Below are positions 1 to 64,000 of a stretch of 64,000 nucleotides of DNA, in pieces. The notes below the pieces were generated by a model. The model was not told the origin of the DNA, did not search any database, and worked only from the letters and a program-made list of their open reading frames with translations. Within the stretch, counting starts at the first letter, position 1. Every line of letters begins with the position of its first letter. Source of the stretch: Pristionchus mayeri (lineage: Eukaryota; Nematoda; Chromadorea; Rhabditida; Neodiplogasteridae); assembly GCA_036245805.1 (NCBI GenBank), contig BTRK01000001.1, positions 1,550,001 through 1,614,000 of the forward strand, in the 5' to 3' direction. The position numbers were made by a program, and so were the translations under genes.

Positions 1-190
1 GCGCTGGGGAGAAGAACAAGGGGAGAGCACGTGGTCGGAAAACGTAGCGGTATTTAGCGGTGTTTCCGGTATCACAACACCTCTTTTATAGTTTGCGGTA
101 TCGGAAACTGTAAAGAGGGAGAGAGGGGGGATAGCGACTCGCAAACGCTGAATAGCGATCCCTGACTGTTATTATCTTGTTTTCTTTCAG

Positions 191-3100
191 AGTTAAGAGG
201 GACGGTGAAGGGCAGAATTATGATCTCTCTTGGCGTGAATCCAAGTGTGTTGAACCTCTCACACAAATTTCTTCTCGCATATCTTGCTCAGGTAGTGCTA
301 CACATTTTCATAATATTTTCGGATAATGCGCAGTGTAAATTTTCCGAATACATGGAAATTGTTTTTAGATTCTTCGAGCTGGTGTATCAGTTAGCAAGAG
401 AGGAAAGGACAATATACCAGAAGTGTACTCGATCGTGCGATCCACTGGAATCGAAGAGCATATCATATTAGATGATTCCCTGCCTGATCGGTTAGCTTTC
501 TTGTATATTTATACATCATATTTTTTCAACGGGTTTCGGTATGGTAAAATGTTCCAGATACGATGACTTTACAAAGTTGATTCTGGATGTCGATACGAGT
601 TACTGCAACAATGAGACATGGAAATGTCTGCGCATTAATCGAACTGATAATTCAATTCAAGTCAGTTTTCTCTCGAGCATATTGTTCAGACTTGTAGCGT
701 TAGAAATAGCGAAAAAAAAATTTTAAAAAATGTTTACAGTCTGTGGTCTCACTTCTTCAAACGGTATTCGTCCGATCACATGAGCCAATCTCGTTTCCAT
801 CTCGTTCGGTGATGGTCTCTTTCGTTGTTAAAGACGTGTCTGTTGTAGAGGTATCGTCTCTTTCGTGCTGTTCTTCTCTCACCAATGTCATTCAGGAGCC
901 AACAGCTGCTTGGATCGAGATCTTCCTTACTGTGATCATCTCCATGCTTATCACTCTCACTCTCTCTTTTCTAATACTCGCGTGCTGGTTTTTCCGCCGC
1001 CGCCGTAGAAACTCGAAGACGTCGAAGGACGGGGGGAGGACAGGTCATCTACGGATTGATCATCGTGAGAAGTCTTTCCTTTCGCATCCACAGAATGTGA
1101 TGACAGATATGTGATTGGTTAAGCTCCCAATTCAGACAAGAATCGGCTGGTTGATGCAGTTGAGGAAGGCAACGTCTCGTCGCTGACGACGCTTTTATCG
1201 GAGGTGACTCCGATAGAGGCAGCGAACGCAGAGGATGTGGCCGGGAATACTGTGGTGAGAGAGAGACGAGCCTTGTCATTTGAAGAGTATTGAGAATGTT
1301 TGTATTGCATTGTAGCTCCACATGGCTGCATCTCGAGATGACAAGGAGATGGTGCAGCTGCTATTGCAATCAAGGATGTTCGATGTGAGTCATTAAATTC
1401 TAAGTACACGAGGGGGGTAGGGCAGATTGGAGAAACAGCAGCAGATTAAATAGCTACGTAAACATCCATTTATGAACAGAACGTTTCGGAAATTATCAGT
1501 AGCAGCAACAACTGGGTTCTCGATTTAAACTACGAGCACAATGTTTTTTGTAATGAAATGCAATGTGCTTTTATCTGGTCTTTTTGCAAGCGCGGGCAGG
1601 GATTACTAATTTTAAAAAATCCAGCAATGGCTCAAATCGTTGGTGTATTGCCAACCGAATTATCCAATGTTATTTCTAATGCAGTATTCTATTCTGTCTC
1701 AAATTATGTCTCTTTGAGGTGTGCTCTGTGAACTCGATTGGCCAGTCGCCTCTACTCTACTCATTGCGAGAGGGCAAACCCGGGTTAGAGACTCTCGAAC
1801 TGCTCGTCAATGCCATCAATGATGCTAAGCTGCGGCATCGAACGACGAGTCAGAACACAAGGGCTGCTTCCAACCATCTGTGAGCTGGCCATTCGCATAG
1901 TTTAATCGAATCTGGCACTTCTATATAATGTTGTATCACAATTACAGGGATAGCAATGAGGAGGAAATATGGTAGGATAGGGTATAACTATATTATGTTA
2001 CGGTTGGTTGGAATAAATAAGCGGATTTTTAGTGGATTGCCTTCTTACTGTGCCTCCTCCTCATTCCTACCCCTCTCATTGTGGTATACATTCTATAGAA
2101 GTGCCGAGAATTCGTTAACACGAAATGTAACGTGAACATTGCAGAATGTTGACTGCGCTCTCGGAAGAACCCGGATGGGGGCTTACAGATGCCGTGGGGA
2201 GATCAGCCCTCCACCATGCGGCACTTGCGGGACGGCCGCGTCACATCATTCACTTCCTGGTGTCGCATGGAGCATCACCCGGCCTGCAAGACGCATCGGT
2301 ACGTGGCAACGGGAAGTAGTACAGATTGGATTGGAGGAAAAGGATTCAAATCTCGCGAGATTAAATATTGATTTAAACTTTACGTTTCCTAGGGCAATAC
2401 TCCGTTGCATCTGGCTGCCATCAACGGACACTCTGAGACAGTGCACGCGCTGTTGGATGAACGGGCCACTGTGACTGTAACCAACTCTCTCGGGAACACA
2501 CCGGCACATGTGCGTCATGTTATTCGACTATATCTTTATTTGTGGTGCACTGTTCAGAACAGTCTGTTTTTTGCTGTACTGACAGGATCGGGGTTCGATC
2601 ATTTGTTGCAAAACCACAGTGCGATGTTGTCATAATTGATTCTGAATGTTTTTAGGTGTGCGCGCTAAACGGCCATTCGAACTTGGCAAATTTGCTCTTC
2701 GAGAAGGAATACGAAGTCAACTCTGCTCCCATCAGATCACGACATGATTCACAGAGAGGGAATATGTACTCGACAGCCGAGAGTTTATTCTCTGGTCAGT
2801 GTCCAACTGTTCACACAAACTATTTTCGGAAGTAGCCAGCTGAATATCCACGAGCAAAAGAGTAGATGAGTTTACATCGGATGTTTGATTGTGAGAGGAG
2901 AGAGAGGGAGTGAGGGGTCTGTATACCAATCACCGCCCGGGCCAAAATGGGGAATGAAAATCGTATGCTCTTGAAATAACAATGTATTTCAGATGAACCG
3001 GACGAGTTCGTGTTGCCTTCGTTGCTCAGCTTCGGGGCCGATCTGACTCCCTTGATGGCAGCCGCATCGTCTGGTGGATGTGGAGAAGGCAGCGGCTGTG

Positions 3101-3792
3101 GCGGTCGTCTCTCGCTGTCAGGGATCGGCGGAAACAGCATCTTAGGCGGACCGAACAGCACTATCTCCGGCTCTGCCGACCCGCTTCTATCAACGCCCAC
3201 TCCGAAGTTGCCACACATTCTGACGCCCTCCTCGCAGTTGGTCGAGGTCTCGCCCGACCGAGTCGACTCTACGCCCAGCACACTCCCTCGAAAGTGAGGA
3301 CCGCCTTCATATACTTCACTATTTTTGTACCTTAGGTCATTCGCAATGTGATTCATTACGTTTCATACATCTGGCCTAGAAATGCTTTCCGAATATTGTA
3401 GATGTCTGTACGGCGTGGAGCGTTCGCCATCAGACCCACGGCCCTCGCAACTATCATCCCCATACGGAACAGTATACGGCAAGAGGCGGAGCTTGCCAGG
3501 TTATCATTTTGTATTTGCTAAAAACAACTTTTCCTTGGTTTCTTGTACTTTACTAAAAACTGGCATTCATTGTAATTTATTAAAATATATATATATTCGA
3601 TCTTATAATAATAATAATAATATCTTAATTTCAGACGGTCCCTCGATCACCTCCAACTACCGCGATGTGCTACTTAGCCCCGTCCACTTCATGTATGCCT
3701 CCAACACGATGTCGTCGACATCTGAGCGTTCGCAATCGAGTGCCGGCCACGATTCGCTTGTCTCCTCCTTCCGACCACCGCCATTGAGCTAG
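191..3792 (+). CDS. Notch receptor (LIN-12/GLP-1 family), 3' part; 5' end outside window
   Basis: Notch receptors are single-pass proteins whose intracellular part is released by proteolysis to act with CSL in the nucleus. Exons that join in phase: 395-490, 558-660, 740-1043, 1136-1251, 1316-1384, 1719-1879, 2145-2298, 2393-2519, 2656-2794, 2993-3293, 3402-3499, 3635-3792; an earlier one starts at 191. The 191-660 exons resemble the juxtamembrane heterodimerisation domain (VKRDGEGQNYDL; LILDVDTSYC). Exon 740-1043 holds a transmembrane helix (AWIEIFLTVIISMLITL onward) followed by RRRRR, a stop-transfer signal. Exons 1136-2794 carry ankyrin repeats (LHMAASRDDKEMVQLLLQ; ALHHAALAGRPRHIIHFL; NTPLHLAAINGHSETVHALL). 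The tail is rich in Ser, Pro and Gly, as in PEST-containing Notch tails. EGF and LNR repeats must lie left of the window. I cannot tell whether this is the lin-12-like or glp-1-like copy, so no symbol is given. No classical RAM motif was seen. Confidence 0.88.
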
Positions 3793-5075
3793 TGAAGTAG
3801 GGGCCCCCCTTTCCCCAATCTGATACTATGCAATTACTCATCTTTTAGTCTGTCTCATATTCCTCGTCCTAATGTGGTGTTTTCATTGCTAGTTGTGCCT
3901 TTACGTATTGTTTTCTGCCTTCCATTCATCCCCCTGCCCCCTCTGTGAACGAATGAGTAGTGCACCACGTGCAGTATTATCGTATTGTATTCTCCCAGTT
4001 TGTAGACCCACTCCCCCCCCCCCCCCCCCCACTTACTTTATCACATTTCTACCAGGCCACTTCAGTTCCTTTGATTAGCACTCGGATATTGTTTGTTTGT
4101 TTTCCTGTGTTATTGTGAAAGATCGTCCGGTTGAGACCGGCAGTTGTTACGCCCTGATTGAATATTATTTTTTCATTTGATCGCAAAGCTCGTCCTTTCC
4201 AATATCATCTCATGCTTAGCCCGATGTTCTTTTATGATTGTCTTGTTGTGTAGGCGTTTCCGAGTTGCTGTAGTGCATGTGCTTTCCCTGGTAGTGAGTA
4301 GGTTCTGTCCTTTTCGTTTCAGCACTTTGCCCACATTCTATACCCCGTTGCACTCACACGATACTCATACCAACCTTACCGTAGTATAGTGTTCCTCCTC
4401 CCTGTAGCTCTCCCTTACCGTATCCCACACTTCTAATTAACATCTAGGTTAGCAGAGCATTAGAAAAAGCACCCCTAAAATCGAAATTTTTCTATTTATC
4501 ACTGAGTTTCTAATCTTGCACCATATTGCCGAGATCGTAATAATCAATTTTGTTTTGTTTCCTTTTTCTTCATTATTTATGACTGTAAGCATTCTTGCCT
4601 ATTCCGCAATTTGAAGGAGTTTTGTTTCGTCTTTACTATCTATGTTTCGTCACAATCTGACTCCTCAGAGTATCGTAGATCAGATTTTCATTAATATTAT
4701 TTTAAGTTGTATCCTTATCGTTCTCTTAATGCTTCCCTCCGTGTTTTCATCTATTGACACCACAACGGTTTCTTGTTCTATTATCGTAATTCATTGATCT
4801 ACCCTCCGGTGAACAATGCATTGCGAAGCGTATTATCACTTGGAATTGTGTGCATACAAGCGCAAAGGCGGCATAAAGAGACGATGTCTCCATATTGATT
4901 GCTTATCATATCAGAAGGGAATAGAGGGAGTGACAGGAATGGGCAAGGAGGGAGAGAGGAGACGGAGGAGTCGTATTCACACACTGTGATTTCACACTTG
5001 CGGATTGTTTCTGTCCAGCTTTGTGTATCAAGATATTATCCCTTGTTTCGAGCTGTCTTTTACTTCTGATCTCAG
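3793..5075. other. Intergenic: Notch-gene 3' UTR and KCTD-gene upstream region
   Basis: About 1.3 kb with no convincing exon. It should contain the 3' UTR of the Notch gene, is T-rich on the + strand, and holds an 18-base C tract at 4013-4030. Just before the next start codon lies a candidate splice or spliced-leader acceptor (gatctcag then ATG). Confidence 0.6.
4013..4030. repeat. Poly-C tract, 18 bases
   Basis: Uninterrupted run of 18 C on the + strand, downstream of the Notch gene. It is one of four homopolymeric C/G tracts of 17-19 bases in the window. Confidence 0.95.
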
Positions 5076-7242
5076 ATGTCGGTTGCTCCGAAACCTCAGG
5101 CAGTAAATGGGCAGATGTATTATGATAAGGTATTGTTTCATAACTTGGATCCATTTCGACTCGTCGATGGATCTCTTCCCTGTCAGGTTAATGTGAACGG
5201 TGCGGGGACGATGCCTCGAGGGGGCCCTGCCTATTTGCCTCCCAATGAGCAGGTGCTATTGATGGCTGCTCCGGGAGCTCCTGCCCCAGTATCTGCAGGC
5301 GGACACCGCCCACAATATGCACAGAACGGTGTTGCTCAACAACAACAACAGCCTCCACAAGTGGGCACTAGGACTGGGGAGGTGAGTACTAGAAGCTATC
5401 AATGAGTGCGCTAATAAATAAATGCAACACACATAGGCACTGGCTGCTCCTTTGCCGTCTCTTCATCATGTCAGGGAGCTGATCGGATTGAACGTAGGCG
5501 GAACTCACTACGTGACTCTCTATGAGACACTCGCTAGGTTTGCTATCTCGTGATCTCACACAATCAGTACTCGCATACTCCATGTTTATACCCCGGGAGA
5601 GAGATATGAAAAAAACTGATCGTACCCAATGTAAGAATACGTTAGAATACGTGGGTACTCTAGTGATGAAGTAGGCATGCGAGCTATGACTAGGTTAATC
5701 CGCCCTGTGACTCGTAGGCTAGCAGTTGTCGTCCTTTCTCCCTGCGGAGACACATATCAGTGATAGCGATGGAATGTGGAGGAGAAGGGATGAGGCGGGC
5801 TTTATTGCACTGACCATGCAATTTCAGAAACACTACTCTTTCCAATCTTTGGTACTTACGCCATTTCAGATTCCGCTCTCCGTATTTTGAGAGATTGGTG
5901 ACCCTGAATCAGACGAGTGGGAAGATATTCCAATTCGACTCCAATATTATCGTAAGTTTGAACGACACTATTCCAGATGATTACCGTCGGAATACTCTTC
6001 CCGATGAGATCTAAAAATATAACCCATCTCCACTGTCTTCAAAATAGGTTCCCGCACTGTCAAAACGCCATCTGCAAAAAAAATAAAGCGAATGGGGGCT
6101 ATTTTTAGTTCTCATCAGGCATCCAATCGTTCGTCTTACAATCAGTGCCGTTTAAACTTCCCAAAATTTAAGTTTAAAAAATCATCGTATTTTGTGTTTG
6201 ACTTTTTTAGAGCGTATTTCCCGATAGTTTATTACAGTTTGATGCATCGGGTGCAATCTTCATTAATCGAGACGGCGGGCTCTTCCGCTATGTCCTTCAG
6301 TAAGTATTTCCTAGAAGTATCAGTTCTATTATAAACTATCATATTTCTAAATTAACCATCTTTGAGGTACATGAGGGATGGGAAGAACGCTGTGCTGCCG
6401 GAGGATCTGGCATTGCTAAGACAACTGAGGGTGAGAGATATCTGAATACAATGTCTCATATCTCAATTTATTCTAGATGTATATATATGATCAGCTACTT
6501 CGAGCTATTTTTAGCCTCTGTATGAGCATGCCAAATAGACAAGCAAAATATTTTGAAAAGACAACTAAAAATTGTCGAACATATACACAATTTTAAAGAA
6601 GAGGTAACAGTACAATTTATCTGAATGCGCGGTCCTTGTAAGTATCATAAATATGTCGCGCTATCATGAATAGATTTATTCGAAGTGCCTCTGCAGTCAT
6701 TTGCATACGCTCAATGCTCAATAAAATTTAACTCTGAAAATTGGTCGATCTAGGTTTCAATCATTCGACGTGAATATTTCCCATTCTTTGAATTTCGATC
6801 GTGTTTCCCATTATGAGCGCAACAGGGGGATTCCACATAGCTTTCTCTCATGTTACTCTACTTTAAATTAGATTGATAAAATAATAGAGATTGATCTAGC
6901 ATGTTTCCATCAGGATTCGTTCATCCAACGTTTAATAAATTATCAAATATATTTTATGGGCATTATTTTCGTATATTCATCTAGCCGTGGTTGTGGATAA
7001 ATTTGTCGTATTGCTGACAGAGGGAAGCCGAATTCTTCGGCTTGGGTGGTCTCAAGGAACTGGTAGACGAGCAGATTCATGTAGTCAAGCAGCGAAGGGA
7101 CGAGCGGGACGAAGTCATTCAGGTATCTTATAAATTAATCCATATTGTCAAATGTTTAATGTCCAATCGCTTTCAGTCTCTCAAGGCCACAGTATCCTCA
7201 ATTTCGCAGTCACTCTACGTCACTAACTTCTCTCGTCGTTAA
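5076..7242 (+). CDS. KCTD-like BTB/POZ (T1-type) domain protein
   Basis: Exons: 5076-5381, 5436-5537, 5870-5951, 6211-6299, 6367-6430, about 7021-7123, about 7175-7242 (TAA), giving roughly 270 residues. Residues 1 to about 115 are low-complexity, rich in Pro, Gly and Gln (a QQQQQ run). The BTB/T1 fold follows: LIGLNVGGTHYVTLYETLAR (first strand and helix), FRSPYFERLVTL, FDASGAIFINRDGGLFRYVL (the IFIDRDG-type core motif of the family), then YMRDGKNAVLPED and EAEFFGLGGLKELVDEQI. A short C-terminal tail ends in NFSRR. KCTD proteins often serve as substrate adaptors for cullin-3 ubiquitin ligases or as oligomeric scaffolds; which role applies here is not visible. The start was chosen because ATG follows a candidate splice acceptor (TCTCAG) at once. 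The fifth-to-sixth exon junction is approximate. Confidence 0.82.
6050..6120. repeat. Degraded relative of the GGCACTA MITE (tentative)
   Basis: In an intron of the KCTD-like gene, this stretch follows the order of the MITE interior at 14501 and 16239: a gttccc...gtgtcaaaa-like part, a ctgcaaaa-like part, then ttttagttctcat in place of the MITE ttttggttctcat. The match is partial and no ends were found. Confidence 0.3.
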
Positions 7243-8780
7243 GAATTCGAAAGGACAGCCAATTTGCAATTAAACATTCACTAGACACACACTAAGTACC
7301 AATCGTCCCTAGAGAACCGATAATATAATTTTTCAACTGTATCTTTCATATTATGTTTCATACCCAATCAATTTAAGCTCCAGAATTACTGCCTAAGCCT
7401 AAAAAGTTTCGCTGATGTAAGTGCTCTACAATATTTTCATTGTAGGTTTCGTACATGCTTCTACTTGTCACACTGAACTGTTGATCCATTTTTCATGTAA
7501 AACATTTTTCGTACGATAACACATTCAAGCTTGCGATTGTATGAGTGAAGGCAGTTAACCGGGTGGCAGCAGAAAGCTCGCGTCATTTGGTGTGAGAGGA
7601 CACGCCTAGAGGATCCTCTCAGTTGTCTCAAGTGGTAGGTCGAGAACAGTTCTTCGCATCTGGGCACCGGAATTACCGCATTTCCTTGAAGGAATGGAGG
7701 AACAGAAAATAGCCTCCTGCTGTCTCATCCTCCTGTTTCCTTTCCTTCCGAGAGAAATATGAATAGATAAAAATATACGTAATGTACCGAGTATGAGCAG
7801 TAGAAATTATAGAGTAGAAAATTCAAGAACGAATCGCTCTCATTGCTTTCTCTCTTAGATTTCCTGTACCGAACATCGTGGTTGGTCTATTTTAGGATGT
7901 CTTAATTGTTAATTTAAGAAATATGGGAAAATGGGTCATAGATACATGGGCTTCACAAATCAGCAGAATAGTTGATAATCATAATCATAATTAATTGTGA
8001 TAACGAGTAGATAGCGTGATATCGGACATGGAACCCCCCCCCCCCCCCCCCCACCCCCTCTGATCACTCTCTCCTTCCCTTCAACCCATTTATTTTCTTC
8101 GAATCAGGAAGAACGGGTGCCATCGAATTATGGAGACGGGACGTGGATGGGGCGTCAGAATGAGATTATCTCGTTCGAGAGTGCCCTTCTCTTCTCCTCT
8201 CGCACTCTTCAAATCTGTCGCTTCAATTTGGCGCATAATCATACGACTCGGTAGTCTTCCCATTTACAGAATTGATCATATTTAAAAAAAATTTATGGTC
8301 ACCTGATTTTAAAAATACAACTTAAAATAATAATCCATAAAACAGTATTACTGGTGCGAAGGGAAATGTTTGCATTCGCAGTTTTCTCAAAAACTGATTT
8401 TCATGCACTGTTATTTTAAACCATCTTGGGATATTCAACATGCTAGATCTGGCGAACACGAAATAGGAATCATCATAAAGTTCAAATGCAAAGCAAGCAG
8501 ATGAGATCTCATTTGGCTTAATCCGACATGGGCATTACAAAACGTTATCCAGGTGGGGTGGCAGCCTTCGATATCGTTGCAATATAATTGGTGGTTTCAC
8601 CACGAGAGATATACCTCTTATGACCTCAAAACCTCTAGTAAGAGCACATTATGGGCGGGGCGTCGAGGGTGGTGGAAGACCCCTTTGGTTCGGGGCTACT
8701 GTAGGCGAACCTCGTTAGGGCGTGCTTGTTAGTCCTTCCCGTCTTCTTGAGAGAGAAGAGAAGAATCCCCCTCTCCAACA
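7243..8780. other. Intergenic: upstream region of the LIM-homeobox gene
   Basis: About 1.5 kb with no exon I could support. It holds a 19-base C tract (8034-8052) followed by a C/T-rich segment, and should include the 3' UTR of the KCTD-like gene and the promoter of the LIM-homeobox gene. Transcription-factor sites cannot be assigned by eye. Confidence 0.55.
8034..8052. repeat. Poly-C tract, 19 bases
   Basis: Uninterrupted C run on the + strand between the KCTD-like and LIM-homeobox genes. Confidence 0.95.
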
Positions 8781-11700
8781 ATGGAGATCGATGATCCCAC
8801 GCCTTCTTCCTCTTCTCACCAGCATACCTTAGAAGAGGACCCGCCGACTGTTCCTCCGCCTATCCTATCGGGTGACGATTACGGTAAGTGAGGGATACGG
8901 TAGTCCAGCAGCGCAATCAGGGAGCAAGAAACTGATTAGCGACGGCGGCGCGGCAAGTCAATCAGAGAGTTGACAGAAGAAAAGAAGGGGGAGCGCGGCG
9001 AGCCAAAAGTCTTGATTGCGGCGTGTAGGCTCTGATTGGAATCAGTCGGGGTCCGTCGCTCTGTCGAGGCTGCCCGACAACTTGTTGCTATTCATACTCA
9101 TAACTTCTTACTCCAGCCAATCTCTATTACTTTGCCATTACAACAATGTTTATGTATGATATTTTTGTTCTTAATAATTATCACCTATGAAACGATGAAC
9201 GAAATTCACCCTTATTCGACTGAATACAATATTATGATGCTTCAATGCGCGATGCTTCAGTAGCGAATATTGAGAAGCATTCAATACGAGTTTTTATACT
9301 CCTTTGCAATGTTGTTATGATTTCCTAAGCATTTATATCCTTGCAATAATTGCAAACATGAAAAGGTGGCTCCTCAATTCATCATATTTTTACTCTTCTT
9401 TTACATACAGGGCTCTCCCATATGTTTCATTTATTCATCTCTAATTTTATCTTTAATTTGTTTTCAGTTTCATACTACACCTTCACTGCGGCCGTCCCTC
9501 CCGCCTTCAGAAAGGTGCTTATAGTACGTAGCTCTTCATGAAGTCTTTCACTGCTGATTCTCCCTCTCTTTCTTTTTATTCATCGATTCAAGCGAAGTGC
9601 GAGAAGAATACAATTCATGCATCCCGAGTAGTGATCGCTTGCAGGACTCAGATGAGGATGAGTTACTTCTCCATCCCACACTCGACTACGATAGTTTACA
9701 AGTTCTGCCTGAACCCTACAAGGTGAACATATCCGAGACATTTAAGTGCAGCAGCTCTCGTTATTTCTGAGACCGTCACCAGTTTATTTGCTTTTATTCA
9801 AAGACCAGATCTTACGCTAAATGGTGTTATCTGTAGGTAATGGTGGTGGGAATAGAAAGCGCTCAAAAGTAGTCTAAGAAATCGGAGGTGTATGTCGGAG
9901 GTGACTACTGTAATATTGCAATTAGTGCTCCATTCACTTAGAGACCCCTAGATCTAGTATTCAATCCCCTTGCTCATTACCTGCCGATTCATCGATACCC
10001 AACGTGAATCCTTCCTTCATCTCTCGGGAGTATTCGTAGGCTCTTCCGTGACCTACGAATCTCGTACGTACCGTACCCTCGAAAGCAAGACGATCCGTAG
10101 TATGTTGTCCTTCCCACTCTACGATGCGGATTCATTGACCGAGTTGCTTGACCTCGACCTTCCTGAGGAGGCACCGCACCTTTTGCCACTGCCCCACGAC
10201 CTGCAAGTTTTTCCATTGCAGCCATTTCACCTTCAGCCTCCGAGAGTTCGTAAACTTTTCATATCTAAGATTCCGCGAATTTCGGTTAGAAGGAACAAGA
10301 GAGAACCCTATGACCACTCTAGACGCCATTGGACGAATATTTAATTGGTTGCATTGACGTATTCAAATTATTAACAATGATCTTATATCGAGTAGCGTTT
10401 TATGATGAAATCACAAAATATTATTCGTTATTGAATATTGACCATTTTTGTTTTCAGCCCGCCTCACCAGCTTGCTCTTCGTGTACAATAGCCATTTTCG
10501 ACCGTCATCTTTTTTCCGTAGCAGGGAGGAAGTATCACGAAGCCTGTTTAAGGTAAGAAATGAATAAATTCATTCCAAAATGTTGTTTCATAATCAATAC
10601 TGTAAAATGCTGAAATCCTTCTGTCTCGTGAAATAGAATTAAATGGCATTCTTCAACACAGATGTTGCATCTGCATGGTTCAACTTACGAATTCAAAGAC
10701 TTGTATGGAACGGGATGACACTCTTTACTGCAAGGGCTGCTACGAGCAGTGAGTTTGACACTCCTTTCCTATGTAATTACGGATAATCCCCTAACTATAT
10801 CTGAAGTCAATTATATGCGCAATATCGTCAGGAACTCATCATGTGAATATATCAGTTCTTGTTCTTTTCCCAGTATCAGCTCTATCTCGCAGCCCGTTTA
10901 TTCGCTTAGAGTCCGCTAGAGAGACGAGATGTGTGAAATCAGTTTAGCCCCTCCCTTCTCTTGGTAGAGAAAGAGCGGAAGCTGTGGCTTCTGGGTAATT
11001 TCATTTGGCCATAAATCAGATTCGGTTATAGACGAGCTGAATTTCCCGTTGTTGGAGGCATATAGCAAATTCATGGATTGAAGAATATATTATACACTAT
11101 GTATCATATTGTATTTTATAGGTCGAAATGTTGCCTGTAATTCCCTAACTGTGAGTGTAGCCACCGGGAAGGGATTGCAGGGGAGTAAAGACGGTTAGAG
11201 AGGGGGAGAGAGAGAGAGATTAGTGAATGACCGTTCGCCCAGCCCATCTGTCTCCATGTCCTTACGCAACGACCACTCGCTATTATTACAGCAATTACCT
11301 CATTGCTTTTAGAACAAGAAGTAGAGAGTGCCAACCGAAATCAGCTAATAAATAATAGCGACTTTTATTCGCGTTTGAATCGCAATTTCGTCCTGTTACT
11401 GTAATATAATAGTCTGTAAAAGTCGATTGGCTTCATGATGTATCGACTAATGAGGGGCAACAGTTGGCGTCAGGACAGAGGAGAATGGAGAGCGTACTTG
11501 AGTAGTCCTTTAGACTCCCCTTCCCCTAGGGCGACGAGTCATGTAAAGGAGCCGATTAGGAAGGGAAGGAGATGACAGCTGAACACTTGTGGCGAGATAA
11601 TAGACTGACTGAGTGAGAAGGCGATTAGCGGGACTTTGATCTAGCGATCGGACAAGCGGAGATAAACAGAAATATAGAAGGAGGGAACTGATGGAATCGA

Positions 11701-14700
11701 TTAACAATTTATGAGAAATTGTATACCTCTGCAGGGAATTCTCGACTAAATGTGCGGGATGTGACCGTTCCATCGCCTCCTCCGACTGGGTGAGAAAGGC
11801 GAGGACCAACGTGTATCACATCGCATGTTTCGGATGCAACCAATGCAAGAGACAACTAAGGTTCGCATTGTGTTATCTATTATCTATTTCGTATATCACG
11901 TCATCTTTTAAGCCTTTATTCGATCTCAGTTTGTATCCATATTCTCAATAATTTCAGTACCGGCGAAGAATTCGCAATCCAGGAGAACAAGCTTCTGTGC
12001 AAACAGCACTATGTCGAGTTGGTCGAGGGAGACAACGGTGCGCTTTTTATCTGAATTTTGTCTGAAAAATGATGTTCTTTTTCGATGGCCGTTAACTGGT
12101 TCTATAGGGAGCTGGGCTGGTAATTCTTCAGTCATTTTCGGGAATTTCAAAATTAAATAATCGGAATAATAAAAAATATTCCAAAAAAAAACGGGAGTGG
12201 AGTTGCCGTCATGGCGTTTTGTTGGTACAATGTCTGCTGCATTCGCCACTGAGAAGAGCGTGTGCACATTGAAGTGTTTTCTTTCTTACTCCGACAGAAA
12301 AATCTCGTTTATCATTATGACAATTATATAATTCAGTTAATCAGTTATCACGTTTTCAGCAGCCTCGAAACAGAAAACGAAACGGGTGAGGACTACATTC
12401 ACTGATGAGCAGATCAATGTTCTCCAGGCAAGTCAAATTGAAAATGATTAAAGCAGAGATAATAAATGATAGATAAATCACGATTCCTTTTTGAGTTAGA
12501 TCAGTAATCTCAAGAGCTTCGGAAATCATAAGAAAGAGGAATTATGTAAATTTCGAAGCCTAAACATTCGCCCCTATATGAGAAAGTAAAATCCCCCCCC
12601 CCCCCCCCCAGTACTTATGGTGGACACTTAGATTTGTACCCAAAAAATAATATTAGGTTGAACAGAAAGTCTTTATAAACTGTTTTGCTCGATCACTGCT
12701 CAGTGCACGAGACCTTTGGTGTTCCCTCGCCTCTAGTGAATAACAAATGACAAAGGGACTATGTGGTCAACAACTCCCCATTCCACGCCTTTCATTCTGT
12801 TACTAGTAAGATCACGATGTTTGTTCACACGGCCTTGCACATCCGCAACGTTCTGTTATTCGTATTCCTCTCTCACACTACAATGAAGGAATAGGAACGT
12901 CAGTTGGCTGAAGTGTATGATTCATATGCCACTCACTACCAGACCATGCGCAATTGGTACCAACTCTTCGAGAAGGGGGACTTTTCCATGGATGATCATG
13001 ACCGGTCTGGGAGGCCACCCGAGCTGGATTTGGATGCGCTACGGATCGTAGTGGAATTGGATCCTTTCCAAATACCCGCGACATGGCAGCCACACTTGGG
13101 GTATCGCAAAGCACCATCGTAAAATGATTGGTCTCCATTGGCAAGAAGAAGAAGCTAGGCCGTTTCATACCTCACAAATTGACCCAAGACCAGTTTGACC
13201 ACCGTGTCGACGATTCCTTTTCTCTACTCACTCTTCACGCTGGAGATCGATGGGTGGACCGTCTCATAACATTGGTCGATAAGTGGGTCTGCTATGAGAA
13301 TCACCATAGGAAGGCACAGTGGGTGGATGTCAATGAGACCCCAAAGGACGTCGCAAAGCCTGACCTTCACCCTATGAAAATCTTGCTCTCTGCCTGGTGG
13401 GGAGTGGATGGCCCGATTTACTGGGAGCTCCTACCCGAGAAGCGGATAATTACTGGATATGTCTACACTAAACAACTACGGAATCTCAAGAAGAAATCCG
13501 CACAATCTGCCCTGAACGGCAAGAAAGTGTACTATCAACACGATAACGCCCGACCCCATGTTGTACGGCAGGTCAAGCAGGAGCTGTCCAAATATGGCTG
13601 GATGGTTCTCCCTCATACACCGTATTCTCCTGGCTTGGCCCCTTCGGATGATTGGTTGTTCTCGGATCTGACCCGTCATCTCGATCAGAGATCCTTCACT
13701 TTCCGTGGGGCGATCGAGGCCGCACTCAAGCAATATTTTGATTCGCGCCGAGATGGGTTCTATAAGGAGGGAATCCATAAGTTGCCTGAACGTTGGAGAT
13801 TTGTCGTAGATAACAATGGTGCATACGTTTGATTTCGCTCTTGCGCTTTATTGTCAGAAGAATTGAAATAAAAAGTTTATAAAGACTTTCTGTTCAACCT
13901 AATACTCTTCCTATCATTTTGAGATCATTATAAAGATGAGGGTTTTAGCAATCTACATTTCAGACTCACTTCAATATAGACAGCAATCCGGACGGTGCTG
14001 ATCTGGAGCGTATCGCCCAGCAGACTGGATTGTCCAAGCGGGTCACCCAGGTCTGGTTTCAGGTGCGTTCATCCTTAATTTGATGATATAGGATGATTTT
14101 AAAAAGTTATTAACAATGAATATCTCAAGTGAAGAAAGGAACTATATACACGGCGTTTACATGGGGTGGGCGAGAGATGAGAGAGCGCAGTGAAAGCAAT
14201 CTCTCGCGAATTTACATGCTCTCTCGCGATTGAATATTTTCTGGAAATTTGCCATAGAATGCAGTGTATATGTTTATAGGAGTGCGGGCTAGTATAATAC
14301 ATGTTCGTAATATATGCAGATACGTATCATTTCAGAATTCACGTGCAAGACAGAAGAAATACAACGTGAAGAAGCCTGGAACGGGTGAGATCTAATGAAG
14401 CTTGAAACCATATTTAAATTATAAGCATCAGGAGTATATGTTCTGTAGATACATACATACTTTGTTCTTGTGAAAATTATAAACCTTGACCCCTAATTAC
14501 GGCACTATGTCGGATGATAACCATCCGATGAGAACCAAAAAAATTACCCTTCTCCAGCATGTTCACAGGTTCCCAAGGTGTCAAAAATGCTTCTGTGAAA
14601 GTCCTACAGAAGGGCCCATTTTTTGGTTCTCATCCGGTGGGTTCTCATCCGACGGTTCTCATCCGGTGTAGTGCCCTAATTACCCCGTGTCATAAAGCTG

Positions 14701-15166
14701 ACAAAGCTATTAAACCTATAAATATACCATGTGTTTTCTCTCCAGGCGGTCACAGTCGCACGGACTCTCTTCCATCTTCCTCTGAAGATGCCCTCTCGCC
14801 CCACAGTGAAGTGAGCAGCGATGATTATCTACACCCTGCAAAGTGAGCTGTCCCGCATTCCAACCGGATGAGCTAGAGAGTGCATTGAAACAAATATGAC
14901 TCTTTACATGCTCTTTCATGAGTAGCTAATGCTTGGGAAAATTAGTACGACGTAACTTCTGCATAATGATTGCGTAAAATAAAATAAAGTATTGTAATTT
15001 ATGAAAAAATGTGCTTGTTTCACATTATATCTATTTACATAGGAGTATCATCTTATACAGTTGCTGATGTAAAACAATTGTTTACAGTATGGACGATGCG
15101 AGCATGCAACAGCATCATCGAATCGACATGATCGGGATGGGCATCCAGGCGATCGATTATGATTAG
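8781..15166 (+). CDS. lim-4: LIM-homeodomain transcription factor, LIM-4 / LHX6-8 (Arrowhead) type
   Basis: Two LIM zinc-finger domains plus a homeodomain, a DNA-binding regulator that in Caenorhabditis sets sensory and motor neuron identity. Exon 1 is 8781-8883 (acidic, Pro-rich). One or more exons lie in 9470-10250, for example around 9647-9723. The clear exons are 10458-10552 and 10662-10748 (LIM1: CSSC...HEAC, CCIC...CKGC), 11735-11860 and 11958-12037 (LIM2: CAGC...HIAC, CNQC), 12360-12427, 13974-14062 and 14336-14384 (homeodomain; recognition helix [13 protein letters not shown]), 14746-14842 and 15088-15166. The NSRARQKK helix, rather than NCRARHKK, points to nematode LIM-4. The homeodomain is split by an intron with a GC donor (CAG then GCAAGT, 12428) that contains a mariner. 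Alternative end: reading through the 14843 donor gives TGA at once (14844-14846), with AATAAA about 140 bp on. Exons between 8884 and 10457 are uncertain. Confidence 0.88.
12593..12609. repeat. Poly-C tract, 17 bases
   Basis: Uninterrupted C run in the homeodomain intron, ending about 43 bp before the left end of the mariner element. Confidence 0.95.
12653..13902 (+). mobile_element. mariner-family DNA transposon, complete ends, inactive
   Basis: A 1250-bp element flanked by TA on both sides (12651-12652 and 13903-13904), the mariner target duplication. The inverted terminal repeats, starting TTAGGTTGAACAGAAAGTCT, are identical over 29 bp (12653-12681 against 13874-13902). It sits inside the 1.5-kb intron splitting the lim-4-type homeodomain, in the same orientation as the gene. 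Intact ends with a broken transposase suggest it could only move using a transposase made elsewhere. Confidence 0.95.
12883..13832 (+). pseudogene. Degenerate mariner transposase (D,D34D)
   Basis: Encoded by the element at 12653-13902. Conserved pieces, in order: a helix-turn-helix region with [18 protein letters not shown], then [22 protein letters not shown] and [14 protein letters not shown]. The last two carry the second and third catalytic aspartates (codons at about 13542 and 13647) with exactly 34 residues between them, defining mariner. Damage seen: TAG three codons after the first candidate ATG; a one-base deletion near 13070, which moves the helix-turn-helix reading into another frame; and TGA (about 13123) where the family has Trp. 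The motif around the first catalytic Asp, normally T-C/G-D-E-K-W, reads TLVDKW, so that Asp is shifted or lost. Confidence 0.9.
14501..14675. mobile_element. MITE with GGCACTA ends, copy 1
   Basis: A 175-bp non-autonomous element in a lim-4-type gene intron. It begins GGCACTA and ends TAGTGCC, with repeated GGATGAGAACC / GGTTCTCATCC modules forming imperfect inverted arms around a core (cttctgtgaaagtcctacag). The flanks repeat ctaattac on both sides, an apparent 8-9 bp target duplication. A second copy is at 16239-16430. Duplication length would fit hAT- or P-like superfamilies, but this is not assigned. Confidence 0.85.
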
Positions 15167-17386
15167 CCTATTTTTTCTTTTCACTCTATTAAGTGATTAT
15201 TGATATCCCTATAATTACATCTAGTCTATCCCAAATTCGTAGCCTGTCCCCACTAATACGGTTAAATTGTGATCAGCTTTACTCTTTTCGCTCGTGATCT
15301 CATCTCTTCTACACATACGCTTTCTTCTTATCGATTCTCTATGTTCGATAAACTTACTGCTTTATTGTCAAGGCAAAGTAATATTCCATTCGTTCGTACA
15401 AGTTACGGACCGAAAATTAATATGACCAATAGTTGCCCTCCTCCTCTCCCTTTCCGAAATTCAATTATTGAAAGAAAATCCCGTGGATTGAAAATATATA
15501 TCCTATAAATAAATAGCATGTCTCTCTTTTGGTCGTCCCTAATCTTTATTACTATCCTTTGTTTCCTATGAAGATTTCTAGATATTTTTAAGAGCATATA
15601 TCCACTGAGTGGGGAGAATTGCATTCTTCATGCTCTCCATGACATGGCTCACTGGTTCTGCGGAGGAGGCTGGATAGTGTTGCTACCTCGCCATATCTTA
15701 AGGGCCGATCTCGCGCGATGCCGATTACAGCGCCCGCTCCTTCCTTGAGATGGGCTCCGATAGGTGGAATCGTCACTTCGTCATTTATTTATTATTTAAA
15801 TTGGTCTCGTCGTTAGTTCTTGTTTGCGAGGCAGTTACTCACACTCATTTTTCCAGTTAATATGGAATTTTGATTGAATGTTGTTCAACAACTCCTTCCG
15901 CGTCTCAAATAAATGTTTTGGAAAGGAAGAATATGCTTCTATCCATAAAAATTAGTCAAGTAAAATATTTCAAAGTAATTAAGAGAACTGTAAATTCAAT
16001 AATGTTGATTTGAGAATATATATTTTTTACTTGGAGTTTTCCTTTTTGAGTACACTCATTGTCTGTCAAGATGCAAAAATGAACAGCCATGATAGCAAGA
16101 GATTCAAAATAAGAATTCGCAAAACCAACCATGAACATGCAACGATGAAAGCCTTAGTAGATAGCTTTGAGAATTGAATAATTATATATTTTTTCAATAT
16201 GTCAAGCAATGTCGATTTTCTGCGCATCCATTTTTACTGGCACTAGGTCGGATGAGAACCGTCGGATGAGAACCCACCGGATGAGAACCAAAAAAATCAC
16301 CCTTCTCCAGCATGTTCACAGTATGTTCCCACAGTGTCAAAAATGCTTCTGTGAAAGTCCTACAGAAGGGTCATTTTTTGGTTCTCATACAGTGGGTTCT
16401 CATCCGACGGTTCTCATCCGGTATAGTGCCATTTTTACTGTTTTTGATATTCCTTACACTCAAATTTTCATCAGTTTCTTTCGAAAAGAACATTTAGCCT
16501 ATATCTCGTTTTCTAAAGAGCAGTCAATTAAAGAGCCAGCAATCGCAATTCTCCTCTTTCTTTGTCCTACTTGGTTCTTTCGCTTGTCTCCTACTTTATC
16601 TGATGCACAGATTCGCACATTTTCGCCTTGTATCTCGTTGCGAGTCTCAGACAGCCTCGTTCTGTCTCTAAAATTCCTAGAAACAATTTCCAGATCAGAT
16701 CACCCAGCATATTGAAAGAGCAACACGAAACATTATGCATGTTTCATGCGTAAGCAAGCGATAGTCAGTTAAAGAAATCTATCCCTTCTCCAGTAGTGCT
16801 GTGCATACTCAAAGCTCGATTAAGTCTACGTAGGTATATACACATTTGATTCTGATATACTGAGTGGATACTCTTTTTCCTATATGCTATGTGTTTGCAT
16901 TAAATCGAAAGCATTGTCAGCACTTTGATTCAAAGATCTGTTTCAAACATCGCGAGCGAAAACTGTTTCCCCTGTATCTACTCTCTATTGTCGTGTTCTA
17001 ATATTCATCTCTTCAGGATACGGCGTTATATCTACCATAAAGATTCAGCGAAAATATGGTGGACGAGATTTGGAAGTGAGACAGTTTCGTCTGGCTTGGC
17101 ATATAAAAAACATAACGTTAATCTTTTCAATTTGTTCAGAATATAGAGTAGAATACAGAAAAGGAGAATGTTTTATATACAGTTGCAGTATCTTCAATTC
17201 TCGATGGCATTGTTTTGCAGCGCGATATGTCTTCTGCTCCTGTTTATGTTGCTGTTGCTGCTGAGTTGCACTCGCAACTGTCGATCAGCCCCCGTCCTAG
17301 GACTCTCCATCTTCTTTCTCTGCTGTCAGTTAGATATTATCTGCATTTTTTTCTTTCCTAACCTCAATGCATTTTATTGATCGACC
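15167..17386. other. Intergenic between the LIM-homeobox and GT92 genes
   Basis: About 2.2 kb, AT-rich, containing the second GGCACTA MITE. Near its right end (17204-17270) a hydrophobic reading (MALFCSAICLLLLFMLLLLL) may be an upstream exon giving the GT92 protein its signal anchor, but I could not connect it in phase. Nothing else is supported. Confidence 0.5.
16239..16430. mobile_element. MITE with GGCACTA ends, copy 2
   Basis: A 192-bp relative of the 14501 element with the same termini, the same GGATGAGAACC modules (three at the left arm) and the same core. It is flanked by atttttact on both sides, a 9-bp apparent target duplication. Confidence 0.87.
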
Positions 17387-20300
17387 ATGAAGAAGTTGCA
17401 CTTTTTGTCAGTGACAATTGTAAACGATCAATCTTTAGCTATCTACCTGCGATCCGAATTCTACCAATTTGCCATTACCGGAGGTACGTATTTATCTTTT
17501 CCCCACGTCTCTTTTCGATTTTTTCTGTGTTGGTGAAGATGAGAGGAGCGTAAAGAGACACTATTAGTCACTAGGAACGTCTATTTATCGGCGATTCATA
17601 TCTTTCTGTTTTCCCATCTAAACACGTGTCAAATTTATGAAGATTATTTTCAAACTTTCTCACAAATGAAGTGAAAAATAAATTTCAGGGCGCGAGAATC
17701 TTGACGGAATCTATGTGAAAGACGCCTATCGTACCACTGATAACGAAATTCGATTTCTATATTTTAAAAATAGTGCATTTAGGTAAGCATATTACACGAT
17801 ACAATCATAAACAAAAAATTCAGATCACAATTGAAGTACTGGAACGGAGCCGAATTCACAGAGGTTCGAGAGCGGAGAGTCGATCCGATCATGCGTCTCT
17901 TCCTTCGGTGTCAGGTATACCAGACGAGAAATGGGGGTCGATAATCTTCTGATTAGAAGTCAGACACCTTATCCATTAGGTCACTTTCGAACCTTATAAT
18001 TATTCATTGGAACATTCCATTCAGATGGAAGCTCATATCGGCGTCGTACGCTACCAAAACGAGACTGATTCTGCATCCTCCCTGTGGCTCACGACTGGTG
18101 CTTCCAAAGAGAAGCATAGGATAAGAGTGCGGTAAGGTGTAGCTTGCCCATCCTACATAATGCAATCTCATTATGACAATATCAGGGACGTTCGGCCGCC
18201 GCCAAAATTCGATCCGGCTGAGTTCAAGTACCCCCATCGACTAGGAGTCTGCCTTCAGCCCATTTACTTCCATGCTGACTGGACTGTGTTTGTTCAGTAA
18301 GTTCATTACAAGAAGGAAAAATTACCATCATCAATGCAAAAGTAAATCTCATGTGCAAATGATATTCCCCCAGGGATTAGCATAAATTTGACTATCCAGA
18401 AACGATGTATCTTTACGAAGTTATAATTAATCCATTTCTGGGTTCTAGGTACTTTGAGTTCTGGCTCGCATCTGGTGCCACTAAATTCTACATCTACCTA
18501 CACTCGGCTTCTCGTCCTGTTCATGAGATACTCAACTTCTACAAGAAAAAATTGGGCTCAAATCTTGAGGTTTGCAGTGAAAATTTATTAAAAAATTTAA
18601 TTAAATGAACATACAAATCTGACTATAATAAATTATAAAAATCTACAGATAAATTAATTCTGTAGAAGGAATTATCGTTATTGCTGACTTATCCCTGTGA
18701 ATCCCATCCTTGCAGATCATACCATGGTCTGATCTACCCGTACAACAGAAAAATAAGGGCGACTTCCATCGAGACCCGAACTCGCGTCTCTTCAGAGTAG
18801 GCATCCACGCCGCTATAAACGACTGCCTGCTAAGGGCAAGGTTAGCTCTCCATAACTGCCTATAAAAACACAACATTGAATTACACATTTCTGTTAGGGA
18901 TTTTTTGGCGTTAAAATTTCTCAAGAACTAGAAATACATTTAGTTATATTTAAAACTTGATGATTTATAATGCTAATCAAAAAATTGCAAAAAGCGACCA
19001 AATTTTGCAATATCAAGTATCTACATTTAAAAACCAGGTATCAAGTCAAGTTCGTATCAATGCTTGATCTGGACGAGACTCTGCATGTACCCAATGGTGA
19101 GTGCCGATATGCGCATGGGGCTAATACTATTTCCTTCAGGGAACTCGATATTGAGTGAGTTGGAAGCGCTTGACAACGACTATCCACGCATGGGCACAGC
19201 TTCACTGCAGTGGATATACGCCGAACATGAAGTATTCTTTATCAGCATGGGCCACAGTATCCAAATTGCATTATATTGACTACATTGACAATTAATTACC
19301 AAATTTTATGCAATGGCCAAAAGGTATTCATATCCTATTCAGAATGAGAACCGTGATGCACGCTTCCCATACGAGATTCGCTTCAACTCCCTCGGAAACA
19401 TCAAGAAACCTATGGAAAACCAGGTAAGTGAATGTTGCCGTATATCACATATGCCTTGCATTTGCAGGTATTTTCTGTGTACACTGACTTCCGGAAGGTC
19501 ATCCAGCGGCCAGAGAGGGTGCAGATTGCTCACCAATTTCCAATTCATGCAGTGATTTTCCAGACTGTCCTCACTGATATTCACTCGACTCTAATCAATG
19601 AGTTACTGGACCCGGTGCTGTTCGACGTGCAGGATAAAAATGCAGTGGAAGCTGAAAGTGAGTTTGTCATCTGGGTTACGTATTCATCGTATTATGCATA
19701 AATCTTGCCCAATCATATTTCGTTCCCTGAAACCTAAATCCTTGTTCAGAGATGACCGATATTCCGCGGATATCTGGTGAGGGAAACCCGCTTTCATCTC
19801 CCTACAGATACTGGGAAGTACGGGTTCCAACGGCGAGGCTGAGCGTTGTTCATCTTCGGTATGTTTTAGCGTATCGACGACTCAGTGGTAGATTATCAAA
19901 CACATTATTAACTGCGTTTCGAGCTCTTCTGGAATTTATTATGCTTTTCTTTAGGATTATTCAGGAATTATCATATCAATTTCAGACGGTTCAACCCCGC
20001 CTTCCAAGGATCTGATCATGCCTATTCAAACAATACGCACGAATTCCGACCGTTTATTGAGAAAGCTCGGAATATGAACTTGAACTATGTCGCGCGGATT
20101 TCCAATGAGACGATTTGGGGTTAGTGAGAGCAGTGTGCACAGTTCCGCAACATTCAAAATATAAGTTCTGAGACGTGCATATTCGAATATGCTTATTCAA
20201 AAAATGTCAAATTATTGTCAGATTTTGACACCGGAGTGTGGCAAGCAATGATGAGCAATACTATTCGTACTCTGGAAGAGTGTCGATATTACCCCTTCAA

Positions 20301-20567
20301 TTACAATCAGCTAATCGGCAAGGGAGCGTGTCAGGTATAACAAACGAATTCACTATATAGTTTAATGTGTTTTGATGCAAACACGTTCTGAATACTGAGC
20401 AGAAGATACTAAGCAATACATTCCTATAAAGATATTTTACTCTGTATTTCCAGTCTGTCGCCAACTGTGAGCCACTGATCTCCGACTTGCAGCATTTCTC
20501 GAAAGTGGAACAGATTTGGATTAATATTGCTCATCGAGGGAGAGTATTCGAATACATAAAACATTGA
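17387..20567 (+). CDS. Glycosyltransferase family 92 (DUF23) protein
   Basis: GT92 enzymes (C. elegans GALT-1 is the characterised example, adding galactose to core fucose of N-glycans) are Golgi type II membrane proteins. The sequence shows the family order: GIYVKDAYRTTDNEIRFLYF, then RLGVCLQPIYFHADWTVFVQ, YFEFWLASGATKFYIYLHSA (the nucleotide-sugar core strand and helix), NDCLLRAR, FVSMLDLDETLHVPN with the metal-binding D-L-D-E at 19066-19077, then FPYEIRFNSLGN, a C-terminal SVVHLR segment at the end of an exon (about 19749-19858), FDTGVWQAM and a final exon ending EYIKH. At least twelve exons. The chosen ATG (17387) runs directly into the first family exon; the true N-terminus, expected to carry a signal anchor, may be upstream near 17204. 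Donor substrate and acceptor cannot be predicted. Confidence 0.8.
17930..17990 (-). pseudogene. tRNA-Arg(TCT) relic
   Basis: On the minus strand, inside a GT92 intron, the D-arm and anticodon arm of a tRNA-Arg are well kept: TGACCTAATGGATAAGG (A box and D arm), then TCTGACTTCTAATCAGA with anticodon TCT in a seven-base loop on a paired stem. The 3' half does not form a T arm (no TTCGA-type loop) and the acceptor ends pair poorly, so it is called a pseudogene, not a functional tRNA. Confidence 0.6.
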
Positions 20568-20729
20568 CCTACTTTTTTACATGAGCCATGAATGTAACAA
20601 CATTGATCTCAACTCGCTTAAGATCGGGTTTATCGCAAAAATTGTTCTATTTTGCTTAATAAATTTTTTTATGCGAGAAATGTATTCAAAAAGGAATACA
20701 AAATGTATTTTGAGAGAGAGAAAGGGGGC

Positions 20730-20747
20730 GGGGGGGGGGGGGGGGGG
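20730..20747. repeat. Poly-G tract, 18 bases
   Basis: Run of 18 G on the + strand, preceded by GGGGGC. It is the only one of the four tracts with G on the + strand. Confidence 0.95.
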
Positions 20748-20951
20748 CAGAGCGTTCGGTTTGCCGTAAGAGGGCTTTCTGTGGTTGAAGGTTATGATTA
20801 TATGATCTATACATCTCTTGAGATCTCATGGGAGGCCACTACTGAGATGCCTAGGCGAGACTACTACTGAGATGTCACTCACAAAGGAGAATACAACAAG
20901 CCAATATTAATTATATTATACTTTTTTATGAATTTTAAATAAATATATTAG

Positions 20952-21240
20952 TCCCATCGTCTCGAGTGATCTACCGTCAAGAAAGCCCCGCTGTCAGCGT
21001 TGTGAGTTCCTAACCGGCGCAAGTCAGGTGTTCGGCGGCAGGATGATCTACTTCGATGCTCAACGGAGATCCGTCACGATCGTCCCTACAGTTGACCAGA
21101 GAAGCCAAAGAAGATCCCATCCCTTGACCTAACGACGCTCTGAGACCGAAGATCCCCATTCTCTCCACACTGAAGTCACCCTCCTGCAGGACCATTGTGC
21201 CTGACGTCAGGATAAATATGATAAATATGATATGATATTA
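20952..21240 (+). repeat. Dispersed repeat copy 1, 5'-truncated retroposon-like
   Basis: Nearly identical to 24278-24560 from tcccatcgtctcgag to cctgacgtcaggataaat, ending in an AT-rich tail with repeated GATAAATAT-like units. The two copies share the 3' end, but this one starts later. The sequence atattagt occurs at both flanks, a possible 8-bp target duplication. A common 3' end, variable 5' end and simple-repeat tail are typical of non-LTR retrotransposon insertions; no coding part is present. Confidence 0.75.
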
Positions 21241-21440
21241 GTTTTTTGAGCAAATTATATATTGAACATATCTCCGAAAAATTAGTAAATTAGGTAAAAT
21301 TTAGTAAATTCATAATAAAATTAGTTGGCGACTCACATCACGTTTGTGAGAAAATATCGTAGTTTCACTTCACTTCGTGATTGAGACTTTGTGTTTAACA
21401 CACAGTAAGCAGATTTGAATATATTTTTTTGAAGCTTGTA

Positions 21441-21562
21441 CAGGCGCGGGCAATTGCTAATTGCACCTAGGTGTACTTACACCTAGGTGCATATAAAATA
21501 CACCGAGGTGCATACACCATGGTGTAAGCATTTATTTTTTAAATGCACCTCGATGTGCATTT
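21441..21562. repeat. Palindromic CACCTAGGTG-type cluster, copy 1
   Basis: Five spaced near-palindromes of the form CACC-NN-GGTG or close variants (cacctaggtg twice, caccgaggtg, caccatggtg, cacctcgatgtg). The left part (caggcgc...aattgctaatt then cacctaggtgta) reappears inverted at 30386-30452, so this is a dispersed short element. Confidence 0.75.
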
Positions 21563-21763
21563 CCAGAAGCTTCCTTGGTATTATATTTTTACTTATTGGT
21601 ACTATAATTCGAGTCCTAAAATTTTCTTAGTCTGTTCATGCCGGTTGGCTGGCTAAATATTCTGGAATCGATCTTCCGCCTCTCTCGTGTCATTATTGAT
21701 TGTGTTCGCGGTAATTGTCGTTTTCGTTCCGTTTTCTCATGTCGCCTAATCACTGCTACGTCA

Positions 21764-21899
21764 GGTAAAAATCCAAGAAGAAGTCCTTCACCAAGTACGC
21801 CAGAAGTGGCAGGAAGATGGTGGGAAGAACGCCATCGAGGGAGACCTCAACAAGATGAAGAAGTACTTCTCTAGCATGCGCGGCATCGTCCACACTCAG
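21764..21899 (+). pseudogene. Ribosomal protein L3 fragment, frameshifted
   Basis: Reads as the RPL3 segment SKKKSFTKYA in one frame and, after a one-base loss at the Ala-Arg-Lys step near 21804, KWQEDGGKNAIEGDLNKMKK and onward to HTQ in another. It is bounded by an acceptor-like AG at the left and a GCAAGT donor-like sequence at 21900. It covers only the middle of L3, so it is a broken exon, not the functional ribosomal gene. Confidence 0.8.
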
Positions 21900-22020
21900 G
21901 CAAGTTATTCAGTTATATTCTTCCTACCGCTGTATTTATATTTGGTTGCTAGATATTTATAGTATTTTATGGGTAGTATCCAGCATAAACCCGTATTAAA
22001 CTTCCCTTCTTTAGTCAGCT

Positions 22021-22570
22021 ATGAGTGACGCGGCTACCCATTCTCCTGCTCCTGCCCTTCTCAAGCCAGCCGACGAGGTTCCTCACACTACTCTCATCTC
22101 TGGAAACACTGAGAAAACGCCAAAGACTGCTGTTGCCAACACCGTAAGTCGCATTTGAACTAAATATGGAAAAAATATGCAAACCTGTTTTGGAAACCTT
22201 GTTCGAACCTTGTGCGCTCATCCCATTCCTGCTGCTCTGGAGCCCCCTCCAAAGGCCATTTTGTAATCACAAAAATACGCCGCTTCACTGTGTGCCCATT
22301 TGTCTCCCACTGTTTCGGAATTATCTGGCGTTCCTCTGTCCCGAAATCACTCGTATTGATGCTCGCTCGTTCGCAGCGGTGACTGTGTCCACCATGGCTA
22401 ACTGTGACTGACTTCATTTGCAGATCCTCATCAACCAGGTCTTCTCTCAGGATGATATGATCGGCACCATTGCTGTTACCCGCGGAAAGGGATTCAAGGG
22501 AGTCACTTCGAAATGGCATACCAAGAAGCTCCCTCGAAAGACCCAGTATTTTTTCCCTTTCACACTGTAG
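22021..22570 (+). CDS. Possible chimeric mini-gene: novel first exon joined to an RPL3 fragment
   Basis: Exon A (22021-22143, 41 codons) begins [19 protein letters not shown] and ends at a GTAAGT donor in phase 0. Exon B (22424-22570) starts after TTTGCAG, also in phase 0, and encodes [19 protein letters not shown], then [16 protein letters not shown], clearly ribosomal protein L3, followed by eight unrelated residues and TAG. Spliced, this is an uninterrupted reading frame of 89 residues. Exon A is a near-copy of the first exon of the gene at 23049. Whether exon B is really spliced to A, or is a leftover of the same broken L3 copy as 21764-21899, needs transcripts. It cannot have L3 ribosomal function, because most of the fold is missing. 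Confidence 0.42.
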
Positions 22571-23048
22571 CCAAATTACCTGTGATGCTTGCCAAAGGGG
22601 TTCATCAGTCTAAAGATATAACTTACCTTCTTTAGGTCTACTCCCGATACCATTAAACACTTTGTTACCCCGAACTGGGCTTCTGCAGTAGTGCCGCCAA
22701 AATGATAGGAATGAGCATAATGTTATCGCTGATAACAGTCGTATCGGGCCTATCTTATAGTAATATTGCTATAGTTTCATCCTGGTTTTTGAGGTGAATT
22801 CGTAGTCGTTCAGGTGCTTGTATCGGAGCTTGGCATCCAAAAATGACGATTATTTATAAGTTTGTGTTTTGGGCTAATTTAATGTGCTGACAACGATGGG
22901 CAAACTCATTTGTTAACCAGAGCCTTAGGCTGGCTCCAGTCTCTCTATTTGATTGATTCATAGTAGTTGATGGGTAGTATTCAGCTATATCCCTTCTAAA
23001 CAAGAACTGAATGTAAACACGTATTAAACTTCCCTTCTTTCTTCAGCT
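22571..23048. other. Spacer between RPL3 fragment and small novel gene
   Basis: No exon seen. Its right end (from about 22975) repeats sequence found before 22021 (gggtagtat.cagc, cgtattaaacttcccttctt), so the tandem duplication includes the upstream flank of the exon. Confidence 0.6.
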
Positions 23049-23675
23049 ATGAGTGACGCGGCTACCCATTCGCCTGCTCCTGCCCTTCTCAAGCCGGCCG
23101 ACGAGGTTCCTCACAGTACTCTCATCTCTGGAAATACTGAGAACAGGCCGAAGACTGCTGTTGCCAACACCGTAAGTCGGATTTTGAACTAAATATAGAG
23201 GTGCTCAAAATTCATTGGACTCCAGAGTGCCTTTTTGTCCCTAAAATTTGACGGTTATCGAGTTGTTACATTTTAAAAATGAGGATACTTTAATCGGTTC
23301 CATTAAAACTTCGATTCTACGTGTATAATCCCTGGTACGGGAATGATCTTATGATAGTTCAAAGTACGGACACAAAAAACCGCAAGACTTTTGCATCAAC
23401 CTAATATGCAGACTGCCCTCCACTGCTCCTCCCCCTCCGATTCCATGCTATCTCCCGGCACAAGTAAACTGTTCGGGAAGAAGAGTAAGGTACGATGCTA
23501 CTCTCACTCGCTCTTTTGAGATTCAGTAAAAGTATAGTCTGCTTGCGAAAGCTTATTGATTCAGATTTTCTCTGCATCGGCTATCCTCCGATCGAAGCAA
23601 CAAGCTGCGATTCCTCTCATTCTCAATGGCAGCCAATCAGACAATGATGATAAGGCGTGGAATATTTATAAGTGA
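23049..23675 (+). CDS. Small novel protein, 103 residues, three exons
   Basis: Exons 23049-23171, 23412-23489 and 23565-23675 join in phase 0 with canonical borders to encode 41+26+36 residues and TGA. The ATG is two bases after TTTCTTCAG, as expected for a spliced-leader acceptor. The protein begins [19 protein letters not shown], is rich in Ser, Ala and Pro, has a basic stretch (KLFGKKSK) and ends DDKAWNIYK; no signal peptide, membrane segment or known domain is visible. I do not recognise it. The first exon is duplicated at 22021-22143 with few differences, so that copy could act as an alternative first exon for the same downstream exons, or be part of the chimera described there. Confidence 0.55.
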
Positions 23676-24024
23676 GCCTCCTCCCCTCCCGTGTATGTTT
23701 CCCCCATGAGTGATTCCCAAATATAGCTTCTCGTTGTCCCCAATTTACTTGCCAATACAATATTATATCCGTTATCCATAATTGGCTACATCAATGAGAA
23801 CCCACCCCTTCCCTTCTATACCCTTGCTGCAAGCAAACCCGATTCGACCACATCGACGGACCTCCGTTTTTCGACACCATTCCACAATGATATCTTGAAT
23901 ATTCCCACATGAACGGAATAAATAATTGAATTGAATTGAATATTCACCAATCCTGTAGATTTCATTCTATATCGCATCGATAAAATTCGTCTGACAAAAA
24001 ATGATCGGTACTAATTTCTTCTTC

Positions 24025-24146
24025 TAGTATTATACATAGTATTCTATTATTATTCTAGTATTAGTATTAGTACATAGTATTCTATTATTATTATTATTCT
24101 AGTATTCTAGTATTATAGTATTAGATTCTCCATTCTCCATTCTAGC
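24025..24146. repeat. Degenerate (TTCTAGTATTA)-like simple repeat
   Basis: Repeated words TATTCTAG, TAGTATTA, TATTATTAT and CTCCATT in an AT-rich stretch, ending exactly where repeat copy 2 begins. Confidence 0.8.
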
Positions 24147-24568
24147 GCTCGTGATGGGCGGTCGTCCCTGACCCCGCTCTTTTCCGACCTAGTTTGGGGA
24201 ATCCTCTCCCGTCAGCTTGGGCAACCCGGAGAGTATCGCCTACTTGGTACACTTCAAGAGGAGGAGCACGGACGGATTCCCATCGTCTCGAGTGATCTAC
24301 CGTCAAGAAAACCTCGCTGTCTGCGTTGTGAGTTCCTAACCGGCGCAAGTCAGGTGTTCGGCGGCAGGATGATCTACTTCGATGCTCAACGGAGATCCGT
24401 CACGATCGTCCCTACAGTTGACCAGAGAAGCCAAAGAAGATCCCATCCCTTGACCTAACGACGCTCTGAGACCGAAGATCCCATTCCCTCCACACTGAAG
24501 TCACCCTCCTGCAGGACCATTGTGCCTGACGTCAGGATAAATATATATATGATAAATATAAATATAAA
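24145..24568 (+). repeat. Dispersed repeat copy 2, longer copy
   Basis: Shares the part from 24278 with copy 1 at 20952 and ends in the same gacgtcaggataaat plus AT-rich tail. It extends at least some 130 bp further left with higher-GC sequence (gatgggcggtcgtccctgacc onward), so it is a less truncated copy. No open reading frame of an element protein was recognised. Confidence 0.7.
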
Positions 24569-24738
24569 GTATTATACAATTTACAAATAAGTTATTAAAA
24601 TGTACATGCAAGGTCGGAATACAAGTAACAATATTGGTTTCGACGTGACCCGAGGTAAGAAATGCATGGCTGGTCAATGGAAACTAACTGCAAAAACTGT
24701 TAGCAATGTCGACTGGGGGAATGGGAATGGAAGAAGGT

Positions 24739-27700
24739 TTACATCTGTTTGATGTCGAGCTGCTTGCGGACGAAGTTGCTGATGACGGCGAGCAACTCGC
24801 GCTTCACCTCGTCAGATCCTGAAGGAAATAAAAATTTAACATTTAATAGTGAATTTATCATCGCTAATTCACCATTTTGATAGCTTACAATTAGGTACTC
24901 CCATTCAATTTCCATACCCAATAATAATCAATATTCGGAAAAAGAGACGCAGTTCTCTTGCTCAGAATTGACTCGGAATGGAAATGAGTATACCCTCTCA
25001 ATGCCTGGATTGATTTTCCACTGTTTTTAAATACGTTTAATTGGCAATATGAATAAGAACTCGATATCAAAACCCGATATCTCCCAATATTTTCTCACGT
25101 TCCTTGATATAGGGTTAATTTGCATTGCAGAACCCCCGCTCGATGAGTATTAACTGAGTGGGAAATTCAAGGGGATGACATTAGGTAATATTGAGTATTT
25201 AATTGACATCCCTAGGTGGAATGCCACGTGCTCCCTTTCATTCCTCTTCATAGATATATCACTAATAATATCATTCGAAATCGAAAAAATTGAATTGAGC
25301 TTAAAGTTACCGGACAAGGATGAAACCCTGATCTCACCCTGATCTCGTCGCATGTACTGAGATCATGCAAAAGTGAGAGAGCGCGGGATTACGCTGATCA
25401 TATCCGACTTTCCTTTGAGGCTATTATTGATTTTTTGTATTTTTGTATATTCATGCTCAACTAATTCAGCCATCGGCTAATCGATGGAGAACTAATCCCG
25501 TCCCATTCTCTTCCCCCACTCTCTTCAGTTACTTCGCTCTCTCACTCTCAATCTGTATCTACCGGTCGTCCAAGAATGAGTATTTAATCGGCGAACCTGG
25601 CCAGTCCCCGGCCAGTCCACGTTGACCCCACGTGGCTCCTCTTTACCCACTCCTTAGTGCTCAAGTCGAGTACGATAAAGTATGAGTGATGTCATCTATA
25701 CTGTATACTACTGCACACCAGAAAACAACTGCAACATTCGTCGCCTCGCCTTTCATTACATTACTGGGGGTTCATTTACCATGTTGTTCAATGTCGACAA
25801 AAATATTCGAAGGAAGCATTAACCTTCTGATAAAAATCTTACAAGAGCAATGTCCATTTCATTCATTCACTTTACTCCCGTTTTTTAGAAAATTGAGAAC
25901 CAGAACAGTGAGGTATACCGGATGGATTAACAGCACCGGAAATTTGATAAAGCTTATAACTGGTCAAAAGAACAACAAACGAAACAAGACAATCGAATAA
26001 ATCTAACAAATAATCATAACAAAAAATGGAAACGAGAACAACAAGTTAAACATGATATCCAATTATTGATTGGTTGAGGGCATCACAGTGGAGAAGGGAA
26101 GAGTTGTGAAGCATCTGAATGAAATTGTTTTAGTGCGCCCACTTCAAGTGAGCAATTTATGAGTGGATAAATGAATTAATAAAAAATCAATATGCGGATA
26201 TTTTTCCTAACTTTGACCTAATCTAATCAAAACCATAAACGAAATTTATAATGTATGAACCTGCGTGACTCCTCGTCACTTCGGCACAGTTAGACTCCGA
26301 AAAAAGATCACCCTTCCAAACGATCTGAATACCAATTTATTTACAAGATAATTTTGATCAAAAGCTAGCAATATATGCAGGCCACTCACCTAGTAGAATA
26401 ATGACTCGATCAATTTGATATCGTCAGATGATAGTTTTGCGTATGTTTTTTCCACTACATACAATCTTCCCCATGATAGGGTTGGGTCACCAGAGGATGC
26501 ACATGTGGAATGGAAAAATCTAGGAAACAAAAGTTGAACGTTGGGAGGTTGATAATGCGTTGATCAGTCGATATTACATATCATATTAGTACTTAGACTT
26601 AGTATTTCCAACAAACATCGTATCAATTATATGCTCACCTGTTGTTTTGAGAGATTTTCTTTTTTTTTCTATGAGTTCTTCTTTCGACAAAGGAGACTTG
26701 CAAATGGCGCAATTCCTCTTCCTCACAATGGAATCGAGGTCTAAATTACTTTAATAATGGGTGTGCTACATTTCACTATTACCTCGAAGAAGTACCACTT
26801 CTTGTTGATCGCCTCCTGGATGTTCCCGCACTATATCAGCTCTTGTATATACTAAATTATCACATTTCACTTTCTGTTTGCATCATTACTTACCTCTCCA
26901 AAATATTTCATTGCTGAAGTGTCGTGGTGTTGTGTGAAGTGTGTAGTGGGATGTTCCCGCTCGAGCGGACACTGCACATGAGGATGATATTTAAGGATCT
27001 TTAAATTAAAGATACCGAAATTGGAGAGCATCGATTGTAAAGACGGTGACGTAGAATCCTTCAGCCAAATTATAAGTGACATCAATTTGGCCTACGCCTT
27101 TCTCATTCACTTTTGATGTGCTCACGTCTATAGCATTTAATTAATTTTCGAATTTAAGGTGACATTACCTCCACCCTCTTCAAATATCGCATTCATTTTT
27201 TCAGCAATCGCATCTCTCCTAGCTTGAAGTGAAGCTTCAGGAACGAGATTTTCTCGTAGGATCTGCGACAATGTTTATACAAATTATATACTATGCAGTT
27301 CACCTCTGCAGTAGTGTTGCTTGATATGAAGAAGTGTGATCTCCCACGAAAAGTACGCTCAGAAAGAAATTGACCATCCATCTTCAACTCCTCGATCATC
27401 CCGAAGTCAACATGCTTCACCACTCCACGGTTTGAACGTCTTCGATCGATATTCCTCCCGACGTTATATACCTACAGAATATACAGTCTTGGCATTAACG
27501 AAAAAGTAAACCTGTTGAGGGCGTACACCGAGGTTACTCAATACAGGAAGAATCTGTCGAGCTGTTTTTCCCTCTTTGTACAATTTGACGATTTCATTTT
27601 TGGTCGTCTTCGTCATTCGACCCTTCAAAGTGCATATGGGATTGAGTATGAAAGTAAGTATACCTGGACAGGCCCTCTCACAATGTTGTCTTCCATCTTA

Positions 27701-30222
27701 GAAGTGTATGCTATGATCACATAGCCAACCGGAACTGAAGCATCCTCGCATCGGATGACCTTTAAAAAATATGTAACCTAAGGTGGGCTGTTTATAAACT
27801 TACGTGTTTAGTCAACCCTGGAACACGGGGGTGATCATATTTGGTTGAACGCAGCGTATAGGATCCACGACCGATGCATGTCACTTTGTCTTCTTCAAAA
27901 TCACAATCGGCCTTCCTGACTCTGCTACTCTCTGGAATACAAGTGGAATTGTACTCAACTAAATATGACCTTATGATCACCCGTGGATCCCTCTTGCCAA
28001 GTCTTATCATAAGTGCTTACTTTTCCCGATCGTCCACGAAGACAAATTATCGGTAGATGTATCAGCTGATTCTCCGAGGCTTCCGACGCAGACTATGTAT
28101 ACACTTGTACCACATGTTATAGTCGGATCTCCGGGCACACAGTGCGAGATGCATTCATCGGGAAAACTGCAAAAACATAAAAAAAACAACAATTATTCTA
28201 GCCCTAAAACTCACTTCAGTGTCAGAAGGTTACGGAGTGGTGCTTGTGTGAGAATGGACGAGCAATTCAGGAATGCAATACCGGACCGATCAGTCTGAAG
28301 CATGGATTAAAATTTTTACAATTGCATGTAAAAAATAGAAATCCATCTTATGTGAACATGCACGCGCCTAGGTATCAAGTATATCTGTGCGAGTGTTTTT
28401 GTGAACATACCATACGCAATAGATTGTTGCTTGGACCGCGGAAACACAACGGGAATCATAAAATACCTAAATTCTGAATTTGGTTACTCCGAGGTATACT
28501 TCATTGTGGTCGTCGTCGAAAGAAAAATTGCTTTCCCGAGAATCTGCATCTTTGTCTGCCCTCCATTCTGGGTAAAAATTGCTCATATCATCATATCAAA
28601 ATAAAAATGGGAAAACCATTGCTACATTTTCAAAAGAGGGGAAAAGATATTTTTTAAAGGAAATGGGAGAAAGGAAGGCATGAAAACATCATCGTTTCAA
28701 AGCAATCACTCCGATTTTAAATGACCACTGTCATTTGTTCTGGCTAACATCTCGTTTTAACTCTTCCCGATTCAATATTTTAGGAATGGAAAAATATTCA
28801 GAACCTTTTCAAGAGAAAATAGAAAATTGGTACGCACATGCGATTACTGCGTTGCGGATGTTTAAACATGCGCTGGTGAGCGCACTAAGTTTTAAAAATC
28901 AGATTCGCAAACAAGTGTAAAGACAGTAACAGCTAGAAAGGAAAATACACTTACCGAAAGACTGCTCATCTAGCCTGAATCCACAGTAATCTTCACCCAT
29001 TGAACTCGCCTGACTGTCCTGACAAGGGATAATTTAAGAAAGCACAATAATTGGAACGAAAAGTGGAATATGTCAATAGTAGCAACAAATTATCAACACG
29101 GAAATGTAAAGAACATGTATGGAGAGTTTCGAAACGGAATCCTAAGTGGTATGTTCCATCATGCTTAGCAAGGGCTTTGTTCAAAGCGATATCACATCAA
29201 CCAGATCAACACCTCTAATCTGAGCTGACCTTTTGCATGGGCATCCAAAAAGTATGAATAAGGAGTAGTACTCATTGAGTACCCGAACTAATTCAAACAA
29301 AAATTATTTTGAACAATTATATTTAGAAAGTTCTCTGAACATGTGAATTGAAACTGACCATGACGTAATCATCGTCCGCTCGCTCCTCTTCCATTATTCT
29401 CCAGTCTCCATCATCTTTTCGCATTTTTTGATCACCCTGAAAAGTAAATTCATAACTTAAATTAAGTAACACATGTTAACTTGATTATATCGAGAAAAGA
29501 AATGACTCAGAGAATGTAAAGCGAATCACAAAAAGCGTGTTCAATTATATATCACACTCGCAGTGAACCTGCTTCGGCTGATTTTTTAAAGACTGGAAAA
29601 TATTTTTATAAACTTTAAGTTACAGCGTGCATTTATCGACTGACCCTTGAAGGACGTCCTCCTGCAGCGTCGTAATCCTGGACAAGACGCTCATCGAAAC
29701 TGTCCATGTCCCCATCATCATAGACTCGCAACTCTTCTCCCTGAAACAGAATCATTAAATACTATGGCTACATAAATATATAACCTGAGAGAATTTATAC
29801 AAGACCACTGAACCACGCGCGACACATAAGTGATAGTAGTTTGATTATCTAAGCTTTCCTCTTATCTAAATTTAGTTCAAGTTTTATAATCGCTGAGTAG
29901 TACCTCTCTGCTGTCGAATTTTCCCTTCTTCTCACGGCGAAAATTGTAGTCTTCGTCCCGGTAGTACAAATTGTCCAACTGCAAATAAATACTTATGTAT
30001 TTTTGTGAACACTAGCAGTATACGTACTAGAATGTTTCTCTTCGAGACATAGATCGAGGGAGGAACTTGCAAGACCATTTACAATTTCATACTCAAGTCG
30101 ACATCACAGAACAAAGCGAGCATAAATATCATATTCATAGACACTACACGCACCTTTCTCTTTGAATCCCCATTCCACCGTGGATAAGCTGGTTGGAGCA
30201 CGCTGCGCGACGCGCGCCTCAT
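24739..30222 (-). CDS. Unrecognised multi-exon protein: acidic N-terminus, helix-turn-helix-like middle, Cys pair near C-terminus
   Basis: Start ATG at 30222 (MRRASRSVLQPAYPRW). Acidic low-complexity exons follow, e.g. about 29905-29978 (LDNLYYRDEDYNFRREKKG), 29645-29740 (ELRVYDDGDMDSFDERLV), 29363-29437 and 28974-29020, then a Cys-containing part near 28040-28170 (DECISHCVPGDPTITCGTS). A basic segment near 27515-27620 reads MTKTTKNEIVKLYKEGKTAR then QILPVLSNLG, resembling a helix-turn-helix; next come RNIDRRRSNR and an alpha/beta-like part (LQARRDAIAEKMNAIFEE; QIDVTYNLAEGFYVTVFTID). The last exons are 26639-26740 (RKRNCAICKSPLSKEEL) and 24739-24818, ending QLDIKQM, TAA, after a 1.8-kb intron. 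One junction near 26960-27000 could not be kept in phase. Nuclear and DNA-binding is a guess from charge and the helix-turn-helix; no family is claimed. It is divergent with SMC-4, 312 bp apart. Confidence 0.55.
24819..26638. other. Large last intron of the minus-strand gene
   Basis: A 1.8-kb intron, AT-rich. A possible alternative minus-strand terminal exon starts near 26521 after CCTAG, joins in phase to exon 26639-26740 and stops at 26455-26457 after about 22 codons. Nothing else was recognised. Confidence 0.45.
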
Positions 30223-30534
30223 TCTCAAATTATGAACGATTGGTCATAAATCCCAACTGAAGAAATCGATAAGGAACAATATTATTGGAATAAATCGACC
30301 GCAAAGTCAAATAAAAACAAGCTGCCGCGGTTGAATCAACTCATGAACCGCAATTGTCAAAATTAAGAAAGTATAAATATTACGGTATGCACCAAGGTGT
30401 ATGTTTTTATACACCTAGGTGTAATTAGCAATTCGCCTACAGGCGCCTGTTCTCAAGTTGTTTTTGTTATTGTATTCCTTCTGATTTCTTTATGCAATGT
30501 CTTTAAATCGCATACTAATCGATGTTTTAATAGA
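30223..30534. promoter_or_regulatory. Short bidirectional promoter region
   Basis: The 312 bp between the start codons of the minus-strand gene and SMC-4 must hold both promoters and 5' leaders unless the genes have distant upstream exons. It contains the inverted CACCTAGGTG repeat (30386-30452). A TTTTAATAG acceptor abuts the SMC-4 ATG, a candidate spliced-leader site. Confidence 0.5.
30386..30452. repeat. Palindromic CACCTAGGTG-type repeat, copy 2, inverted
   Basis: Contains gcaccaaggtgt and acacctaggtgt, then aattagcaatt and aggcgcctg. Its reverse complement aligns with the left part of 21441-21562. It ends about 80 bp before the SMC-4 start codon. Confidence 0.75.
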
Positions 30535-33500
30535 ATGGCTCGCAAGAAGGCTAGGGATTCTGATTCAGTCAGCGATCCATCCGAAGGAGAATTCGATTCT
30601 GACGATTCGGCAAGTTAAATTTTATTTTCTTTGTTTTAAGGGCATAATATAAAGGGGGGCTGTGTATTATAATTCCATGTAGTAATACAACCATAGTTCC
30701 TTGGGTAAAATGATTGATTCATGTTCATATAGACCAACTTTTTTTTGTTCCTTAAGGAGGATCTTTTCGTCTAAATGAAAATGACAGGGCTGCAAGAGAG
30801 AGTGAGAGAGAGCATTATATGAAATATAATTCTGTAGATGAGAGCAAGTCGCCCGCCGAAGAAAAAAACTGCAAAAAAGGATCATTCAAAGCCGAAGGTA
30901 GCTCCGAGGAAGACGTCTCCCAAAAAGAAGGTGTGCGGACTTCATATTTTCTCTCATAATACAAATTTGCTTCTAGTCACTCATCTGATACATTTGGCTA
31001 GAAACAAATTCGTTACATGATCACTGGTATAGAAGCCCGGACCACCAGCGAAGGCTCTGTCCCTCGGTGAAAAAAGCTTATCCCCGCGCCTTCATCGATA
31101 GCTCGATCTATCAAATCGTTCTTCCAGAGACAGATGGAAGAAGAAGAGAGCACTGTGAAGCAAATGGACGAGGATGAAGATGATGAGCAGAGAGGACTCG
31201 TCGAAGATTACGACGAGGAAGATCTACTCAACATGAAGGTAGATGCTGACTGTATCGTATTCCACTCGCTGTACTAGATATCGATCATTCCCTCCCTAGC
31301 CAGTTATGATTCAAGGTGCCTGATGCTCCCATTCCATGCATGGCGGCCGATGGAGGAGACCGGCTAATCATCACAGATATCATCGTGGAAAATTTTAAAT
31401 CATACCATGGAACGAGACGGATCGGTCCCTTCCACCATGTAAGATATTTACTTTGTTCACTTGCTCACACGTATTCATAGTCAATAATGCAAGTAGATTT
31501 TTCTATATTTTTAGAGCTTCACCTCAATTATCGGTCCCAATGGATCGGGCAAATCGAATGTGATTGATTCTATGCTGTTCGTCTTCGGCTATAAGGTATC
31601 GCTCTTGTTTTCGTAACATATTGTGAACAAATATCTGCATTTTTTTTAAATTTAGGAGGATCCAATTTTTGGAACATTTGATATTTCAGGCTTCTAAAAT
31701 CAGATCAAAGAAGGTCTCCGTGCTTATCCACTCATCAGCAGGGAAAGATAACATTCCTTCGTGCACCGTGAAAATCTCCTTCCAGAAGATCATTGACAAG
31801 CCGGTTCTTTTTTTAATTTTCTTATTTTCTTTCCTGTATTTAAACGAATGAGATAATAGCAAAATATAGACATAATCTTCAAAAATCAATCAATATATTT
31901 AGTTAAATATTCCTTCTAATTAGTTTCTCTTGAGGATGGGTCTTACGATGTGGTAGAGGGCTCGGCCTTCAATGTCTCCCGTACTGCCTACAGAAACAAC
32001 TGCAGCGAGTATCGTATGGACGGAATTGTGAGTAGTGTTCAGATTAGTTATTAAAGTACTACTAAGTTCTCCCAGTCACCAAATCAAAATAAATTGAATC
32101 TCATGTGTTACTTAAACAACATGTACTCTTTGCAGCGTACATCATTCAAGGAGGTGGCTACCAGACTGAAGAAAGTTGGCATCGACCTCGTTCACAATCG
32201 ATTCCTCATCCTGCAGGTTTGATAAATGTTTTTTTTTCACATATAAGGTTAGTTATCCTCTAATGACGGGAATCCAGGAAAGATGAATGTTCTTCCATTC
32301 ATGAACTACTCAATGATAAAATTTCTAAATTCTCATTGGGATTGACGATTGAGATTCATGCAGTTTCAAAGTATATTTAACTAATTCAGGGAGAAGTTGA
32401 ACAGATTGCTCTGATGAAACCAAAATCTGTAAACGGAAGTGAGGATGGCATGCTAGAGTATCTGGAGGATATTATTGGCAGCTCACGGTACAAGGTGGGT
32501 TTCCTTTATATTGTTTTTTATCATGTGAAATGCAATTGATAGTAATGTTTTACCGACAGGAATACTTAAAACCTAAATGAAATCACGCAATAATTTCAGG
32601 TTCCTATCGAGAAGTTGACTAACAAAATGGAGAAACTGCAAACAGAGAGGAGCCACCAGATTTCCAAGTATGTCGCTTTAAAATTGGTTTGATAAAACGT
32701 GCTCGAACGAGTAATTTTTGTATATTGGTGAAGCATATGGGTCTTATTTGAGATTATGTGCTGCTTGACCATTCGTGCCAGATATATACATTTTAGAGTA
32801 AACACCGCTAATCTGGATAAGGAGGCGCTTGATGAGCCAGTGCAAACTACGCTCACTTATTTAACGATGGAGAATCAAGCTGCTTCCTTCCATTGCCAAC
32901 AGCATTTACTGAAGAAGTGAGTTAGATTAATGTGAAAGGGTTAGTCCATACACGGTATGCTGTACAAATGTAGGTTAAGTGTTTCGTATCCAAGAGCTCC
33001 CATTTAGATACTATGCAGAGGACAGTGCGAATGCTCTCGAACCAGAACAGGCCAAGATAGAAGTATGTCTCATACAATATATGTCCAATTGATTCTTCTC
33101 CATTTCTACATTTAAGCAAGAACTGACGAAAGTTACGAACGACCTGAAGGAAGTTGCTGATAAGCTGAAGGAGAAGAAAGCTGCAATAGATTCTATGACG
33201 AAGTGAGAATCGTCCAGATCCTGCATTTAGATATATTTTTATAATATGGAGTGATCACTCACTCGAGTGAGCAATCAATCAATCCTAGTGTTTAATACTA
33301 ATGATTCTACAGGCGAAATTGAAAAAAAAACATGTTATTTTTGAATCCAGTGTAATGATATTTCTATATTTCAAATTTGCAGGAAGTTGGCACTGGTAAA
33401 TGCAGATATTCATAAGACAACAAACGAGCTCGAGTGTCTCGTAGAGAAGTAAGACTACAAATTTACAATTCATTGCTATACTGAAAAAATCTTTAATTGA

Positions 33501-36500
33501 ATGTTTTGCCTACTACTTTATCGAGATTAGAAAATCGGAATGCATAGCTCAATTCAATCTTCTTGAGGGACAAGAAGCGTCAGAATGATCTAACTCGCTT
33601 AAACAACGAGATGAAACGACTTCAAGCTGAGGTTAAAAGGGAGAAAGAGAAGGTATATATTTAGGCTTTTTCTTTGCGCAATTATGAGTATCATTGACAT
33701 ACATCCCATTTCTGGTGCAGTAGATTTAGAAGAAGTGAAGATTACTGTTTGAGATACTATAGCTGCCTTGGAGGAGATTAGTGGTCACTCTCCCGCTCCT
33801 AACGTCTAGTATTTTTGTATATCTGCTAGTGTTTCCACTCACTAGTCTAAGATCTTCTAGACCAAATATAAGTAATGCTAATCGCGTTCGAATTTCAGAT
33901 GGAAGAAGTGATGCGAGCGCCAGTGGAAGCGAAGGCGAAGATCGAACAGCTAAACAAGCAACTGAACGAGTACAGGGATGAGTTGACCACTGCGCAAGAG
34001 AAGGTAGGGAAGACCTTTGTTATTTACATTCTGAGAAATGCAATGGTCGACTTGTTGTAAATGCTATTTTATTTATAGTTCGACGAGAACTTCCCCAAAT
34101 ACAACAAGAAGACGGAAGAAGATCGAGCCAGAAAGGTGAGCCATCGATAATTCTGAGATCGTCTCTGAATACAAACAACACGATCAGGCAAAGCTGGAGG
34201 AAGAATACTCGGGAATCGCAGCTAGACTCGCGGATGCACAGTCCAAGGTAAGAGTATATGGAGACAATCCTGCTACTAATTACAAAACATAATACTACTT
34301 GTTCCTATCGTTTTCTATTGCGTAAAAATAGACGTTTTTCCAGTGCAAATTGGCCGAATCCTCTGTGCGTACCCTTATGGAAGAGTACGAGAAGAAGAAA
34401 ACGCAGCTAGAGGAATTGGAGCGATCGCTAAAAACGAATCAGGAAAAACTCGACAAGGATAAAGCGTGAGTCGTAATATAACTGTAAATATGCCCATGAG
34501 TGATTACAGCGCTCGGGTGGAGCTGCAGGGGGTTATCGCGAGGCAGAAAGATCAACGGGACACTGCTCGAGGAGAGATTAACTCCCTTGGCGAGCGAGAG
34601 GGGCAAATAAAGAAGAGGGTAGAGTGATATAGAGCAATTATATGTTAGTAGATATTGCATGGGTTTTCAACTTATATTGCTGAATTTTCCTCTCCATACG
34701 TTATGGGCATGAATGATCTTTGTTCGAGTAATTACCGTATTCCAGCTGCACGAATTGGCTCCGATGTTCGATGAGAAGCAGCAGGAGGCGAATGCAAGAC
34801 GAAACGTATCCAAGTATGCCATCAAGTTTGGATAGAATTACTGTATAATTCTCAGAACTACGCAAGCCTTCGAAGACGCAGTAAGAAAAGGGTCGATGCG
34901 CGGATACCTTGGACGAGTTGTACGCTTTTCTACTGATATTCCATTTTGTTTTTAGTTATGCAGTCCAATTATTTGGTCATAAACAATTTCCAAATTTTGA
35001 GGGTGATCTAGGATCGATTGACCCCAAGTACGATCGGGCTGTTTCGAACAATTTTTCGGGCAATCTGGACATGTATCTTGTCGAAGATGGACGGACGGCC
35101 TCTGAGGGAGCGGCTCTGCTAAAGAAGGTACGCTAATGATCGACTGCGCATTCGGCACTTGAAGCAGTTATTATAATCATTTTCTGCTCGTTTAATATTT
35201 GTGGAATAACAATCTCATGCTGTTTTCAGATGCAAATGCGCTCTAATTTTTTGTCCCTCGACAGGCAGCAGAGGTTCTGGGCACAGATCAAGAAGATCGA
35301 AGATGAAAACGGCAAGCAGTAAGTTTTTTTTCAGAGTGACAATAGCTTTACTTTCTCGTCCATTACCCGTTATGCAAGCTATAATTTTCGAACCACTTTC
35401 GCACTTGTTTTTCATAAATTCTAGGTGCTTCTTTTACCATTAGATCGAATTACTTATATAAGTCTCACCAAAATAGTTTCTGACGATGATCCGCCTCTCA
35501 ATTCTCATCCGGGGATATCTCGTTACAGGGGGTTTCCTGCTCTTCGACTCTTCAATTTGATTAAATGCGACCATAAGTTCAAACCTGCGATCTACTTCGC
35601 TGTGAGAGGAGCGTACGTTGTCGACAATCTTGATCAAGCACTCGCTCTACACAAGAAGGTCCGTAAGGAAGGAAGTTAGACGCGCCCGAGTATTGCATAA
35701 ATTAGGCTCGGTATACCAGTATTTTGTGATGGCTCGACAAGTATTAATATTTATTGTATATTCTAGGTACCTTATGGATATGCATAACTTGTTAATTTTA
35801 GCTGGCTTCTCAAGGCGCGGTAGAGATTGTGGCTACGATCGACGGATCCATGGTTAATTCTAGAGGTGCCATCGTTGGAGGAGGACAAATCAGAGAGTGA
35901 GTGGGGTTCGGTGCAGGCATTCAACTGTAACAAGATGTTACTCGAATAGTGTCACAATTCAGCTGTTCATTAACGGAACATTGTTGTGGCGACAAACAAC
36001 GATTTGTATGAGAGTATTTTTTTCTAACATTCGCACATATAATATCGTTCATCACATATATGATGTTGTGCACAGTGCACTTCTCTCTATCTTCCCTTTG
36101 CGCGTAAAGATTCTTTTAATCAAAACCCAACATTAAATGTGTTGTTTGGTGGTTGTTCTACGTGCATGTAGTGCTGGTTAGTCATGTGTTGAGTATACGT
36201 TATCACTTCCATTCGTTAAAATGAGTTTGCTCTTCCAGTGCAACTGCTCCCGTATGCTGTATTATATTGAGCAGGAGAGAATGGAGAACATCGTTTGTAT
36301 GAAGCGACTCTATCGACTGCTTGCAGGGGAAAGATGGGAACTGCGAAGACGATGCGACGTGAGTCTTCCATGAGGGACGACGAAGCCACAGCAGCAAGAG
36401 TCAAAGAGGCCGAGAGGGAAAAGGGTGTACGTGATCCTGCGAAGAATTGTTTCGTTTCTGAATGAATTGCTATTGAATTGTGTCTATTTATATCTTCAGG

Positions 36501-39500
36501 AACTTGAACGGGAGCTGCAGGCAATCGTACAGCGAAGGCGTGAACTAGAATTCTCGGTAATTTTTTGTTGTTGAAATATTCATACCCTCAGTGACTATAT
36601 TTATAATTATAGCTTTTATCTCGGGTTTTGTAGGTTAATCAATGTACGCATCCTCTAAATAACAAGGAGGTTGCTCTGCGCGATTTGGACAGACAAATTA
36701 AGGTAATCAGTGATTCATCTGGAACGGCTTGACTGCATTTTTATAAGTCATCAAAATCTTGGTTCGTGTTTCGTCAGAGCCGTGTGCACGGGCTGTAATT
36801 GAATGATTCCAAAAGTATCTGAAAAGAGGTATTTTTGTTTTGAGATGATGGAGGAGCGCGTGCGAGTACAGGAACAGCAGCGAGGAGACAGAGCATTAGA
36901 GATGGAGAAGGTGAAGGTGGACGAGGAGGAGCTGGCAAGGAGACAATCCGAGATCGATCAACTCGTTAATGGTACGAAGAGGGGGGGAATAACAGCAATT
37001 ATGAACCAACGACAATGTTCTGAATAGAATTTGGCTCATTAAAATAATGTCTTATATATTTTTCAATTTTGGCACATTTATTAACTTCTTGTTAGCTAGA
37101 TCATATGGTTAACGTGGTTCAATGCAGATCGCGACCAAGTCACGGATGATTCGAAGACGTTCAAAGTGAAGATCAAGGAGATTGACAATGACATGGCCAA
37201 GGTCTACAATAAATTGGTCAAGGTGAGCACCAGATATGTTGATGTCGACGACCATTTGCCTATTAAGTATGATTAGGAATATTTGAACGATTTATACAAT
37301 TTCACCATATATAAATTTACTCGCAGATTAAATGCTTCTTTACGTTAGGGAAGTTCATATAATGAAGTCAAATATTAATCTAATAATAATAGTAATAGAA
37401 CAGTTCAATCAACAATTATTAGTTTTTGTTTGACGGATTCATTCGTGCTAGTATTGCTACGAAATGTTTCATTATCTCAGCCGCACGAGAGCACGCTGGC
37501 ATCGGCACGTGAACAGATCGAGAAAGCAGAGAAAGATGTGGGGAAGCAGTATGCAATCATCAACAGTGCAGAGAGGAACATCGCCAAGGCACGCTACACT
37601 ACTTATTACTCATTAATTCGCCAGCCCCATATCATAAATCGATTATGGAGCATTGACCTTGTTTTGAATGCAGATAATTAATGTGTTTTCAGCAACAATC
37701 GCGAGTGAACGATATTGAGAAGGACTTGGATAAGAAGCGTGACAAGTCGAATGGGCTGCTTAGCGAGGAGGTAAGAGAGAAAGAAAGTTCTGACCCAAAT
37801 TTTACTTGGTAGTGACTGTCAGCTGCCGTTTATTCTGAAACTATTCTTGAACATCGGTGTGGTCATACACACTTCGAATAAAGTCGAATACTTTTTGCAG
37901 GAAACATACGGAAAGAACAAGATCCAGAAGCAAGGCCTGCTCGATGAATCGAAGAAGTTGAGGGATGACCTGGAGGAGAAGCTGAAGGGCATTAGACAGA
38001 ATACCACAGAGCTGGACACGGAAGAGGTATATGTTTATAAGTCCAATATGTCTATTAATCCAAACTATTTCAGGTGGCACTGGAAAAGCAGCTGAAAATG
38101 ATGCATGAGGCGCTTAAAGAGATCAAGGCTCAGACAGCATTCTGCGTTAGAACTATCAATGACTGCGATAAAAAGGTGACGATAAGAATCCATTTCTAAT
38201 TTCCTGAAGCTTTTGTAAAAATAAACATTATCGATTTATATGAAAAGATATTATGACCATTTACAGATTTCCGAGCTTACGCTACACAACATCACCGAGA
38301 TCTTAAGCGACATTCCGGAGGATGTAAGTAGCATGTTTATCAATTTCGTCGCGCCTCGGGCGTAGATAAATTATTATTATTATAATTAGTGTAAATATGA
38401 GAATCTTCACAACGTAATATTTTCAACAATTTTTCAATTTTTAATTTATTACAGATTCGTAATGCGCTTACTGCACGCCGATTCTCGTTGGATGGAGAAA
38501 GTGATTCCGATCTTGAAGACTTTGAGGTGAAGAGTTATCGTTGTTGGCATTGGGGCATATTTATGAAAATTTTGCATTGAATTGAATACATAGAAAATGG
38601 CCACCTAGTTTGTGGGGTTTTGCGAAACTCCCTTTCCGGAGAGACTAAGAGTACTATATATTATGTCCCTTAGGAGTTGATGAGCGACTCTCCGAAGAAG
38701 GAAAAGAAAAAGAGCAGAGATGAGTCGCCGCGAAAGAAAAAGGCAAGAATGGATGAAGATGATGGTGAAGAGGAAGAGGAAGACGAAGATAATACAGAGA
38801 GAGAAGAAGACGAGCAGGAAATGGAAGGAGAGGCGGCAGAGGTGCGATATAATTACGACACAATGATGTGATTTTGCGTCTTGACATGAAGGCGGTAGAC
38901 CATGTGTATATTCCAGGAAGATGAAACGACTGCTGGACCCTCCACCGATGGTGCTGATGCTCCCATGGAGGAAGACGGGCAACCAGAGGTACTTTCGAAC
39001 ACATTTCGATCTATTTTCTGCGAATAATGGTCTTTATCATTGCATTTTTTTTGTCGTGATGATGATGATTCGTTGCAGCACGATGTTGAGACTACGGATA
39101 AATCTCTGTCTACGCGTGAGAAGAAGCGTATTCGAGAAGAGGCCTTGAGGGTACGCTAGAACATCGCTGACCTGGCTTTGATCACACCATCGAACTCATT
39201 GAGTAAATATATGTTTCAGAGTGGACAAATGCCTGAGTGGTCGAGAAGATATATTCTGAGGTTGGAGGAGGAGACAATCAAAACCTCGTGGGTATTTGCA
39301 GATATTGAACGTCTCGATTTGCTGCGTATGTCCTAATTGAATTATTCAGTTTGGAAACTCTCGATAAGAGACTCTCGTCCATCAAGAAACAACTGCAGCC
39401 ACACGTTCTCGAAGACTACAAGAAGAAAGTTAGTTTTTTTCGGTTTTCTTTTACTGGAGCTATTAATGCTATCAAGTGTTATCTTTGAAGGTGGACAAGT

Positions 39501-41058
39501 ATCGGAAAGAGAGCGAGCTGCTCAGTGCGATCAAGGAGAAATATCTTGCCCATAGGGACAAGCTGGAGGGGCTTAAGAAGCTACGACTCGCTGACTTCAT
39601 GGGTGGATTCGAGAGTGTGAGTCAGCGAGATATGAGTATTGTATTGATTGCATAATAACTGTTAATAATAATAATATAGAAGAAAGCTAACTTGGCTTTC
39701 CTTATTTGTATAATACTTCAACCCAGAATTTTACCTGACATTTGATTATGGCTGCTAAACTTTCTCCTTCAGATTTCTACTGCTCTCCGAGAGTTGTACC
39801 AGATGATCACATTGGGAGGAGATGCATCGTTGGAGCTGAAGGATGTTATTGATCCATTCATTGAGGGAGTCCAGTTCATGTAAGCCCCTCATTTTTTGTT
39901 ATTAGCTCTTTAATTCGTTCGATTGCTAGAACATGAGCTGTTAAGCTTGCCAGTAATATTAATTGGCGCATGCAGGGTGCGCCCTCCGAAGAAATCGTGG
40001 AAGCAAATCGAGAACCTCTCTGGAGGCGAGAAGACACTCTCTTCGCTCGCACTTGTCTTCGCTCTTCACAAATACAGGTACGTCTGTGTGGATAGTGACT
40101 GCTAAATATAGTAACATATCTAGGATGATCAGTTCCTGATGCATCTAATCTAACCTCCTCATTCTCGTACACTCTTGAGCCTCACTTGATTGTTACATTC
40201 TGTGTGTATGATTATGTTAAATAATGGAGTGACGGGAAAAGAACAATAATTAGGAGTGTTTACTCTCTCGCTCTCTATCAGGCCTACTCCTCTATATGTG
40301 ATGGATGAGATCGACGCCGCTCTCGACTTCAGGAACGTCTCCATCATCGGGCATTACATCCAGGTCAGACAAATGTTCAGCGAATTCGGATTGGACAGAT
40401 GCCATCATATTATCAACTGATAAAAGGGTCAGCATGATAATAATCACTGCGTGCCATTACAGCGATACAATTTATTAATATTTTTCTGCGCTTAAATATT
40501 CAAGAAAGTAAATACTTGTAAGGTGCTTATGTACTTGTAAAAAATCAATTTTTTTTATTTTGAATATTTCAAGCTGTCTAGGATCGAGTTTTTATTGCAG
40601 GATCGCACGAAAAACGCGCAGTTCATTATCATCTCTCTGCGAAACAACATGTTCGAGCTAGCCGATCGTCTCATCGGCATCTACAAAGTCCGTGACTACT
40701 TTTCAATTCTTAAAATTGCACTAGTGTTTCTTTGTTCATTTCGTCATGTGCCATTGTGCGAGAAACTATATTTTTATATACAACGATAGTTCTTACAATG
40801 GAAGTGGTAATTGTTGAAAGTGAAACGTGTTGAAGTCTGTTGTGTAAATTTGTGGATTCCAGGTGCAAGATTGCACACGAAACGTAGTTGTCGATCCAAA
40901 GAGGGTTCTCGCGGAGACCGAGGCTGCCAGGTAACATTTGAAGCCTGCATAGTTTTTTTTAAACTGACAATTTAAAAAAATATTTCCTCAGGAATGGTCT
41001 CAACAAAGTGCGTATGCTGATGGATTCCAACAAGATCCAGACAGGCGTTGGACAATGA
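30535..41058 (+). CDS. smc-4: Condensin core ATPase SMC-4 (SMC4 family)
   Basis: SMC4 pairs with SMC2 to form the ATP-driven core of condensin, which compacts mitotic and meiotic chromosomes. About 30 exons. N-terminus: basic/acidic tail (ARKKARDSDSVSD; RPPKKKTAKK), then IVENFKSYHGTRRIGPFHH and Walker A GPNGSGKS (31533-31556), IRSKKVSVLIHSSAGKDN and DLVHNRFLILQGEVEQIALM, diagnostic of SMC4 over other SMCs. Coiled coil exons follow, then the hinge near 35010-35880 (GSIDPKYDRAVSNN; YVVDNLDQAL; GAIVGGGQIR). Second coiled coil, then TLGGDASLELKD, signature LSGGEK (from 40016), Walker B LYVMDEIDAALDF (from about 40290) and NAQFIIISLRNNMFELADRL. TGA at 41056-41058. Odd: intron 1 seems to use a GC donor (TCG then GCAAGT), and the C-terminal coiled coil carries a long Lys/Asp/Glu-rich stretch (about 38677-38985). 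Caenorhabditis DPY-27 is an SMC-4 paralogue, so paralogy should be tested. Confidence 0.93.
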
Positions 41059-41198
41059 ACCCCATCACTCGCTTGTGTATCTAAATTTAATATAGTATTT
41101 ATCGAGTGATCTCAATGTACTGTGAACAGCTTTCAACTGTACCATTAACTTATTCCTACCATACTAGCCGGTTACTTTGATTGTCCGTAATTTATTCA

Positions 41199-41204
41199 AA
41201 TAAA
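41199..41204 (+). terminator. Polyadenylation signal of SMC-4
   Basis: AATAAA 141 bp after the stop codon, followed about 15 bp on by a GTGCAGAGCGC segment; a plausible cleavage site. Confidence 0.55.
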
Positions 41205-41609
41205 TATGTGCAGAGCGCTACATTTGTTTTTATCTTATCGAGTGAACATTGAATGAAGACAAAGGAATTGTTCGGGAGTGTCGTTCAGGTACCTGATTGG
41301 TTGATGACTCCCTCCTGTTCACAACGTCTTAGATTGCATCACAAAGGGATACAACTAACTAATGAACATAGCGAACGAAACTGTATACATTGAGATGGTG
41401 TGAGCAGATAGTAGTTCCTTCTCGAATTAGTAGTCGGTTGGGAGCAAAGGGCTTGCACCGCTGCACCGACCCGACCTTTCTTGTTTCTCTGAAACAGTGA
41501 AGCTATCGAAACGGCCAGAGGGAATGCGAGAGATGGTGCGAAGGGAGGAGATCACAGAGTAATGAAGTAGTAACTGGTTTGATAGGCAGCCGTATCGTGA
41601 TAGGGTGAG

Positions 41610-41618
41610 TATATAAGG
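41610..41618 (+). promoter_or_regulatory. TATA-like box of the collagen gene
   Basis: TATATAAGG, 65 bp upstream of the collagen ATG. The distance and sequence fit a core promoter with a short leader. Confidence 0.5.
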
Positions 41619-41682
41619 AAGGATTAGGGCGGAGATGAGCAGGTAGCATCGACCTCCTCTTCTAGTAAGAAGCAGTCGAGCC

Positions 41683-43347
41683 ATGGAGGACCATATCACG
41701 CAAGCCAAGTGTAGGGCATACAAGGTACGCTGCATTCTTTATCTTCCAACCATTCAAAATGCACGCTCCCCTTTGCTAACATTCTCGGAATAATACTTTT
41801 AGCCCTTTATTATGGAAGTATGATCTTCGCGAATGCAATCGTGGTCAAGAGACGTAGATTTATCTGAACACATTAGGAATACGTTCTAAAATCTGTCTTC
41901 GCTCCGAAGCTCAAAAGCTATAATGTTCTTGTTGAACCACAAACGTTGATTGGGAATTGCTTGTATCTAGGTGGTCGCTGCCTCGGCCATCACCTTCTCG
42001 GTCGTTGCTGTCGTCGCCGTCTTCGTGACGCTCCCGATGGTGTACAACTACGTGCACTCCATCAAGCGATCCGTCAACAGAGACGTCGCCTTCTGCAAGG
42101 TGACAAAGGGCATAAATTATAGCGGATTTACTCTATGAACCCGACACCAGAATACCTATTCGTATATACATAATAGCGCATGATCTAGGAATATGCACTA
42201 TTCGGCGCAATACTATTGCTTTTTTATTCGAGGTAGTAGAAAGTGAAAGCTGGAAGCAAGCAAAACAAGGGCAATTAGATGGAAAGATATGGCGATAAAG
42301 CCACTTGAAAGCGAAAGCAGTAGGGCTGTGTCAAGTGAGGGGATTGTAGAGATACCAGTAATAAACCCTGAGGCGATAAGGAGTGAAAGCACATCATGGC
42401 CTACACCGGTTGTGAGTGCGCACACATACCGACACACAACCCTTAAGCCTCAATCAAGACTAAATGACAGGGTTCGGCCGAGCACATCTGGTCTGAGGTG
42501 AATGCCGTCAAGGAGCACCCTGCGCACAACAGAACCGCCCGTCAGGTACGTTATCTCTACGGAATAAAGCTGGCAAGTGTAAGCTACAGAACCCTACTTG
42601 CAGGCGTACGCTTCGGGAGGAGGCGGAGGAGCGGCAGTTGCCGGTGGAGGAGGTGGAGGAGGCGGAGGAGGAGACTGCTCCGGCTGCTGCATGCCCGGAC
42701 CCGCCGGACCTCCTGGAGCACCCGGAAAGCCAGGAAAGAACGGTATGATGACACTTTATTCGAACCAAATTTGATTTAATGTTAATTCAATATCACACTC
42801 AGGAATGCCCGGATCCCCTGGTATGCCCGGCATGCACGGTATGTCTGCTGGTGGTCCCTGCGAGCCGATGACTCCTCCTCCCTGCATGCCCTGCCCCGCT
42901 GGACCTCCTGGCCCCGCAGGACCTCCTGGACCTTCCGGAAACCCCGGAGGACCCGGTGCACCCGGACAGGGGGGAGGAGCTTCACCTCCCGGTCCTCCCG
43001 GACCTAAGGGACCTCCCGGACCTGCAGGAAACCCCGGACAGCCGGGAGGTATGGGCCCTCCTGGTCCAGCTGGAGAGGGAGGAGTTGGCGGTTCGGCCGC
43101 TCCCGGACCCGCTGGTCCCCCCGGACCTGCCGGTCCCCCCGGTCCCGATGGAGCCCCCGGATCTGGAGGAGTGGGACCTCCCGGACCCAAGGGACCCCCT
43201 GGACCCGCCGGAAATCCCGGATCCGATGGCAACCCTGGAGCGCCCGGATCATCTGGCAAGCCAGGAGGAGCTGGAGAGAAGGGAATTTGCCCCAAGTACT
43301 GTGCTATCGATGGAGGAGTCTTCTTCGAGGACGGAACCAGACGATAA
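41683..43347 (+). CDS. Cuticle collagen
   Basis: Nematode cuticle collagens are secreted by the hypodermis and cross-linked in the exoskeleton. The protein starts [14 protein letters not shown]; the next exon gives the Col_cuticle_N domain with its hydrophobic anchor ([20 protein letters not shown], then [15 protein letters not shown]). A subtilisin-type cleavage motif R-T-A-R lies in [10 protein letters not shown]. Then come a glycine-rich linker, CSGCC, a first Gly-X-Y block ([15 protein letters not shown]), an interruption with Cys residues ([12 protein letters not shown]), the main Gly-X-Y blocks with short breaks ([15 protein letters not shown]), and the C-terminal [19 protein letters not shown] typical of one large group of Caenorhabditis col genes. 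Five exons, the last 42803-43347. The paired Cys clusters flanking the triple helix would form inter-chain disulfides. Many close paralogues exist, so no symbol is given. Confidence 0.93.
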
Positions 43348-43479
43348 GCGATTATTCGCTTATTCTAATCATAATTGTATTGACTTGTACCGAGACTCTT
43401 CGGAGGGTACCCCGGGTAGCGATAAAGTATTATCAAGAAATTATGATTTGCTTGACAGCAAGAACATTTCGGTGATTTT

Positions 43480-43531
43480 AATAAAATCTCACCCTTGGAC
43501 GAAAAGGTGCACATATTTAGTGTATAATAAA
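43480..43531 (+). terminator. Collagen polyadenylation signals
   Basis: Two AATAAA hexamers, 43480-43485 and 43526-43531, 133 and 179 bp after the collagen stop codon. Confidence 0.55.
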
Positions 43532-45248
43532 CAATCGTAGTGTCCCCTTGTCTGTTTCACGTCTGTTTATCTATCGATGACTCTTCAGAATATGAAATCA
43601 CTCGACGAGTACTTTCAACAATTTACTTCAATATTCAATCTTCAATATGCAATGCACAATCATTGTTTTTTTGCTTGAAACCTATCATCCAAACCTCGAA
43701 TAGGAAAACTAAGAACCTGGAGGCACTTTGTCAACGATTGAGGCTTCTATCTGATAAATCGTTTGACACTAGTACGTTCATTTCAAGCATTTTTTTACAT
43801 CTCGAAAAATACGTAACTATAGTGTCTGATTTTTTTGAATTTAAAGGGAAACTCGCAGTCTCACGAATTTCACTGTGGGTAGAGCATTTATCCATCTGAA
43901 AATAAAAATGGCAATTACCGCATTCTGATTGCCTTCTCGAAGATGACGTCATTATTTATTTACAATAAACAGAGAGCTTTCGCAGGTAGGAGACTGATAT
44001 TTCGGAATTGTGAATGCAATCTCGTGAACAAATGAACATAAACAGGTATAGTTCATACAAGGCATAGTCCGGTACGATACTTGCTATGATGGATTGGATT
44101 CACGATTGATATTTTTTCCGCGAGAAACGCGTCAAGGAGATGTGAGAGTAACGTCTATGTCAGGGGTTGACCCAGATGTTTTGAGACAAAATATATTTAC
44201 CTAAAAATTTCAATTAACGTTTAGTTTTTTACTTAGCAAAGAACAGAAATAAGCGAAAAAATTAATATAAATTGACAATGAAAATTGACTAGAAAATGTG
44301 ATATTGTTTATAGAAAAATGATATTCATTATATGAATGGGGGGATGCTAAAGGTTCAGAAGGTGAATCATTTTTACGACAACGAGTTCTGCGGTCGAGCT
44401 TTGATTGTCAGCACCGCGCCCTCGGTCGACTCACGCAAGGTTCACATCACTTCGTCTCTGCGTCACGGTCAATTGCAGATTTGAATCCCTGCAGAAAACA
44501 AGGATGTCACCTAGAATAGCTGGGCGCTATAACAGATCGGAGGAGCAACTGAGAAAAATTGAAACATTTTCGCTTGAAAGAGCTCGAACGGATAATATGT
44601 ATTCGAAGCAGCTTAAGATAAAATTAAAGAATCTTCCTACTTCTTACTCTTACTATTCAGAACGAAGTAATATATTTTTTCCGTTGATTTTTATGTTCAC
44701 TGTATCATTTCCCCTCACTCGTTTCCGTTCACTCCGCTGAAGCGCCCCAATTTTATAGTCTGCAAACGTTGAGAGAGAAAAGAAACACAAAGAGTGGAGA
44801 GAGGACGAATTGCGCCATCCTCAGATGGATTGATCGAAGGCAGTTGCTTGCACTTTCACAATACATCAAGATGGTTCACAGTATTCAATTTTCTATTCTT
44901 GTAGATAACAGATTTTGCTTGTCGCAGGGTGTCCACTCTCACATCTTCTAATTTCTTAACATCCAATAACGTATCATATTCAATCACTAGTTGCATTACG
45001 TTCCATCGCTGCTTTTATATCTAAGTTTTAGCCGACGTGTTCGCATAAAATCCAGAGCATGACTCGATGTGTCATGCAGGATACATTGGATCGGCATTGT
45101 GTCATTCCTTCGCTCTGACTCGTTTTGGAACACTGGAAGTTCGCACTAGCGCTGCAACAATTTAACGTTTACGCATTGTATCCCATCTCAACTGTCGATT
45201 GTGATTTGTTTTTCACAGCTCATGGTCTGTAAACTGTTTCCATAAAAT
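43532..45248. other. Intergenic between collagen and mucin-like gene
   Basis: About 1.7 kb, AT-rich in the first part. No exon could be supported by domain, phase or codon pattern. It should contain the promoter of the mucin-like gene. Confidence 0.5.
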
Positions 45249-48200
45249 ATGGATTCTGAACGGGACGAACCTCCTCAGCTCCATCAAGTCGTTGCAACTG
45301 TCACCCCTTTCGATATCTACCGGTCAGCTTTGAAGGATTCTTCTGTTTCGTTTTGGTTTTCCACTATGAATGACGCTTGAAACAGGGTATATCACCGATA
45401 TCTTCCATGTTCAGATACCCCCGAATACACGATTCTCACTCCTCCTCGATCTCACCCGCGTACTCACTCACGTCCATTTCAACACCAGTCTACGATTCCA
45501 TTGCACGCGTCGATGATCGACCAGTCAGAAGGGTGCGCTCATATTAAATAACTATTCAAAGACGCTTCTCGTATAGCCGTTGTATTTTGTGTTCAACTGA
45601 AGATTAGTGATTTTATCTTCATAGATTGGATATATTATACATTCATTGCTACTATGGGTACTTTGAAATGCACTCAAATTAATAATATTTTTATCATTAC
45701 TAATTAAATATTTGGTTTCAGTCCTCTCCAGGCGTTAGACGTGAAGAGGGAACGCAGAGGGGTGGAAACCCGCACAGTGATCTTGATAACTACAATAATG
45801 TAAGATCCTATGACAAAAAAGCAATTTTATAACGACAATAATCCAAACTGGAATATTATAAAAATGTAAAGGAAATCGTCTAACCTTTATGTCGAAAGCT
45901 ATAAATCGAAAAAATAATCGAAAATACAAAGGAGACATCTGCATAATTGAAAAGTATCATTCAACATTTTTCTCCATTTCCTTCAGCGCAAGACTGCTGT
46001 AACTCTCTGGAGAATCTGCGCATTCCTTCTAATTCTTCTAATTGTTCTCATCTCAGTCGCAGTTGTCGTGGTATTGGTCATCTACTTACCACGTGAGCAT
46101 TTATATTAGTTATTTAGATTATCAGAATGAGAAATTTCAATATGGAGATCAAATTCTTTCACTATCTCTGTCCTATAAAGCACAAGCTCTACATTCAAAA
46201 TAAATCTTCATTTCCTACGACACTAAATGATGCTATTTTTTATAACTATTTTCTGCAAACCTATGGCTCGTATTGCTAAGACAGTTTGTCGACTGCCAGT
46301 CTTATTGCCAGTCTTTATGTCTCTCGTTTATCTGCACTCTATCTTGTCTCTAACTGAAGAGAGCTGCATTGACTCATGCATGAGGGCGGATTATAAAACA
46401 TCGTGTGCTGTGTGATTTGTTTGCCTCCATGATAGCAATTTTAAGAGTGTTTGTGCGTTTTCTATGCAGCATTTTAAGGCCCGCCGGAAATGAATAACCT
46501 GGCATAGCTTTACACATTAATCTGAACTTTTGATAAGAAAAAATCTAGAAATCGTGTTGTAAATATTCCGGAAACTCTTTTTTCTTGTTAGCATTATATG
46601 ATTACAATAATCCTTTCAAAAAATGCAGCAAAACTATTTGGAACAGAAAAAATTCGGGTCACGGTTTTCGTTGAAACCAGTAGCACAGTGAGCGGGAGAA
46701 CACCTATCTACTTCATTTCCCAAAATTTGCATGTTGAGCGGAGTTGACTTTACTTTGGAAGCCCATATCTCGATCAGTTTTGGAACTACAGAAATCGCAT
46801 TTATCCACCGATGCGTATTCTTCTGTATTCTTCTGATCTATAGATAAGTTCCCTTGCACTATGTGTAAAAATCATGTCTTCATACAATCATGGTAAAAAC
46901 TGGATTTTTCGATCTCAATAGGCTAATTACCAACCTTTTACAATGAAAACTATGCGATTTTGAAGCTTGATTTGGATTCCCCACTCTGCAATTGAATATA
47001 GATTATCTCTCATAACTCGATGAGTATCATTCGCTACTCACAAGGGGAGAATCATAACTTGGTGTAATTTTTGAATGATACATGTTTTCGTGCGTATCTC
47101 TCCTTCACCTTATGCAAATGACTGAGCCACTTTTGGATGCCTTTCGTATAAATCTCTAACAATGACTCAGGTGTACAAAACGCTGATTTGGCCGTTTTAG
47201 AGATAATTTCTGCACGTACCTAAGCGAACTTATTTGTAGATGAGAAGAATACGCATTGATGGAGATAATGCGATTCTCAAAAAAAACTGAGATATGGGTT
47301 TTCAAAATTGTAGGTCATAAATTCGCCTAGCATGTAAATTTGGAAAATGAAGTGGATAGGCGTTCTCCTCGCCCTTATTTTGGTTTTGTGATCAACATGA
47401 GATCGCGCGGCTCGTTAGGACAATGAATCCTCAGACTTGAAAGACACACGAAGCATGGATGTTTCCCGGGCTTTCGATTTATTCAAACATTTATTTTATT
47501 GGCCAGTGTGAGGGTTACTTAACGTCAGCATCGCATCGTTAAAGAGAGGGATTTCCTTTTGCGTTGCGTGTCTTTTTCGACTGCATTAACGAGCCGTGAT
47601 AGGAGACGAGTAGGTTCAACCTCCTCATGTCCCCTCCCGATTTCTATTATTATCCAACTATGCATGTTCCCGGGCCATAACTCGCGTTAACGATGAGGTA
47701 TCGAGAAACGGCAAAAAAGAAAGATCTTATTGCGACCCTGAGGGACCCATTGGAAAATCTAAATATCTCGTACGAACAAATCGGTCAAGAGCCTTGCGGT
47801 GTCTAACTACTGGTTTCAGTGAAAACCGTGACCCAATTTTTTTCTGTCGCATCGGTTCCTGCACGTTTTACAGAAGATCTGTGGTATTGTAATATTTCTT
47901 TGAATGTCACCTGAAATCTAATACAGATCATCAAAAAATTACATATATTTTAAGAAAAACCAAATCATCTCATCACTACCACCTCGTCACCTCTTCGTCA
48001 CTTCACTAAGCAGAATGTAACTGTTGCTGTGAATGTTGGAATGGCGACGACCGAAATGAAGAGGTCGAAGAGAGCTGCCGGGGAACTGAACAAGCAGGTG
48101 AACTGCTGAAAAAAAATTAAATATTGTTTTCCAGAATTCAGAATTATTTATCTAAATATTTTTGTTAGATTAAGTAAAGAATTGTAGATAATGGACGCCT

Positions 48201-51200
48201 TAATGAACTCAGTACAACAATGGACTGAGAGCGGCGACATAGGAGTCAGGTGACCAATAACAATAATTTAATGAATTGTATCGTCATATGTTTTCTTTCC
48301 ATCATGCAAGACTACAATTCACACCGAATTGCATCCTTGCTTAACAAGCAAAAAAGTAACTAATCAAAGATTCATCTGGTATTCCGACGCTCCGAAACAA
48401 TCCCTGCTGTTCGACACATGGCCTGACGCAATGAATAATATGGAAGAGAGTTATCATCCACGTACAGTCACAAATACGAATCAGACCTTGTAAGTCAGAA
48501 ACTAATATGAACATATTCTTCTATATTTAACATAATAATAAAACGTTTAATGATTTTTTCCATTCAATTGGTCAATGAGGATTGTCTTCGCAAAATTGGA
48601 ATAAACGTATGCATCAGTTTAGAATTGTTAATTTAAGAACTCTACAGAAGGTGAAAAATATAGTATTCCAAAATCTTCACATATTAGGTTGTAACATAAG
48701 TTTTGTCCGATTTCGTTAATGAAGTTTGAGCTAGCTCAAAATGGTCAACTCAAATCACATTGAGTTAACTCAATAACGTAAATAGGAGGAAGACTTGAAC
48801 ATTCCCTACATATGTTCAGATAAAATCAGCGACTCGGGATATGCGAGAAATTGATGATCGTCGTCGTACAAAATTTCAAAATATTTTTCTAAAATATTTT
48901 AATCGTCATTTTGCCAGGGAGAAAAAGTATGATACAACTTCACATACATTGGTGAGAAGGCCTTATCTTGTACTTTCTAAAACTACGTTGAATGGTAAGT
49001 GTGATCCTCCCCTTCCCGAATTACAAGATGGACAATGAGTAAGACGGACTTATGGAGCTGTTCAATCTATTAGTTTCCTTGCTCCGAAAGTCAACCTGGC
49101 AGTCCTTAGAATATGGGCAATAATATCTACTACTATTCTATCTACTACATACATTAGAAAAAGGTTAGCTGAACTGACCTTCATCTTTCTCAAAATTTTG
49201 ATTTTTCAAAAATATATTTTACTTGAGAAACATTCAAAATTCCGATTTTTTTGTGTCCAGGTTAGGGTGATTTTTCCAGCAAAAGTACATATCACCAAAC
49301 TTTCCCAAGCCACAAAGTATTAGGACAAGGGTAGCTTCAGCAAGTAATTACAAAATTACGAGATTGCCAAATGTATGCGAAACAGGAACTCGTAAAATAT
49401 GTCGATTTTAGTGTCGAATTTTGGACATCGATATTTGAATAATTCCGATTTGTGACAGGAGGATCGCACAATTACCAAACTAAAACTATGTGTTTATCAG
49501 GGTCAGATCTATACATTTTTCAATAAATTTATTCTCTAGGTTTAACGATGTTAATGCACGGTAGATAAATCCATCTCGGTTCATGCACAGTGGATCAAAA
49601 TTCGAAAATTGGTGCACTTTTCAAGTTGACCTTTCGTGTTAGAATTCATTTCAATTTGCTGCTGTGATACACGACCATGGAACTTTCCAAAAATATAATT
49701 TGATTAGCGCCATATATCGGACCGATAGATTACAACTCGGAGAAATAAGTAGCCCCGTTTTCAAATGCGGTGACTTTTTCCTCGCACCGCGACCAGAATC
49801 CCGATGTTTTAGATCTGTACAAATGTGCGCTAGACAGAGTGTTGGATCACTCATTGTGCCAGAACAACCATTTGAAAATCGGTCGAAAGGGAAGGATGTT
49901 CAATATCAGAAAACCAAATTATGAAAATCGGACAAAACTTTTGTTACAACCTGATACAAAAGTGCAATGAAATGCCCTCTTTCATTTGAAAACAAGAGAT
50001 TGAAGAGAAAGATACATGTGTGTCGTTACAGGGCCACACAAGCGCTGCAACTGACTGAAGACTCGGACTCACTGATGCTAGTTGTACCAGAATCTACTGC
50101 ATACTCGTAATAAATCTATATTATTTTCTATAAAAAAGTAGGATTCAACGGGAAAATATCCAAAAAAATCGTATAACGCAACTAATATAAAATATCGTAA
50201 ATGGTTTCTAAAATAAATAGGAGCAATGCGAGTGTGTGACATCTAATGCACTCTCCACTATTGGACGAAAAAAAGTTAATATAATAAGAGATATCTCACA
50301 TATTCCAATGGCATTGGATTTCAGGGAACAGGATGTCATGAAGAAAGATTCATTGGGCGCCGGAAATATTTTAAATATGATTGACAAAGAAAAGGTGAGA
50401 AAGACTAACATAAAACTTCTGAAATTTGTAGGCATTTTTAGGTGGCAATAAAATCAATCACTTAAAAATAATTTAAGGTGATAATTTTTGCTCCCAACAT
50501 GGAGCGATCGTCTGTAGAAAAGGCGTATAATCTTACTTCCACACCTCTGGTCATTACAAACCCCGACGATCTCACTGACTCCATTGGTGCGTTAAAAAAT
50601 TGTAAAGTAAATATAATCTTACAATTTAAAGGATTTCTTTCAGAACCCTTTCACACCACCTCCAGCACGACTGAAGGCACTCAATCCACTCTGGAGAATT
50701 CGATCACGACCACGGAAAGCAGCACAATCTCCGCTACTTCGGGATCCACTCCATCACCGTCGACCTCAACCGAAACGAGTGAAGGCACTTACTCAACGGA
50801 GGAGTCTTCGAGCACGACCACGGAAAGCAGCACCATCTCTGCTACTTCGGGATCCACTCCATCACCGTCGACCTCAACCGAAACGAGTGAAGGCACTTAC
50901 TCAACGGAGGAGTCTTCGAGCACGACCACGGAAAGCAGCACCATCTCTGCTACTTCGGGATCCACTCCATCACCGTCGACCTCAACCGAAACGAGTGAAG
51001 GCACTTACTCAACGGAGGAGTCTTCGAGCACGACCACGGAAAGCAGCACCATCTCTGCTACTTCGGGATCCACTCCATCACCGTCGACCTCAACCGAAAC
51101 GAGTGAAGGCACTTACTCAACGGAGGAGTCTTCGAGCACGACCACGGAAAGCAGCACCATCTCTGCTACTTCGGGATCCACTCCATCACCGTCGACCTCA

Positions 51201-54200
51201 ACCGAAACGAGTGAAGGAACTTACTCAACGGAGGAGTCTTCGAGCACGACCACGGAAAGCAGCACCATCTCTGCTTCTTCGGGATCCACTCCATCACCGT
51301 CGACCTCAACCGAAACGAGTGAAGGCACTTACTCGACGGAGGAGTCTTCGAGCACGACCACGGAAAGCAGCACCATCTCTGCTACTTCGGGATCCACTCC
51401 ATCACCGTCGACCTCAACCGAAACGAGTGAAGGCACTTACTCAACGGAGGAGTCTTCGAGCACGACCACGGAAAGCAGCACCATCTCTGCTACTTCGGGA
51501 TCCACTCCATCACCGTCGACCTCAACCGAAACGAGTGAAGGCACTTACTCAACGGAGGAGTCTTCGAGCACGACCACGGAAAGCAGCACCATCTCTGCTT
51601 CTTCGGGATCCACTCCATCACCGTCGACCTCAACCGAAACGAGTGAAGGAACTTACTCAACGAAGGAGTCTTCGAGCACGACCACGGAAAGCAGCACCAT
51701 CTCTGCTACTTCGGGATCCACTCCATCACCGTCGACCTCAACCGAAACGAGTGAAGGAACTTACTCAACGGAGGAGTCTTCGAGCACGACCACGGAAAGC
51801 AGCACCATCTCTGCTACTTCGGGATCCACTCCATCACCGTCGACCTCAACCGAAACGAGTGAAGGAACTTACTCAACGGAGGAGTCTTCGAGCACGACCA
51901 CGGAAAGCAGCACCATCTCTGCTACTTCGGGATCCACTCCATCACCGTCGACCTCAACCGAAACGAGTGAAGGAACTTACTCAACGGAGGAGTCTTCGAG
52001 CACGACCACGGAAAGCAGCACCATCTCTGCTTCTTCGGGATCCACTCCATCACCGTCGACCTCAACCGAAACGAGTGAAGGAACTTACTCAACGGAGGAG
52101 TCTTCGAGCACGACCACGGAAAGCAGCACCATCTCTGCTACTTCGGGATCCACTCCATCACCGTCGACCTCAACCGAAACGAGTGAAGGAACTTACTCAA
52201 CGGAGGAGTCTTCGAGCACGACCACGGAAAGCAGCACCATCTCTGCTTCTTCGGGATCCACTCCATCACCGTCGACCTCAACCGAAACGAGTGAAGGCAC
52301 TTACTCAACGGAGGAGTCTTCGAGCACGACCACGGAAAGCAGCACCATCTCTGCTACTTCGGGATCCACTCCATCACCGTCGACCTCAACCGAAACGAGT
52401 GAAGGCACTTACTCAACGGAGGAGTCTTCGAGCACGACCACGGAAAGCAGCACCATCTCTGCTACTTCGGGATCCACTCCATCACCGTCGACCTCAACCG
52501 AAACGAGTGAAGGCACTTACTCAACGGAGGAGTCTTCGAGCACGACCACGGAAAGCAGCACCATCTCTGCTACTTCGGGATCCACTCCATCACCGTCGAC
52601 CTCAACCGAAACGAGTGAAGGCACTTACTCAACGGAGGAGTCTTCGAGCACGACCACGGAAAGCAGCACCATCTCTGCTACTTCGGGATCCACTCCATCA
52701 CCGTCGACCTCAACCGAAACAAGTGAAGGAACTTACTCAACGGAGGAGTCTTCGAGCACGACCACGGAAAGCAGCACCATCTCTGCTACTTCGGGATCCA
52801 CTCCATCACCGTCGACCTCAACCGAAACGAGTGAAGGCACTTACTCAACGGAGGAGTCTTCGAGCACGACCACGGAAAGCAGCACCATCTCTTCTACTTC
52901 GGGATCCACTCCATCACCGTCGCCCTCAACCGAAACGAGTGAAGGCACTTACTCAACGGAGGAGTCTTCGAGCACGACCACGGAAAGCAGCACCATCTCT
53001 GCTACTTCGGGATCCACTCCATCACCGTCGACCTCAACCGAAACGAGTGAAGGAACTTACTCAACGGAGGAGTCTTCGAGCACGACCACGGAAAGCAGCA
53101 CCATCTCTTCTACTTCGGGATCCACTCCATCACCGTCGCCCTCAACCGAAACGAGTGAAGGCACTTACTCAACGGAGGAGTCTTCGAGCACGACCACGGA
53201 AAGCAGCACCATCTCTGCTACTTCGGGATCCACTCCATCACCGTCGACCTCAACCGAAACGAGTGAAGGAACTTACTCAACGGAGGAGTCTTCGAGCACG
53301 ACCACGGAAAGCAGCACCATCTCTGCTTCTTCGGGATCCACTCCATCACCGTCGACCTCAACCGAAACGAGTGAAGGCACTTACTCGACGGAGGAGTCTT
53401 CGAGCACGACCACGGAAAGCAGCACCATCTCTGCTACTTCGGGATCCACTCCATCACCGTCGACCTCAACCGAAACGAGTGAAGGCACTTACTCAACGGA
53501 GGAGTCTTCGAGCACGACCACGGAAAGCAGCACCATCTCTGCTACTTCGGGATCCACTCCATCACCGTCGACCTCAACCGAAACGAGTGAAGGCACTTAC
53601 TCAACGGAGGAGTCTTCGAGCACGACCACGGAAAGCAGCACCATCTCTGCTACTTCGGGATCCACTCCATCACCGTCGACCTCAACCGAAACGAGTGAAG
53701 GAACTTACTCAACGGAGGAGTCTTCGAGCACGACCACGGAAAGCAGCACCATCTCTGCTTCTTCGGGATCCACTCCATCACCGTCGACCTCAACCGAAAC
53801 GAGTGAAGGCACTTACTCAACGGAGGAGTCTTCGAGCACGACCACGGAAAGCAGCACCATCTCTGCTACTTCGGGATCCACTCCATCACCGTCGACCTCA
53901 TCCGAAACGAGTGAAGGCACTTACTTAACGGAGGAGTCTTCGAGCACGACCACGGAAAGCAGCACCATCTCTGCTACTTCGGGATCCACTCCATCACCGT
54001 CGACCTCAACCGAAACGAGTGAAGGAACTTACTCAACGGAGGAGTCTTCGAGCACGACCACGGAAAGCAGCACCATCTCTGCTTCTTCGGGATCCACTCC
54101 ATCACCGTCGACCTCAACCGAAACGAGTGAAGGCACTTACTCAACGGAGGAGTCTTCGAGCACGACCACGGAAAGCAGCACCATCTCTGCTACTTCGGGA

Positions 54201-57200
54201 TCCACTCCATCACCGTCGACCTCAACCGAAACGAGTGAAGGCACTTACTCAACGGAGGAGTCTTCGAGCACGACCACGGAAAGCAGCACCATCTCTGCTA
54301 CTTCGGGATCCACTCCATCACCGTCGACCTCAACCGAAACGAGTGAAGGAACTTACTCAACGGAGGAGTCTTCGAGCACGACCACGGAAAGCAGCACCAT
54401 CTCTGCTTCTTCGGGATCCACTCCATCACCGTCGACCTCAACCGAAACGAGTGAAGGCACTTACTCGACGGAGGAGTCTTCGAGCACGACCACGGAAAGC
54501 AGCACCATCTCTGCTACTTCGGGATCCACTCCATCACCGTCGACCTCAACCGAAACGAGTGAAGGCACTTACTCAACGGAGGAGTCTTCGAGCACGACCA
54601 CGGAAAGCAGCACCATCTCTTCTACTTCGGGATCCACTCCATCACCGTCGACCTCAACCGAAACGAGTGAAGGCACTTACTCAACGGAGGAGTCTTCGAG
54701 CACGACCACGGAAAGCAGCACCATCTCTGCTACTTCGGGATCCACTCCATCACCGTCGACCTCAACCGAAACGAGTGAAGGAACTTACTCAACGGAGGAG
54801 TCTTCGAGCACGACCACGGAAAGCAGCACCATCTCTGCTTCTTCGGGATCCACTCCATCACCGTCGACCTCAACCGAAACGAGTGAAGGCACTTACTCAA
54901 CGGAGGAGTCTTCGAGCACGACCACGGAAAGCAGCACCATCTCTGCTACTTCGGGATCCACTCCATCACCGTCGACCTCATCCGAAACGAGTGAAGGCAC
55001 TTACTTAACGGAGGAGTCTTCGAGCACGACCACGGAAAGCAGCACCATCTCTGCTACTTCGGGATCCACTCCATCACCGTCGACCTCAACCGAAACGAGT
55101 GAAGGAACTTACTCAACGGAGGAGTCTTCGAGCACGACCACGGAAAGCAGCACCATCTCTGCTTCTTCGGGATCCACTCCATCACCGTCGACCTCAACCG
55201 AAACGAGTGAAGGCACTTACTCAACGGAGGAGTCTTCGAGCACGACCACGGAAAGCAGCACCATCTCTGCTACTTCGGGATCCACTCCATCACCGTCGAC
55301 CTCAACCGAAACGAGTGAAGGCACTTACTCAACGGAGGAGTCTTCGAGCACGACCACGGAAAGCAGCACCATCTCTGCTACTTCGGGATCCACTCCATCA
55401 CCGTCGACCTCAACCGAAACGAGTGAAGGAACTTACTCAACGGAGGAGTCTTCGAGCACGACCACGGAAAGCAGCACCATCTCTGCTTCTTCGGGATCCA
55501 CTCCATCACCGTCGACCTCAACCGAAACGAGTGAAGGCACTTACTCGACGGAGGAGTCTTCGAGCACGACCACGGAAAGCAGCACCATCTCTGCTACTTC
55601 GGGATCCACTCCATCACCGTCGACCTCAACCGAAACGAGTGAAGGCACTTACTCAACGGAGGAGTCTTCGAGCACGACCACGGAAAGCAGCACCATCTCT
55701 TCTACTTCGGGATCCACTCCATCACCGTCGCCCTCAACCGAAACGAGTGAAGGCACTTACTCAACGGAGGAGTCTTCGAGCACGACCACGGAAAGCAGCA
55801 CCATCTCTGCTACTTCGGGATCCACTCCATCACCGTCGACCTCAACCGAAACGAGTGAAGGAACTTACTCAACGGAGGAGTCTTCGAGCACGACCACGGA
55901 AAGCAGCACCATCTCTGCTTCTTCGGGATCCACTCCATCACCGTCGACCTCAACCGAAACGAGTGAAGGCACTTACTCGACGGAGGAGTCTTCGAGCACG
56001 ACCACGGAAAGCAGCACCATCTCTGCTACTTCGGGATCCACTCCATCACCGTCGACCTCAACCGAAACGAGTGAAGGCACTTACTCAACGGAGGAGTCTT
56101 CGAGCACGACCACGGAAAGCAGCACCATCTCTGCTACTTCGGGATCCACTCCATCACCGTCGACCTCAACCGAAACGAGTGAAGGCACTTACTCAACGGA
56201 GGAGTCTTCGAGCACGACCACGGAAAGCAGCACCATCTCTGCTACTTCGGGATCCACTCCATCACCGTCGACCTCAACCGAAACGAGTGAAGGAACTTAC
56301 TCAACGGAGGAGTCTTCGAGCACGACCACGGAAAGCAGCACCATCTCTGCTTCTTCGGGATCCACTCCATCACCGTCGACCTCAACCGAAACGAGTGAAG
56401 GCACTTACTCAACGGAGGAGTCTTCGAGCACGACCACGGAAAGCAGCACCATCTCTGCTACTTCGGGATCCACTCCATCACCGTCGACCTCATCCGAAAC
56501 GAGTGAAGGCACTTACTCAACGGAGGAGTCTTCGAGCACGACCACGGAAAGCAGCACCATCTCTGCTACTTCGGGATCCACTCCATCACCGTCGACCTCA
56601 ACCGAAACGAGTGAAGGCACTTACTCAACGGAGGAGTCTTCGAGCACGACCACGGAAAGCAGCACCATCTCTGCTACTTCGGGATCCACTCCATCACCGT
56701 CGACCTCAACCGAAACGAGTGAAGGAACTTACTCAACGGAGGAGTCTTCGAGCACGACCACGGAAAGCAGCACCATCTCTGCCACTTCGGGATCCACTCC
56801 ATCACCGTCGACCTCAACCGAAACGAGTGAAGGCACTTACTCAACGGAGGAGCCTTCGAGCACGACCACGGAAAGCAGCACCATCTCTTCTACTTCGGGA
56901 TCCACTCCATCACCGTCGCCCTCAACCGAAACGAGTGAAGGCACTTACTCAACGGAGGAGTCTTCGAGCACGACCACGGAAAGCAGCACCATCTCTGCTA
57001 CTTCGGGATCCACTCCATCACCGTCGACCTCAACCGAAACGAGTGAAGGAACTTACTCAACGGAGGAGTCTTCGAGCACGACCACGGAAAGCAGCACCAT
57101 CTCTGCTACTTCGGGATCCACTCCATCACCGTCGACCTCAACCGAAACGAGTGAAGGCACTTACTCAACGGAGGAGTCTTCGAGCACGACCACGGAAAGC

Positions 57201-60200
57201 AGCACCATCTCTGCTACTTCGGGATCCACTCCATCACCGTCGACCTCAACCGAAACGAGTGAAGGAACTTACTCAACGGAGGAGTCTTCGAGCACGACCA
57301 CGGAAAGCAGCACCATCTCTGCCACTTCGGGATCCACTCCATCACCGTCGACCTCAACCGAAACGAGTGAAGGCACTTACTCAACGGAGGAGTCTTCGAG
57401 CACGACCACGGAAAGCAGCACCATCTCTTCTACTTCGGGATCCACTCCATCACCGTCGCCCTCAACCGAAACGAGTGAAGGCACTTACTCAACGGAGGAG
57501 TCTTCGAGCACGACCACGGAAAGCAGCACCATCTCTGCTACTTCGGGATCCACTCCATCACCGTCGACCTCAACCGAAACGAGTGAAGGAACTTACTCAA
57601 CGGAGGAGTCTTCGAGCACGACCACGGAAAGCAGCACCATCTCTGCTTCTTCGGGATCCACTCCATCACCGTCGACCTCAACCGAAACGAGTGAAGGCAC
57701 TTACTCGACGGAGGAGTCTTCGAGCACGACCACGGAAAGCAGCACCATCTCTGCTACTTCGGGATCCACTCCATCACCGTCGACCTCAACCGAAACGAGT
57801 GAAGGAACTTACTCAACGGAGGAGTCTTCGAGCACGACCACGGAAAGCAGCACCATCTCTGCTACTTCGGGTTCCACTCCATCACCGTCGACCTCAACCG
57901 AAACGAGTGAAGGCACTTACTCAACGGAGGAGTCTTCGAGCACGACCACGGAAAGCAGCACCATCTCTGCTACTTCGGGATCCACTCCATCACCGTCGAC
58001 CTCAACCGAAACGAGTGAAGGAACTTACTCAACGGAGGAGTCTTCGAGCACGACCACGGAAAGCAGCACCATCTCTGCTTCTTCGGGATCCACTCCATCA
58101 CCGTCGACCTCAACCGAAACGAGTGAAGGCACTTACTCAACCGAGGAGTCTTCGAGCATGACCACGGAAAGCAGCACCATCTCTGCTACTTCGGGATCCA
58201 CTCCATCACCGTCGACCTCAACCGAAACGAGTGAAGGCACTTACTCAACGGAGGAGTCTTCGAGCACGACCACGGAAAGCAGCACCATCTCTGCTACTTC
58301 GGGATCCACTCCATCACCGTCGACCTCAACCGAAACGAGTGAAGGAACTTACTCAACGGAGGAGTCTTCGAGCACGACCACGGAAAGCAGCACCATCTCT
58401 GCTACTTCGGGATCCACTCCATCACCGTCGACCTCAACCGAAACGAGTGAAGGCACTTACTCAACGGAGGAGTCTTCGAGCACGACCACGGAAAGCAGCA
58501 CCATCTCTGCTTCTTCGGGATCCACTCCATCACCGTCGACCCCAACCGAAACGAGTGAAGGCACTTACTCGACGGAGGAGTCTTCAAGCACGACCACGGA
58601 AAGCAGCACCATCTCTGCTTCTTCGGGATCCACTCCATCACCGTCGACCTCAACCGAAACGAGTGAAGGCACTTACTCAACGGAGGAGTCTTCGAGCACG
58701 ACCACGGAAAGCAGCACCATCTCTGCTACTTCGGGATCCACTCCATCACCGTCGACCTCAACCGAAACGAGTGAAGGCACTTACTCAACGGAGGAGTCTT
58801 CGAGCACGACCACGGAAAGCAGCACCATCTCTGCTACTTCGGGATCCACTCCATCACCGTCGACCTCAACCGAAACGAGTGAAGGAACTTACTCAACGGA
58901 GGAGTCTTCGAGCACGACCACGGAAAGCAGCACCATCTCTGCCACTTCGGGATCCACTCCATCACCGTCGACCTCAACCGAAACGAGTGAAGGCACTTAC
59001 TCAACGGAGGAGTCTTCGAGCACGACCACGGAAAGCAGCACCATCTCTGCCACTTCGGGATCCACTCCATCACCGTCGACCTCATCCGAAACGAGTGAAG
59101 GCACTTACTCAACGGAGGAGTCTTCGAGCACGACCACGGAAAGCAGCACCATCTCTGCTACTTCGGGATCCACTCCATCACCGTCGACCTCAACCGAAAC
59201 GAGTGAAGGCACTTACTCAACGGAGGAGTCTTCGAGCACGACCACGGAAAGCAGCACCATCTCTGCTACTTCGGGATCCACTCCATCACCGTCGACCTCA
59301 ACCGAAACGAGTGAAGGAACTTACTCAACGGAGGAGTCTTCGAGCACGACCACGGAAAGCAGCACCATCTCTGCTACTTCGGGATCCACTCCATCACCGT
59401 CGACCTCAACCGAAACGAGTGAAGGCACTTACTCAACGGAAGAGTCTTCGAGCACGACCACGGAAAGCAGCACCATCTCTGCTACTTCGGGATCCACTCC
59501 ATCACCGTCGACCTCAACCGAAACGAGTGAAGGCACTTACTCAACGGAGGAGTCTTCGAGCACGACCACGGAAAGCAGCCCCATCTCTGCTACTTCGGGA
59601 TCCACTCCATCACCGTCGACCTCAACCGAAACGAGTGAAGGCACTTACTCAACGGAGGAGTCTTCGAGCACGACCACGGAAAGCAGCACCATCTCTGCTA
59701 CTTCGGGATCCACTCCATCACCGTGGACCTCAACCGAAACGAGTGAAGGCACTTACTCAACGGAGGAGTCTTCGAGCACGACCACGGAAAGCAGCACCAT
59801 CTCTGCTACTTCGGGATCCACTCCATCACCGTCGACCTCAACCGAAACGAGTGAAGGAACTTACTCAACGGAGGAGTCTTCGAGCACGACCACGGAAAGC
59901 AGCACCATCTCTGCTACTTCGGGATCCACTCCATCACCGTCGACCTCAACCGAAACGAGTGAAGGCACTTACTCAACGGAGGAGTCTTCGAGCACGACCA
60001 CGGAAAGCAGCACCATCTCTGCTTCTTCGGGATCCACTCCATCACCGTCGACCTCAACCGAAACGAGTGAAGGCACTTACTCAACCGAGGAGTCTTCGAG
60101 CATGACCACGGAAAGCAGCACCATCTCTGCTACTTCGGGATCCACTCCATCACCGTCGACCTCAACCGAAACGAGTGAAGGCACTTACTCAACGGAGGAG

Positions 60201-63200
60201 CCTTCGAGCACGACCACGGAAAGCAGCACCATCTCTTCTACTTCGGGATCCACTCCATCACCGTCGCCCTCAACCGAAACGAGTGAAGGCACTTACTCAA
60301 CGGAGGAGTCTTCGAGCACGACCACGGAAAGCAGCACCATCTCTGCTACTTCGGGATCCACTCCATCACCGTCGACCTCAACCGAAACGAGTGAAGGAAC
60401 TTACTCAACGGAGGAGTCTTCGAGCACGACCACGGAAAGCAGCACCATCTCTGCTACTTCGGGATCCACTCCATCACCGTCGACCTCAACCGAAACGAGT
60501 GAAGGCACTTACTCAACGGAGGAGTCTTCGAGCACGACCACGGAAAGCAGCACCATCTCTGCTTCTTCGGGATCCACTCCATCACCGTCGACCTCAACCG
60601 AAACGAGTGAAGGCACTTACTCAACCGAGGAGTCTTCGAGCATGACCACGGAAAGCAGCACCATCTCTGCTACTTCGGGATCCACTCCATCACCGTCGAC
60701 CTCAACCGAAACGAGTGAAGGCACTTACTCAACGGAGGAGTCTTCGAGCACGACCACGGAAAGCAGCACCATCTCTGCTACTTCGGGATCCACTCCATCA
60801 CCGTCGACCTCAACCGAAACGAGTGAAGGAACTTACTCAACGGAGGAGTCTTCGAGCACGACCACGGAAAGCAGCACCATCTCTGCTACTTCGGGATCCA
60901 CTCCATCACCGTCGACCTCAACCGAAACGAGTGAAGGCACTTACTCAACGGAGGAGTCTTCGAGCACGACCACGGAAAGCAGCACCATCTCTGCTTCTTC
61001 GGGATCCACTCCATCACCGTCGACCCCAACCGAAACGAGTGAAGGCACTTACTCGACGGAGGAGTCTTCAAGCACGACCACGGAAAGCAGCACCATCTCT
61101 GCTTCTTCGGGATCCACTCCATCACCGTCGACCTCAACCGAAACGAGTGAAGGCACTTACTCAACGGAGGAGTCTTCGAGCACGACCACGGAAAGCAGCA
61201 CCATCTCTGCTACTTCGGGATCCACTCCATCACCGTCGACCCCAACCGAAACGAGTGAAGGCACTTACTCGACGGAGGAGTCTTCAAGCACGACCACGGA
61301 AAGCAGCACCATCTCTGCTTCTTCGGGATCCACTCCATCACCGTCGACCTCAACCGAAACGAGTGAAGGCACTTACTCAACGGAGGAGTCTTCGAGCACG
61401 ACCACGGAAAGCAGCACCATCTCTGCTACTTCGGGATCCACTCCATCACCGTCGACCTCAACCGAAACGAGTGAAGGAACTTACTCAACGGAGGAGTCTT
61501 CGAGCACGACCACGGAAAGCAGCACCATCTCTGCTACTTCGGGATCCACTCCATCACCGTCGACCTCAACCGAAACGAGTGAAGGCACTTACTCAACGGA
61601 GGAGTCTTCGAGCACGACCACGGAAAGCAGCACCATCTCTGCTTCTTCGGGATCCACTCCATCACCGTCGACCTCAACCGAAACGAGTGAAGGCACTTAC
61701 TCAACCGAGGAGTCTTCGAGCATGACCACGGAAAGCAGCACCATCTCTGCTACTTCGGGATCCACTCCATCACCGTCGACCTCAACCGAAACGAGTGAAG
61801 GCACTTACTCAACGGAGGAGTCTTCGAGCACGACCACGGAAAGCAGCACCATCTCTGCTACTTCGGGATCCACTCCATCACCGTCGACCTCAACCGAAAC
61901 GAGTGAAGGAACTTACTCAACGGAGGAGTCTTCGAGCACGACCACGGAAAGCAGCACCATCTCTGCTACTTCGGGATCCACTCCATCACCGTCGACCTCA
62001 ACCGAAACGAGTGAAGGCACTTACTCAACGGAGGAGTCTTCGAGCACGACCACGGAAAGCAGCACCATCTCTGCTTCTTCGGGATCCACTCCATCACCGT
62101 CGACCCCAACCGAAACGAGTGAAGGCACTTACTCGACGGAGGAGTCTTCAAGCACGACCACGGAAAGCAGCACCATCTCTGCTTCTTCGGGATCCACTCC
62201 ATCACCGTCGACCTCAACCGAAACGAGTGAAGGCACTTACTCAACGGAGGAGTCTTCGAGCACGACCACGGAAAGCAGCACCATCTCTGCTACTTCGGGA
62301 TCCACTCCATCACCGTCGACCCCAACCGAAACGAGTGAAGGCACTTACTCGACGGAGGAGTCTTCAAGCACGACCACGGAAAGCAGCACCATCTCTGCTT
62401 CTTCGGGATCCACTCCATCACCGTCGACCTCAACCGAAACGAGTGAAGGCACTTACTCAACGGAGGAGTCTTCGAGCACGACCACGGAAAGCAGCACCAT
62501 CTCTGCTACTTCGGGATCCACTCCATCACCGTCGACCTCAACCGAAACGAGTGAAGGCACTTACTCAACGGAGGAGTCTTCGAGCACGACCACGGAAAGC
62601 AGCACCATCTCTGCTACTTCGGGATCCACTCCATCACCGTCGACCTCAACCGAAACGAGTGAAGGAACTTACTCAACGGAGGAGTCTTCGAGCACGACCA
62701 CGGAAAGCAGCACCATCTCTGCCACTTCGGGATCCACTCCATCACCGCCGACCTCAACCGAAACGAGTGAAGGCACTTACTCAACGGAGGAGTCTTCGAG
62801 CACGACCACGGAAAGCAGCACCATCTCTGCCACTTCGGGATCCACTCCATCACCGTCGACCTCAACCGAAACGAGTGAAGGCACTTACTCAACGGAGGAG
62901 TCTTCGAGCACGACAACGGAAAGCAGCACCATCTCTGCTACTTCGGGATCCACTCCATCACCGTCGACCTCAACCGAAACGAGTGAAGGCACTTACTCAA
63001 CGGAAGAGTCTTCGAGCACGACCACGGAAAGCAGCACCATCTCTGCTACTTCGGGATCCACTCCATCACCGTCGACCTCAACCGAAACGAGTGAAGGCAC
63101 TTACTCAACGGAGGAGTCTTCGAGCACGACCACGGAAAGCAGCCCCATCTCTGCTACTTCGGGATCCACTCCATCACCGTCGACCTCAACCGAAACGAGT

Positions 63201-64000
63201 GAAGGCACTTACTCAACGGAGGAGTCTTCGAGCACGACCACGGAAAGCAGCACCATCTCTGCTACTTCGGGATCCACTCCATCACCGTGGACCTCAACCG
63301 AAACGAGTGAAGGCACTTACTCAACGGAGGAGTCTTCGAGCACGACCACGGAAAGCAGCACCATCTCTGCTACTTCGGGATCCACTCCATCACCGTCGAC
63401 CTCAACCGAAACGAGTGAAGGAACTTACTCAACGGAGGAGTCTTCGAGCACGACCACGGAAAGCAGCACCATCTCTGCTACTTCGGGATCCACTCCATCA
63501 CCGTCGACCTCAACCGAAACGAGTGAAGGCACTTACTCAACGGAGGAGTCTTCGAGCACGACCACGGAAAGCAGCACCATCTCTGCTACTTCGGGATCCA
63601 CTCCATCACCGTCGACCTCAACCGAAACGAGTGAAGGCACTTACTCAACGGAGGAGTCTTCGAGCACGACCACGGAAAGCAGCACCATCTCTGCTACTTC
63701 GGGATCCACTCCATCACCGTGGACCTCAACCGAAACGAGTGAAGGCACTTACTCAACGGAGGAGTCTTCGAGCACGACCACGGAAAGCAGCACCATCTCT
63801 GCTACTTCGGGATCCACTCCATCACCGTCGACCTCAACCGAAACGAGTGAAGGCACTTACTCAACGGAGGAGTCTTCAAGCACGACCACGGAAAGCAGCA
63901 CCATCTCTGCTACTTCGGGATCCACTCCATCACCGTCGACCTCAACCGAAACGAGTGAAGGCACTTACTCGACGGAGGAGTCTTCAAGCACGACCACGGA
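45249..64000 (+). CDS. Giant type II membrane, VWA-like, mucin-repeat protein; 3' end outside window
   Basis: Start ATG 45249 (MDSERDEPPQLHQVVATVTP). Exons to about 45780 give some 90 hydrophilic residues (RREEGTQRGGNPHSD) ending in a basic RKTAVTLWR; the exon at 45988 then gives a hydrophobic helix (AFLLILLIVLISVAVVVVL), so the N-terminus should be cytoplasmic (type II). After a 1.9-kb intron come exons that join in phase: 48014-48099 (NVTVAVNVGMATTEMKRSKR), a 48190 exon ending GDIGVR, then FIWYSDAPKQSLLFDTW, 50037-50109, 50325-50395 and 50478-50586 (VIIFAPNMERSSVEKAYNLT). Alternating hydrophobic strands and helices look like a von Willebrand A fold without the metal-binding DxSxS. From 50643 one exon is open to the window end, dominated by the 36-residue Ser/Thr repeat. 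At least one linker exon after the membrane helix is missing from my model. Probable heavily O-glycosylated surface or cuticle-facing mucin; function unknown. Confidence 0.75.
46644..47846. mobile_element. Fold-back-like DNA element in the mucin-gene intron
   Basis: Outer inverted repeats of about 38 bp: cagaaaaaattcgggtcacg onward at 46644-46683 against its reverse complement at 47807-47846, few mismatches. Inside, a longer imperfect inverted repeat pairs about 46695-46840 with about 47245-47395 (agaacacctatctacttcat against gtggataggcgttct and so on). The 3' side carries about 400 unmatched bases (47395-47806), possibly a nested insertion or element body. No transposase was recognised. Confidence 0.7.
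48686..49952. mobile_element. 1.27-kb element with 28-bp inverted ends
   Basis: AGGTTGTAACATAAGTTTTG onward at the left matches the reverse complement of the right end over 28 bp with one difference. Length and end size resemble mariner/Tc1 elements, but no transposase motif was found and the target duplication is unclear. It lies inside the intron between the FDTW exon and the 50037 exon. Confidence 0.72.
50673..64000 (+). repeat. Coding minisatellite: >123 tandem units of 108 bp (36 residues)
   Basis: Unit starts fall at 50673 + 108n. Comparing lines 540 bp apart (5 units) shows the same register at 50761 and 63721, so there is no net insertion or deletion over 120 units. Consensus peptide in two parts: EGTYSTEESSSTTTESSTIS then ATSGSTPSPSTSTETS; 13 Ser, 11 Thr, 5 Glu, 2 Pro, no Cys, Lys or Arg. 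Unit 1 is divergent (STLENSITTTESS), as expected at an array edge. Variants are few and recurrent: GGC/GGA, TCA/TCG, GCT ACT/GCT TCT/TCT ACT/GCC ACT, ACC/CCC, TCA/CCA and rare TTA, ATG, TGG. The array runs off the window. Confidence 0.98.

What the first reader, a model, noticed from the sequence alone, without database searches (positions are those of the whole stretch)
50673..64000. Giant near-identical Ser/Thr-rich coding array running off the window
More than 123 copies of a 36-residue unit, two-thirds Ser/Thr with acidic residues and no Lys/Arg/Cys, encode at least 4,400 residues in one exon. This points to a very long, heavily O-glycosylated mucin-like stalk. Copies differ by only a few recurring substitutions, so the array is young or strongly homogenised and its length probably varies between individuals.
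Basis: seen in the sequence. Interest (0 to 1): 0.9.

Follow-up and report, generated by a model that had tools for sequence, protein, structure and literature searches.

The report
Giant nematode membrane-anchored mucin gene
The repeat is real: it is the first of three Ser/Thr arrays in one predicted roundworm gene for a 14,136-residue membrane-anchored mucin, punctuated by three copies of an unrecognised folded unit that each carry a furin-type cutting site, so it may be an extremely long surface-coat molecule of a new build.

Summary
Past the window edge, array 1 runs to 166.8 copies of 108 bp. It is one of three arrays in a single predicted 26-exon nematode gene (window coordinates 45,249 to 96,050) for 14,136 residues (1.42 MDa, pI 4.05, 63% Ser+Thr, 2 Cys). 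My model reads: cytoplasmic tail, one transmembrane helix (type II), globular unit A, array 1, unit B, array 2, unit C, array 3, stop. The three ~180-residue units share exon lengths and phases, stay 53-56% identical (A against B, C) though synonymous sites are saturated, and gave no significant match in Pfam, NCBIfam, PDB or three length-limited protein searches. R-x-[K/R]-R occurs three times, once per unit at the same place. Best reading: a membrane-tethered giant mucin precursor, cut at each unit by a furin-type convertase, supplying an extracellular coat. Whether cut pieces stay joined is open. A related array of about 200 near-identical exons lies on another chromosome. No transcript, glycan, read or population evidence was available: expression, true copy number and polymorphism are untested.

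The parts
45249..45799 (+). Exons 1-3 (45249-45322, 45415-45532, 45722-45799): start Met and hydrophilic N-terminal (cytoplasmic) tail
   Evidence: gene model; in-frame TAA two codons upstream of the ATG and a TTTTTCACAG acceptor-like site about 30 nt upstream (sequence, my reading); single-copy exons, so the least supported part of the model
45987..46092 (+). Exon 4: transmembrane helix (19-residue windows starting at residues 92-111), type II orientation
   Evidence: the only hydropathy windows above 1.6 in 14,136 residues
47955..48097 (+). Globular unit A, first exon: conserved strand HFTKQNVTVAVNVGMAT and furin-type site KRSKR|A
48188..48249 (+). Unit A exon (62 bp)
   Evidence: same length and phase in units B and C
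48370..48489 (+). Unit A exon (120 bp)
   Evidence: same length and phase in B and C
50032..50106 (+). Unit A exon (75 bp)
   Evidence: same length and phase in B and C
50325..50394 (+). Unit A exon (70 bp)
   Evidence: same length and phase in B and C
50478..50586 (+). Unit A last exon (109 bp): VIIFAPNMERSSVEKAYNLTSTPLVITNPDDLTDSI
   Evidence: same length and phase in B and C
50644..64000 (+). Array exon 1 (whole exon 50644-68870, 18,227 bp, runs past the window): 166.8 copies of the 108-bp unit (50667-68676), then the start of unit B with furin-type site KRRKR|D. Further parts lie beyond the window at C1: unit B exons to 1,620,492, array exon 2 1,620,540-1,629,454, unit C to 1,631,877, array exon 3 1,631,925-1,645,091, tail exons to stop at 1,646,050

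Best explanation
A single nematode gene encodes a giant type II membrane-anchored mucin precursor. Shown by sequence: three Ser/Thr arrays (166.8 x 36 aa; 34.2 x 42 aa followed by 39.9 x 36 aa; 103.5 x 42 aa) alternate in one open, spliceable frame with three homologous globular units. Each unit is under protein-level constraint and has one furin-type site in an otherwise variable loop. Inferred: the protein enters the secretory pathway through its signal-anchor, the arrays are densely O-glycosylated into extended rods (order of 3 micrometres if fully extended; my estimate from a recalled ~0.25 nm per residue), and a BLI-4/furin-like convertase cuts each unit, giving a short membrane stub and pieces of 6,221, 3,117 and 4,633 residues for the glycocalyx or surface coat of an epithelium or cuticle. 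With 2 Cys in the whole protein, disulfide polymerisation of the gel-forming kind is not expected; pieces would act as single rods or be held non-covalently. Array length evolves by unequal exchange of multi-unit blocks.
For: One open model of 26 exons, 23 GT-AG and 2 GC-AG introns. Units A, B, C share exon lengths 62/120/75/70/109 and phases. B-C dN 0.069, dS 0.263; A-B synonymous sites saturated (107 of 120) with dN 0.34. Exactly 3 R-x-[K/R]-R motifs in 14,136 aa, all at the same place in the units; in that loop only the K/R residues are invariant. One TM segment. 13 N-glycosylation sequons, 9 of them 3 per unit at the same places. Arrays: TRF indels 0% in the four main repeat blocks and 0 true stops among 177 distinct variants where about 5.4 stops were expected. 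Repeated multi-unit blocks at a spacing of 10 units. C. elegans cuticle collagens show the same topology plus potential furin sites (PMC11304992, passages).
Against: No RNA, peptide or glycan data. Exons 1-4 are hand-modelled and single-copy. Openness of the arrays alone is weak evidence: the antisense of array 3 is also open for 4,374 aa and that of array 2 for 1,177 aa. Array variants show little amino-acid constraint (111 nonsynonymous, 65 synonymous; expected 119 and 52). Cleavage is predicted from a motif only. No homologue was found in three protein searches, so conservation beyond this genome is unshown.
Confidence: 0.62

Rival explanations
1. A branch of the best explanation: the cut units release three free secreted mucin chains, as may be the case for nematode cuticle collagens; the membrane anchor is only a targeting device and the globular pieces do not stay together.
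For: Type II topology plus potential furin site is the arrangement reported for about two thirds of C. elegans cuticle collagens (PMC11304992 passages); no C-terminal hydrophobic segment.
Against: The short strand left on the N side of each cut is among the most conserved segments (15 of 19 against 81 of 153 after the cut, A-B; two overlapping windows near the C-terminus also reach 15 of 19), which suggests it belongs to the folded unit rather than being a spent propeptide end.
Confidence: 0.4
2. The units are not cut; the basic loop is structural and the molecule is an intact tethered stalk of 14,000 residues.
For: Only a motif supports cleavage.
Against: Basic residues are the only invariant positions of an otherwise variable loop across units with saturated synonymous divergence; no other such motif in 14,136 residues.
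Confidence: 0.2
3. The array is largely an assembly or satellite artefact and the real exon is much shorter.
For: Near-identical tandem units are hard to assemble; read evidence is not available here.
Against: Non-repeat coding sequence bounds array 1 and the other arrays; no N in the 124 kb joined from the window; block-wise variant pattern rather than random copies; frame kept through three separate arrays.
Confidence: 0.08
4. The arrays are untranslated or pseudogenic repeat DNA next to a small gene.
For: Little amino-acid constraint within arrays.
Against: Units B and C are read through in the same exons as the arrays (the unit start sits in the array exon) and evolve with omega 0.26.
Confidence: 0.05

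Closest known systems
Transmembrane mucins with repeated SEA modules (MUC16 type; features recalled, no call)
   Same: Giant Ser/Thr tandem-repeat ectodomain, membrane anchor, repeated cleavable modules
   Different: Type II not type I; no SEA match in Pfam scans of the units and no G-S-V-V-V-like motif; furin-type site instead of self-cleavage; modules alternate with arrays along the whole length
Nematode cuticle collagens of type II topology (PMC11304992, passages)
   Same: N-terminal signal-anchor and furin-type site outside the membrane
   Different: No collagen match in the scanned parts; mucin arrays; three sites, two of them far from the N-terminus
C. elegans mucin-like genes (mucl-1, -2, -6, -9, -10, -11, dpy-6, let-653 in the table of PMC10761439; plg-1 in PMC11304992; passages)
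   Same: Ser/Thr-rich nematode extracellular proteins; surface-coat mucins are suspected but unidentified
Tandem-repeat mucin exons found among extrachromosomal circles in C. elegans and human cells (PMC5633380, passages)
   Same: Coding tandem repeats of mucins that recombine
   Different: No circle data for this locus

Membership tests
Mucin-type glycoprotein | Long Ser/Thr(/Pro)-rich tandem repeats | tested here: met
   S+T 64-67% in all arrays, Pro 5-8%
Mucin-type glycoprotein | Dense O-glycosylation | not testable with these tools
   needs biochemistry
Transmembrane (SEA) mucin | Membrane anchor | tested here: met
   single hydrophobic segment, windows starting at residues 92-111; prediction only
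Transmembrane (SEA) mucin | SEA domain / GSVVV self-cleavage | tested here: not met
   no SEA match in Pfam scans of the three units (HMMER filters drop most matches above E 0.1), motif absent from the whole protein
Gel-forming mucin | vWD / cystine-knot domains and many Cys | tested here: not met
   2 Cys in 14,136 residues; the three units and the first 324 residues scanned without such a match
von Willebrand A domain (for the globular unit) | Sequence/profile match to VWA | tested here: inconclusive
   Pfam: no VWA match; PF00092 over the genome, exon by exon: 10 matches, none here; profile-profile score 17.2, exceeded by 2 of 60 column shuffles, though the aligned strands are collinear
von Willebrand A domain (for the globular unit) | MIDAS D-x-S-x-S after strand 1 | tested here: not met
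   N-x-G-x-A at that place in all three units (my reading of the alignment); a D-x-T-x-S in unit A lies at its C-terminal end instead
Furin-processed protein | R-x-[K/R]-R site outside the membrane | tested here: met
   3 of 3 units, nowhere else
Furin-processed protein | Actual cleavage | not testable with these tools
   needs biochemistry

The most novel reading that the evidence does not exclude
Each globular unit is cut inside its own fold, just after a buried first strand, by a furin-type convertase, and the two halves stay together by strand insertion. The mature molecule would then be a nearly Cys-free, non-covalent, head-to-tail chain of micrometre-scale mucin rods on a membrane stub: a MUC16/SEA-like breakable joint evolved independently on a different, so far unrecognised domain.
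Probability: 0.2. Interest if true: 0.85.

Novelty: new variant of a known kind. Interest (0 to 1): 0.62.

Why it matters
A 2024 review says that mucins are believed to be a major component of the nematode surface coat but that the specific ones are unknown (PMC11304992, passage). This gene is a concrete candidate with an architecture I could not match to any family searched. If the furin-cut units hold together it would be a new kind of breakable joint in tethered mucins; either way two giant, fast-evolving Ser/Thr arrays on two chromosomes make array-length variation in a predicted surface glycoprotein directly measurable by long reads.

Tried and rejected
Homologue searches: N-terminal 345 residues in a 654-residue query (626 candidates, none at E<=0.001), array-end exon (1 candidate, none), unit B in a 1,500-residue query (970 candidates, none at E<=10). 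Each sees only proteins of 0.55-1.75 times the query's length, and whether that database holds nematode proteins was not calibrated, so these nulls are weak. PDB profile search: 3 chance-level matches, best E 0.3. NCBIfam: one match at E 0.073, far below its cut-off. VWA membership: collinear by eye but not significant. SEA and gel-forming mucin: rejected. Species: not identified; a paper search on genome size gave 0 papers. Paper searches for a described counterpart (one search gave 0 papers) showed none with this architecture in the listed titles and abstract starts; that is no proof of absence. Paralogue of unit B: 15 matches at E<=0.1, all in this locus.

Full report
Observation. The tandem array is as described: 108-bp period, 123.5 copies in the window, 98% match and no indels, with one frame open to the window end. 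Among the 122 full copies in the window after the first, 21 of 108 columns vary. The first copy is diverged (96 of 108 identical to the consensus); the 165 that follow, to the end of the array beyond the window, differ from the consensus at 0-3 positions each. The unit has 24 Ser/Thr of 36.

Context. The window is C1:1,550,001-1,614,000 of a 290.8 Mb, 73-contig assembly. Downstream sequence shows that array 1 ends at window coordinate 68,676, and that two further arrays follow: array 2 (34.2 x 126 bp, then 39.9 x 108 bp, 70,657-79,260) and array 3 (103.5 x 126 bp, 82,041-95,080). Each lies in a single open exon, of 18,227, 8,915 and 13,167 bp.

Gene model. Before array 1 and between the arrays are three copies of a globular unit split over exons. 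A search of the whole genome with unit B gave 15 matches at E<=0.1, all in this locus. Hand modelling gives 26 exons, 23 GT-AG and 2 GC-AG introns, a stop at 96,050 and 14,136 residues: mass 1.419 MDa, pI 4.05, Ser 31.7%, Thr 31.2%, Cys at two positions only. The units have identical internal exon lengths (62, 120, 75, 70, 109) and phases. This, with B-C dN 0.069 against dS 0.263 and A-B synonymous saturation at dN 0.34, is the strongest evidence that the model is a real coding gene. Introns of B and C are 62-92% identical where aligned, and blastn aligns three pieces of the B and C regions at 94, 86 and 78%, so B and C look like products of a duplication of an array-end/unit/array-start module. 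The N-terminal exons 1-4 are single-copy and rest on phase, splice sites and a hydrophobic helix; the ATG follows an in-frame TAA (sequence).

Topology and processing. The only hydropathy windows above threshold start at residues 92-111; there is no second segment, so the protein is predicted type II with about 90 residues inside and about 14,000 outside. R-x-[K/R]-R occurs three times in the protein, ending at residues 165, 6,386 and 9,503, at the same place in each unit. Between columns 20 and 29 of the unit alignment only the basic residues are invariant. The first 19 columns are 15/19 identical between A and B, those after the cut 81/153; two windows near the C-terminus are equally conserved. 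So the pre-cut strand looks like part of the fold. Cutting at all three would give pieces of 165, 6,221, 3,117 and 4,633 residues. Sequons N-V-T, N-Q-T and N-L-T are in all three units.

What the unit is. No significant match in Pfam (chance-level matches only, E 0.03-0.12), NCBIfam, PDB or the protein database. Its order of strands and helices as I read it, and the C-terminal stretch VEKAYNLTSxxxVITxxDxLxDSI, recall a VWA domain to me, but the MIDAS motif is absent after strand 1, PF00092 does not find the locus among 10 genome matches (exon by exon), and the profile comparison (score 17.2) is beaten by 2 of 60 column-shuffled controls. I leave the fold open.

Array evolution. Distinct substitutions over the four repeat blocks: 111 nonsynonymous and 65 synonymous, against 119 and 52 expected with transitions weighted 2; the single formal stop is one of two changes in a TAC-to-CAA codon, so true stops are 0 against 5.4 expected. 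Constraint is thus on openness and composition more than on exact residues. In array 1 the unit strings repeat in blocks: 11 units recur at a spacing of 10, and lag 10 has 26% identical pairs against 14% overall, as unequal exchange would give. The 108-bp consensus of array 1 and of the second part of array 2 differ at 1 of 108 positions although units A and B are saturated at synonymous sites, so repeat units have spread or been homogenised recently. C. elegans and human mucin exons are among the sources of circular DNA (PMC5633380, passages), a plausible route.

A second locus. The 126-bp unit of array 3 also matches C6 between 21,587,643 and 21,659,699, minus strand, at 84-88% in the matches listed (273 matches in all, list cut, lower bound). 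There about 79 kb hold 208 exon slots by my pattern, 203 open and in phase 1 and 5 not, 117 of them exactly 126 bp; 194 of 225 donor sites are followed by 110-112-bp introns. 126-bp exons are 97.6% and 111-bp introns 97.4% identical to their consensus. The open slots sum to 48,156 nt, about 16,050 residues. In the 130 kb fetched, tblastn with units A and B and the N-terminus gave nothing better than E 1.1. The gene seems to end in Cys-rich, thrombospondin-1-like exons scoring below Pfam's cut-off (one query approximate). Exons 24 and 25 of the C1 gene are also 126 bp, phase 1, and share 78 and 93 of 126 bases with the C6 exon consensus. So one ancestral exon seems to have expanded with its intron on C6 and without it on C1 (inference).

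Mechanism and verdict. Best supported: a membrane-anchored giant mucin precursor for an extracellular coat, processed at each unit. Shown: gene anatomy, composition, unit constraint, site conservation between units. Inferred: glycosylation, cleavage, location, function. The combination (type II anchor, nearly Cys-free, three unrecognised units with a cutting site, 14,000 residues) differs from every family tested, but mucins as a kind are well known; hence new variant of a known kind.

Noticed in passing
L036-L044 (within C6:21,560,001-21,690,000, minus strand), array about C6:21,580,000-21,659,300: Second giant mucin-like locus: 203 of 208 exon slots open and in phase, Ser/Thr-rich (117 of exactly 126 bp) with near-identical ~111-bp introns, about 16,050 residues; Cys-rich TSP1-like exons at the 3' side.
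   Followed up: partly
L047 (C3:23,754,634-23,754,972 region, minus strand): A VWA match inside an open frame of 6,220 aa with repeats such as GPDGQPLPTDSNGNYIQPAV; a third giant exon, unrelated in composition; only about 3.3 kb of it was read.
   Followed up: partly
window 13128-13829 (+): Transposase_1 match (PF01359), E 4.1e-25; mariner-type is my recollection.
   Followed up: no
window 42775-43344 (+): Collagen exon next to the mucin gene, PF01391 E 1.9e-12.
   Followed up: no
window 17865-17990 (-): Rfam tRNA match just above cut-off (32.2 against 29 bits), not found by ARAGORN.
   Followed up: no
window 14625-14668 and 16247-16289: Two short arrays whose units look like inverted copies of one another (GGTTCTCATCCGGTG / GTCGGATGAGAACC), perhaps ends of a mobile element.
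   Followed up: no
L012:1240-1310 (intron 23 of the gene): tRNA-like stretch with a GGTTCGATTCC box; possibly a tRNA-derived SINE (my reading).
   Followed up: no
L045, about C6:21,673,300-21,679,920: ORF of 1,579 aa with matching flanking stretches, LTR-element-like.
   Followed up: no
C1 exons 15 and 21 (window coordinates 70267-70336, 81652-81721): GC-AG donors in units B and C where unit A has GT.
   Followed up: no
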